64,000 nucleotides of DNA from Polytrichum commune (taxonomy: Eukaryota; Streptophyta; Polytrichopsida; Polytrichales; Polytrichaceae). The notes beneath the pieces are model-generated. The model made no database searches and was not told the DNA's origin. It saw nothing but the letters and a program-made list of their open reading frames with translations. This document shows, in pieces, positions 1 through 64,000 of this stretch (positions are counted from its first letter, which is position 1; every line of letters starts with the position of its first letter). Both the position numbers and the translations under genes were made by a program. The stretch is from positions 43,043,554 to 43,107,553 of the forward strand of contig OX485803.1 in assembly GCA_950295325.1 (NCBI GenBank), given 5' to 3'.

Positions 1-1916
1 GGGTTGTTTGGACTTGTCACAAACTCGATAAACAATTGGTCAACCTCTGCCTGAAACGTGCGGGCGTCGCCAGCCCAATATAGGAGCCGAGATTGCAGAT
101 AGTCTGCCATGACAGGATATCCCTGCAGTCCGGAGTAATTCAACATCCAAGTAAATTAGCATCACCACCTCCTCACTAAAGCAGTTTCCCGACCAACTTG
201 TCGGTTTTTTTAAAATTTTCCGTTCCAACTCCAAGATTTTGTAGAATATGAAGGCGTCGTAGGCAGCAAGTTTTTGCCATGCAATATTTTTCACAAATTT
301 GTAGGAAGTTGTAAAGAAGAGTCCAGATAATTGAGATTCGAGATTAGTCATATGCATGGAGTGGTGATATTGTAGGAAGAAGCCAGAGTGTAAACAATGT
401 CGTAACTCAAAATTTAGGATCAAATTCTATCATATGGATCAAATTCTAGAAATTCTCGGTATCTCAAAGTGCCTCATGTTGGCAAGTTAATCGTTCATGC
501 TTACGAGGAGTCTCACCTTTCTTGTGTGGTTCCACCACGTCGACCCAAGAGAGTTGCCGCGATCTACTTTTGCAATTGGGTTCTAGCGGCTTTGACATTG
601 ATATATGTTGTTTAGCAATCAAATTAAAGTGTATTCATTGTCTAATAGAATAGAATCATTGAAAACAAACAAACAAACAAAAACTGTCTCACACACACAA
701 ATTGCAAACAATACGGTCCTTGACAGTTTTGTTTTTACTCTGTGGTGTGTGTGTGTGTCTATTTGTCTATTTGTTTCCTTTTGTAGTATTGCCAGAATTT
801 TTTTTCATCGGAATGTTTACAAGCCATGATTAGGTGCCCAATTGTTCCGCATAATCCTAAGTTCAACCTATGATAAAGGAGTTTGTTGGCAATGTATGCG
901 TTTTTTGCATTCAGATCCATAGCAGTGTTCTGTGGGACTGACAATATTCCCCAGAAATATTCCCGAATATGTGAGGAATACTGCGTGGAATACTCTCAGT
1001 CCCACAGAACACTGTTATGGATCTGAATAATGTTATGTTGTCAAAAGAAAGAATAATTTGAACAAAAGGAAGAATGAAAGTGTAGACACTAATGAAGAAT
1101 TACTGACCGAGTAGTAAGGCGATTCAGCGACCACAGCGGCGGGTGTGGCGCCCGGCTCCTTGCTAGCCAAGGCGAAGAGAGCAGCTTGCAGGAGCTGCGT
1201 GCTGCCATTGCCAACCACTATCTTCTTGTCCCAAGTGATGGCATTGCCCACAAAGCCATGAATCTCCCGGATGGCATCATCCAACTCCTCGTGCACATAC
1301 CAAGGCCCAGTCAACTCCCCAAACGGCTTCTCCACGAAGTAGCTCATCAGGGAATCTGCGTGGCTAACAAAGATATGATGGTTCCTCTGTGGCTTCCAGA
1401 AGCTCTCGAACATCGTAGGGTCACCACTGCCACATTCATGAAGCAAGCACCGCACAATTCAAGAGATGATTAGTAGTCACAATACGAGTCCATGGATACC
1501 CTGGTCTACCAGACAAGATATTCCCATAATGGCAACTCTTCTTTCTAGAACTTCTTCATAGTATTCCCTGCCAATGCTTCTAACAGTTTATGATTTGTTG
1601 TTGTTTGTGAACGCTTGCAACATGCGTAGAAAGAGAACTCCAATGACACCATAAGTTTCTAAATCATAAAGGTTTTGAATTTCTTAAGTTTTTTTTGAGA
1701 ATATATATATATATTAATAAGCAACATTTCTCAAACATGGGTCACAAACATGGGTCATAAACTCTGATATTTTAGTGTGGAGAAAACATTAAGATATTTG
1801 CAAGGTCTCCAAATTAAAGAACTGCAATCATTCCAACAATCACTAGGTCAGGCGCATGGTTAATAATTTACTTACTGTTCGCAATGGAGCATGTGAGGAG
1901 TTCCGAGAGACAACAT
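1..1916 (-). CDS. TAR/alliinase-family PLP aminotransferase, 5' three exons (partial)
   Basis: Minus-strand gene that runs off the window start. Proposed exons are 1916-1876 (starts ATG, 13 codons plus 2 nt, donor GTAAGT), 1426-1108 (319 nt, acceptor GGCAG, donor GTCAGT) and 122-1 (acceptor CTGCAG). The first junction rebuilds the HGDPTMFESFWK motif. Exon 2 carries the phosphate-cup motif IVVGNGSTQ and ends ESPYYS. Exon 3 reads YWAGDA then FVTSPNNP, where the first Asn of NNP is a PLP contact in the family. Family members such as Arabidopsis TAA1 convert tryptophan to indole-3-pyruvate; alliinases are C-S lyases of the same fold, and I cannot tell which applies. The start is chosen because an in-frame TAG lies upstream of the ATG. 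The catalytic-lysine exon segment is off window. Every visible residue is canonical, unlike the plus-strand copies. Confidence 0.82.
662..768. repeat. AAAC, CA and GT simple repeats in intron 2
   Basis: Short runs of AAAC near 662-682, CA near 690-700 and GT near 744-758. The CA and GT runs are complementary to each other and could pair. No coding function is visible. Confidence 0.6.
912..1025. mobile_element. Foldback (MITE-like) element in intron 2 of the minus-strand TAR gene
   Basis: Two 30-nt arms (912-941 and 996-1025) are reverse complements with a single mismatch, separated by 54 nt of AT-rich loop. The element lies in the intron between exons 2 and 3. No clear target duplication is visible, so the superfamily is open. 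The transcript would form a strong hairpin here. Confidence 0.7.
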
Positions 1917-3498
1917 AGTTCGAGTGATTGGTAGCCAGCCACGGCTGCGGTTGCAAGTTGCTCGCTGGGACTAATTGATTCTGAGCTCCTACACCTGTAG
2001 ATTGAAGCATTCAAATAAGATTGGGACACAATTCATTCCTCCCACTAAAATGTCCATTGACCCTAGCATATTCTTTATGGAACCATAAGTTAGAAGATAC
2101 TATATTAGAATAATTGGCCTCTGAATGTTTTCCAAATGCATAAACATGATGATTCAAGGCGGTCACGAATTGCAGAGAGACTTGAGAAAAATAAAGGACT
2201 TTATTTTTTATTTTTTTAATTTGGTTTTGTCTTCATCCCATGGGCACATTTATTTACATCAACCATGTGGTGTGACGACCGATACTAATTCCTATTCACC
2301 CACCACCAAATCCTTTTACTTGGATAATATCAGACAACACATCATTTCAAAGCCAGGCTGCACCACGCTGACTCAAAGTGGAAATCCGAAACAGGCAGAG
2401 AGACTCGAAGTACATAAAGAATAACTGGTGTCGTCTTACAGTTACTATATTTCTCACTGGCATATGCAATAAAGAGATCTGTTTTTTTTTACTATAAAAA
2501 GGACCATTTCGTAGAATCTCCTTAGCCATCTTCAATCCCCTAGCTGAACAGGTAATGTCGGCGAACTAGCAACCTGCGATCCTGTGCAACATTAACATCG
2601 TCTGTTCTCCGCTAGAGTATGGAGGAAGACATTACATTAAATACTTGAGACTCACAGCACTACGACCAGCTTCATCCATGGGAGAATCTACACAACTCTC
2701 ACACCAACACCCTCGACCCGCCACGACAATTACACGAGACTCAATCGTTTTCCGAAATGACGTACAAGCAGCAGCTCTTGAGTCTCGCTGTAGTTATTCT
2801 AGCTTAACTTTTGCACTAATTAACCGCGTTAACATGTATTCTTCCAAAGTTTGCAATCCCACAACAACAAATTCGCCGGAACACGTAGTAGCTCTGGCGA
2901 CTCACAAGACGTTCTCAAGTCCTTGCTACTTGGAGCATGCGATCATGCGGAATAAAAACGTGGCCAACAGAGAATGACTCACAGCTCGACAGTAACAACA
3001 GCATGAAAATTAGCTGGAAATTATAATACGCCCCATGAGCTATATAGCCAACTTGAAGCAGGGGTAGAATGATTCGCTGCCCGCCGACTCGCCTACCTAT
3101 CAGGCTACCACATTAACAAAATAATGTAAGAATTAACACTCACCTCCAAGTGCAATGAAAACGTAACCCCTCCCTCCTCACCTCTCACAGATACCGATCG
3201 GTCGACCGATCAGGTGCAGGCAGCATGAAGTATTGTGCAAGCTGTCGATCGATGGACGTCACAAGCTGGCCCAAAAGCAGGTGCAGCAGCACCAATACCC
3301 ACTACAAGTTAGCAGGGAAAAATTGAAGCCTGCGAATTGTTGTGGTCGGCCGATGTGGTCCAGCTGCTGAGCAAGTGAGATGTCACCGAGGAGATTGATG
3401 CCTCAAGGGTGGATCATCACAACGCAATCCAAGGCAAGGTCAGGATCCCAATCACAACACTTGCTCCCCGGCAGTGGCGCGGAGCAGAGCAGAGTAGC
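1917..3498. other. Non-coding spacer upstream of the minus-strand TAR gene
   Basis: No reading frame with recognisable content. The stretch includes the presumed promoter side of the minus-strand gene and a small palindrome around GATCGGTCGACCGATC near 3196-3211. Open frames at 2125-2424 and 2645-2977 show no domain or coding bias that I recognise. Confidence 0.5.
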
Positions 3499-3546
3499 GA
3501 GAGAGAGAGAGAGAGAGAGGGAGAGAGGGAGAGAGAGGGAGAGAGA
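3499..3546. repeat. GA microsatellite
   Basis: Imperfect (GA)n tract of about 48 nt with GGGA interruptions. Together with the following 250 nt it resembles 36110-36300, which has a similar GA-rich tract followed by the shared string AACTTCTAAGCAAGGA, so both may be fragments of one dispersed repeat. Confidence 0.75.
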
Positions 3547-6152
3547 TTCAATGATCTCTTCACACACTATGTTATTATAATATATTAGGAAGTGGAGGCC
3601 AAACTTCTAAGCAAGGATCAATTAAAGTGTGTGTTAGTAAGTTTCTTACTACTAGCATCTTGGTTACGTTACTCTACTCTACTCTATGCGGGAATTGGGA
3701 GAGTCCGAGCTTACTTCTCTAATTTTACCTTGGTAAACACGGACGTCCGATGGAGATAATGCCCAAGGAGTTTTATAAGTTTGTGAGGTCTATTACTATA
3801 GATTCATCGTGGTTTTTGGTCCGGGTACATGATTAGGCTCCTATTGTGGACAAGGGGTAGCACCATCAAAACAACCTAGAGGCTGGCTAGGTTTGCGCAT
3901 TGTAAAAGGATGGAATTGTATGAAAATAAGGCAAGAAGTTTATCAAGTGAAAATAGAATGAGAAAAAAAATTCAGCACATTTTTTTACAGGTTGCAAAGC
4001 TGAATCTTGGAAGTCTATTGAGTCAGAAATAGTCCACAAATTTTGGAAAACGAAAGCTTGCTTAGCAGCTCAATATTTTAAACCCGGGTTAGAGGATGGC
4101 TTTTGTAAAAATTATATAAAAATAAAAGGACCTAAAAGTTGTGAGAAGAATAAATTAAATAAAAGGAGATGTAAAATAAGTTGGGTTGCATATTTATTAA
4201 AAAAAAACTCCACAATGTATATAGAGGAATGGAAGCATCTATTTTTTTTAGCCTTGTAGAGTGTCTAATTTAAAAAGATCCAAATGAGTAGTTGCCTCCA
4301 ATTAAAATTAAAAGTCATTGACAATGCTTTATTTATAATATTATAATATTATTATTAAAATTAAAAAGCCCAAAAAGTTGGGTAGTTTGGCCTATGATAC
4401 CAAAATTTAAAAAACCATATAATTAAGTTTTTAACGCGATTACATGTTTCAAGGAATGTTCATTTCATGTGTATGATTACATTTTTAAATTCCTTGTTGG
4501 AAGGGCTACAAGAATTTCCTACATTAAAACAAATTAAATCACTCAAGATCGGACTAAACTACATTATAAGTGATTATAGTGAGGGCCATATAATATGGGG
4601 GTTGCGTACCCAAGATTTGAAAAACACCTTGTATGTTTATAAAGAGGGATTTAAGAATTCTCCAAAATTTTGGTGGCTTGTCCTAAACTTTCTTAAACTA
4701 ATGCTTCCTTTTCAATTTGATTTAGATACAAATGCCATCCTCTGTTACTATACAGTAGGCTCAAAAATATTTCTAAAGTTGTATTGTTGGAAATTTTCTC
4801 TATCTACGGGGTACTAGAGTTTCTTGAACCAAAATGAAGTAAGACACTTCTCATTGCACCTAAATAATGACTAAAGTGCATAATATGTAAAATGCAATTA
4901 AAAATTGGCTTTATATAAGAAAATGATTTGCATATCTTGGGTTTTTTTGACATTAGGGTTAACATGTTCTTGACATTTGTAGTAGTTTTGGTAGAACAAG
5001 TGTAAGCATAGGGGCTTGGGGGGTGGACTCTTCATTGGAAACCTAAATGACATGCATATTAAGTCATTATGAAATTAAACCACATATATACAAGATGTTT
5101 AGAGAAGGAGCATATTAAGGAGAGAAAGAGGTTAGATAAAGTGAAGAGGAGGTGATAAATTACTCATCTGCGCATAGGTTGAGACAACAGACACCAATTT
5201 GGGTTGCAAGGGAATAGACATTTTCCACCTTCAAATCATACTTGAGGGGCTGAATCGATTAATTTTTTTCATTTTTGGTAATTTTTTTCTAGAAATATTT
5301 GATGAATAAAAAAAAGATTTTGCTAGTCCCAACTATATGGATGTAGTTTAAATTTCGCCTTGTACAATTTTCTTGTGTATGTTCACTCTAAAGCAAGCAT
5401 AAAATAAAATAAAATAAAATAGATAATACGTCATCTTTGAGTTGATTTGGAGCCCCAACGCTTTAAAATGGTCGTTTTACCCTTAAATTCTTTCATTTGG
5501 GTTCATATAGGGTAATATTTCTTAAACAAGATATTTTATAAATTAATTACAAATATCAAACTTTTTTTTAAATGATTCATCAAAGTGAACATGTAGGGGA
5601 CAATTTTCACTACCCCCCTCCCAATGAAACATATCATTATTCAAATAATCTTTGATAAAGAATCTCAATATCCAATCTTAAATCAATTTATATTTGACAA
5701 CACAAACCGTACATTCTACATAGCTATCCCAATATTTTTTATTTTATTTTTTCACTACCTAATCATATATTGTCGTCAATGGTTGAGTGGGGCATCATGG
5801 GGCCTTTTATACATATAAAACATATACAACACTGCATAATACTCTATAACACTGCATAATTTCAACAAGGAATCCACAAGTCTAGGAATTGAAGTATCCA
5901 TGATACTTATGCGTTTCTTTTTCTTTTTCTTTTTTCCCTTCCTTTCCCGGGGCCATTGTAATATAGAGTAGGCCACTTAGTTCTGGGGCCCTCCCCAAGA
6001 TAACAGAAGAATATCCAAATAACTTTGCATGTCTGAATTACGGTGCGATGGTGCCAACTGACTAATCCACTCACTAATCATTTCCAATTACGTAGTTCAA
6101 CTGTAACCACTTAATAAGCTCATTTGAGGAATTATGCATCACTCCCTACTAA
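3547..6152. other. AT-rich spacer without recognisable genes
   Basis: Low-GC sequence with several A/T runs and an (AAAAT)n microsatellite around 5398-5420. Longer open frames, such as 4467-4817, have no recognisable motif and look like chance frames in AT-rich DNA. Confidence 0.5.
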
Positions 6153-7626
6153 GGGCCTCATTACATTAGAACCGAGAAGCCATTAGGAGAGAAATTTCAG
6201 CCAATGGGAGGCTCGGGGAGTTCACTGCGATAATATTAGAAAACAACGTGCGGGAAAATATAGGGTAATTTATATTCACAAAAGGAAAAACTTAGAATTT
6301 TCTTAGAAGTAATATAGGTGAGTATGTATGATAAAATTTGTATTATAAATAATATAGGCTTGATACAAATAACACATATTTTTAAAATATTTGTAAAAAT
6401 ATACTGTAGGATTTAAGGATCCTAGGTTTTTTTTGAAATAAGGTGTCCTTTGTGTTTAGAGGCGGGAAGATTTTGGATGAAAAACTACGTCGATTCTGTT
6501 GAAAAAATGGGATGAAAGATTGATGAGGGCGGATGACGGATTCCTGGGTTTAGGATTAAAGACATGCATTATTTGTTGATTATATACTAGTCTTCTTAAA
6601 AGCTAGGAATTGTTTTGCAAGATGAACATGACATTGTTCATTTGCTATGAACAGTTTTGCTAGTATTTTTAAATGCTAGAAACAATTTCTCAAGATAAAT
6701 TAGAGGAGTTTTGGTTGGTCTTGTGTCTGTCTGCTTCAAGCAGGATGTTGTAGTATTAACTCTATACCCTTCTACATTATTGCATGGACCCTATTTTTGC
6801 TTGCTTTTGTTGTTGGTGTTTTAATTGTTTTTTTACACTTAGTGCCGTTGTGTTTAATTGTGCGTGTAACTTGATTGAAGAACATGGGCTGATTTTGTTG
6901 TTTGAAACTGTTTATGAACACTCTTAATGTAAAACCTTGTTGTGCCTTGGATTTTGGTGACTTAGTACTTTGAATGCTCTTAAACCCTTTGGAGCAAAAT
7001 CAAATAATTATAATGAACATACCTAGCTTAAAATTAGAGCTTCATCAAATTTAAAAGTAATTATAGGGTCATTTAAAAAACAAGAAACTGAAAAATTATA
7101 TAATAATACGGTACAAGAAATTTAGGATGGATAATTAAATACCCCTTGAATAAATACCCTTGTCACGCACGTGTATACATATATACATGTCTAGTGAACT
7201 CCCTGAGATGGGAGGCCTAGAAACCGAGAAGACCAAAGAATGTCACTTTACACCCAAAATTTTCAACCCAAGGGACAGAAGGAGGAGAAAATGACATGAC
7301 AACACTTTTGTCCTTCGTGACAAGGAAAAGTGCACATATTTCAAGGCCCTCCGGATTTTGCGCCAGGCCCACCTCAAGAGGTGGGCTTGACGCAAATTCC
7401 GGGAGGCCGTTTGGCCAAAATTCTGACAACCAATCAGTTTTTTATTTTTTAAAAAATACTTCAGAATAACCACTTAAAAAAATCAGCACTTTACTTTTGT
7501 GGCCCCTTCTCAATTTACACTATATCCAAAGGCCATCAAATTCAAAAGTTGATTTCTCAAGGATGAGACATGGCCCTTGTGAGGTTTTTTCCTCCACGGC
7601 TTCTCGCCTCTAGTGTAATGAGGGCA
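6153..7626. mobile_element. PIF/Harbinger-like TIR element, about 1.47 kb, non-autonomous
   Basis: The left end GGGCCTCATTACATTAGA is matched in reverse complement by the right end, which reads TGCCCTCATTACACTAGA from outside in. The similarity runs on through a shared CGAGAAGCC, giving imperfect repeats of about 28 nt. Both ends are flanked by TAA (6150-6152 and 7627-7629), the 3-bp duplication typical of PIF/Harbinger. No DDE transposase frame is recognisable inside, so it would depend on a partner. The terminal mismatches suggest an old insertion. Confidence 0.55.
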
Positions 7627-7872
7627 TAAGTAAACCTTATGTTTGCTTTCAAATTGACGCTCGGGATTCTTGTCAGCTGAAGGCTAGTACCCAGTCGCCA
7701 CCCACAACACGGCCACTTGGCACTCATCCATTGGCCTAGATGTGCATGGGAAGAGCGGATTTGAAATGTAATATTGAGTCACGTGGGCCATTGATCCAAT
7801 GGGAAGAAGAATCATTATTCATGGCTGTGTTTGGCAACATTATTTCCAACTAAGTTAATAAACTGTAATCAC

Positions 7873-8309
7873 CACTGTCCGGGGAAGGTTTTGGGTATGT
7901 ATAATACATAGTCGGTCAAGATCCATGTGATTCTAAATCCACCCGGTTACATGTTGACATCTTCCGGTTTTGCTTTAAATTCATTCATTCGAAGTATATT
8001 CCACTATAGATTCCCCTAATATGACCGGTAATTAATTTCTCCTGAAGTCCCGAACTTTCAACCGGTTATTTCTCAAACTCAACCGGTTCATTTTGGGCAT
8101 AATCGGTTGAGATGATCCTAGTGTTTGCAAATCCAACCGGTTACATGTTGATGACATCCTTCGGTTTTCCTTTATGAAATTGGGGCATATTCTTCCATAG
8201 ATTCCTCTAAAATGATCGGTAATCCTCCTGCCGTCTTGGACTTCAACCGGTGATTCCTCAAACTCAACCGGTTCATCTGTAACTAACCACCGGTTCTCCC
8301 CGGACATAG
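7873..8309 (+). mobile_element. Dimeric M1 element (hAT-type MITE)
   Basis: Two M1 units in direct orientation are fused. The first lacks its last about 30 bp and the second lacks its first about 18 bp, joined near 8085 where GGTTCAT runs directly into TTTGGGCATAATC. The outer ends are normal (CACTGTCCGGGG and TCTCCCCGGACATAG). The flanks GTAATCAC (7865-7872) and GCAATCAC (8310-8317) match at 7 of 8 positions, so the dimer appears to have been inserted as one piece. Confidence 0.75.
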
Positions 8310-8480
8310 GCAATCACTGAAGCTTACTTGAGGAGCTGCTGCTAGTACACAGTTGCCACACACGTCCACGTGGCAGTTACTTATTGGCCTAGGTGTGCAT
8401 GGGGACAGTGGATTGGAAATTCAAGATCGAGTCACGTGGGCCGTTGATTATTCACGAAGGAGGGACGTGACAGCTCTCAC

Positions 8481-9938
8481 TAACTGCCTGCCTGTCAGAC
8501 AGTCTGTGCATGCAGACTTGAGGTCGTTCGGTGACCACTCTAAAATTAATTAATGAGCTTCGGCTTGTGATGTTGTAAGGAAACGAAAGAAAAGTCCTAG
8601 TATGTGGTTGACTCACTCTTTCTAATGGTTATCGATCTAGTAACATATTTGAGTGTTTGGAAAAAGGGATCTATTATAGTATTTCTAGGGTTAAATTTGA
8701 AATAGTTAAGGGTAACTTGGGAGGGCGTCGATTAGAATCTTCACTTTGACGTCGACTTAGAATTCTTGCATTTTAATTTCGACTACGAAACTTGAAATGC
8801 CAACCTGTGTGATTCACTACTGTTAAATGGATGAGAGACGATTTTGTGACCTGATCCGACAACGAAAATTGTTGGCAGAGTTGGAAGTGCCTGCAATAAG
8901 GTCACATATCGTAAGTGGGCTTCAAATGGAACTCCTTAAAAGAAAAAGAAAAAAATTCCCGCTGACTGACACACTATTATATCTATGTTGCTATTCGTTT
9001 CTTCATATGTGGAGCTCATATGAATGTCTTAAGAAATGTCAAAGGGGGACTTCCCTTTCTTTTTCAAAATCATAGAGGTCATATCCCCCCACCCCTAAAT
9101 TGTGTTCACTATTCAGCTTAGAAAAGTTTATGAAATTTGAGGAGATTAGAGTTGGCCTAAATTAATTCAATGGGATTTTTCGAAGTTGGGAGCTGGTCCC
9201 TCTTGATTTTTTAATGGTTGTTTTCTTTCCACTTGTGATGTGGGCTCGGAGTTAGTGATTGAATTCGAATGTAGAGCAACTTATTCCCAGGGTGGCAACA
9301 CATGTATAATAATAAAAGGGTCATTGGAAAAATAAGGCAATTTTGGAAATAAGGAAACACATTTTGGTTCGTTGAGGACTAAATGCAATTTAACACCTCT
9401 TGGCATACCAAAACAAAATTCATCCTCAATGACATGATATATAATGTTCTTGGTTCAAAGCTTCTTGCTACCTCCAAGCATGCACCAAAGACTTACCTAA
9501 TATGGAAGGTGTGAAGTATGCAAAACAATGAGCTCCCGACCAAAAGTCATGTTGACGTATGAAGTAAAGAATAACTGCATGTGAACATGTGTTTTTTGTG
9601 ATGTCCATTCTTAGATCCACACCTTACCAGACACCACTCAAATAGATGTACCTGATTGAGATTACTAATTAGGCCCACTTCCCTTCAATTATAAAGAGGA
9701 GCCCAAAGCCTGGATAGTATTGTTGGATATCAATATTGTTTCAATGCATTTTCTCGCAACAAGGTGAAGTCTTGTTAGAATTTGGCTAATTATACTGTCT
9801 GTAAAGTAAATTATGTTGTAGTGGGTGTGAGGCTTGCTTCACCATGTAATTAATGCAGACTTCAATTGAAATGAAGTACTAACTTCCTCTTCACTAGAAC
9901 ATGAAAACGTGGACCTGAGCAATATAAAGGGTTGAGAT
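8481..9938. other. Non-coding part of block A with a dispersed-repeat copy
   Basis: No supported gene. About 9005-9140 is a minus-strand fragment of the dispersed R3 repeat (see 42670-42915), and 9590-9660 has another R3 end fragment. The open frame 8827-9075 contains no known motif. Confidence 0.45.
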
Positions 9939-10178
9939 CAGTGCCCGGGAAGTTTTTGGGCGTATATTGTCGGTCAAGATCCTACTGATTCTAAATCCAA
10001 CCAGTTACATGTATGTTGACATCTTCCGGTTTTGCTTTTGTTCATTTGATGAGGTATATTCCACTATAGATTCCTCTAAAATGATCGGTAATTCTCCTGA
10101 AGTCTCCCACTTCAAACGGTTATTTCTCAAACTCAATCGGTTCATCTGTAACCAACCACCGGTTCTCCCCGAGCAGTG
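9939..10178 (+). mobile_element. M1 hAT-type MITE with perfect 8-bp target duplication
   Basis: 240-bp element starting CAGTGCCCGGGAAG and ending CTCCCCGAGCAGTG. It is flanked by identical GTTGAGAT at 9931-9938 and 10179-10186. The CAGTG ends and 8-bp duplication are the hAT signature. The interior has the AACCGGTT-type motifs shared by the family and no coding capacity. Confidence 0.88.
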
Positions 10179-11524
10179 GTTGAGATACTTACTTTGGGTT
10201 CTTTTCAAAATAACATGGACCAGATGATTCCAAAGAGCATTTGTGCATCATTTAATATGGTAACCCTTATATCCTCATATTGAGTCCTTGGACTGCTTTT
10301 GTCCAGAAATTAATGGATCAAATGACAAATATGTACACTAAGTTAGACTTCCTTTTGTGCCAAAATGTACTAGACTGATACAAAATCGTGACAAAATTAG
10401 GAACTAATTGTAACAATGTTTTGGCGTGACTCACTCGTTATACTCTAATTCTGTCAGGTTAAGATTTCCTTTTGGGTATCCAGTGCAGTTCGGTGGATGC
10501 CAGAGTTATTGGACTAAGGTGCATGTATGTAGACAAGGTGGTCTGAGCCTGCCTGACAAAGTTAGTTATGAGTGCTAGGTATAATGTGATGTTAATTGGT
10601 TCGTCGTTCATGTTCTCCAACTTCTACCAACTAGATTTACACAACAAAAACTTGTATTACATTAGCAAAACTATGATGAAGCATTAGCAAAAATCGAAGT
10701 GAAAATTGGACCTCCCATGATATAGTTATGGTTATCGGAAGTGCATGTTTGTTGCTTCTTTAACTAAAACATATAGATACTCCCATTTTTGTTGCCTGAT
10801 GAACATGGAGTATTTAACAAAATTTGAAGATGTAAAAGTCCAACCGCTCTCAAACATATGCCTTTATGGACCTGTTTGATCTTCACCTAGCCACACACCA
10901 CTTACATATAGGTGTCCAATTAATAAAAGTAATTGAGCGGTTTTCATTTCAGATATTAACCAGTGCCGCCTATTCATATCTCAATCTCACCTTTGGATTG
11001 CAATTTGAGTCCTCCATGTGTTTTTAAGGAAAAGAATATGTACTGTACATTATTAGTCACACACTTACTAGATAGATTAAAATTTTCATGTTAAAATTTC
11101 TCATGTTTTAAAACTAATTATAATATGTTTACCCTGGCCCCTAGAGTCGAGGGTTTATGACAAATGCATGGAAATTATCTAGTCTCCCCGGGTGGCAACC
11201 ATCTAGAGCACTAACACGGTGACCACCTACAGAACATGGTTTAGAGATGTTATATCATTTCAAAGAAGCAATATTTGGGAGCTACTTTCACATTATACGC
11301 ATTTTTAAGACTAAGCATTCTACAAATAAAAATTATAAATTTTCTCAAAAGCAAAATTCAACACCTAAGATGATGACCCTTTTTTTTAGAAAGATTGATG
11401 AATCTAATTATAATTCTAAAAACGACATTTGAAAGACTAAATCTTTTTCAATTCAGACACTGATTGCATCAATCATCGATGCCCTTCCTCCAAGCATGTT
11501 TCTCCTCGTTGTGAACGAACAAAT
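10179..11524. other. Non-coding part of block A
   Basis: No gene is supported. The stretch 11170-11460 is one copy of a unit that recurs near 12260-12720 and, in block B, near 44380-44720; it contains a shared string around GGTTTGGAGC or GGTTTAGAGA. Functions are unknown. Confidence 0.45.
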
Positions 11525-11753
11525 AGAGTCTGGGGGGAATTTTGGGCATAATCGGTCAAACTCTTTGTATGTCCAAGTCCAACCGGTTACATGTTGACAT
11601 CTTTCAGGTTTTCTTCTTTGATTTGAAGTGTATTCTTCTATAGATTCCTCTAAAATGATCGGTAATTCTCCGGAAGTCACCAACTTCAACCAATTATTTG
11701 TCAAACTCAAGCAGTTCATCTGTACCTGGTGGTCAGTTCTCCCTGCTCATTGA
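11525..11753 (+). mobile_element. M1 hAT-type MITE with perfect 8-bp target duplication
   Basis: 229-bp copy flanked by identical GAACAAAT (11517-11524 and 11754-11761). The left end has decayed to AGAGTCTGGGG and the right end reads CTCCCTGCTCATTGA. In block B the equivalent site (about 44690-44700, ATAACAAAT) is uninterrupted, an empty site showing that this insertion followed the A/B duplication. Confidence 0.85.
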
Positions 11754-14700
11754 GAACAAATCATCAATAATCTCATTAGAAGTATCAAAAGTGTTTCAAA
11801 ATTTCCAAGTGCATCACTGTGAGAACCAAATTTATGTCACATTTCAATTTTTCACCATGATCGATGTGCTTCAGATCTAATGCACCTTTTTTGTTTGATT
11901 TTGTCAAGACACACAGCCCATTTCACAGTGACACGGAACTTGGAACACACAGAAAATGAGATACTGTTGCGAGGTAGAGGGCTTCATGTTCTGTGCATTT
12001 ATTCCAAGTGCCTTGCTGTAAATTAGATTTTCAAGCAGGACCAAGTTTCTTTGTATCGAATGCACATTAAGGAACAACTGTTACTTCAAGGGCGAGTGGT
12101 TCCTCGGAAAAGCTTACAACAGAAAGCGAGGCTCTCAACCTCACAACACTTTGAAGTCCGGTCATGGTGAGGTTGAGGGCCTCATTTTGCTGTAAATTCC
12201 AAGGGCCTTGTTATGAAACAAGTGTACACATTCAACCTTTTATGACCAAGGTGCTACTTTGAAATGGAATGCACATTGTTTTCCCAAAGGCTAGTAGGTC
12301 AAGAGCTCAAAGTGCAACTATCCGTAGCACTCGCAAGGGTCACCGTTCTTAGAACTTGCTTTGGAGCTACTAAATCATTTCTGAGAAGCATTCATTTGGA
12401 GCTATTTTTGTGTTATGAGCAATTTTTAGATTACAAATTCTGGAAGAAATTATAGATTAATTTTGTTTAGAAGTGAAATTCAACACCTAGGATGTCTGAA
12501 TGGGAGCCCATGGTTTCTAAGTAGTTCTAAGAATGGCATTTCTAAATGCGAATCGTTTCTTACTGGAACACACACCATATGAACAGATTCCTCTCAATGC
12601 CCTCTTTCCAAGCACGTTTCTTCTCTTTCTGAAAGAAAAAATCATTAGAATTATTAGAAGTGATTTAGAAGCAAACGTTCTGAAAGGGTGAGTTGCCACC
12701 CGAGGTGAAGAGGCACCGCTGCTACACAACAAGACTCTTGGAATTCGCAGAAAACTGAAGCCCATGTACAACTTTGCAACACCACGGTCTCGCGATTCCA
12801 GTTTAAATGGCACTTGAAGCTTACACTTACGAAAGATCACCAAGATTGGAGTCAAAGATGAAGAAAGGGGAAAGACTGGGCAGGAAGTTCATGATGCACC
12901 CCACACACAATTAGAAGCTCCTCCTACATTAGCTGCCGGTTCTCAAAGAAATTCACAGAATTAATGATTTCCTCATCCTCGCACCACTAATATCCCACCA
13001 AAATTTTCTAGTACTCTATACTACATACGATTCAGATCATCGACCCATGTCAAATTTGATCTTGCAATTATTACTGGGTGATAACCTTAGAAGGTGGCAT
13101 GGAACACTTGCAGCTGCTATAATAGATCATATTTAATCAACATGGTGGACCACCAATTTAAAACGCCACACTAAATTTTGATGAAAGTTTCTTGGATCAC
13201 TAGAGGAGCTCTGTGGAGATGCATGTGGATGGAGTGGAGTGTTAATCTAATGCATAACATGGGATGCACGTTTGTACCCACCACAACATGAAGAGGATGA
13301 ATCTCCTTCTTTCTTACCTCTTCCAACTTGGATTTTTGCCAGGTAGCTAGCTTGAATGAGTTCCATTGGATTATGGAATGGCCCATAGAAGAAATTATGG
13401 CCCACGACAAGGACTCTTCCTGTTTGAATCTGTCCACTTTGGTGACCCAAGCAGATTAGGCGGATTTTTGAAACTGATTTCAGTCGTCCTCTCTAATGAT
13501 GTGGAAGTTAGAGGGCGATCATGTTAGTAGCTATTTGATTAGGGTTTTGAGTGGTGTGCCACACATCATTATCATATTTGGTGTATTGTAGAGTTGGCAC
13601 CATAGATGTGACATGGCATATTAATGTCATTTATTATGTCACTGGTGACGTGACGAATGATGGATCATAGATATTATTCAGAACAATTTCTATGGTTTAT
13701 TTTTTTGTTGTTCCTTTTTCTTTTCGTCCGGGGAGATTGGAGTGGAATGCTATTATGTTTGTCCTAGTCACTTGTAGATATGTGGACCTTTCATGGTCAC
13801 TTTTCATGATTGGACAAATATATTTCAGTGGTTTGTGGTTAGGTGTGGATTTAAGAACCAACATCTAAAGATATGTGTTTCAGAAAGATTATGCTTGTTC
13901 ATGATATGATATCCAATCTAAACTCAATATTCAACATGACTGGGGAGAGGGGGGGGGGACACATATGACCAATTGATGAACTCAAGAGTCTTCTTTGATA
14001 ATAAAAGATATTTATAAGAACTCCAAAAAAATTATGAGGCAAATAGCTGACAGTTGTGGACATGATTTGGAATGGGCAATCACCTTGCACTAATTGCGCG
14101 TTGTGTATACTTTAAGAAGTTGGTGCAAAGCTCTTAACTTATGTGTTCATCTAAGTAGAGAAATTTTTTGATCTTCTCCAACAAAATTTTCTCAACCTTT
14201 ACTGCTTGCCATTCCTACATTACTCGAGACCCACTTGAATTTCCATGTGGAAATTATGTTCTTGCACGAGCAAATATGAACTAAAGTTCTTCTACGAGAG
14301 AGTCCCAAGGCGGTTTCGATGGAAACAAGATTATGTCGTCAAAAATCAGAATTTAATTTCTGTAAAAAAAAAAGGTGAAATCATTTTAGATAAATAATAT
14401 TCAACAATGAGTTTTTTTGAGAGAATGACGATTTCCAAAAGAAATTGAAAACAATTTGATTTGTTATATCTTAGATTCAAAAGCACGTACGTAAGATGGG
14501 GGTGAATTGGACTTCATTTCGTTGGAAGTCTCTCAAATGCACCGCCCGAAAGTGAAACTTGAGTAGCTTCTAGCTAGAGTCGATAAGGTTAACTCCTCCG
14601 TTTCTTGCAAGATTACACATTCACTCCCAAACTCACAAACTTACAATGCTCTTGTGTGTAAGAAAATGAGGTATCCTCCGCCATCCTTATCCTTCCCCAT

Positions 14701-16512
14701 GCAAATTAGTGAGTGTACAACCAATTTACATAAAGGTGTACTACTCTACCAAGATCATGGGCACATTGCTCCACAAGCATTACCATGCAACTTGCCATGA
14801 TCTTTTGTGATCATGATCATGAACATGTCGACGCATGATCAATGGTGGGAGTTGTGTACACGTGTTGGATATGTGGTCATTGACTGCATCATCAAATCAA
14901 GGTGGCATATACAAGTTGGATCTTTGTAATGCTCGGAGTCCCCGTTGGCCGATAAATTATTGGAGTCACATCGATACACATGTATATCCAATCCACATGA
15001 GCAAAAAGCAGTGGAGTGCTTTAATTTGCGGTGATGGAGTAGCATGGGATACACTTAGCTATGAAGCATGTGATCTGGCCAAAAGCAAGCCAATTCTTGA
15101 GAGGTTCTAGTTGTTTGTGACCATGCTAATTAAGTTACATGTAGATATGATACAACATTTTTGATATTATGATTGGTTGGTTCTAAAAGAGAACAAACTA
15201 CAGACAAACTGTGTGTGTGTCTTTTAAGTCTAACTCCAAGCTCTCGCTCCATGATGATTGCTTGCATTAGTCTTGCGGCAATGGAGGATGAACCGCGTGC
15301 TGCTTTGAACTAATTACATGTAACATGTGGACATTATAATGCGATGAAGCTCAGAATATTCAGGAAGCGTAGAAGTTGTCTTCAATTCCAAGTCCATTGT
15401 AAAGAAACACAGTAACCGCACCGGAATTTAATCCAGATCTGCCCAATTGCAAGCATTCACGGTAATGTTGTACTTAAATTATGATTTAAAGAAAAAACAC
15501 AAAAAACAAACTGAGTGTATTCCGACAACTACTATAGCCTTGCCGAAGTTTTAAATAAGATGCTTTTGATTATGTGATGGCCAACATCTAAAATTTGTGA
15601 TGGATTAGAGGGATGAGATTATCGGTTCCATCATAGTTTTGTGTGTGGATGCGACTCCAAACCCCAGGGCGGCAACTCTCCCTTTTAAAACAACTTGTTT
15701 CTAAGTCACTTCTAATACTTCTAATGAATCGATGATTTGTTCTTTCACAAAGAGGAGGATCGACACATGCTTGCAAAGAAAGCGTTGAGAGAAATCCATT
15801 GATAGGATTAATTTTGTGTTCAATTTAGAAATCATGGTGACCACTTTCAACAGTCATGTTTACAACTAATGAATAAAAAACCATTCTATTCTGATAACAC
15901 GGGTCACCATGCAGAGCCCCTAGATGTCGGATTCCACTCGCAAGAAATGCGTGCTCGCTCATCATTTGAAAGAACATCGCTCCCAAATAATGCTTTCTTA
16001 GATTTAATGGTCTAGCCTAGCGACACCAACTTAAGTTTCAAAGACGATGACCCCTGTGAGTGCCATAGACTGAAGTGGTCACCCTGGACTCCAAACAACC
16101 AGGGCAGGGCCTTTAAGTGCTATATGAAGGTCCACAATGGTAAATATATACCACCAGGATTCGATGATTCATGTCCAAGAATTTATCATTTCCAATAATG
16201 AAGTAATCCCAATTAGAATTGCAGCATTCTTGACATCAGCTGCTCGTTGTTGCAAAAGTGATTCTGTACTCACCATGCATTGCAGAAGTTATGCGCTCAT
16301 CAGTGTGCAGTAGTGAGAAGAAATCGCAAGCCGACTCTGAGGGAGTCCACTCTGAAATGAAGCTGTGAGGGAGGATGATCGATTCAGTTTTCAAGCTCTT
16401 GATTGAGAAGATGCATTGGATTCATTTCTCTGATTTTCGATCACTGACCACACACGCATAACAAAGGGACATCACCAACTTCACAGCACAGCTAGCACTC
16501 GTCGGAAAATAT
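11754..16512. other. Non-coding block A remainder and adjoining spacer
   Basis: Contains the second local copy of the block A unit (12260-12720), an R3 repeat copy at about 13815-14095, a G9 run near 13951, and the region matching block B upstream of the TAR pseudogene (14580-15450). About 15600-15780 carries an inverted relative of the 12600-12700 stretch. No exon of the TAR family was found here although block B leads into one. Confidence 0.5.
13815..14095 (+). repeat. R3 dispersed repeat copy
   Basis: Shares GTGGTTAGGTGTGGAT, then a stretch ending ATTATGAGGCAAAT, with copies at 42670-42915 and 52720-52980 (plus) and 23505-23700, 31470-31745 and 54035-54240 (minus). No coding capacity or clear ends. 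Confidence 0.6.
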
Positions 16513-16618
16513 GGGTCTACATGACACAGCGATATAACACAATTAAAGTGTCTAGAATGACATCGGTTGGTGTCATTCTAGACACTTCGTGTTCGATCGG
16601 CATGTTATGTAGATCCAC
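16513..16618. mobile_element. Foldback element, about 106 bp
   Basis: The inner arms AAGTGTCTAGAATGACA and its exact reverse complement are separated by a short loop. Outer arms continue with interruptions to GGGTCTACAT and ATGTAGATCC. Could be a small MITE or a hairpin RNA precursor; neither is proven. Confidence 0.6.
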
Positions 16619-16768
16619 CTTTCCTTTTCTCGTAGTGCAGGGTAACAATTTTTGTTTTGCAAGGAGTTGACTACATTATCACCTTGGGTGATGTGGGTGG
16701 GGTCCAGCTCAAAGAGGTGGGTGTCTAGCCTTAGCCCTAGTGCATTATTGCTCTATGATATTATCACA

Positions 16769-17005
16769 ATGTGGCCAGGGAGGTTTTTGGGCATAATTGG
16801 TCCAAATCCTAGTGTTTCCAAGTCGAATTGGTTACATGTTGTGATCATCGTTTAGGTTTTCTTTGTTGGTTTGGAGTAGTATATTCCACAGATTCCTGTA
16901 AATGATCGATCATTTTCTTGAAGTCTTGAATTTCGATCGGTTATTTTTCAAACTCAACCAGTTCACTGCATCACATTCAGAGACACTTGTTGCCCCGGTT
17001 CAGAG
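16769..17005 (+). mobile_element. M1 hAT-type MITE, degenerate copy
   Basis: Recognised by GGGAGGTTTTTGGGCATAAT at the left and the M1 interior (GGTTACATGTTG, then GATCGGTTATT and CTCAACCAGTTCA). The right end is disturbed by a duplicated CAGAGACACTTGTTG, so the exact end and target duplication cannot be fixed. Confidence 0.65.
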
Positions 17006-17850
17006 ACACTTGTTGGAGATGCTCTTATGAGACGCTCGAAGATTTCATCCTTCAAGAGGCACCGTTCATCTAACAATTTCTTGTTAGACTTACTTCATCT
17101 AGTCAGGATGCTGGCTATGGACACACACGTGAGTTCTTTAAATATTTTTTTCTCTCTGCACTCACTTCTCATAGGATATGAAACACGCAAGATTATTAAT
17201 GCGAGATAATTAGCAAATCCTAATTGTTCATGTAGCCATGGTTTGCTTCATTGTTTCTGGAGCCTAACTCCCACCAAAGATAATGTATACAAAAGGAGTG
17301 GCATTCTAAACAAAAGACATCTCATGTTCCATAGGGACTTTGCCTTGACACTACTACAACTGTAGCCATTGTTTAAAAAAAAAAAATTAGAACATTTGTG
17401 TGTTCTCAGCCTTTGGTTGAAATTCTTCTCCTACCGGGTATCTAACAAGTGGAACTTACTACAAATATTATGTTTGTGTATCACCCCGAATTAGTCTTTC
17501 AAACCTTACTTCAAAGACAAAGTGGAACTGGGGTTTCAATTAGGATTTGATCCCTGGATATATATTATTTTTACAATGAAGCATATTGCCGTCGTAGTGC
17601 ACAATTATCACCATGATTTCATTGCCAACATGCACAATCATCTTTCATTGATACTAGCCAAAATCCATGATATTTCATTTTCCGTTCAATACCCAATGTC
17701 AGGTTTGACTTTTAGTTCTATTTTATTTGTTGTATTTCAAAATCAATTTGGGTGTTGGTCGGCTGTGGCCCCAGTCAACCCACCATTTATCATATGTCTG
17801 ACAAGTTGACATCTTTTCTACAATCTTAGATGTACATATGGTTTGCACTA
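17006..17850. other. Spacer without recognisable genes
   Basis: Nothing supported. The open frame 17522-17809 has no known motif. Around 17165-17240 there is similarity to 53960-54040 (GAAACACGCAAG or GAAACACACAA, then TAGCAAA and CATGTAGCCAT), a flank of the R3 repeat. Confidence 0.4.
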
Positions 17851-18345
17851 AGGGCCACTTCACACATGAGCCAAGAGCCGTGACCATGAAATTGTGACAG
17901 CCCGAAAGAAAGTGTCCAAAGGCCGTCCCGACACACCTTTAAAATCATGTGGTGTGGTCACGGATCCTCAAGTGTAGTGTGAAGTCATATGTGATCAGGC
18001 CTTCAACCAAATGCTATTTCAATGAGTTTCTATTCATGTGGGTCCTCAAACATGATAAAATAGAATATTAAACTAACATTCGGAGTGCCATGGTCTCTTA
18101 GTTATGTGTTAAGCCTACCTCCAAGGGGTGGTTTTTCAAAAATATTCCGAATGACTATGCAGCACGATCCATTTGGTGCCATGTAGGAATCCATGTAGAC
18201 CTAACATCCATCTTGCATTCATTTACTCCATCAATCCCTCAAGTGTAGTGTGAAGCGAACTTGGACCGGCTCCGCCTTTACCACCAATGAGAGTGCTTGA
18301 AGTACAAAGGTCACGGGCTCTTAGTCTCGTGTGTGAAGTGGCCCT
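17851..18345. mobile_element. TIR element, about 495 bp, unclassified
   Basis: The left end AGGGCCACTTCACACATGAG is matched by the right end CTCGTGTGTGAAGTGGCCCT, and the similarity continues through an AAGAGCC-GTGACC stretch (about 36 nt in all). An internal direct repeat TCAAGTGTAGTGTGAAG occurs at about 17968 and 18240. No coding frame and no clear target duplication. Confidence 0.6.
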
Positions 18346-19198
18346 CAATGATGGTCCATCCTTTTCCCAAATATAACAATGCTTTCCTTTGCCAAAAAAG
18401 GTATATTTAGATTTGTAGAAGTGCATAAAGTAGGCAATGCACTCACTCTAGGAATATAGAAATATTGGTTTTCACCTTGCACTAGTACATAGTCTTTTGA
18501 AGCGGGAGCCATTTCAACGCAAAATGAGTCATTTACATAGTTGTCCAAAACCTAGTTCATTGCACCATAACATTGTCTAAAACTTGGTTCATTGTATCAT
18601 AACATTATTCAAATGTATGGTTGAGTTTCATTTTCATATTTAGCATTTGACATGGGCCTCCACTATCTTACTTTCATGGTAAGAAATTTAATAGATAATA
18701 AGAAGCAATTGACATCGGTATGAATAGTATGAATATTATGGATAGTGCCAATATTTTTAGGTAATAATGATGTTATGAATATTATTTCTTGTGAATAGTG
18801 TTGGGATGAACAATACTACTTATGAATGGTGCCGGGGGAATATGATTTCACCCAAATTTTCAAAGCACGAGGTTGAATGAAGGAACATCAACCGAATATG
18901 GATAATTTATTCGGAAGGCCTACATAACATAATATATTTATTCTAGGGTCAACGGAATAGACCCACATGGTTGAATAATGTTATCTACCTTAAACTATAG
19001 CATGGATTTATTTATCTACGGATCCATTAAAGAAATTAGAAAGATGGATTTATGCATACTGCAATCCAAGTATTCCATGTCCAATAACAACTTGAGTGTT
19101 GACAAAGGCTTCCACGTAGAGTGGGTGTTATTGTATGTGAGTGTATCTTCCATTCATTTAACATAAAAGCCTCGATATAGTATGCAATCCTAAGGTTA
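18346..19198. other. Spacer without recognisable genes
   Basis: AT-rich sequence with short internal repeats such as TTCATTG(C/T)A(C/T)CATAACATT near 18555-18605. No exon, RNA or element end is supported. Confidence 0.4.
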
Positions 19199-19803
19199 CT
19201 TTTTAACCCCTAAAGGACCGTAAGGCCCCCAGGGGGCTTTTGATTGTAGAAAAGTGCAAATTGGATGAGATTGTTCCAAAGAAGTCCAAATTTGCGGGGA
19301 GAGGACCCTAGCTATTTTTGCGAGATGGATCCAATGGTCTTTTCCGATCAAAAAATGATGAAGGATTGGATTTTTGGCGAATTCTTTGAGTTTTCAATTT
19401 TTGGGCCCAATCTCATTGCTTGGAGACTTCAGAGTGCCATATCTTTTTTTCCACACCTCAGAATTTGACGAAAAAAATTCCACATGAGGGTCATAATGTT
19501 CTTTACATGTGATAAAAATTTCAAATGTTTTGGAGCACTTCTAAGCAATCTGATTCCAGCATAAGCACGAAGTACCCCCTGCCCGAACAATTTCCATCAA
19601 TCTTCTCAACGGTGGCAATTTCTCAGAAATTGTGCGATCTTGTTGATCTTTTTTTCATAAACAAGCTATGTAAGCCTTCTTTAGTTTCAACGGTGCTGAT
19701 TGTGAAAATTACCCCACACTAATAAGAAATTGAGTTTGCTACAAGAGCTAATCAAGAAAACATGACCTAAGCTAAAACACCCCCGGTCCTTTAGGGGTTA
19801 AAG
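19199..19803. mobile_element. TIR element, 605 bp, with CCCCTAAAGGACCG ends (TA or TTAA target)
   Basis: The ends are reverse complements: AACCCCTAAAGGACCG at the left and CGGTCCTTTAGGGGTT at the right. The element can be read as TA-flanked with CTTTAACCCC ends (TA at 19197-19198 and 19804-19805). It can also be read as TTAA-flanked with CCCCTAAAGG ends (19203-19206 and 19798-19801), which would be piggyBac-like. The similarity extends outside TTAA with a 2-nt indel, so I favour the TA reading. No transposase is recognisable inside. Confidence 0.6.
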
Positions 19804-21615
19804 TAGAGTTGACATTAGATTTTGGTTTTAAATCCCTAAATTAGTGTACTTGAGGTCATTTGAGATGAATTGGCAATACACCTATAGAGGGGCAAGTTTT
19901 TACATTGGATGGATGAGAGGTATGCTTGTATTATATGATAATTCCCTTTCTTCAGCTTCGGCTTCTATTGCCAACTTTCAACTGCCAACTTTGACTGGCT
20001 ATTGTGCACTAGGACTTGTATGTAGCCTAGTCACTTCAATAAATGAGTGGATAATGTAGCATGACTGCCATGAATAGGGGATTTTTCACAACGGAATATC
20101 TTCTTAGGTGACAAATAAAAACATAAGTTTCATTGGTTTATGAATGTAACCATCTATCACATGACTTAGAACGCAAGGGATCAACAACGTTAAGTTATAC
20201 CATGCCCACACTAGGACCCGTTGGTGGGTTCTAGCGAGTATGAGGAATTTCTCTTGATAGGGAAACTATATCTCTTTTCGAAATTTACTGCTACCAATAA
20301 GGAATTTTTGTTCTACTCACAATAACCTCACTAGATGCAGCGTACTACAATTTCATCATTGGATACAAGTCAAGAACTCCTATCAAGATGAAAACCCTCC
20401 CATTGTTGTGAACCAATCGTTGATCCTAATGTGGGCATGATATTATACACACACATCAAGTCGAGTTTAGGCTTGAAAATCTATGTGGCACATGACATGG
20501 GAACATAAATACAACCTAGCATTTCTAGGCATCATTGTTTGGCATTCATTTAAATTAGTGGCATGGACACAATCCTATAGCTACCTTGTGTAAGTGCTTT
20601 GGTACCTTATGGTCATGTGACAAGGCCCTAAGTTAGATGATGTTTTCTTTATCAAGTAAATAAATCAATAAAATTAATTTTAAAAGCGGTTAAATTCATT
20701 TTGATGTTATTTCTTAGATAGGTAACCCTTATAAATGTACATGCATTTTTCTATTGAGATCATTTAATTGAAGAAATAAGTTGAAATTAGGGTGCAAATA
20801 CGGTCAATCACAATGGAGATACATGTTCTGAGCTAAGCAATATCTAGTGTTTCAAGCCAAGTCAAACCATTCCTACACATGACTTGGGATGAACTCTTTA
20901 TACCGTGTATGAACTAACGTGAGTATTAGAAGGGGTATTATTTGAGGCATTATATACATAGTATACAAAAGAAAGAGGCACTTATGTTTCAATAGTGTGT
21001 ACATTTAAAAGGTCGTTACAAATTTTGATGTTATAGGAAATGCATACAAGAGGGTTGTAAGGTTCAAGGAAAAAATAAACAATAAATGTGTCAGTTTCAT
21101 CCAATTCATGTTTTCATTTATTGTTGTCATATAGTAATAGTCCTTAATGACTACCATGTTCATTCTTGTCAAGGTTTGGATTTGGGTTGCAGGTTTTTAC
21201 AGATTGGAGGCTCGTTGGAGTGCTCATGGGCTCCCTTTAGTATTTCTATCCGGATTGTGGCTATGTTATTGTGCTCTTGACTTTGGTTGTTTGACGTAAT
21301 CATTCAGTTACATGCTTAGATGGATGACAAAAATGTTCAATGACTTTCTCATTGGAAATTGAAATTGGAAGTGGGGTTTAAATGTAATAAAAGCCTATCT
21401 AATTCACGATTTATATTTTGGATATGTAGTGCAGACATTTCTCACATTAAATTGAATAGCTTGGTAATAAATACATGAGTCCATTTCAAGCCTCCCAATA
21501 CTACATATTATACATGTTTCTTTTTCTTTATAAACTTCTCATTTTTTAGGGTTTAATTTCATAACAACCCACACACATCATTTAGGTCACTACTGAAGAG
21601 TCCATACCTCGGGGC
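19804..21615. other. Spacer without recognisable genes
   Basis: No exon or element ends recognised. Frames at 19844-20059 and 21086-21280 are short and lack motifs. Confidence 0.4.
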
Positions 21616-22112
21616 CACGGGTAGATCACTCTAAGGCATTTTTGTGCACCACGTGCGGCTAGGGGTTTTTTGTTTTGGGGCTATTTACCTTCAAGGGTTG
21701 AATTAAAGCCTCCCTATAATTACTTAAATTTCAAAAATGGCCCATTTGTTTGCACCCTTCCATTACTTATATTGTCCAAGTCACTGTAATTTTTTGTACT
21801 CTATATTTCTCTTAAATAATTTTGGACAGACGGAAATCCCAATTATCATCCATCCCCGTGAGTCCTAAACCCATTTAAATACCATACTAAACATACCTTC
21901 TAGGATCCTTATCTTCAGCCCCTATATTAATTTTACAAAAAAATAATGGCCCACGTTTTATGTCCATCTAACTTACTTATAATGGGATTGTCTACATTTA
22001 ATGGCCCCTTCATTATTTGGAATTCCTTTATAATTTTTATTTCAAATGATTTTAATCCTCTCTATATTATGCCGCACGTCGTTTTTAAAATGCACTAAGT
22101 GATCTACCCGTG
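21616..22112. mobile_element. hAT-like non-autonomous element, 497 bp
   Basis: Perfect terminal inverted repeat CACGGGTAGATCACT / AGTGATCTACCCGTG, continuing imperfectly to the CGTGCGGC / GCCGCACG boxes. Both sides are flanked by CTCGGGGC (21608-21615 and 22113-22120), an exact 8-bp duplication. No coding frame inside. Confidence 0.82.
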
Positions 22113-25100
22113 CTCGGGGCACATGTCAATTGTATGTTTTTTTCATCTTTTAACATATGCTGCACATGACTTAGTTTGAGCTTTGGAACAAAGTTTCATC
22201 AATTTGAATAGCTTTCTTTTAAACCTTAGTGAGTATTGACAAACCAAATCTTAATATACATCATCTTTTTGGCATGCCAAAAGCTTACATTCAATTTCAA
22301 CTGTATGAACGTAACATTCATTAAGTGATTTGTAACAACTACTTAATATTTCTTTAATTTTTAGTGCAGGGTCCAACATTTTAGCAATTAATGTCTTTCA
22401 CGTTGGTTCACTTGAATCAAAATCCGCCGTTTGACCTTCCTGGCTTGAAGATTAACTTGTCAAACTCGGGTCAAACCCCAAAATGATTTCTACATGATCG
22501 CATCTTAATATAATAGTTTCCTGATGGCTTGTGACTATTCGATCAGGACTCGCCATTGTTTGATTTCAGCCTCCTAGTTGTTGCCAAACAATACAAGTTG
22601 TCAAGTTGCAGAGGGAAACAATTATACAAGAAAAAATTGTTGTTTCACATCTCCTCAACCCTAAAACGTCAATTTTAATCTCGATGGGAAGTTTAAGGTT
22701 GAGCTTGCCATTTACTAGTTCTCAGTACAAATTAGGGCTTGGATCGATGGATGTGAAATGTCGAGCGTGATGAATTAAGAGTCGGCGCCTGCCCCGTATT
22801 GTGTAAGCCTGGAGCCTTACGTACAGCCAAGATATGTAAATCTGTCCGTAGTGATATGATTTTGATTGGCACTGTTCTAAATCTCTTGAAAATCACTAGT
22901 ATGATCATACAAAATTAATGATCCATCCAGAAAACAAAAGTAATCTAGACAATGTCATGATTTTCAACACGGTCAGTTAATCCTTCTTGTGTAAGTAGAT
23001 GCTTCATTTTGTAATACCCCGAGGTTTTCTGCAGTTACACACCTCTTCGATCTCGGTTACTAAAGCCAGATTGCATGAGAAGTCAAATTAGTTCGTTGTT
23101 TCCATCCAAACATTTTACAGTCACACTGAAATTTTGGTGTGGTGAAATATATATATTAATATGTTTAGTTATGATGTTTGTGAGCATGATACACTGATTT
23201 CCCTTTGACTGTTGAATTCTCTTCGGCCAATTCCAAGTCACACTGGATGCATAAAATTACACAATCACCTTTGAAGTCGTATGTCAAGGAGAGTTCAAGC
23301 TCAAGGCGAATCATAGAAGACAGATGGTTCTTGAAACCTGTCTTTAAAATGGTTCATTTTCATGAACTTCACTCTAAATAGAACTCTAATTGTGAACTTT
23401 GCATTTTGGTTGATCGACAAATGTGGATGGAGAAGCTAGGTTCGATCGCAGAGAAATTCAGAACCTGCCTTGAATTATGTGAATTTTTAAAAAGAGGAAC
23501 ATGGAACCATAAATCGGTCACTACTCACATATTAGGCCATTTCCCCCTCCTTCCTCTCAATTATGTTGACTATTGAATCTAGAACAATCAATGAGTTTGA
23601 ACATGTGGACTTCCAATCTTGTCTAAACACACTAAAATGTCTTTTTGGTCTCTACAGGTCCATTTAAGATATTAAGTGTTTGAATTTGGCTTGCTTACCT
23701 TAGCGGATTCTAAAACACGATAAAATTGATGTAGAATAGTGTGACATGCCCGTGACATGTAGAATGTGAAAATTGATTCAAGTAGAAGACAACAATAATT
23801 TGTATATAAAATTATGTTTTGGTAGGTTACACTTACTTTCATTTCACTAACTAGTGGGGAGTTGAAAATTATCATCACTAGCAGTGAATGATCGCATTGG
23901 ATTTAGACCAAGTAGGGAACAGTGAGTTAAGTACATCTTATGCTTGCAATGGCGGAGGCAGTAACATTGGTCTTAGACATATAGGTGAGTCCAATTATAA
24001 GATGTTGTTTATTGTAAGAAGATAAAAAAAATCCAAGATTTTTGAAGTAACATAAGGTCAACCAAATTCATCTTTCAGTATATTCTTGATATATTCTTGT
24101 AATGTTTAAAATTTTCTAATTTTCTAATTTTCAGGTGTTACTTAAAGCCCTTCAAAGGATATCCTTTGGACACACATGGTTGCCAAAAATTACAAAGACT
24201 GAAACTCCCCGAGATATTATGGAAGATCCATAGATGTGATAATTATCGTCTCTTAAGGATCACAAAGACAACATTGACTGAGGAGACTCCTCTTTTCTGT
24301 AAATCCATTATATACATACAGAAGCTCTATACTATAGGCTTGCTTGCTTGAATTAATGTTAAGCACATGCAGAATGTCATCTCCCCCTTCATAACCTTTC
24401 ACATCCATCATTGACAACCTTTCAAATGTACCACTAATTAGAGACCACTAATTAATTAGTGACTTGACACAGATCGATTCAATGATGTTTACGCATTAAA
24501 GTGAAATTTTACCGTTTGACATGTTTTCATCATCACTGTCTGCCATGGTCAAAAGTAGTCTTGAGTGTATAACAATCTCATAAGAGTACACCAAGTAGTA
24601 AGCTTGAATATCAATTTCTACAAATCACATGATCGATTGGTGAGCCCTTAACAGCAATTTAAGCTTGATAATAGGTCACGACGATCAATAAGGATCGTCC
24701 AAGTGTTGAGCAATTTGTTTTTTCAAGAATCTATTCGAGGATTCAAAGTTTGGATTTATTGCAATAGATATCTCATGTAACATAACTTACATTCTTAAGC
24801 AGTCAAGAGGCAGTGTTGCCATGGCCCACAAAATCATGACATTGTCTGATTTTTTTGGGAGTAACTGTAGAATGCATTAGTCTTGGATGTGCATGAAGCC
24901 TTGCAAATAATGCACTTTCCAGAGGCTTTATAAGATGGATAGAGAGTGTTGTTGTGCAATTCATACCTAAGAATGTTAAGTATTGTTGAGGCAATTTAAG
25001 GTTTAGTGTGGGATTTTTATTTAATATTTATTGATTTCATGCATTACCTTGAGATACGCATAATTGATGCACAAGAAAGTGAGCGCTGTTGATCTGAAAA

Positions 25101-26380
25101 CCAACATTCATTCAATAGAGATGTTTTGCGAGTTCAAAATCGTCCATGATGACATTTCAAGTGCATCTATAGAAACCAATGTGCATCACGATCATTCTTT
25201 TCAATGAGATATAATATGTCTCAAAATAGACATTGACTAGGTTTGCATTAACAAGTTTGTCTACGAACTTTGTTGCCATGGTACAAATTCTAGTGAATCA
25301 ATTATATTGTCAAGCACCTTAATCCTAAGGTAGAGGTGCTATAGCCAACACCCCACCTAAGAGCAACACCTATGCACACCTTTTATTGCTGTAGTCAAAA
25401 TACACCTTAAATTGTCTCAAATGTATCCAATGCAAAGCTAGGGCGGATGTGGGTGAAAAGTGGCTTGGACGATTTTGGAAGAATATATACGGAGTTGGTT
25501 TTGGATGAAAGTGAGATTGGATTTAGGCAAGCGCCATGACATAGCTAAGGGTGGGTTACTTATATGTTTCATTAAGTCTTCCAAATGCAAAAGTTACAAA
25601 GGGTTGACAATTGTTTTCTTAAATGGAGTGTAACAATTGACTTTAGTACAAGGCAATTCAAACAAAAGGTGGGGGTAGGTTTGGCAGAAAGTGGGGTTGA
25701 TTTTGGATTGAAATACAAAATCAGTTTTGGACAACCAACTGGATGGTTTTGGAAGTTGCCTGCAAAGGAAAAAATGTGGGTCTAGAGCTTAGGGGTTCAC
25801 GAAGCTATGGATATCTGACTTCGAAATTTGTAGTATATTCATATAATTTTTTTTATTTGTGTTTCAACCATGTCTAAGTTGCCAATCGTACATACCACTA
25901 AATTAATCCAAATGGTCATAAAACTTAAAGAGGCTAAATCTCATAAAGTGTTGGTTCAAGCACCCTCTACTATACATAACGAGAACTTCTACACCTAATT
26001 TTTAACCACTTACATGCACCAGAGAAGAAGAAAAAAACTGCATCATGTATGCAAGAACAAGTGATCTATCATCTACCCCCCAAAAAAAACAACACAACTA
26101 AAAGGAAACCATCAAATATAGTTACTCGAATCTCAATTTAAACACTCACAATCATCCAACATGCCGCCCTACTGGATTGATCTCACAATCTCATTTACAG
26201 GGAGGTTGAATGTGATGGATGTGAGTTGTCTGCCATGAATCTGAAGAAATTTGGCTGCACAGGCCGCCAAGAGACAGACAGACAGACCATGTCGCTTCTC
26301 ATTCAAACACACAGGAAACCTCTTACATGCATGTCAAGCTTAAGGCGGTGGACTCCTGGACCTGACTCCAAGAGCAAGTC
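22113..26380. other. Long non-coding spacer upstream of TAR copy C
   Basis: No gene recognised. About 23505-23700 is a minus-strand copy of the R3 repeat. The remaining open frames are shorter than 92 codons and show no family motif. Confidence 0.4.
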
Positions 26381-26383
26381 AAG

Positions 26384-26390
26384 TATAAAG
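26384..26390 (+). promoter_or_regulatory. Possible TATA box of TAR copy C
   Basis: TATAAAG in a moderately GC-richer stretch, followed about 30 nt downstream by a C/T-rich leader-like region. It fits only if a leader intron ends at the polypyrimidine-AG at about 27462-27474, just before the proposed start codon. This is inference from position and motif. Confidence 0.25.
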
Positions 26391-27506
26391 TCTCATAGCC
26401 CAGGCACTTCTTGCTGCTCAATTCCATTCCATTGCATCTCAGCAGCAGCGCTACGCAGTTACATACTCCCTTTCATCTCTCTGCAAAGGTCCAACTCTTG
26501 ATGCAAATCCTCCTCCTCTTCCTTTCAAGCACACTAGCTCCATTCTTTCACCAAGTTTTCAAACTTCCTACTAGATCGACCTAGCTACATGTGTGTTGCA
26601 CTTGCAGCACAATGTTGAGGAGGACTAGTTGACCTCATTAAAACCTTCCAACAAGTTGCTTGTGTCTTGGGCAACCTTTGGGAAGGAAAAAGTTCGATTG
26701 GGAAGGAGAAAGTTGAGCTTGGGTACTCCAGAGATCAGCATTAGTATCTAATTAGGTGTCATGTGCCTAAGTCTATAAGCTATTTTGGTGTCGACCTTCT
26801 CTGGGACTGGACCTTTCTTCTACTTTTGTTATTGGGGATGTTCTTCTCGAACTGTTCTTTCTGATTTATTCCTTTTTTGTGTTTTGTTGGAGTAGTCAGA
26901 TACAGTTTTCAGCTTTCTGTCTATGAGTTAATGACAATAAGTCCAGTGGTTTCATGTAATTCAGTAACAAATTTAGAAATTAAGTTAGTTACTTTTCATG
27001 TATATTTGGTAGTCTGGAAATGCAGCTGGTCTGTAACTCATTCCATTTCTGTAGAGGTCCATTGAGGTAGAGCTTAAGCCTGCTAATTATTTCCAATTTA
27101 TTCTTTGTCAACATCATGCAGTAATTGCTACTTACCTTGTGAAAAGATTTTTCCATTCAATTTATGGTTTTATGAAGTTGCTTACAGTTGCATATATCAT
27201 GTAGTGCACATTGATGGACTTTAGAGGCTATCCTAACTCTTTGAAACCCTTGGGAAACAGTGCAGTAAACCTAACCTGCCCTGCGTTGTGTTGATGATTT
27301 GACATTGGAAAGAGAACTTGACACACTGATGTCTTCCTCATATTCGAGCTCTGCATAATTTTGAGTCTTCCTCATTTTGTGCTGTGTGTTTGAATCTGTG
27401 AGGTTTGTATATCTGGTGTTCAATGAGCACAAATTATGATAACCTCTGGTCTATCTTCTATTCTATTTTTCCAGGTACAGGTATATATAGCTTCCAGGAG
27501 GGAACA

Positions 27507-30500
27507 ATGGCAACCTTCCGTAAGCCTCAAGGTCGGCAAGCAAATGATGCCTCCATGGCTATGAATTTTCTCTACTGCGACCAGTAAGTAAATAATTATA
27601 TTTGGAGTCACATGTACCTACATTGATGCACATCTTGAATGCTGGCTGTTCTGTTGCAAAATGTTGTTGCACCCCATGTGGGCTGTTGGTCCTCAATGTG
27701 GACAAAGCTAGGTTTGTTGTTTGGAATGATTATCGTTGCAGGATGCTGATAACATTCAAAACGTATACTGGCCCAGAGATCATATGGGGCTATAGCTCAA
27801 AACCATTTCATTTTGGTATTAACTAGTGAATGTAATCCGGCCTTAACTTTTGTAGGGACGTCATTCTGAATTAGGTGATGAGTGATAGATCATAATATCC
27901 TCCTGCAGGCAATGTGGACCACAAAACCTCCTCTTTCCTATTTAATCGGTTGAGTCGAAGTTGGTCATACTTGATCAATATTGCAAGACTCAGAGGTTCT
28001 ATATGCACTTCTGATTTGGAAAGAAACGAACTTATTCAAATAATTTCTCCTCCAATTTCATTATAAGAGAGTAGTTGCAAGCTGTTTGCAATTTTCTGAG
28101 GATTAAGTGGTCCAGATGAAACGTGACCTGCCTTGCAGAGGAGGTAAGGACATTCACATGTGATTCACCTCCTGTTGGAATAGAAGTTCTTGTTCTAATT
28201 ATCAGGCAGAGAAACCTATATGCTAGGCCCATATGTCTTGCATATATTAATCAGGACCCAAGGAAGAGTTTTAATCGGATAATATTGTTATGGCTTTTCT
28301 CACCGAAGAGTATGCGAGGTTAAGTGTGGCTAAGTAGTCCACGAAGAGTCTAGAGTTTGTGTGTGCTCAGGGAGGCAAGTATTTAGTCGAAGCTAGCCCA
28401 CATAGTTTGCTTCTTCTGGTGTAACTCCCCGAGCACACATAGTTGTGAGACCATAAGTACCTGCGAGTTGCAGATTCTTCCACAAAACCGGTAGGTTCAA
28501 ATAGAATCTCTCTCTTGTGCCGTGAGCATCCCTGCAAGCGTCGAGTTGTTCAAGCCTCCTGATTTTTGTTTTCACAGAAAAAAGCTCATTTCGCCCCATG
28601 CTATGGTCGAGGTTTAGTATTCTGTTAAGGTTTGATGTCGCCATGGAGGAAGTGCAATTACTTGGTCACAGCTTGCATATTTCAGTTACACATGTTTCAA
28701 TAGCAATGTTTCACGTGCAGCTCACTGAAGGTGTTTCATCTTTTTTGTCGTTGCAGCGGCGATCCAATCATGTACGAGAGGTTCTGGCAAATCCACAAGA
28801 ACCGTTTTGTTTTCGTGAACCATCCATCTGACAGGGTGAGCTACTTGTGCAAAAGCAGCAGTTATGTGCCGGGGCTGCCGTGTTACATGAGTGGTGAGCT
28901 GGAGGGAGCCATCAGGGAGATCCATGACTGCATTGGCAATGCTGTTGTCACCAAAAAAACAATTGTGGTGGGGAATAGCAGCTCCCAGATTCTCACTGCC
29001 GCCCTCTTTGCTCTCGCCAACAGAGACGAGGGTGCGCCCTCCACTGCTGTCGTAGCAGCGGCGCCATATTGCTCTGTGAGTTGAATCTTTCATTTCACTC
29101 TACTCCCACAAACTACAATTCTGTTTCAAACTTCATGTAAATCTGAACCATTAGTTTGTCCAAGCGAGTGACTTGTGAAATCTTCTGTTGCATGTGCACA
29201 AAGTATAAAATATTCATCTCGCAAAATCTTGTTGTTTGGGTCAGCTGATGCATGATTTCCGTCTGTAAATTTATAAAAATGATAATTTGATATAGAAGTC
29301 CAGCTCGGGGTGGTTGGTCTTGCATCACAGACTAACCCTAACAGTTCAGAGCAGCATCTGCAACCACGCCGTTCCTTTGATTTGGTCATGCAATCTTCAC
29401 ATTGCAGAAGCTTCAAACTTCAGTTAAAGATTCTATCTTGGAGTAGATGTGAAATCTGTTGGAGATCTGCACAAGTGTATAATTTCTCAGAAGCTCTTGC
29501 TGCTTGGGTCAGATGATAAGTATTCAATGATCTAATTCTGTTGTCTGTGCGTAACTATGATTTATGCTAAATTTTAATTTGATGTATAACTCCAGCTCGA
29601 GGTGGTTGTTCTTGCATCTGGACAGACTTACCCCAACGTGGCAGACTCGCATCTGGCAACCTCACTCTTCCATTGGGCTGGCGATGCAAACACGTACCAA
29701 CCCAAACAAGGGGAAGCAGTGATCGAGTTTGTAACCACTCCGAACAATCCTTGCGGCTCTCTTCGCAACGAAGTGGTGGTGGGTGCAGCGGCGGGGCAGA
29801 CTCGCCGGAAATCGGTGGTGCACGACATGTCTTACTACTGGCCGAGCTTCACTCCGATCACCGAGGCTTGCAATAACGACGTCATGGTTTTCAATTTGGC
29901 CAATTGCATCGGTCATGCAGGAGTACATCTGGCGTGAGAAATTTCACTCATCGATCTTTCCTACAAATTAATATGTTGACACAATCTTCACATGCATAAG
30001 TCTAACCCATCAGGCTAAGATCTGGTGACTAATTTCTGCAAGTTAGGTGGCCATGGAGAGCAATCACTAATGAGTTTTGACTGCGTTAATGTCAACTTAT
30101 TGACATTAATAATGTCACAAATATGACATTTTCTCTCAGTGGAAGCTTAGAATGTCACAAAGTTGACAAACGAATATGAGATTAAATCCTCTGGATCCCA
30201 GTAGTGAATATAATTTTTTGTGTGTGTGCTCAAAGCTGCTAATTTTATAATTTCTGCAGCCTGTATATTAAGGCAAAGGTAATAATTAGTAGAAAGTAGT
30301 AATGGTCTGCTGTCTTCCTTTGCAGCTGGGCGATTGTAAAAAATTCTGTGGTTGCTGAAAAAATGACACAGTACATTGTCAGAAACACAGTTGGGCTTTC
30401 GCATGATACTCAAAACCGCGCAGCTGTGTTGCTCCGGGCCACCTTCAAGGGGTATGAGGATTGCGAAAAAAATCGAACGTTCTACTCTAAAGACCTCAAT

Positions 30501-31997
30501 GACTTGATTGCCAACTGCAAGTTTTTCCATTACGGAAACTCTTTGATGGAATCTCGCTGGGCGAGGGTGCGGGCCGCGCTTGCTGGGAATGCGGGTTTCA
30601 GTCTGCCACAGCCAAATCCACCTGATGGTTGCACTTTCCTTGGCACATATTTTTCAACTCATCCAGGTAAGAAATATATACTCCAATATAAAATGAAATA
30701 CAGATATATTTGACACATCTGAAACAAATATTTGATTTAAAAAATTAAATTTCCCACTGCCAGAAAAACCATGCAGTTATAATTATATTGTAGGGAGCAA
30801 GTTGAATGCCTAGGTAGCTGGAATAGAAAGTTAGCTGGATTTGTAGCACACAAGAGTCATGCGCAGTGTGTATGTTTGACAAAGTTTTTGCAAGTTTTTG
30901 ACATTTGACACGCAAAAACTTGCACAAAAATAAAATGCACGTCAATTGACACGCACGATTTAGAAGTTGACATGTAGTGTGACTTGTGAAGAAAAAAACC
31001 ACACGTTAATTGACATTTAGAAATTGAAATGACACATACCCCTAGGCATGTGACATTGAGGTGACATTTTAAAAGAAAATGTAGATGTCAATTGACATTC
31101 ATTTTGTGTTTTTGAAAACGTCACGTGACACTTTGGATTTGAAGTTGAATGTCAAATGAAATTTGTCAAACATACACACTGGTCATGCGGCTTGGTCCAT
31201 TTTATTCACATGATCTCTGCCTAGCTCCATGATTTTCAAAATATATCAAGCTTGATTTCAAGTTGTAGAGTAGGTTACATTCAATACCTCATAAGAATGC
31301 GTGAGATTTGAAATGAACTGCATGATATTACATATTACCGAGGCTCGTCTTGTGATTGCACAGATGGACTAAGCTAGATGGGTCTTAAGTGGTCTTAAAC
31401 TTTTTCCGACTTCTCCTAGGATAATATGAAATGCATGCGATAAGTACGAGATGGTTAGCAAGTCCAGCTTTACAAAGTTCCCTCACAGTTTTCGGAGCTC
31501 ACATGAATATCTTATTCATTCTGAAAGTGAAGATTCTCGTGCTCATTAATTAGAGGGTCATATAGGTCCCCCCCAATTATGTTGACTACTAAACAGACTT
31601 AGAACAGGTTATCAAATTTTGAGCACGTAGACCAATCTCTTTCAAACACACAATGCCTGCAATTTGGCAGCTGTTTTTGGAGCCACACCTAACCACATAT
31701 CATTCAAATCTAGATGTCCAATTGAATAAGATAAGTAACTGAATTAAGCACGTCTACCTTAGCTAGACACATATGTTCAATGAGGCTACTAATTGTGTGG
31801 TGACTTGTTCAGCGTTCATGTGGCTGAAGTCCGAGAAGGAGGGCTCCGATTGCCAACTCATTTTAAAGCGAAATGGCATTCTTGGCCTTGGTGGCGAAGC
31901 ATTTGGAGTATCGGCTCAATATGCACGCGTCAGTTTGGTGAATCAAGAGGCTTATGTGGATGAGCTTGTCGATCGCCTTCCATCCCTACGAGCCTAA
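27507..31997 (+). CDS. TAR/alliinase-family paralogue with the PLP lysine replaced by Asn (copy C), five exons
   Basis: Exons 27507-27583, 28757-29075, 29596-29933, 30326-30666 and 31813-31997 join to 1260 nt: 419 residues plus TAA, against 391 in Arabidopsis TAA1. All introns start GT and end AG. The first junction rebuilds CDHGDPIMYERFW (His26). Phosphate-cup motif IVVGNSSSQ at 95-103 (canonical GTGSTQ or GNGSTQ), NNPCG at 182-186 (canonical NNPDG), Asp209 and Tyr212 in HDMSYYWPSF. The active-site motif FSKITGHAGSR of TAA1 reads LANCIGHAGVH here, so the Schiff-base lysine is Asn235, the preceding Ser is Ala and the Arg is His243. The substrate-side ARVS arginine is kept (Arg397). The frame is open throughout with a good AACAATGG start. 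A role as a transaminase is doubtful; a regulatory pseudoenzyme or a recently dead gene are both possible. An upstream leader intron is likely, so an N-terminal extension cannot be excluded. Confidence 0.85.
29170..29595 (+). repeat. Tandem copy of the intron 2 end and exon 3 start inside intron 2 of copy C
   Basis: An exon-3-like start after an intact acceptor (AG at 29302-29303, then CTCGGGGTGGTTGGTCTTGC) precedes the real exon 3 start at 29596 by 292 nt. The similarity includes the upstream intron sequence (TTGGGTCAG) and covers about the first 70 nt of the exon. It contains indels relative to exon 3 and is out of frame, so it is a decoy or fossil exon. Confidence 0.7.
29902..29904 (+). 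other. Asn235 codon at the position of the catalytic lysine
   Basis: AAT in exon 3 lies 26 codons after the conserved Asp209 of HDMSYYW. In TAA1 the lysine (Lys217) is likewise 26 residues after Asp191. A single base change from AAA or AAG would account for it. Copy B has AAT at the same place (50309-50311). Confidence 0.8.
30864..31181. mobile_element. hAT-like MITE in intron 4 of TAR copy C
   Basis: 318-bp element with ends CAGTGTGTATGTTTGACAAA and the reverse complement TTTGTCAAACATACACACTG. Both sides carry GTCATGCG (30856-30863 and 31182-31189), an exact 8-bp duplication. The interior is rich in TTGACA/TGTCAA motifs. In pseudogene B the matching site (50859-50866, GTAATGCG) is uninterrupted, so this insertion is younger than the C/B duplication. 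Confidence 0.9.
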
Positions 31998-33250
31998 AAT
32001 GATGGATGATTCAACCAATGGAGGTTGTCAGGACCCGGGAGGTTTTTTTGTTTGGATAGATAGTCCCACACTTTTGGACAAACTGATGACATGTTCTACA
32101 ATGCCTATTTTCTAATGGAAATTTGATGTGGCTTGTGGCAACGATTGCATTTTCTTTCACATTTATTTATTTATCTACTGTGCACAGTCAAAGTGTGTGT
32201 ATGCATATGTATATTTCTGGGATTTTTTGGAAAACTCTTGCTTTCCTTGCCAAGAGAAACTCTGCACAATATTATTTAGACTAGATTGAATAATATGAAA
32301 TGCCCTAAAACAATGCAACCATTGCCAAATCTATGTGATTCCATTCAAGCTATCTCCTACCTTTCAGACTATAGTTAATTTTTAGTAATTCAAAAGAATA
32401 TAGGTATGTGCGTAGCTGTTGGAAGAATATTATGGATATTGTTTGAATTCATGTCCATTTGATTTTTGAATAAGAATGTGGTTTTCCTTTGCATTGATCA
32501 ACACAGATTATGCAACTAAGAAGTGTCCTGATCCCCATGGAAGAGCTGTGCTCAAAAGGTGATGGGCGGTGGGCACGCAGAATACACTTCAAAATAGATT
32601 AAAATACATATTAGGAAGATCAGCCACATTATTTAGGGACGATGTCTTGAATTCAGTTAAATTCATATGTTTATCTCATGTGGTTATATTGATTTTGACA
32701 GGGTGACCCCAAAAATTTTGCATTCATATGCCGTTGGACGTGTTTCCATCTCATTGAATGTCAGGAAAAGTTTGTTGGGCTGCTGATCTCCAAGTCTTTA
32801 GCGCACAGAAGTGGGTTCTTCCTATAATTTCAATTCCCTACAGTTCTTAGAAGTTGTCCAAGGCGTCCAAAACTGGTAGCAATATTTTGAGAAGGTTTTA
32901 TAATACCACTTATGGAGAAACTGGAGATGGCATTTGTACAGGGCAATTGATGGATGGTGACTTTGGATAATATCCATCTACATGAAGCTATGTTTCCAAC
33001 AACAAATTGCAATGCAGTCTACCACAAGAAGGAACGGCATCCTATAATTTGTTGTTATAGCAGATTTACACACAACCTCAAGCTACATGGTGGAGCTTAC
33101 ATTTTAGAAATGAGGTTTTAAGTGTTTGGGAGAGCATTTACACCCTGAAACGCCTATAGTTGGTTGGAAATAGTCTTCAGGTAGTTCGGGTAGCTTTCCC
33201 ACCACGATAACCGCTAATCACAATGTCAAATTCACTTGACAACATGTGTA
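31998..33250. other. 3' flank of TAR copy C and spacer
   Basis: Sequence just after the stop shares a stretch (GAAATTTGATGTGGCTTGTGGCAAC) in diverged form with 51550-51580 behind pseudogene B, so the 3' flank was duplicated with the gene. No other gene is recognised. Confidence 0.5.
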
Positions 33251-33622
33251 CTACACTAAATATGATATTTAGTGTCACTATGGTATTTTATGTCACTATG
33301 GTAACTTTTTCGATGACACTTCTTATGAATAAGTGAACAAATTTTGTCATGGATGATGGATGAGTTCATCCATTGGCCAAAACCCTACCTTCTCTTGTCA
33401 GCAACTTGTCGTGAAATATTGTCATGAATGACTGAAATTTGGATGAAAAGTTACTTGGTAAGTGACAACAATTGCAACACTGTAAATCTATAATCCCCCC
33501 CGGCCCTCCCAAAAAAAATTACAAGGAGTGACAAATAATGTTGGGTTAATATTTAGTGTTGGTGACACTATACTGCGATTTACAATTAGAATCGGTGGCA
33601 CTAAACATCATATTTAGTGTAG
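33251..33622. mobile_element. MITE with CTACACTAAATATGATATTTAGTG ends type, 372 bp
   Basis: The left end CTACACTAAATATGATATTT and right end, read inwards from 33622, share the self-complementary core ACTAAATATnATATTTAGT. The interior differs from the copies at 40051-40382 and 59217-59561, so it is a related subfamily. The CACTA-like ends are suggestive only; no target duplication is clear. Confidence 0.6.
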
Positions 33623-35019
33623 GTTGACCTTTGAACGAGTATCTTATAGGAAACTATATGGATAGATGTGGACATGAATAGATGCCTGCCATCAAGGCCT
33701 TGGTGCAGACGAAATGGGAGTTTTGCTATATTCTGAACCAAATTGCATACAAAATTGAATTGGTTGAGTCTCATAATATCATCATGTACATATAAGGTAT
33801 GCATCTCTATTTCTTGGTTTAAATATGTTCAACCTTGCAAGATTCTATTAAACCTCAGAAGAGTTAAACCATTCAATACATTATGTTCATAGTGGACCTT
33901 GAGGATGATGTTCTGCTCGCCAGTGGAGAGGAGGAATTTTGGTGGTCCAGGGTTTGAAGTTAGATTATCTGGTTGAGCGGTTTCCTGAGCAGGCTCCTGG
34001 GAGTGGGATCGGAGAAGGCTGCTGATGGTTGCTCCTCGTTGTCTGTTGCTGGCAAGATAATAATTTTAGCTGGAAGCACGTTTTTACGGCATGTCGTGAC
34101 GAAGGGCTCGGCACAGTTCGTTCTACGGAGGGCTTGGGTGCCATTCTTGCACCTGCCGCCAGAAGTGCAGCACTCTTGAGACGGGAGGCAATTAATAGCT
34201 AGTCGAAAATGTAAATTTTACCAATGGTTTGTAGAACTTCGAACCCAGTTAATCTGCTCGAGGCTTTAGTTGCGGCATCTCCAGGAATAGTAGCAAAAAG
34301 AGTATGCAGAAATCCACATCTTAAGCGGCCACGGACAGTGCGGAAATCTGACAGAAAGGGCCATGACGCTACAAGGATCCACTACCAGCATATGAGTCGT
34401 CCGCAATCATCCTGCGTCATTAGGAGAAATATGCAAAATTATAGATTTGGCAGATTTCCTAGTGACGTAGAACAATTTTCCAGTGATGCAGGTCAATTAT
34501 CCAGGACTCCTATGCTTGTAGTGACCACACATCCCCTTTGATGTTTTGCAACGACGTGAAAGTAGCATTAATAGAGAATGTCGCTAAATAATGATATGTT
34601 TCAGTCATTTATGTGAAGTTTCATCAGATCCAAAAGCCACAATATAATATGTAATGCCGCAATCATTCTCGAAGTCACGATCACAGTATTCTCGCACCAA
34701 AACTGGATTGGGTTTTGTAAGCGTCTGACTCAGGAGGTCTGTTACAAAAAACAGGTCCAGACCACTGAAAGAAAGTGCGGGACTGAGATATAAAAGACAC
34801 AAAGTCCAATCACTGGACTTGTGACATTCCACTGAAGTGCATGGTAAGTCAAATGCAATTGCAAGTCAAGGTGTATCAAACTATGGTTATTTTCGAAACT
34901 GGAATTATGCACAAGATTTCACTACACTTTGGGTTGAAATTTTCCTGTCAGCTGTTAATGTAGACTACGCCCATTTGTACTAATTGCATCCGATTTGGCA
35001 CTAATCTGACCTTGATTCC
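33623..35019. other. Spacer with a GC-richer unexplained patch
   Basis: Open frames at 33973-34179 and 34224-34541 lie in a locally GC-richer patch but have no motif I recognise. They are not called as genes. Confidence 0.35.
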
Positions 35020-35213
35020 TGTTCGTGGTGTTCTAAGATTTCAAGAACATGAACGCACAGAAAGATGTGCTCAAACTGCGAGGAGCTGCTGCAAACCAAG
35101 AGATTCCTGCGCGAGGTGGTTGACATTTCGGCGTGTCAGCTCAATACAATCGCCTGAACTTGATCGGCCGGCAGGCTATGACAAAGTTCTTGATTCAGAA
35201 GCTCGACGCATGA
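35020..35213 (+). pseudogene. Decayed last exon of a TAR/alliinase-family gene
   Basis: One frame reads HFGVSAQYNRLNLIGRQAM and continues to a TGA at 35211-35213. This matches the end of copy C (AFGVSAQYARVSLVNQEAY, then about 20 residues to the stop). An in-frame TGA directly precedes the His and the upstream part is only weakly alignable. No matching exons 2-4 were found nearby, so it is an orphan remnant lying about 3 kb downstream of copy C in the same orientation. Confidence 0.6.
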
Positions 35214-37200
35214 AATCAAGAGCTTCTGACAATTGGTTTGTCACAGCTTGGAGGCCGATCACGTTGAGACGAGCGCATCAATGAGCTAAAACGCTGAAAT
35301 GCCGAACACCCCACGAAAGAATCTCTTGAGTCCGCAGTAGCTTCTGAGCTCAATTTGAGACCTCTTTCTCTGCCGAACACCACAAAGAGCAATCAATGCC
35401 AGAAATACCAAATGCCTCCCAAACCATTGTTGCCCACTGAACGATTGTCAAGAGACACGTAATCCTCTAAACCCCTTCACACCTACAATACCCCAAATAC
35501 CAAAATACAAAAAATACACCCGATTAAGATTATTAGACATTTGTGGCTGCATCTTGTAGGTTGATGAACCCATCAAAAATTGGAAGCACGCGCACTCCTC
35601 CTCGCTATGGCCTCCAAGCTGCTCTCTGCGACCTCGTTGAAGGACACGATCGCATTCCAAACTTGGAGCTCGGCTGCTACTTGGCCGTGAAGTCAATTAC
35701 GAATGCTGAAATGAAAGACACTACACATCAGTTGTGCATCCAATATCAGCTACTAAATAAAAGAGAGCAACTTCATAATCATTCCACTCACGAAACTGGA
35801 TTTGCCATACTCGTCTTCAGAACATGGTTTGGATCAACTGCTGAAACATCTCTAAGCACAAAACATGTAGTTCAAATCCCTTTCTTTTGGTATCATACGC
35901 ATCAACTTGAAGACACTTGATTCTAAGGAATTTTATGGATTTCTTTAGAACTGCAGAAAAATCCCAAGAATGATATGTGGGTCTTCCCAGATGTTCATCC
36001 GTAGCTCTCCATCGTCGCTTGCAAGGTGAACAAAACAAGCACAATCGCTTCCGGTGGCGCAACGCACCATACTAGCAAAATCGAGAGAACGAGCATGCAA
36101 GAGCGAGTGCTAGAGTTAAAGAGAGCGAGAGAAGGCCCAAGAGAGAAAGAGAGAGAGAAGTGTGAGAGAGTCCTTCTTTGGACACCACATTTATAGGCAC
36201 CAAACCCAACTTCTAAGCAAGGACTCGTGGCCATTGCTAATCAACAATGGGGATTAGTAAGTCTTTGGGATGTCCTAAACTCGGGAAACAATTGTAAATT
36301 ATTCTCACAATTTACATGATGGGTACCTATCCATGTCTATCTTCAAGTACTATATAAAGGACAATAAGTTATCCATGAGTCTTTTTACTCTTCGGTTCAA
36401 ATAAGATATTGTAAACTCAAGATGATGTCTTCTTGGTTTTAAAGCCGTCTTGTTCTCCTCTGTACGTAGCTCCCATATGATATGCTGCAAATTTTGATTG
36501 TTTTTACTACATTCAAGTGCAACATGAAGTGTTATTCTTTGTTGTGGTTTAGAAAATTTTCAATAATATTTCATGGGATTGAAAGAGTCCAAAAACATCT
36601 TTCTATATGAGAAGTGATCACTTTTCAATTTGATGCCATGTTGAATTGTTCTCAAAACTAGAATATGTGGATTTTTTTAATACAAGTTTCCAAGTTAGGG
36701 CAAACCATCCAACTATCATGTTTTTTTTTTTTTTAAATGTTTAATGGAAAAAGAAAAAATTTCATTTTATTTGGTAGCCAACTTTTGGAATGGGGTTGAT
36801 GGACATGCTTTGAGCTCTAGCATCCTAAACATAAGTAGTCAACATTGCAAAGTTAACATGGTTTTTCTTATAATAAAACTGTTACATGTTCAAGACAAAT
36901 GTCTGAAACTTTTATTTCTATGTAAAATTATGTTTTTGAAATGAGCAAGTCCATTGAGTCAAATTTTATATGTTTTAAAAAGTTGATTCTACTAGATGAT
37001 ACATTGTAAACTTCCACTTCACTCAATTTGAGAATACTTTGATTTTCTTAATCCCAAGAATAAATAGTTCATGAACAACTAAAAATGAGAGGAATTATCC
37101 CTATTGTAGCGCACACCATTTTTTTCCCCCAAATTTAAACATTAAAATATTTGTAAAAACAAGAACGCCACATCATAACATTAAGTAACAAGTCCAGAAT
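35214..37200. other. Spacer with GA-rich repeat fragment
   Basis: About 36110-36300 has a GA-rich tract and AACTTCTAAGCAAGGAC shared with 3500-3640. A TATATAAAG-like box near 36351 follows. This may be part of a retrotransposon LTR, but no paired LTR, primer-binding site or pol frame is visible. Open frames at 35543-35920 and 35012-35284 have no intact family motif. Confidence 0.35.
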
Positions 37201-37262
37201 GACCTTCTCAAAAGAGCATCAAACCGGTGTGTGTTGATTTGATGCTCTTTTGAGAGCAAAGG
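37201..37262. repeat. Short foldback hairpin
   Basis: The 17-nt arms CTCAAAAGAGCATCAAA and its exact reverse complement flank a 14-nt loop. Pairing continues partly outward (GACCTT with AAGGT). Possibly a tiny MITE or hairpin RNA source. Confidence 0.6.
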
Positions 37263-37787
37263 TGGCGCTACGATTGAGTTTTTCTTTGGCTATTTGTAAT
37301 CTATTTGGTTATTACTTTCACTATTAAGAATCGATTATGTCAGATTCTAGGACAAAACTAATGCCAAGTGGCAGTAAAGGTTCTAATCTAAGCTAAATTA
37401 GTATCTAAACAAATCTAAAAAGCTATAAAGCAACATGATAAGTTGGAGGGGCCAAATCAGTTGTACTTTTGGGAAAACTCTTCCAAAATCCACATTGGAA
37501 ACCTTTTCAACACCTCTTTAAGGCTATTATTATTTATTAATTACCCATTCATCCACCCTTGCTTTGCAAGCTTCTCCCTTCCTGTTGAGGTAATATTGTG
37601 GGTACTCAAAGGGTATCCCGCTAGCATTGGTACTTAACAGTATGATCACTCCCGATCACAACACATAGGAAGTGCATTTTTGTAGGTGAGTTAGTCTCTC
37701 ACAATGACTCTGAGTCATGGTAGATCATCACCGTCCAGCCTATATGATGGCATTGGAGATGATCAAAACCAATGAACAAATCGTACC

Positions 37788-37856
37788 AAAAGTTAATTAT
37801 AGATGAACCAATTGAGTTTGAGAAACAACCAGTAGAAGTTGAAGACTTGCGGATGG
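37788..37856 (-). mobile_element. M1 MITE fragment
   Basis: Carries GATGAACCAATTGAGTTTGAG and the M1 interior in minus orientation; both ends are missing. Confidence 0.55.
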
Positions 37857-38128
37857 ACATCTGACCAATTATTGGTTCCATGTGGATATGGGTGAGTTGA
37901 CTTGAGTGGGAGGTGGATATTTGAAAACCCCCCAAGGGTATATAAAATGGATTTCAATTGGGTCAATTTGAAACCTCTTGGATACAAGTAGACCCTTGCG
38001 GGTATTGGCCAAATATCATCCGGCCATTAGCTAGCTATCATGTGGGTAGCTCGGCCAAAGGGGTCTCTAGCCCATGACACATTTCATCATTATGAGCTTC
38101 TCCTCTTAAGCAACTGAGCGTTTTCGCC

Positions 38129-38160
<32 letters not shown>

Positions 38161-38161
38161 T
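38129..38161. repeat. TTTC microsatellite
   Basis: About eight TTTC units in a pyrimidine-rich stretch; nothing else is supported nearby. Confidence 0.75.
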
Positions 38162-38575
38162 AAATTTGGTTTTTTGTGGTCCGTGGCTAGGGTTTACTTC
38201 GGTACTTGCTAGAGTGCAAATTTGTTTGTTCTCTCTTTAACTCTTCTAGAGCTTGTTAGCTCCTATTAGGTTCTTACCTTCATCAGTTTTTACCTTGTAG
38301 CAAGCTCAGGTGCACTTTGCAGTTTGGTTGATTGTTGGTTGGTCAAATATTTGCTTAGTTTTTGGGTCTGCTACCTTCTTGGCTTGGCTACTATAAGGTC
38401 CGCTACTTTGAGGTTGTTTGCTCTGAGCTTAGCTCAACTGTTGTGAGGCTATTTGGACAAGTGTGAGGACCCATGGGCTCGGTTTGAGATTTTGGTGGCA
38501 AATCCTAGTGGTAGGTAGTGTTGGCAACTTGTTGGGCTTTGGAAGTGGTGGCCTGGAGCATGGAGCAATGTTATA

Positions 38576-39131
38576 CTCCCTCCGTTTCATATCAAAAGTT
38601 ACGTTTCACTAAATATGTGGGATTAAGGTCATTTTTCGCATTTTTAGCACGAAATTGTGTGCGTTGTATAGCTCTCACTAAGCACTTTCCGGTGAGCTAG
38701 GGGTGTCCAAAAAAAAATCAAATTTTTTTTAACGCCAATTTCATTGGAAGCCCGTCATTTTGGGCGGATGGCACCGAAGCTCATTTGCTAATGAGTAGTG
38801 AGGTTGAGACTCGTGCTCCTTAAGGTTTGTGTTTAGGGTTAGGGTTTTTGAGAAGAAACGGCATGGCGATGTCCATTTCTGATGAAATCGATGTTGACGG
38901 TGATGCTCACGGAGTGGAGATGGAGCCCATTGTGAACAACAAGAAAAAGCCCAACCTGGGTAATGAGAACCGCCAGTTGATCTACCAGAAGTTGTTCGCC
39001 AAGCAGCAACATTGTTTATAGCAACATTCCAATTCGTTTGACGAAGTTTGAAAGAAATTTCACCAAACGTATCTTTTGTTTCGTAACGCAAATTATGTCC
39101 AAACGTAACTTTTGATATGAAACGGAGGGAG
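38576..39131 (+). mobile_element. Stowaway/mariner-like deletion derivative, 556 bp
   Basis: The ends CTCCCTCCGTTTCATATCAA and their reverse complement extend to about 33 nt, with TA on both sides (38574-38575 and 39132-39133). These are classic plant Stowaway/mariner ends. Inside, a plus-strand frame from the ATG at 38863 reads MAMSISDEIDVDGDAHGVE and later NLGNENRQLIYQKLF, which resembles the N-terminal helix-turn-helix entry of plant mariner-like transposases (pattern LTN..RQ.IY..LL). The frame stops at 39019-39021, just before the right end, so most of the transposase is missing. It is a link between a MITE and its autonomous parent. Confidence 0.8.
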
Positions 39132-40050
39132 TAGTAGGTAGTTGTTGTCCTTTGAGATTTGTAATTTGAAGGTTTTATTTTTTTACTTTTATGCTCATAT
39201 TCTCTTGCTAGTTTGAGGTATAGCCTTTAAGGTTAGGATTTAGTTCTTGCTTTTTCATTTGAAATGTTATATTGTTGTTGTTGTTGTTATTTTTTATTAT
39301 TCTTGTTGATGGTCCTTCATGTTCATTTTGGTGTTGTTTTCCTTGTTGTTGATTTAGGGTTGCTAATTTATTTTGTTATACATTTAGGATTTAGGATTTA
39401 ATGTTGTTTGTTCTTGTTAGTGCTGTAGGATTTTATGTCCTTGTTGATGTGTTTTTTTTGTATTGTTGTTCTTTTGTTGTTATTGTTAGTTGTTCTTATT
39501 GATTTTGGTATAAGTTGTTATTGTTGTTGGTGCACCTTCTTGCTAGTCCTTGTTGGTGCACCTTATTGTGGGGCCCACCACAAAAATTGGCGATCCGTCC
39601 AAGATTAGCCTCTCCCGGTCACTCTCTTCCAATTGCTACACATTGAACTTTCCTTATAAGATACATTCCTCATTGTGTCGTGCATCACTAGATTCAACTC
39701 AACTTCAAGTTAGTTTCTTGAATTCTTCATCTTCAAGGGGGTAATTTCTCAAACTCTACCGGTTCATTTGTAACTAGTGGTCGGTTCTTTGCGTTCATTG
39801 ATCATCTATATAGAAGAGTATCTACAATTTCATTGGTTGTTGTGATTTGTTGCCTTCCAAAAGACCAAGTTTGTTGTTGCCCTTCAATTACTTGCCTTCA
39901 TTTACAGTATATGGAGGTTTGTGGATTTTGCACTCTCAAACGCTCTTGAAGTGTGTCTTCACAATGCTACAACATAGTGGATCAATCAATATTGTTCTAC
40001 GTCATGCATCTGAAACTTGAATTAGCAGTAGCTCCTAGACTCGCCATAAG
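39132..40050. other. Spacer with TTG-rich tract and an M1 fragment
   Basis: A T/G-rich tract with repeated TTGTTGTT units covers about 39230-39560. About 39738-39800 is the right-end fragment of an M1 element (TTTCTCAAACTCTACCGGTTC to GTTCATTG). No gene is supported. Confidence 0.5.
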
Positions 40051-40382
40051 TACACTAAATAAGATATTTTAGTGTTTGATTATATCATTATATGTAGTGT
40101 TGTTACCACCCTACCGTGCTCAACACTAATTTTCAATTCCTTGATAATTAGTGTTCGACATAAATGTGTTGCTACCTTCCCTATTGCCAACTCCCTTATT
40201 ATATCTTTTTTTTTCATATCCTTATTAACACTAAATTCAAACATGTAACTTCCACATATTACCATAGTTGATATTTCGTGTTTGATTTTATATTTGATGT
40301 TACTTACTTTCATACGGTTATTGATATTTAGTATATGTGTTCGTGTTTAGTGTATCAAACACTGAATATCCTATTTAGTGTA
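40051..40382 (+). mobile_element. MITE with TACACTAAATA ends, 332 bp
   Basis: Its interior matches, in opposite orientation, the element at 59217-59561; shared strings include AACACTAATTTTCAATTC and TTACTTACTTTCATA. The ends are the ACTAAATAtnATATTTAGT palindrome type. Non-coding; target duplication not resolved. Confidence 0.72.
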
Positions 40383-40901
40383 GTGATTGAATCTAAGTGA
40401 CCAGTGTCTAGAGAGACTTTTGGGCATAATCAATCGAGATCAGGCTAGTGTTTCCAAGTCCAATTGGTTACATGTTGTCATCTTCCGGTTTTTATTTATT
40501 AATTTGAGGTATATTCCATATATTCCTCCAAAACGATGGCTAATTTTCCTGAAGTCTTGAACTTCAACCGGTTAAGGTAGAAATACCATAACCCGTGAAG
40601 ATAAGGTGATTTGCATTGAAGATCTGGTCTGACAATCATGAGATAATTTTCCAAGATAGACGAGAAGGATTCATGAAGAATGCAAGTTGTTTCATATTTT
40701 TCTACCCTATACAAAAAAAATGCTACAATTTTTCAAAGTGGAACGTTGTTCAAACCCCTACTCATTCACTAGATTCTCCCTACACCGAACACAGTACTCC
40801 GCATTTCCATACAAAACATCGCCTCAATCAGTTACCTCATGAGTACATTAACACTTGACTCCCATTGGCTACACTAAGTGTACACGCATTGAAGTTGCTG
40901 C

Positions 40902-41919
40902 CTATGTTCGGGGAAAACCGACGGCTAGTTCATTATCAGCCGATGGATTTCCCCTCATGGCCGGTCCAAATTTCCAACCATCGGATGACAATCCGACTGT
41001 AATTTCAATCCTCCGGCAATTAGCCGATGGACCAGAAAATGTCCCGGAAATTTAGCCGATTCTTCTTGTGAGTTACTGGATTTTAGTCGGAAGCATCCAG
41101 AGCGCTCTTTGTCTGGGGCATTTGATGATGCACTTGAGGAAGTACCTTGAACCTTAAACTTTTTGAATTATGCAACCTTTCCATGACCAAATCCAATTGC
41201 TTCTATGAAGAATTGGGGGACCGTTGGCCTTCAAGCGGTGAAGGCATTGCTAGTTTCAATTCCTGCCAAGGATATTAACTCTTCAAATTTAAAGTTTTGA
41301 ACATGCCTTTCTTTTCACTTATTCAAGATTTTGTACTAAGAAATGATATCTAATAACTTTTCATACATTTTTAAAACAATTAGTGCCGATATGAATTCCA
41401 TTTAATCGGATATTGGCCTCGGGGGGGGTAGTCATTGGTTGGAGTAGCAATATACGTGCGAACAAATGATAGGGTATTTTAAAAACATGGGGGCTAAAAA
41501 TTATAAATGGACTTAAGAGTAATATAGGGTATCAAAAATGGCACTGGACATCTATAAAGTACTATAGGGTATGGAATAATAGGTAATTTGGAATTATAAG
41601 TTATGCAAGCCATTTTTCTATTAACCCAAAGTAGAAATTTATATAATGATAGCCTGAGCATGTGAAAAAAGGAAGAGAATTGAAAGTAATACCCCCCTAT
41701 AAAATAATGGTTGTTCGCACCTATATCCTTAACTTTTTAATGCACTGCCCCCCCCCCCCCCCCCGAGATATTGGCCAATGAAAATATGAAAATATAGGCA
41801 ATTGGCCGATTGATTTTACAAAAGACAGGCTCTTGCCGATGTAAATTGGAAAAAATCCGACCCTTCGTAGCAACTACCGGCAATTAGCTACTAAGGCTTC
41901 AAAAACTTCCCGAACTCTG
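40902..41919. mobile_element. hAT-like insertion nested in the AGGTAG element, 1018 bp
   Basis: Flanked by identical GTTGCTGC (40894-40901 and 41920-41927). The ends are CTATGTTCGGGGAA and, reversed, CAGAGTTCGGGAA. The uninterrupted relative at 53393-53819 reads straight through this site (around 53490), which proves the insertion. No transposase frame is recognised; the ends are rich in GCCGAT-like motifs. Confidence 0.83.
41419..41766. mobile_element. G/C-run TIR element nested in the hAT-like element, 348 bp
   Basis: Starts TCGGGGGGGGTAGT and ends ACTGCCCC...CCCGA with an unusually long C run (about 41747-41764). Both sides carry GATATTGGCC (41409-41418 and 41767-41776), a 10-bp duplication that fits Mutator-like elements (9-11 bp). 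The interior is AT-rich and non-coding. Confidence 0.7.
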
Positions 41920-42669
41920 GTTGCTGCTGAACCATGATCGGTTTTAGAAATGGCACTTCATCATTATGACAGCGGTCTAGTGCACAGCTAGAGGGTGGTT
42001 AACAGGTTATGGTAATTCTACCTTATCTCTCAAACTCAACCGCTTCAACTGTAGCTAGAGGTTGGCTCTCCCCGTTCATTGCAACTAATTCACTAAACTG
42101 CTTAAAATTAAAATTCACTTCTAACTAATTCAAAACATTAATGCTTGCTCGAGAAACATGTCCCTAGTAATTAACCCACTTTCAAACTGAGGCTCGGGAT
42201 TCTTATACACAGTTAATTAGTACACAGTTGTCGCTGCACCATCCACGTGGCAGTTAATTACTGGCCCAAATGTGCATGACAATAGCCGATTTGAAATGAA
42301 AGTCATCTCACATGCATCGAGGACCATTGAAATTTGGATTCAATGCAAAGAATGTGTTCAAGATCGGACACGAATGACAGTAGGATCATGTACTTGTGAC
42401 TTAACTAACTGTCTGTCAGATTCCAAAGAACTGGGCAAAGTGGTTTTTTGGTTTGAGGCTGCTACATTGATTGGTCAACAACTGACTTACGATTTGGCAT
42501 GGCAGGTTGATGAACGAAGAAGAACAAATACTATAAGGCCATCTGGCATGATGAGATTCTATACCATTCAGCACTTTATTAAGAAGCGAAATCCTAAAAA
42601 GTCAAGGAATTAAATGCTGTTATCCTAGGTCCATTCTCCAATAGTTAGGGTCGATGTGCCTCATTCCAA

Positions 42670-42915
42670 CGTAGCAATAATGTGGACACCTATGCTTGAG
42701 TAGTTTATGGTTAGGTGTGGATCTACGAATGGATATCAAAATGACATGCGTTCAAAAGAGATTGCACGCACTACTTGTTCAAAATATGTTAACCTTTTTG
42801 AAGTTCAATAGTGAACATGATTTGGGGGACCTGTATGACCATTTGAAGAGCACAAGATTCACTTTGACGATAGACAAGATATTCATATGAGCTTAAGAAA
42901 GTATGAGGCTCCCCC
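42670..42915 (+). repeat. R3 dispersed repeat copy
   Basis: Carries ACACCTATGCTTGAGTAG, GGTTAGGTGTGGATCTACG, AAAAGAGATTG and TATGAGGC in the order seen at 52720-52980. At least eight full or partial copies exist in both orientations in the window. No coding capacity. Confidence 0.65.
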
Positions 42916-43382
42916 AGTAATGTGCACTAGCAAACTTGGAGTACAGTTTTGATTTCGAGCCCAAATTGTCCAATCTGTTTTGAACGGGAGCACATTTGTT
43001 TCTTCATTTGTGCCAAAAGTGCGCTTGAGTGAGATCTATAATTGTGGCTTTTAGGAACTTGTGGCTTGTAGAGTATTAGGAACTTTTACATATATATGTC
43101 CATAAGTTTTTCACATAAAATGGCAGCCAATATACACTTCTAACCCCACAAAATTTACAGAATTTCGTTGGGATAATTAAGGTATTAGTTTGGGCAGTCT
43201 GTGCAGTTAGTTGTGTATGCCAGTGTCATCATTTATGTATGATATTATTCTTGGAGTTCTCCTGGAAATGGCTTCATCCTATAAGATGACTTTAGCCTGC
43301 CTCATACTTCGGGCTTTTAAGTAATAAATACTCTAAATTTTGCCACACGGCACTCTTAATTATATTGCATAAGAGACCCACT

Positions 43383-43603
43383 CAATGAACGGGGAGAGCC
43401 AACTGCTAAGTAACAGATGAACTAGTTGAACTTAAGAATTACTGGTTAAAGATCAAAACTTCAGGTAACAAAAACCAAGCATTAGAGAAGAAACACCTCA
43501 ATTTAAAAAAGAAAAACCAAAAGATGAAAACACGTAACCAGTTGGACTTAGAAACACTAGGAGGATTTTGACTGATTCTGCCCAAAAATCTCCCCGGAGA
43601 CTG
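43383..43603 (-). mobile_element. M1 hAT-type MITE, inverted
   Basis: Minus-orientation copy from CAATGAACGGGGAGAGCC to CTCCCCGGAGACTG. The flanks GACCCACT and GACTCACT match at 7 of 8. It faces the plus copy at 43702-43938 across 98 bp. Confidence 0.78.
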
Positions 43604-43701
43604 GACTCACTTAAGTTCCTATGTGGAAGTTGTAACTATTCTACATTACAAAGAAAATTAGATGAACCAGGAGGACATCTCAAACTCACCTTGTTTGCAA
43701 T

Positions 43702-43938
43702 CAGTGTCCGGAGAGATTTTTGGGCCGAATCGGTTGAGATCCCAGTGTTGTGTTTCCAAGTCCAACCATATGCATGTTGACATCTTTGCGGTTTTCCTTC
43801 ATTAATTTGACGAGGTATATTTCTAGATCCCTCTTGAATGATCGATAGTTTCCTTGAGTCTTGAACTTCAAATGGCTAATTCTCAAACTCAACCGGTTCA
43901 TCGTTGTTTATCTGTCAGTTCTTTCTCCTCATTCATTC
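43702..43938 (+). mobile_element. M1 hAT-type MITE
   Basis: Starts CAGTGTCCGGAGAGATTTTT and ends CTCCTCATTCATTC. The flanks TTTGCAAT and TTTACAAC match at 6 of 8, consistent with an old insertion. It forms an inverted pair with 43383-43603. Confidence 0.75.
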
Positions 43939-44718
43939 TTTACAACCTGAGTCCTAAAGGCCCTTCTCATTTATTTATTTGAAGGAAAACCAAGTTTCAA
44001 AACTGTGAGTCACTGGCCATAATTTTAGATGGTTTACCCAAGTTTTCATATACACATCGAGTCTCATGATTCAGAAGTTATGTAGTGCCTGCACCCTAAA
44101 GATAAGATTTCATCAGAAATGCACGGATTATTGAGTGTCCAAGTGGTGATGGCTTGGAGATCTGGATCAATGTGTCCAGGTTAATCTCCAACCAACTTTC
44201 ATGGAAATGGTCTTTGAGTGCCAAATAATGGGCAGGGGAGGGAATTTTATTCAACCGCGGTAACTGCTCAAATGGCTCATAATTCAGACACGTCCAAATC
44301 TAAGCAAGTTTCAGATTTCAACCAGGACGGAGGTGCTTCCAATTTCATGCACAATTTTTGGCTACAACTCCAAGTTGCAGCAGCACTCTTAGAGGTCACC
44401 GTGTTTAGAATTTGGTTTGGAGCCGCTAAATTAGTATTAAGAAGCAAGATTTTGGAGTTGATTTCATTATATAAACATTTTTGGGATTATGAAGTCTAAG
44501 AATTCTCACAAGTTGATTCAGAAGTGAAACTGGAATACCTAGGGGGTCTAGATGGTGACCCCTTTTAAAAATAAACCACTGCTACTTGGTTATAAGAGTA
44601 AATGTGAAACTTGTCTGATTCAAACACAAATCATATCAATGGATACCTCTTAGTGCCCTCTTACCAAGCATGTTGTTCCTCTTTTGTGAAAATAACAAAT
44701 CCTCATCTCATTGGAGTA

Positions 44719-45337
44719 TAATAATCTCCCGCTTAAGTACGCACCCGTTTAAGTACGCATCCCGGTTAAGCGTGCAATTTTTTTGACAAAAATTAGGGTT
44801 CATATTTTATTATTTGAACATGTCATGCAAAGTCATTTTCCGCGAATGCATGAATTTTTTATGCTTGAAATTCAATGTCAGTTTGTTAATGTTTCACTGA
44901 AACGTCTCTAACAATCGTCGCAGTTCATCATACATTTTTCCAACTTCCGTTTGAACATCGGAGCACAGCAATTGGACGTCGATGTCGAGGACAGTGTTGT
45001 GTAGAGCTTCAAAGCCTTTGAAGTTGGTAGCACTTTCACATTCAACAAATGTCTCGATAGACTGGATTTCGACATTGATAGGTGGTTCTTCTTATGGGGT
45101 TGTTGAAGCTTGTCCATCAACATCAAGCCTCAATGGGAAGGGAATCGAACAAAACCAACAGCTTCATGAGCACCCTAACCTGTATTCTTTAGGGATAAGC
45201 TAGATGTGTATTAGACAGTTACTTATTCCGACTAGCCCAATCTGGAACACTAACGATATGAGTAAAGTACACACCTACCAACTAAGTGTGCACCAACGGC
45301 TCCCGTTCAAAGTGCATACTTAAACGGGAGATTACTG
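44719..45337 (-). mobile_element. Pogo-like element remnant, 619 bp
   Basis: The right end reversed reads CAGTAATCTCCCGTTTAAGT; the left end is TAATAATCTCCCGCTTAAGT. TA lies on both sides. CAGTA-type ends with TA target recall plant Emigrant/Lemi1 (pogo) elements. On the minus strand a broken frame (about 45110-44900) reads acidic helices such as QSIETFVECESATNFKGF, compatible with the C-terminal part of a pogo-type transposase. Block A has no insertion at the corresponding site. Confidence 0.65.
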
Positions 45338-47580
45338 TACTAGAGGTGATGTAGGTGTAATCATTTCTTATAGAACTTCAGGTCGAGGCCGCACAACCAT
45401 TACAAAGTTGCCAGTGGGCACTTATTAGAATTCAAAGAATTCATGAGGCACTCAACTTCACAGCACCATCTCCTTTCAGGCACACATCGAGATGGTGTTC
45501 CCGTTTTGAGGGGCCACGTTTTCTGGGAATTCCAAGTGCCTTGGTGCAATCTACTGTAAACCACATGCACACATTTCAACAAGGACTGAGGTGTGAATAC
45601 AAATCGAATGCAAATCGAATGCACACTTTTTTTGGTCAAATATTCAGGACCATATCTAGGGCACACAGCCATTTCACAGCGAGAGGCTCTAGCTAGGAAT
45701 TCACAGACAATTTCGAAGCCCTAAATTAACATTGCAGCACCATCACACCATGATCCACTATTCAAGCTAAATTGACATAAGCTCACTGAGATTAGATTTG
45801 AGGATGATGGCATCATGCGACTTGAACGCTCTTACATTACCTGGTCCTCCAAGAAATTCACACAAAAGTTTACAGATTTCGAAGAAACTGAGGCCCTCCG
45901 CCTCACAATAGCATCTCACCTTTCGCGTCCTCTAATCATCTGAGTTAGCGTGGCACGCATTTGTCATCGACTCATGTGAATGATCGTGTAGTTGTTGTAG
46001 TGGTAGGCAACCAAAAAAGGTGGCATGGCTAGACTAGGGGAAGTCAAGTAGGCCACTCTAATTAACATGGCACACCAATTTTAATGTCACTCTAGATTAG
46101 AGGAATTCAATGTTGTGATCATTGGTGCACATATTAAGTGAATCAGAGCACCTGAATTACTATTCGGTCCATGATTGCGTGGGATATTCCACATGAAGCA
46201 AGCATGACAGAGGAGTAGTTGAAGCAATCAAGAAACGAACTAGTGTCAGAGGGATCACAACAAATTGCTCATAAACACATTATAGTTGCATAGGACATTA
46301 GGAGTTAAGTTGGGGATAATCTTTCTAATTACTATTGGGGCCACAAACATCAGGAGAGCACTGAATTTTACTGCACGTCAGCTTGACACTTACTTCCATG
46401 ATGTCTAAAAACTGAATTTTGGCCCGGCATATTAAGAGGAGAGAACTCCTGTCAAGAGTAGAACGTGAGCTAAAATCCTGAGAGCTGGATTTTGAAAGAC
46501 CAAGCACTCCTGTGTGCAAGTGAAAGTTAGTAAATTTTGTAGAGTCTGAGATGTAATGGCCACTTCGGAGTCTCTGTATACATATATAAGGGATTTACCA
46601 CCTGACAACCAAGAAGCGAATCAGAAGTGAAAGCTGAGGAGCTTTGAGAGTTCATAAGGTTAATTACGAGTTCAATTCCTGCAATCACATATTCACCATT
46701 AAATTCACAAACTTACAATGCTCTTGTGTGTCAAAAAATTAGTACTACCCCGTCCTTATCCTTTTCCCTGCAAATTAGTGAGTGTACAACTAAATCAAAT
46801 AAAGGTGTACTACTCTACCAAGATCATGAGCACATGGCTCCACTGGCATTATTGAGCAACTTGCCATGACAACATGTTCGCGAGGGAGACGTAAGTTAGT
46901 CATGGATCATGGACTTTAGTGGTGTGATGTGTGTGCACACGTAGAGTCGGGCATACGCTAGGTGGAGATAAGATTGAATCGGGGTGGTAATTACAAGTAC
47001 TGTAATCATAATCTATCTTCATGTATACACCATGCTTGGAGGGCCCAGAGTTGGCCGTAATTTGGAGTCACATCGACACCCATATCCCATCCCATCCCCA
47101 CTTGACCTTATCAACTAGGAGCTTGCAAATAAATGAATCCTGCAAACTTCGATCAATGTGAATTACCATGACTTGCATATGATCGTACACATATAATTTG
47201 CACAAGTTGAGTTGCAATTAAGTTACCATGGGCCTGCTATGAGCCAATTCTGCGGTGGAGTATGTGAATTTGCAGTGGAGTAATATGGCAGCTTAGCTGT
47301 GAAGTCGATCATGAGTAGATGTGATGCAACCTCCATCTGATCGGTTAGTTACAATTTTTTTCTTGAATTGTCCCATGGATTCAACTCTAAGCTGGCTTCT
47401 TGGGTTATGATTGTCACTTGTGAATTAGTACGGCGTTGTATCTCCACTTGTCTGAGATTTCAGAGACAATTAAAAGCTTAATTTATGACTTGCTACTCTT
47501 GTACACTGCACCCCAAGATATGGGTCTATGAAGTTGTAATCTTCGATTCCAAGTCCAGTGCAGAGAGAAATTGAGAAACT

Positions 47581-48878
47581 TTTAAATGTGCTTGGGTGTT
47601 ATTCGGTTGGTTTTTCATGTTCTCCAAATTCTACCTCAATGTCCACGAAGTAGAGGTTAGGCATGTCGTTTATAATGATTATTGTTGCAGGATGATGGAA
47701 TCCAAAGCTTATACTGGCCGAAAGATCGTATGGAATCAAAGAAAGCTTGTAGCCGTTTCCTATTTCGTTGATAATTGATAGTCTACTAAACTGCTACTCA
47801 ATAGGAAAATCAGGCATGGCATACCAGAACTGTTGAGCACATTTTATGTGCTGATTAACACCCTTTGAAGTGTTGTAGGGAAATCATCATATTCTAAATT
47901 GAAAATTTTATAGATCCTAACCTCCAGCCAATGTGGGGCACAAAACCTTCTCTTACTTCGTCTGGATTAGAAGCTGGTCATACATCAAAACTATATAGAG
48001 TCTAGAGGAATCCTCTATATGCACATAGGATTTGGAAAGGAGGGAAATTACTGAGAGGTGATTTCTCTAACTTCCAATTTGAAGATAAGATTATAGAAGT
48101 TGCACAGTCTAGCTGTACATGAAATTTTCTGAAAAGAAAACGGTGAGGTTGATACATCACTTGCCTTGCAGAGGAGGAAGGACATTCACATGTGAGTCAC
48201 CTGATCCTCTCAAATCGTGAGGACATGACATCGTCATTAGTACTGTCTGCCTCCTGACGGAATAGAAGTGCTTGTAATTATCAGGCAGAGAACCCAATGT
48301 GCAACTCCCTCATGTCTTGCAAATATTAAGGCCCCAAGGAAGAGCTTTTCTCCAATAATGTTATGGCTTTCTCCACCGAAGAGCATGCGTAGTTGAAGTG
48401 TAACTAGTCCGCGAAAAGTGTAGAGTTATTGTGTGTGCTTGGGGAGCCAAGAATGCTTAGTCGAACCAGCCCACTGCTGCATCGAGCTTCCTCTTGTAGA
48501 CCCCCAAGGACACAGAGTTAAGATTGCTGGCCTTCTCTGTTTGGCCGCTGCACCCACCGCCACTTCTCTGTTGGCTGCCTTGAGTTGAAGAGACTTCCCA
48601 AAATCGGTCCATGCGTTCTCCACGTAGCTTCTGTCTCGTGTGCAGTGAGCATCCCTGCAAGCGTCGAGTTTGTTCAAGCCTCCTGATTTTTGTTTTCACA
48701 GAAAAAAACTCATTTTGTGCCATGCTATGGTCGAGATTTAGTATTCTGTTTAGGTTTGATGTCGCCATGGAGGGAGTGCATTTACTTGGTGACAGTTTGC
48801 ATATTTCAGTGCAGATTTATGTACAGCAATGTTTCCCGTGCAGCTTACTGAAGGTGTTTCATCTTTGTTTTGTTGCAG
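47581..48878 (+). pseudogene. Duplicated intron 1 of the TAR gene, upstream part of pseudogene B
   Basis: From about 47650 the sequence aligns with intron 1 of copy C (for example GATTATTGTTGCAGGATG at 47677 with GATTATCGTTGCAGGATG near 27727, and GCATCCCTGCAAGCGTCGAG at 48648 and 28527). No counterpart of exon 1 was found, so the pseudogene lacks a start. Confidence 0.75.
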
Positions 48879-51286
48879 CGGTGATCCAATCATATGCGAG
48901 AGTTCCTGGCAAATCCACAAGAACCGTTTTGTTTTCGTGAACCATCCATCTGACAAGGTGAGCTACTTGCAAAAGCAGCAGTTATGTGCCGGGGCTACCG
49001 TGTTATATGAGTGAGGAGTCGGAGGGAGCCATCAGGGAGATCCATGATTGCATTGGCAATGCTGTTGTCAACAACAAAACAATTGTGGTGGGGAATGGCA
49101 GCTCCCAGACTCTCACTGCCGCCCTTTTTGTGCTCGCCAACAGAGACGAGGGTGCGCCATCCACTGCTGTCGTAGCAGCGGCGCCATATTGCTCTGTGAG
49201 TTGAATCTTTCATTTCACTCTCCAACAAAGTGCATTAGAGTGTTTCAAGTTTTAGGTTAAGCTAAATCTTCTGTTTGTCTGAGTGAGTCACTTGTGGAAT
49301 CTTCTGTTGCATGTGCACAAAGTACATATATTCATCTCAGAATATCTATGTTGTTTGGGTTAGCTGATCAATGACTTTCGTCTGTCCTTAATATATGCTT
49401 TGATATATAGCTCGGCCAGCTCGAGATGGTTGTGTGGTTTTAATAAGGATTGAAATAGTTTGTGATTGAAGTCTTGCATCACAGGCTTACCCTGTAGAGC
49501 AGAGCATCTGCAAAGCATGCTCTTCCACTGGGCTGGTGATGCAATGGTCACGCTCCAGAAGTTCGAAACTCCAATTAAAGCTTATGTGATGGAGTGTTTG
49601 AATTATCTGTTCCATCTGCACGAGTATCTACATATATCTCACAATATCTTGCTGTTTAGGTGAGCTTATGATCCAGTGACTTTCTATTGATTGTGTGTAT
49701 ATATTGATATGCTAAATTGATTTATAACTCCAGCTCGAGGTGGCCGGTCTTGCATCACAAGCTGAGCCTAAATTGTCAGAGCATCTGCAAACCACGCTCT
49801 TTCCACTGGGCTGGTGATGCAATGGTCACGCCCCAGAAGTCTGAAAACCCATTAGATTCAGCCTCCTTGTTGGAGTAATTGGGAAATCTGCTATATCTGC
49901 GCAAGTAAATATATATCTCACAAAGCTTGTTGTTCAAGTCAGCTGATGGTTCAATGATTTTTTATCGTTTATGTGCAAATGTCACATCAATTTGAAGTAT
50001 AACTCCAACTCGAGGTGGTTGTTCTTGCATTTGGACAAGCTTACCCTACCGTGGCAGAGCATTCGGCATTCTCGCTCTTCCATTGGGCTGGCGATGCAAA
50101 CAATTACCAACCCAAGGACGAGGCAGCGGTGGTTGAATTCGTGACTTCTCCGAACAATCCTTGTCACTCTCTTCGCAATAAAGTGGCGGTGGGTGCAGCG
50201 GCCAAACAGAGAAGGAAATTGATGGTGCACGACATGCCTTACCACTGGCCGAGCTTCACTGCTGTCACCGAGGCTTGCAAGCACAACCTGATGATTTTCA
50301 CCTTGGCCAATTGCACCAGCCCTGCAGGAATGCATCTGGCGTGAGTCACTCACTTGATCTATTGTGCAAGTCACATGTTACAAGTATGGTTGCTGACACA
50401 AGCTTCACATACTAACCCATCAGACTAAAAGTTGATGAATAATTCCTGCAAGTTGTAGGTGGACAGTAATGTTGTGACATGTGTATTCCTTTGCACCACA
50501 GTTGGGATTTGGCACGATACCCAAGGCCGCGCGGTTGAGCTCCTCTATGCCACCTCCAAGTGGTATGAAGATTGTGCTCAGAACTCTACTATTTACTCAA
50601 GAGACTTGAACGATTTGATTACTACCTGCATGTTTTTCCATTACGAAAATGCTTTGATGGAAGCTTGTTGGGTGAAGGTGCGAGGCGTACTTGCTACGAA
50701 TCTGGGTATTCATTGTGCCAGAGCCATGTGAACCTGATGGTTGCCTTTTCCTTTGCACTTGCTATCAACCTGTCCTGGTACATTGTATGGTTATTTAAAT
50801 TGATCGTTCAAGTCTCTAGAGTGGAAAGTTGGATTTTCAGTGCCTAGAGTTCTGAGGAGTAATGCGGCATGCTCCAATTCTTTCATACGCTCAACTCTGC
50901 TTAGCTCAATGACATTCGAAATGCAACAAGCTAAGTTGATTTCAAGTTAGGGATCATGACATATGTATCTTACAGTATCAGTGCTTGAGATATGAATAAA
51001 ATTGCATGACATACGATAGTCTTTAGGAATTATTGTTGATTGCATAGGTCGAGGCATTATGCTGTGAAGTTACTAACCCTTGCTATGCATGTGTTGTGAT
51101 GACTCAGCATTCGTGTGTTCGAAGAGGAGGACTCCGACTAATAGCTCATTCTGAAGCAGAAATGGCACCTTTGCTCTTGGTGATGCAACATTTGGAGTGT
51201 CGCCTATGTATGTGCGCATCAGTCTCGTGATGCAGGAGAATTCTGTATGTGCCCTTGTTGGACGTCTCCCATCCTTGTGCACTTGA
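48879..51286 (+). pseudogene. TAR/alliinase-family pseudogene B
   Basis: Exons matching copy C lie at 48879-49195, 50009-50340, about 50501-50777 and 51108-51286. Exon 2 is 317 nt, not 319: TG is missing from TTGTGCAAAAG, which shifts the frame at about 48970. The exon 3 acceptor is AA at 50007-50008. Exon 4 lacks about 60 nt at its start and has a 1-nt gain that leads to TGA. Exon 5 has TAATAG in place of TGCCAA. Exon 3 itself stays open and carries Asn at the PLP-lysine position (LANCTSPAGMH) as in copy C. The ancestor therefore had already lost the lysine when the two copies split. Confidence 0.9.
49290..50008 (+). repeat. Two tandem exon 3 decoys inside intron 2 of pseudogene B
   Basis: Exon-3-like starts after intact AG occur at 49420 (CTCGAGATGG) and 49734 (CTCGAGGTGG), before the true exon at 50009. 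The spacings are 314 and 275 nt. The first two extend further into exon 3 (CACTGGGCTGGTGATGCAA) than the decoy in copy C. Copy C has one decoy, so the array expanded or contracted after the split. Confidence 0.72.
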
Positions 51287-51393
51287 ATGGGTTAACGATC
51301 TTCATCTTTTCATGCTTCATCATTCACGAGCTACATTTTCATGCTTCTTTTTTCAGGCATGCAAAGATGGAAGACGTCCGACAAGGGCATCTA
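51245..51393. repeat. Inverted duplication at the end of pseudogene B
   Basis: GTGCCCTTGTTGGACGTCT in the last exon is mirrored by AGACGTCCGACAAGGGCAT at about 51374-51392, separated by about 100 nt. It is absent from copy C. Confidence 0.6.
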
Positions 51394-52719
51394 CAAGATT
51401 CTCTTGATTCAGTAGACTGATATGTGCAAAAATGTTATTTAGGCTCATGAACATGTGTAGGCCAGAAAAGTGGTATCAAGGAACAATTAATGGATAGACA
51501 GTCTCTCAAATTTTGTCACACTTATGCACTCTTTGATGCCTTTTTTCGAATGACATTTTGATGTAACTTGCGGCAACTACTGTATTATATTTCAATGCAT
51601 TGAAGTGAATACTAAGTCAATTGCCACTCTCAAAAAATTCGGTAATCATGGAGGCAAGAATTCTGCACATGAGTTTAAAGCTTCAGTTGAAACTCTTGTG
51701 TTGGTCCTTTTTTAGACAACACCGACTTGAAGACAAACCAGCATAATGGCAAACGTCTTAGTCTTGCGGTGCTAGATTATCATCCTCAAAAATTAGTCTA
51801 TGTTGAGATTTAGATGTGCTAAGTACTGGTGTTTTGGATACAAAGAGCTTCAATAAGCTCAAGTGAAAAGGATGGATGGTCACTAATCTCGAATTAAAAA
51901 TGAATCGCTGAATTGCACTGTCAATCAAATTCAAAGGCTCAACAAATTTGGTAAGTTGGAAGCTGAAATTAACCGCACATGATTTCATTCATGAGTCACA
52001 TTTCTCATGTTGACCCCTAGTAGACTAAACTGATTTCTTGACAAGCAATTTGGCACACGGTTCATTCATTGCGGTGCAGGCTTATAAATATCCTCAAGAA
52101 ATGAACCTAATGTTGAGCTTCAGATCTGGTGTTCTTGGGTGCAGAGGGATTTGATCTTCTCAAGACAAAAGAAACGAGTTGGATCCCTAATTTCAAACCA
52201 TGAAATCAGGGTTTTTAAGGTTTGCAAGCATAACACTACTCAGCGACATGGGCCCTAAGAATAATACAGTGGAATGTTGGGAGATCAATCCGAATTGGAG
52301 TCTCCAGGTGCAACTTTTCGAGCATCCCACTGTTATATTTCAAGGCCCCACGAAACAAGAGTTGTTTGCTAATGCTAAATACTGTTATGAGCTTCCTCAA
52401 ACTACTGAAGGAAACTTGACAAATATCGACACAACACATGGATTCTTGACCAATATGGCCTGACATCTCCCTGGACGATGGTTGAGCATCAAATTGCATC
52501 ACAAGGAAACTTTGGATCCTTGAATAAGAGCCTCTTACTGAATCTTACAGAGAACAACATCATTGTCGAAATTAAACTGACAATGTGTGCCAACAAGCCT
52601 TTACATTACATGTGCTGATGGGATGTGGCCACACCATGTCATCGGTCAGCTTAAATTATTCCAGTTTGTCAGTTGAACAAACTGAAGCCCCTGATAAGAA
52701 GATGTGCCTGAATCGAACA
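51394..52719. other. 3' flank of pseudogene B and spacer
   Basis: The first 200 nt resemble the 3' flank of copy C. The rest, including frames at 52200-52463 and 52236-52502, has no recognisable motif. Confidence 0.4.
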
Positions 52720-52985
52720 TAGCAATACTCTGGACACCTATATTTGAGTGGTATGTGGGTAGGTGTGGATCGAAGAATGGAAGCTAAAAAGATATGTGTT
52801 TAAAAGAGATTGGATTACGTGCTCAATTATGTTATTAACCATTCTAGGTTCAATAGTCTACATGAATGGAGGATGTATGTGATCACTTAATGAGCAAAAA
52901 TAATCTTCTTTTTTTTTGATAAATAAGATGTTCATGTGAGCTCTAAATATTATGAGGCAAAATTTTCAGATTTGCTAAGCATCTC
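52720..52985 (+). repeat. R3 dispersed repeat copy interrupted downstream by a SINE
   Basis: Matches 42670-42915 and 13815-14095. The related flank GCACGAATTGCGTGT continues to the SINE insertion site at 53010. Confidence 0.65.
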
Positions 52986-53023
52986 GCACGAATTGCGTGT
53001 TTCGTAACCTACGAGAAGAGGGT

Positions 53024-53211
53024 CCGAGACGACCCTAAACTACCGGATGATGGTGGAGAGATACCCAAATCTCAAGGAAGATGTTGGCGGTTCGATTCTC
53101 GGGCTGTGAAATCTCCTCTCTGCTTGACGGAAAACTTGCCAGGTTGTTAACTGTCTCCTGTGCTTTGTTGTTGGCCTGTCAACCTTCTGTCTTAAAAACA
53201 TAAAAATAAAA
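53024..53211 (+). mobile_element. tRNA-derived SINE, 188 bp, with 14-bp target duplication
   Basis: Flanked by TACGAGAAGAGGGT at 53010-53023 and 53212-53225. The body has a tRNA-like head with box B GGTTCGATTC (53089-53098) and an A-rich 3' tail (AAAAACATAAAAATAAAA). A related copy lies at about 57075-57228 on the minus strand. Movement would require reverse transcriptase from a LINE elsewhere. Confidence 0.88.
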
Positions 53212-53392
53212 TACGAGAAGAGGGTGAAGAGAGAAAAGTATCCAAATAACACACATCCACCTTGGTAGAGGTTAGTCTGGCAAGTGGAGCTTGAAAGACC
53301 ATGATATTTTACCAATATTTTAGAGTAAAAAATGAGTCACATGGAGAAGATTCAATCTGTGACAGGAATTAGCAACTTGAAGTGCAAATATA

Positions 53393-53819
53393 AGGTAGAA
53401 ATACCATAACCCGTTAACCACCCTCTAGCCATGCACTAGACCGCCGTCATAATGGTGAAGTGCCATTTCTAAAACCGATCATGGCTCGACGGCAACTTCA
53501 ATGTGTGTACACTTAGTATAGCCAATGGGAGTCAAGTGTTAATGTACTCATGAGGTAACCGATTTAGGCGAGGTTCTGTATGGAAATGCGGATTACCGTG
53601 TTCAACTTGGTGTTGGGAGAATCTAGTGAACGAGTAGGGGGTTGGACAACTTTCCACTTTGAAAAATTGTGGAATATTTTTGTACAAGGCAAAAATATAT
53701 GAAACAACTTGCATTCTTCATGAATCCTTCTCATCTATCTTGGAAAATTATCTCATGATTGTCAGACCAGATCTTCAAGGCGAATCACCTTATTTTCATG
53801 GGTTATGGTATTTCTACCT
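53393..53819. mobile_element. AGGTAG element, intact 427-bp copy
   Basis: AGGTAGAAATACCATAACCC at the left and its reverse complement at the right are flanked by TA (53391-53392 and 53820-53821). The interior is collinear, in opposite orientation, with 40575-42023. It serves as the empty-site reference for the hAT-like insertion there. Non-coding. Confidence 0.88.
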
Positions 53820-54034
53820 TATGGCAGACTGCCATGATGTAAAAATCATCCTACCGAAGTCGCACTCCATCTAAACAAATCAGTCATATGCCTACACTTG
53901 GGAGTCATACTTTCTTAGAACTTGACAACTAAAGTAGACGTGCCTTGAATGGAAAGTTTTTTCTGCGCATGCAGGACATGAAACACACAATTATCATGAG
54001 ATCCTTAGCAAACTGAGATCATGCATGTAGCCAT

Positions 54035-54240
54035 TTGTCTCATGATTATTAGAGTTCATATGATGAATATATTGCTCATTACAAAAAGTGAAGATTTTCG
54101 TGCTCATCGAGTGGTCATATATATAGGTCTCCACAATCATGTTGACTAGTGAGCCCAGAATGGTTAGCATATGTTGAGCACGTACTCCAATCTCTTTTAA
54201 ACATGTGCTTTTTTGGTGCCAATTTTTAGATCTACAAATG
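54035..54240 (-). repeat. R3 dispersed repeat copy, minus strand
   Basis: Shares GTGAAGATT(T/C)TCGTGCTCAT and ATGTTGACTA with the minus-strand copies at 31470-31745 and 23505-23700. Confidence 0.6.
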
Positions 54241-54661
54241 TAGGTCTAATAATATGCGTTAATTTTCTCTTTCAATTATCAACAAGATCGAGGTAAAATA
54301 TTAAGGTTCATAAATGATAGAAAATATTCTCAAATGATTAAGAGGACAACATCTGATAAGGTGTAGGTACTGTAGTGCATCTTTCCAATGTTATCAATTT
54401 CAAGGTTCTTGTTTTCAAAGTTAAGTTTGTGATCATAGAAGGACCCCCAAAAATTGAAAAATTAATTAGCCGTTCAAGTATCTCTAGTTGGGAGATTTTC
54501 AAATTTATGTGATGAGGTGTGACAAAAGATTTTTTTCACTTTGATTTCTTATCAAGAATCGTACTTGTTTGGGGTGTAGTTTTAAGATCAGTGAAACAAC
54601 ATTAGAAAGCTTGTAGTAAATATACCATCAACATGCAACTTACAGTTGTACTTGGACTCCT

Positions 54662-54662
<1 letters not shown>

Positions 54663-54706
<44 letters not shown>
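54663..54706. repeat. GA microsatellite
   Basis: Uninterrupted GA repeat of about 44 nt. It is followed by a patch (54815-55030) where GGCCTCTCGACC occurs three times, twice direct and once inverted. Confidence 0.85.
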
Positions 54707-54707
<1 letters not shown>

Positions 54708-55571
54708 CCAAAGTCCAAACCCAAAGGTGCATCCCACTTTATTCCTTGCTCAAAATAACCCCTCCAATCTAACGGCCAAGATCTTGTCAATGATTGATTT
54801 TTTAATGAAAAAAAACCGACGGCCTCTCGACCATAGTTTGGGTTTCCATTCCCGTCCGACCCAAACTTCCTTCAAGAGTCCATCGCCTTCTTCAAAAAGT
54901 AATCATTTTAAATTACGACTGCCTTTGGACTTTGGCCATAGTGTGAAGGGTCGAGAGGCTGAACTCTTGGTTTCTTGCAATTTGATTGGTGGAGATCGAC
55001 GGCCTCTCGACCTTCGGCCATAGTATGGATGGGAAGAGAGATGCACTCATTCATATGCTACAATTTCCTCTAGGATATCAAGGCTATGTTGTGCCAAAAT
55101 GTCACATGGAATCAATGGCTTTATGAAAGATTCGGTTGGACCACAACTTGGGCTTCGTACCTTGAAACTCATACGCTCCACTTTGTCAATCCACTTTCTC
55201 ACTCAATTGAAAACTCCAATCCACAATTGCTCATAATTCCTTGACTTGAAAATGCAATCCTTTGAATTTCGACACCCATTTGATTCTCCTATGTCATCAA
55301 ACAATTTATATAAAAAAAACACGGAAGGCAAGGCTAAGCTGCATTAGGAGTGGACTCGAGCGGTGGAAGGATAAGAGACTGAGTCAAGTCCAAAGGAGAC
55401 TTAAAGCTACCTTGTGGCAATTTTTTCCATCTTGAGTGTCCTTGGGACCACTTCGGTGGCATTCACCTATTACGATATACATCTTTATTCACACTCCGCT
55501 TCAATGTGCTAGTATGAGGCAACTTTCTACTCTTTCTTTTATTTTGTACTTAATAGTCAATGTACGACTTA

Positions 55572-56067
55572 CCCAGGGAGTGCACTGTTCAAGTACTCTA
55601 TTTATACACGTGGGTGAACAAAAGGGGTATTATTTAAAACAAGCATGTACAAAATGTACGTAGAAGAGACATATTGCTATTAAGCAAGAAGTAGATATAC
55701 ATGAGGCTATAGAAAAATATATGTAAAGTACGCATTTACTCGTTTACGCATTCAAGTCAGACCTGGACCAAGAATCATGTGTTTTTTCATCCACTAAGTA
55801 ACGACTTTATAACTAAAAATCCATGATTTGATATTATACATATAATAGGGCCATATTTTTGCATTTCCAAACATTTGTACACATGTTATATACAATTTCT
55901 GTATTTGTTTTTGGACCCTTGTGTACGTATGGAAATGTATTTTGAAGCAATGAGATTTGTAAGTATATTGCTTGATTTTAGCAAAAATAAAATGTATACA
56001 GGGGTATTTTAATAAGGGGCATGCACGCACGTGATGCTTGGTTTTAATGAATAGTGCACTCCCTGAG
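55572..56067. mobile_element. hAT-like non-autonomous element, 496 bp
   Basis: The ends CCCAGGGAGTGCACTGTTCA and, reversed, CTCAGGGAGTGCACTATTCA are flanked by exact ACGACTTA (55564-55571 and 56068-56075). AT-rich interior without transposase. Confidence 0.85.
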
Positions 56068-56421
56068 ACGACTTATATACACAATTTGTACATAGGGATC
56101 AATGTACAACTTATCTACACAATTGTACATAGGAGTCAATATACGACCTATATACACAATTTGTACGAGTTTCATAAGTCTTTGAATCATTCTTTTATAC
56201 TCGTGGGTTCATAGTTTGATTTCGTACATTATCTTATGTCAACTTGATGAAGTTAAGCTAGACTTGTATTATGTGATTTTGATGATAAAGCATTAAGTAC
56301 GTATTTACATCCAAGGATACTCATGCTAAGTATTTGAACCCAAAACTTCAGTGATGTTAAAGTATCTAAATAATTTAAATAGTACATGATTTGATAAATG
56401 GGTTCATTCTTGACACAAGTA

Positions 56422-56580
56422 TAGCCCACCCGCACTTACTGGTGCGGGTCACCAATGAACCGTTCTTACCAACAAAGACCACTTTTAGAGTTGGTTTAGC
56501 CAATGAGAGGCATTTGGATGTAACCAATGCTGGTAGGAAGCGCTTGCTGGTGGCCTACACTAGTACGTGTGGGTGAGCTA
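56422..56580. mobile_element. Small foldback MITE, 159 bp
   Basis: TAGCCCACCCGCACTTACTG at the left and, reversed, TAGCTCACCCACACGTACTA at the right pair over about 30 nt, continuing into CACCA. Target duplication not clear. The short frame across it is not considered coding. Confidence 0.6.
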
Positions 56581-57074
56581 TTAGCTTAAAATAGAAGCAT
56601 AGGGATTTTAGATGCTCATGGTTTAATCTTTGATTTATGACACATTTTTAGTTCAATTTTTATGGATGTCCTACACTCACTTTTCGTACAAAGTGATCTA
56701 CCCGACTCCGCCCCTATACCTCCACACCCATTCTTATTATTCCCACGCCCCAAAAGTCTACTTGAAGACAAAATATGGAATTATGAAGTTATTGAATCTC
56801 TCTCTCATATATCCCCCCATTTCCCAACTATTGGAAGATTCTATTAGAGGATAATGGTAGAACCCTCTGATAGAATAATTATTATTATATGATGATTATG
56901 ATAATATTGTAGAATTTGTTTTAAACTATATGCTCAATATTTATCATTTAGTTATAAAGAATTACAAAAAAATGTAAGCGTGATTTCTCCCATCATAATT
57001 TAATATCATAGCATTCAAGTAACTGATGCGGATTCACACATCTCCCATAAAATTGAGGTATGTTAAAAGTGTCT

Positions 57075-57228
57075 CTTCTCATTTTTGGAACACATGAGAC
57101 ATGTGACCACCTGGCTAGTTTCTCTGTCAAGTAGAGAGAAGATTTCACAGTCGCGAATCGAACCACCAACCATTCCATTTGGTTTTGGTTGCCTCTCCAG
57201 TATCCTCCGGTAGTTTAGGGTCATCTCA
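57075..57228 (-). mobile_element. SINE related to 53024-53211
   Basis: On the minus strand it reads GAGATGACCCTAAACTACCGG-type head, box B GGTTCGATTC (57155-57164 on the minus strand), then GTGAAATCTTCTCTCTACTTG, parallel to the first SINE. The 3' end is degenerate. Confidence 0.75.
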
Positions 57229-57647
57229 AATAATGTATTATGAATGTATCAATGTATCCACCCATAAGAATCGATGTAACCAAAAAGTCCATGTTCCAAG
57301 AATATGTCCAGAACAAACTATTTATGTATGAGTTTTGGATCTTCTCAAATTTTGGTTTGAATGAAAAGATTACTCTTTCCATGTCCTCATTGTGTAATCA
57401 ACTTCCCCATACAAATGGTCAATTATAAACATGTTGATAATAATGAGCTCATATGCCCTCGGCACCAAGGGTGGTATGATGTTCCAAGTTCAATAAGGGT
57501 AAATAAGGGTTAAATGACCATTTAAGTTCATAGGGTATGCAGTGTATCTTTGTTCTTGAGATTTTGACGATGGCAATACATTGTTCGAGAGGGCCCTAGT
57601 GGAGGGTCAAAATCCTGAAGAGAAGTTTCAAACACACATGACTTAGA

Positions 57648-57970
57648 ATTAAGTACACCATTTATGGTATTTAGTGCCACGTGCACTATTTGTGAAGGGC
57701 CTAAACTAGATGTCTAGAGGTCTCAAATTATCATATCCATTATATATCAATATGATATGATTTGTCATCATTATAAGTATTTTTCTAAGTGAAAATATTT
57801 ATAGTGTGACATTTAGCATAGCACATTGGGATACCTGAGATGATAGTTTTGCATTTTCGTGTGCAAGGGGAAGGTATTTTTGAACAAATTAAGTGTCATG
57901 TATGTACACTTTAGTCGACTTCTAGACCATTGTGTAACGTAGGCATACATCTCATAACACTATTGGCTAT
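57648..57970 (+). repeat. Dispersed repeat R4 copy
   Basis: Matches 62515-62900 in opposite orientation; shared strings include GTGTGCAAGGGGAAG or its relatives, CTAGA(T/G)(A/G)TCTAGAGGT and ACACCATTTATGGTATTTAG. An end fragment also lies at about 59607-59650. No coding capacity. Confidence 0.6.
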
Positions 57971-58466
57971 ACTCATGCCAAGATATTAGTAAGCGCACTC
58001 ATTGCTTAATAATGCTATGCGCATTTGACGAACGATTTGCAATTAATGAACTTGATTTGATTGGTATTACTGCCTCAAACATGAATCCTTATTAAAAAAA
58101 CATAAAGGCTCCTTTCTGTTTAGTCCTTATCTAGTGGTACACCTTATCATGATTGGACTCTCTTAACACGGGGTTGTTGGACCACGAATCCTCAAAATTG
58201 TTTACTAAATATACTTAGCATAATGTTTTCTCCCTTTTATGGATGATATCATCCGAGTGTCATAACCAACCTTAGCAACGCCACTTTACATGTAACCGAA
58301 GCAGCCCACGTGGGTGTACAAAAAGGGCTTAGTGAACAATGGCCACAACTAGTATACATATATAGTAGGGTGTGGGTATTGTATCAAACCTTAAATAAGA
58401 AAGGCTTCCAGTTCATATTGGACTTGAAATTTACAAGGCAGCTCAGCAACTATAGTAGTAATCTAA
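57971..58466. other. Spacer without recognisable genes
   Basis: Nothing supported; no element ends found. Confidence 0.4.
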
Positions 58467-58861
58467 GGGCATCTGTAGTGGATCTAGGTAAAGCTCACTG
58501 CAAACCAAAACCTATCTTTTGACTGACCTAAAATTATAAACTGAAATTACCATCATTAGAAGCACACCTAAATAAACGTGAGATATTTCTCAAGAAAAAA
58601 GAATTGTAAAAATTTGACGTAGGTGAAATCCCTCATTGAAAACACCACATTTTCAAAATTTAGAGGGAGTGCACCAAATCTTGCTTTAAAATGGAAAGAT
58701 CCTCCCACACTCCCTCCAAATTTTTGACATTTAGAGGGAGTGTGGGAGGATCTGTCCATTTTTAAGCAAGATTTGGTGCACTCCCTCTAAATTTTGAGCA
58801 ATTTTAAGCAAGATAGGTCTTGGTTTGCAGTGAGCTTTACCTAGTTGCATTGTTGATGCTC
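58467..58861. mobile_element. PIF/Harbinger (Tourist-like) MITE, 395 bp
   Basis: Starts GGGCATCTGTAGTG and ends CATTGTTGATGCTC, flanked by TAA on both sides (58464-58466 and 58862-58864). The outer arms pair over about 55 nt (CTAGGTAAAGCTCACTGCAA and its complement). A second hairpin (58660-58795, repeating GAGGGAGTG(T/C)(G/A)) sits inside. Non-coding. Confidence 0.82.
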
Positions 58862-59216
58862 TAAGGTAAGAATCCAATGACTCCTCAGAGCAATTATTTA
58901 AGCAACCCAAGGACGTTACGTTCCTCACTTAAGGAAGCTAGAGAAACAGAAAATGGTGAAAATGAGCTAATTCGGCCAGAAATAGTGGCCTGCAATTTAC
59001 ACAATGTTTTGAGAGAATGAATCGAGGAAGTGATGAGAAATACAAGTTTTTGTATGATTTCATTCCCTGTAAATAACGGCTTATAGATGAATGCACGCAA
59101 AATAGTTACCTCAATGGTATTCAAAAGTGATCTCACGCAGCATGAAGTAGAACTTATCCGGCCTATCACTGAATTTGGCCTATTGTTGTATCTTTTTCAG
59201 GCCATCACTTTCACAA

Positions 59217-59561
59217 CTACACTGAATATGATATTTAGTGTTTGATACACTAAAAAAAAGGAATACATTTAGTGTATAAGGTGTACACATACACTAAATA
59301 TCACTAACCCTATGAAAGTAAGTAACATTAAATGTAAACTCAAATGCTAAATATCGATTATGGTAATACGTGGAAGTTACATGCATGAATTTAGTGTTAG
59401 TAAGGATATGAAAAAAAATTAACAATGATAAAAGGAGAAGGGAGGTGGCGGTGCATTTATGTCTAACACTAATTATCAAAGAATTGAAAATTAGTGTTGA
59501 GCAGGATAGGGTGGTAACAACACTAAATATAATCAAACACTAAATATCATATTTAGTGTAG
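59217..59561 (-). mobile_element. MITE with CTACACTAAATAT ends, 345 bp
   Basis: Inverted copy of the element at 40051-40382. Each terminus is itself palindromic (ACTAAATATCATATTTAGT). Non-coding. Confidence 0.75.
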
Positions 59562-59792
59562 TCATTTTGGATCCACACAAGAATCATTCTACCTAGTCGA
59601 GTGCAACAATACACCGTTTATGGTATTTGGTGTCACATGCGTAGTAGTGTCTCGTACCCTATGTTGAGGCTTACGCTAGGTTACATTGATGATTAACAAC
59701 TTCACCATAATTGTCACCTCATGACACTTGACATTCAAGCACGCTTACTTACTAACACTAAGAGGGATGGGGCCCCTTTCGACACAAGGATA

Positions 59793-59947
59793 TGACACAA
59801 AGAAGCCTTTGTGTGGGAGTTTTAAGCTTTCGTTCGATTTTTGAGCTCCGCAACACAATTCTTGCATGCATGTAAGAATTGTGTTGCGGAGCTCAAAAAT
59901 CAAGCGAAAGCTTAAAACTCTTACACACATGTGTAAGCGTTGTGTCA
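59793..59947. repeat. Long near-perfect foldback, 155 bp
   Basis: Central arms of about 45 nt (AAGCTTTCGTTCGATTTTTG and so on to CACAATTCTT, and the complement) differ at very few positions. Imperfect outer arms run to TGACACAA and TTGTGTCA. The shape resembles a young inverted-repeat locus or pre-miRNA as much as a MITE. Confidence 0.75.
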
Positions 59948-59990
59948 CTTTAATGTCATGCAAGAAGTCCGTGAAAGAATGTTCTATCTT

Positions 59991-61322
59991 TAATTAGGTA
60001 CAGTCTAACCTTGATAATGTCACCCTTGTTAATAGAACACCTTGATATTATCACCTAAAAGTTTGAAACCGATTTTCATAGTGTAAAACTCCCTCGTTAT
60101 TATCCCTATCACCCTTGGTAATGTCACCATTTTTTTTCCAAAATCCGTAGTGTTATGTGATAATACCAAGTATGGATGGATTGTATGTGATGGTTGGATG
60201 GACAGATTGTAGTAGCCGAAAGGGTCATGCGCCGCCCCTGTGATAAATGCAATGCTATTCTTGGAACTTGATCGTGCACCAACCCTGAACGGTGATGTCT
60301 ATACATGGCACTCAAAGGTGTTGTCTTTTCACGGCGTTGTCAAGACTTCTCGACCTCTATGTACCCCACCTTCCATCACATGTGTTCAACTGTGTGTCTT
60401 TTCACAGTGTTCACGCATGTGGGCACAAGAAGAAGAAGAAACCAAGAAATTTTGCTTCACGGAGCTAGAATTGGGGTTTCTGGAAGGTACTCACAATTGG
60501 GAAGTAGAGGGAGATCCCCAATTTTGTTTAGCAGAATCTGTAAACTAAGTTAAAGGGTTGTTTATCACTGGTTAATTAGTTTGGGCGCCCATCTGATTCG
60601 TTTCCTAGTTTTGGAGACAACCTTCTCAGCTATGTTTTTGGCTTTCTCTCATAGATGGGAACACGGAAATTGGGAGTGAGCAGATAGGTCTTGCGTGTGG
60701 AAGACGCCAATGCCATCACCTGCATGTTGTGTATTCCAGAATTGATCATGAGGGTTTCGGCTTGTGTGAAGATGTTTTGAATTTTATGGCTAGCCAAGGT
60801 TCTTAGATTTTCAACACTCTGGAGTTGTTAGGAATGGAGAAAATCCATGACAAACTCATTAGAATTGGTGTTGCACATTTAACATCAACAAAACAATGTG
60901 ACATTAGAAGCTTCTTTGTCTCTAGTGAGAGGTCTTTACCTGATCTCAATGACACATTATGATGTGCTCTTCTTGTTATTCACAATTTTGAATTAGATTT
61001 TACATTCAAAAACATTGAAGTCTCATATTTGTTATTTTCTTTTATACATTGTAATTTTATTTTGATTTTCTACCTTTTTTTTTTGATAATATCACATTAT
61101 GCACAAATCTTCAAAATGTGACATTATCAAATATGTCACACCTTGTTTATATCACTCTTTTTGGTGAAACGGATGGTGTGACATTATCAAGGTTAGACTG
61201 TAGGTGACTTCCATCTAGGTCTAGATCTAGCTAGAAGATCTACAAAAGCAAACAAATTTGTTTACTTTTGTAGATCTTCTAGCTAGATCTAGACCTAGAA
61301 GGAAGTCACCTACCTAATTACC
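59991..61322. repeat. Palindrome split by the pogo-type element
   Basis: The right part, 61201-61312, folds on itself, and its outermost bases pair with TAATTAGGTA at 59991-60000 on the far side of the element. Removing 60001-61200 and one TA restores a palindrome with arms of roughly 60 nt around CAAATTTG. Confidence 0.8.
60001..61200 (+). mobile_element. Pogo-like Tc1/mariner element, 1200 bp, defective
   Basis: The ends CAGTCTAACCTTGATAATG and the exact reverse complement are flanked by TA (59999-60000 and 61201-61202). Internally, 60833-60961 reads in one frame MEKIHDKLIRIGVAHLTSTK and continues QCDIRSFF to a TGA; QxxIxxFF is a PCNA-binding (PIP) box as found at the C-terminus of pogo-type transposases. 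An in-frame stop lies just upstream at about 60808. The DDE core and DNA-binding domain are not recognisable. The left half (frame 60240-60548) is not recognised. Confidence 0.8.
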
Positions 61323-61379
61323 TACTAAGGTAGAAGAGAGACATTAGATTCATCCAACATAAATGCACTAAAATAGAAA

Positions 61380-61925
61380 ATAATCAATGGAAAATGGTAA
61401 ATATTTCACAATAGATAATGGACAATAAATAGTAAATATTAAATAGACAGTAAATAGTAAATAGTAGACAATTATATAAATAGTAATTAAACAATAAAAA
61501 ATAAATGGTAAACATAAGTAGTAAAGAGTAATAATAGACTGTAAAGAGTAAATAAAAATAAAAAAAGTAGGTAAAAAGTAGTATATAAAAGTAGTATATA
61601 AAAGTAGTAAGTAAAAACAGTAAATAAAAATAGTAAGTAAACACAGTAAATAAAAATAGTAAATAAGAACATTAAGTAAACACAGTAAATAAAAATAGTA
61701 AATAAAAACAGTAAATAAAAACAGTAAATAAAAACAGTAAGTAAAAACAGTAAGTAAAAACAGTAAATAAAAATAGTGAATAAAAATAGTAAGTAAAAAC
61801 AGTAAGTAAAAACAGTAAGTAAAAACAGTAAGTAAAAACAGTAAATAGTATGTCGTAGATAGAAGACAATAAACGGTACATAGTAAATATTATACCATAT
61901 ATAGTAGATATTATATTTTATATAG
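61380..61925. repeat. AT-rich minisatellite, unit about GTAAATAAAAACA
   Basis: A 12-14 nt unit (GTAAATAAAAACA and GTAAGTAAAAACA variants) repeats about 20 times between about 61590 and 61850, with looser AGTAAAT repeats on both sides. Reading frames on the minus strand are purely repeat-encoded Phe, Tyr and Leu and are not genes. Confidence 0.85.
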
Positions 61926-61996
61926 TAAATAGAAATGAAGAGTAACTTGCGGCCTCTCTATACAAATCTTTTAAGTACTCATCATGCAACATGTGA

Positions 61997-62200
61997 GAAG
62001 CTGTGGCTTAGTGGCTAAAGCCTCTACGTGGGAGCGAAGAGGTCCAAGGATCAAAACTCTGCCCCCCCCCCCTTGGCCCCCCTCTCTTGGCTTAGCCTAT
62101 CTTGATAAGCTAGGTAGCTAGGCACTTGGAGGTAGGTGCCATTAGATGACTAGGCTCGGAGGCGGAAAGTGGACTTGCTAACGGACATTTCTTTTAAAGA
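61997..62200 (+). mobile_element. Probable tRNA-derived SINE
   Basis: Box A-like TGGCTTAGTGG at about 62004-62014 and box B-like GGATCAAAACT at about 62048-62058 have tRNA-like spacing. A C10 run and a tRNA-unrelated body follow. Unlike a true tRNA gene, no acceptor stem closes. End points are approximate. Confidence 0.5.
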
Positions 62201-62514
62201 GACATATTATATGAGATTAAATTAATGTACCTCTGGAATTCCCCATTAGTTATAAATTATCGCGGCAATCGAGATCATTAATCACCACGGCCGTCACAAG
62301 CATTAATTACTGTCGCAGTCAAAGGCCTTTAACCAGATTACATTTCTGACACTTATTTGTCTAAAAATAGCACGCGTCCAGGATGACACAACTTCCATAG
62401 GGGCTGCAAACTTTCATGACACATGTGGAGTTTCCAAAACACTGTCATTTATGGGTCTTTTTTGTGTTAAAAAGGACCCCCATCCCTCTTAGTGTAATAT
62501 CGCAGCATGAGCAT

Positions 62515-62900
62515 GTTCAATAGTGCTATGAGGTGCATGCCTATGATACATAATGGCCTACAAGTTGACTAAAGTGCACACAAATGACATTGGCCACTAG
62601 TATGCTTAAGAAATGTCTTCCCCTTGCAAATTCAAATGCAAACACATGACACTTGCCATTCGTACGCTCAAAATATCTTCTCCCTTGCATACGAAAATGC
62701 AAGACTATCATCTAACATGTCCTAGTGTGCTACTCTAAATGTCATAACGTAGATGTCTTTTCACTTACAGAAGTTACTTATGTTGACGAATGGAATCATA
62801 TTGACAATTAGCAAACGTGGCACTTTGAAACCTCTAGATATCTAGTTCAATCCTTTCGCAAACAGTGTATGTGACACCAAACACCATAAACGGTGTCGTG
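62515..62900 (-). repeat. Dispersed repeat R4 copy, minus strand
   Basis: Inverted relative of 57648-57970, ending in CACCATAAACGGTGTCGTGAT next to an M1 element inserted at 62904. Confidence 0.6.
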
Positions 62901-62903
62901 ATC

Positions 62904-63138
62904 TAGTGATCGGGGAGATTTTTGGGCATACTAATCGGTTGAGATGATCCTAGTATTTGCAAGTCCAACCAGTGACATGTTGACATCCTCCGGTTTTCCT
63001 AGATTAAATTGGGGTATATTCTTCCATAGATTCCTATAACATGATCGGTAATATTCCTGCAGTCTCCAACTTCAACTGGTTATTCCTCAAACTCAACCGG
63101 TTTATCTGTAACTAACTGCCGGTTCTCCCTGATCAGAG
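62904..63138 (+). mobile_element. M1 hAT-type MITE
   Basis: Starts TAGTGATCGGGGAGATTTTT and ends TCTCCCTGATCAGAG; the flanks TCGTGATC and TAGTGATC match at 7 of 8. Confidence 0.8.
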
Positions 63139-63399
63139 TAGTGATCGTTCACTAGTTTCTGTTTTTTCTATGTTAAGAAGTATCTCAAGAGCTGCTACTA
63201 TACTAGCTACAAGCTTGCATAATTATAAGCTCAGAGAGAAAAGAGACAAGAGTCCACTCATACAATGACTTCATGCTGACCTCAATGCTTGACAATTTGA
63301 TGCGGCCACCTCCTTCTTGGGCTCTGTGCATGCGCCATTTACTTTTGCTTCTCTTCAACGGAACGAATCTCTTCAATGCATGTTTGGGCCACTTCCGCC

Positions 63400-63639
63400 C
63401 AGTGACCGAGGAGATTTTTGGGCATAGCCAGTTGACATCATCCTAGTGTTTGCAAGTCCAACCGGTTACATGTTGATGACATCCTCCGGTTTTTCTACAT
63501 CAATTTTGAGGTACATTCTTCTATGGATTCCTCTAAAATGATCAGTAATTCTCCTGCAGTCTTGAACTTCAACCGGTTATTTCCCAAACTCAACCGGTTC
63601 AATCATCTGCAACTAACCGCCGGTTCTCCCGGATCATAG
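63400..63639 (+). mobile_element. M1 hAT-type MITE with perfect 8-bp target duplication
   Basis: Starts CAGTGACCGAGGAGATTTTT, ends CTCCCGGATCATAG, flanked by CTTCCGCC at 63392-63399 and 63640-63647. This is the clearest copy; internal AACCGGTT boxes occur at regular places. Confidence 0.9.
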
Positions 63640-63697
63640 CTTCCGCCGCAGTAATTAAGGCTGGTTGGTGAGCCCTGGGGAAGCTTGAGATGTAGTT

Positions 63698-63933
63698 CTA
63701 TGATCCGGGAGAACCGGCGGTTAGTTGCAGATGATTGAACCAGTTGAGTTTGAGAAATAACCGGTTGAAGTTCAAGACTGCAGGAAAATTACCGATCATT
63801 TTAGAGGAATCTATAGAAGAATATACCTCAAATTAATGTAGAAAAACCGAAGGATGTCATCAACATGTAACTGGTTGGACTTGCAAACACTAGGATCTCA
63901 ACCGGCTATGCCCGAAAATCTCCCCGGTCACTG
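63698..63933 (-). mobile_element. M1 hAT-type MITE, inverted
   Basis: Runs from CTATGATCCGGGAGAACC to CTCCCCGGTCACTG; the flanks ATGTAGTT and ATGTGGTT match at 7 of 8. It is a near-identical inverted partner of 63400-63639 at a distance of 58 bp. Confidence 0.87.
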
Positions 63934-64000
63934 ATGTGGTTACTCTCTGTAATGGGACACCTACACTTTTGTTTGAGTGGTACCTATATGCTAAGGCTTG
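63934..64000 (+). repeat. Start of an R3 repeat copy, cut by the window end
   Basis: GGACACCTACACTTTTGTTTGAGTGGTA-like order as at 52725 and 42690; the remainder is outside the window. Confidence 0.45.

What the first reader, a model, noticed from the sequence alone, without database searches (positions are those of the whole stretch)
27507..31997. Intact five-exon TAR/alliinase paralogue lacking the catalytic PLP lysine
Copy C splices on paper to an uninterrupted 419-residue protein, yet the Schiff-base lysine is Asn235, the adjacent Ser is Ala, the Arg at the phosphate site is His243, the phosphate cup reads GNSSSQ and NNPDG reads NNPCG. Open frame and exact exon phases with a dismantled active site suggest a pseudoenzyme, for example a dimerisation or regulatory partner of true TAR enzymes in auxin synthesis. 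A gene on its way out is the alternative.
Basis: partly seen in the sequence, partly recalled or inferred. Interest (0 to 1): 0.8.

Follow-up and report, generated by a model that had tools for sequence, protein, structure and literature searches.

The report
Auxin-enzyme relative without its catalytic lysine
A plant gene related to the enzyme that starts auxin (plant hormone) synthesis has lost its essential catalytic lysine, yet its protein seems to have been preserved by selection long after that loss, so it may work as a non-catalytic partner or regulator rather than being a dead gene.

Summary
Copy C (27507-31997, +) splices to an open five-exon frame. Family exon borders put the third acceptor at 29625/29626, so the protein has 409 residues, not 419, and the catalytic position is Asn225 (AAT, 29902-29904). 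Ser224Ala, Arg233His and a changed phosphate cup are real. NNPCG is not damage: two Lys-bearing paralogues in the same genome read it too.

A second Lys-less copy, D (48879-51285), shares the Ala-Asn-Cys and His changes, so the lysine was lost before the copies separated. D is a pseudogene. With the nearest Lys-bearing paralogue as outgroup, third codon positions changed equally in C and D (24 vs 22); amino acids changed 8 times in C and 35 in D (p = 4e-5). C's protein was thus kept under constraint after losing the lysine.

Against: a branch codon model cannot tell C's omega from 1, exon 2 shows no recent constraint, and no expression data or plant orthologues could be examined. Best reading: a TAR-fold pseudoenzyme, probably acting through dimers with active TARs (last step inferred). 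Main rival: a gene now decaying.

The parts
27507..27583 (+). Copy C exon 1 (ATG; 25 codons + 2 nt; short N-terminus of about TAA1's length)
   Evidence: donor GTAAGT
28757..29075 (+). Copy C exon 2 (phosphate cup GNSSSQ, codons 28971-28988). Lies in a stretch of about 600 bp that is 88-96% identical to copy D, read as a gene-conversion tract
29626..29933 (+). Copy C exon 3: NNPCG, HDMSYYWP, Ala224-Asn225 in place of Ser-Lys, His233 in place of Arg
   Evidence: an acceptor at 29595 would not match the family border
29902..29904 (+). AAT codon (Asn225) at the Schiff-base lysine position (TAA1 Lys217; garlic alliinase Lys251 by the numbering of the alignment)
30326..30666 (+). Copy C exon 4
31813..31997 (+). 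Copy C exon 5, with the C-terminal Arg387 retained, and stop TAA
48879..51285 (+). Copy D: Lys-less tandem relative, a pseudogene. No exon 1 found; 2-nt deletion in exon 2; start of exon 4 with its acceptor deleted; two stops in exon 5; shares LANC, His and NNPC with C
1..1916 (-). Nearest Lys-bearing paralogue (exon 1 about 1916-1876, exon 2 1426-1108, exon 3 from 122 outwards; the rest lies outside the window in G000:C1, locus L064): reads SLSKSTGHAGLRLGW and NNPCG

Best explanation
Copy C is a lysine-less member of the plant TAA1/TAR (Alliinase_C) family: a TAR-fold pseudoenzyme. It arose from a Lys-bearing tryptophan-aminotransferase-like ancestor shared with the minus-strand gene of this window. 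It lost Ser-Lys and the phosphate Arg before its own tandem duplication, and the surviving copy's protein was then kept by purifying selection while the sister copy D decayed. Shown here: the lost pocket residues, the order of events, and the slower protein evolution of C. Inferred: without Lys and Arg it cannot hold PLP as an internal aldimine or transaminate. Because family members can dimerise with each other, its likeliest job is to pair with active TAR paralogues, or to bind their substrates, and so tune auxin synthesis, in the way LCB1/SPT1 or PDX1.2 go with their active partners.
For: Open five-exon frame with family splice phases. D shares the nine bases GCCAATTGC and the His codon, while exon 3 is otherwise 81.5% identical and the 100-base windows round the codon are 71-83%, so the shared Asn is old and not a recent conversion. 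Relative rate with the minus-strand gene as outgroup over 247 codons of exons 3-5: third positions C 24, D 22; first and second positions 30 vs 64 (p = 0.0006); amino acids 8 vs 35 (p = 4e-5). Stricter realigned, gap-trimmed set of 149 codons of exons 3-4: 6 vs 21 (p = 0.006), third positions 14 vs 9. At sites where TAA1 and garlic alliinase agree, exons 3-5, C alone keeps the residue 15 times, D alone 4 times. C against D, exons 3-5: NG86 omega 0.44 (bootstrap 0.31-0.65); ML omega 0.61, omega = 1 rejected at p = 0.010. P(no stop) under neutrality 0.005 at branch length 0.1. 51 of 63 invariant residues kept, losses concentrated in the pocket. The four spliced paralogues, TAA1 and garlic alliinase keep Lys. 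TAA1-TAR1 heterodimers and dominant TAA1-T101D: PMC6997161 (passages, section 7).
Against: The six-sequence branch model has no power on C: fixing its omega at 1 costs 0.02 lnL. In exon 2, which reports on the time since the conversion-like tract formed, I count 3 amino-acid changes private to C against 4 private to D, with 2 silent each (18 differing codons, 7 not polarised): no sign of recent constraint. In the strict set exon 3 alone gives only 5 vs 10; most of the contrast is in exon 4, 1 vs 11. C alone changed invariant sites that D keeps (G100S, S170T, T227I). Under a strong CpG and AT-bias null the pairwise omega is reached in 4% of runs. In exon 2 the minus-strand gene keeps 30 of 46 sites shared by TAA1 and alliinase, C 25 of 46. 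No transcript, orthologue, structure or interaction evidence was available.
Confidence: 0.55

Rival explanations
1. A gene on its way out: C was useful (perhaps as a pseudoenzyme) for most of its history but has recently lost constraint, and has not yet gained a stop or frameshift.
For: Its tandem sister D is already broken. Exon 2 since the conversion-like event shows 3 amino-acid changes private to C with 2 silent. C-only changes hit invariant sites G100, S170 and T227. Neutral survival of the frame against stops is still 69% at branch length 0.01 and 42% at 0.02. The branch model does not exclude omega = 1 on C.
Against: All splice sites and the frame are intact. The older record in exons 3-5 shows clear constraint.
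Confidence: 0.3
2. A still catalytic or ligand-binding protein with altered chemistry: the retained Asp199, Tyr202, Asn173 and Arg387 bind an aromatic amino acid, its keto acid or PMP, and Asn225 tolerates non-Schiff-base chemistry or sensing.
For: Asp199, Tyr202, Asn173 and Arg387 are kept in C. Some fold-type I proteins work without the lysine (recalled: sugar dehydratases with His in its place).
Against: Loss of the phosphate Arg, a cup Gly and the Tyr aligned with garlic Tyr165 (stacking role recalled) as well as Lys argues against cofactor binding. PMC6997161 set TAA1 K217A as a control because K217 is reported as needed for PLP binding.
Confidence: 0.1
3. An artefact: an assembly or base-call error turns AAA/AAG into AAT, or the splice model is wrong.
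For: One base separates Asn from Lys codons.
Against: D carries the same GCC AAT TGC 20 kb away, and Ser, Arg and Tyr of the pocket changed as well. The exon borders correspond to those of four paralogues.
Confidence: 0.02

Closest known systems
TAA1/TAR tryptophan aminotransferases (Arabidopsis TAA1, PDB 3bwn/3bwo)
   Same: Alliinase_C match over 25-406; HGDP start, HDxxYYWP, NNP, C-terminal Arg; no EGF domain in the Pfam scan; same intron phases as the TAR-like paralogues of this genome
   Different: Lys217, the Ser before it and the phosphate Arg are replaced; 35% identity to TAA1
Minus-strand TAR-like paralogue of this window (L064)
   Same: Nearest relative of C with Lys: 50.5% identity, grouped with C at support 1.0 in FastTree; NNPCG in both
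   Different: Keeps Ser-Lys, Arg and the GNGST cup
LCB1/SPT1 subunit of serine palmitoyltransferase
   Same: A PLP-enzyme relative without the PLP lysine that forms a heterodimer with the lysine-bearing SPT2 (PMC6148460, passages)
   Different: Different family; the complex was shown there by immunoprecipitation, here nothing is shown
PDX1.2 (plant vitamin B6 pseudoenzyme)
   Same: A plant paralogue not itself active in the pathway that interacts with active paralogues and is a likely positive regulator (PMC6071262, passages)
   Different: Unrelated family and pathway

Membership tests
Alliinase_C (PF04864) family | Profile match over the whole domain | tested here: met
   318.9 bits, cut-off 22, residues 25-406, profile 4-361 of 363
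Active TAA1/TAR tryptophan aminotransferase | Schiff-base lysine | tested here: not met
   Asn225; Lys in TAA1, garlic alliinase and the 4 spliced paralogues
Active TAA1/TAR tryptophan aminotransferase | Ser before the lysine and Arg eight residues after it | tested here: not met
   Ala224 and His233
Active TAA1/TAR tryptophan aminotransferase | Asp and Tyr of the pyridine site, Asn of NNP, C-terminal Arg | tested here: met
   Asp199, Tyr202, Asn173, Arg387 kept; their roles are recalled by analogy with aspartate aminotransferase
Active TAA1/TAR tryptophan aminotransferase | Tryptophan transamination | not testable with these tools
   needs purified protein
Pseudoenzyme | Catalytic residue lost while the protein stays under selection | tested here: met
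   8 vs 35 amino-acid changes against D at equal third-position rates (strict set 6 vs 21). This covers the older period; whether it still holds is unresolved
Pseudoenzyme | Expressed protein with a non-catalytic function | not testable with these tools
   no transcript or protein data
Pseudogene | Broken frame or splice sites | tested here: not met
   open frame, all GT..AG
EGF-type alliinase | EGF_alliinase domain before the Alliinase_C domain | tested here: not met
   only Alliinase_C at E up to 0.001 in the 409-aa model; exons upstream of 27507 were not sought
LCB1-like heterodimer subunit | Complex with an active paralogue | not testable with these tools
   needs co-immunoprecipitation

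The most novel reading that the evidence does not exclude
A stable lineage of lysine-less TAR pseudoenzymes exists in this plant and its relatives. It heterodimerises with active tryptophan aminotransferases and sets local auxin production, as a genetically fixed counterpart of the phosphorylation that switches TAA1 off.
Probability: 0.25. Interest if true: 0.8.

Novelty: new variant of a known kind. Interest (0 to 1): 0.5.

Why it matters
Lysine-less PLP-fold subunits are known elsewhere, but nothing in the listings of nine library searches pointed to one in the auxin-making TAR family; subscription journals are largely missing from that library, searches listed only part of their matches, and I opened five papers. 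If expressed, it would be a natural dead subunit of the first enzyme of auxin synthesis, and would give a direct test of whether auxin output is set by mixing active and inactive subunits.

Tried and rejected

NNPCG as a lesion: rejected, because Lys-bearing paralogues have it.

dN/dS against the minus-strand gene: the branch codon model was too saturated to resolve C's terminal omega. Free 0.58; fixed at 1 costs 0.02 lnL; set equal to background costs 0.51, with D's omega then running to its bound. The stem before the C/D split does reject omega = 1 (by 5.4 lnL), but its length is saturated. The relative-rate test replaced this.

Exon 2 was left out of the C/D tests of selection because of the conversion-like tract; its own figures are told separately (omega 0.447, bootstrap 0.18-1.15; private changes).

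Prokaryote and virus collections: 55 Streptomyces/Kitasatospora hits to part of exon 3 that look to me like other class I aminotransferases; 55 of 55 have Lys. They say nothing on plant orthologues; no viral relative was found.

Pfam scan of ten of the 34 ORFs of 90 aa or more in the window found nothing at E up to 0.01; no tRNA, and no Rfam match at gathering scores.

The organism was not identified; plant orthologues could not be searched.
Full report
What is there. Copy C lies on the plus strand between 27507 and 31997. I located its exons by reading frames and splice sites. Exons 27507-27583, 28757-29075, 29626-29933, 30326-30666 and 31813-31997 join with GT..AG borders into 409 codons and a stop. 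The protein matches Pfam Alliinase_C with 318.9 bits and, among solved structures, Arabidopsis L-tryptophan aminotransferase TAA1 best (E = 1.1e-68), then garlic alliin lyase. The four Lys-bearing paralogues that I spliced from the same genome (borders chosen by GT/AG and frame) align at the later border without the extra ten residues, so 409 is the better model and the catalytic position is residue 225.

The lost residues. In the alignment of C with four paralogues, TAA1 and garlic alliinase, the family reads S-K-x-T-G-H-x-G-x-R. C reads A-N-C-I-G-H-A-G-V-H. The codon at 29902-29904 is AAT. Sixty-three columns are identical in the six Lys-bearing sequences; C keeps 51 of 63. Twelve are changed: V85I, G100S, L104I, Y131C, S170T, D215N, S224A, K225N, T227I, R233H, G235A, D241N. 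Mapping the ten-residue pocket pattern described for Brassica napus TARs (PMC9811149, section 16 and passages read) onto the alignment is my own, after-the-fact step. Seven of those pocket residues are among the 63 invariant columns (Gly100, Tyr131, Asn173, Asp199, Ser224, Lys225, Arg233); five are lost, against 7 of 56 elsewhere (Fisher p = 0.0019). Tyr202 and the C-terminal Arg387 are kept too.

The neighbours. The window lies at C1:43043554-43107553 of a 407.8 Mb genome in 64 contigs. The 23 Alliinase_C matches (23 of 23 candidates scored) fall in seven places: the minus-strand gene that runs off the left edge of the window, C, a copy D at 48879-51285, three further genes (C3:14.17 Mb, C1:5.29 Mb, C2:63.43 Mb) and one fragment (C2:62.99 Mb). 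A search with C's exon 3 found six places in the genome: C, D and the four genes. The four genes carry Lys; C and D lack it. The nearest Lys-bearing relative of C is the minus-strand gene (50.5% identity; FastTree support 1.0). D was not in that tree; its tie to C is the long DNA match. D is broken: no exon 1 found, a two-base deletion in exon 2, a deletion of the start of exon 4 with its acceptor, and two stops in exon 5.

Order of events. C and D share GCC AAT TGC and the His codon, whereas exon 3 is 81.5% identical and introns 2 and 3 stand at K2P 0.37-0.39 (a distal piece of intron 1 at 0.24). The lysine was therefore lost before the two copies separated, or at the latest long ago. A later exchange is confined to about 28500-29100, where identity rises to 88-96%.

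Was C's protein kept afterwards? With the minus-strand gene as outgroup, over 247 codons of exons 3-5, third positions changed 24 times in C and 22 in D, so time and mutation look equal. First and second positions changed 30 and 64 times (p = 0.0006), amino acids 8 and 35 times (p = 4e-5). A stricter count on exons 3 and 4, realigned and trimmed around gaps, gave 6 and 21 (p = 0.006) with third positions 14 and 9 over 149 codons; exon 3 alone gave 5 and 10, exon 4 alone 1 and 11. Where TAA1 and garlic alliinase agree, in exons 3-5 C alone keeps the residue at 15 sites and D alone at 4. C against D has NG86 omega 0.44 (bootstrap 0.31-0.65). Simulated neutral pairs reach that value in 0 of 300, 0 of 300, 1% and 4% of 300 runs, depending on the mutation bias assumed. 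Maximum likelihood gives omega 0.61, and omega = 1 is rejected at p = 0.010. Neutral simulation leaves C's frame free of stops in 0.5% of 400 runs at branch length 0.1, and in 0 and 0.25% at 0.16 and 0.25, before counting indels.

Results against. A six-sequence branch model cannot tell C's omega from 1 (lnL -5124.59 against -5124.57) because the deeper branches are saturated. In exon 2, which records the time since the conversion-like tract formed, 18 codons differ; from the printed codons I count 3 amino-acid and 2 silent changes private to C, 4 and 2 private to D (one of D's silent ones, codon 66, beside an alignment gap), and 7 that cannot be polarised. So constraint is well supported for the older period and unproven for the recent one. 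C has also gone on losing invariant sites that D keeps (G100S, S170T, T227I). Over the whole protein C keeps 76 of 130 sites shared by TAA1 and alliinase; in exon 2 it keeps 25 of 46 where the minus-strand gene keeps 30 of 46.

Likely mechanism. PMC6997161 (passages and section 7 read) set TAA1 K217A as a control because K217 is reported as needed for PLP binding. It reports that TAA1 and TAR1 form heterodimers by co-immunoprecipitation, and that the inactive T101D form of TAA1 worsened the wei8-3 tar2-1 phenotype (54 of 342 against 8 of 451 seedlings). A lysine-less relative that can still dimerise would therefore be expected to act through active paralogues. That C dimerises, is expressed, or touches auxin at all is inference. 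Some members of the wider clade are themselves uncharacterised: TAR3 and TAR4 according to PMC9309667 (passages). A lysine-less partner of a PLP enzyme exists in SPT1 of serine palmitoyltransferase (PMC6148460, passages), and a plant pseudoenzyme that interacts with its active paralogues in PDX1.2 (PMC6071262, passages).

Known or new. Nothing in the listings of nine library searches pointed to a lysine-less TAR protein; one search listed 25 of 76 papers and 12 of 914. I opened five papers, in parts. I file it as a new variant of a known kind: a pseudoenzyme in a family where I found none described.

Noticed in passing
28500-29100 and about 48620-49220: C and D are 88-96% identical over about 600 bp round exon 2, against 52-88% in the other alignable 100-base windows from 27700 to 30700 (one with only 25 aligned bases reads 92%): a likely gene-conversion tract between a gene and its pseudogene.
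   Followed up: partly
29277-29393 with 29569-29689; 49471-50099: The intron 2/exon 3 border is repeated in tandem, one extra copy in C and more in D (period about 278, 2.3 copies), leaving decayed exon 3 starts such as FHWAGDA inside intron 2 of D.
   Followed up: no
L068, reverse strand 2384-3133 (G000:C2 about 62.99 Mb), matching window 48656-49500: A 0.75 kb piece of copy D (95-99% identical, with D's two-base deletion) sits on another contig; no 12-base inverted-repeat seeds were found in its flanks.
   Followed up: partly
7879-11753, 16771-16965, 40402-40575, 43384-43937, 62896-63935: A dispersed repeat family of about 160-240 bp in both orientations, perhaps a miniature transposable element.
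   Followed up: no
61556-61847: A 22-copy tandem array of the 13-mer AAATAAAAACAGT.
   Followed up: no
51356-51475 (-) and 35115-35204 (+): Further weak pieces resembling the TAR C-terminal exon, one of them inverted next to D.
   Followed up: no
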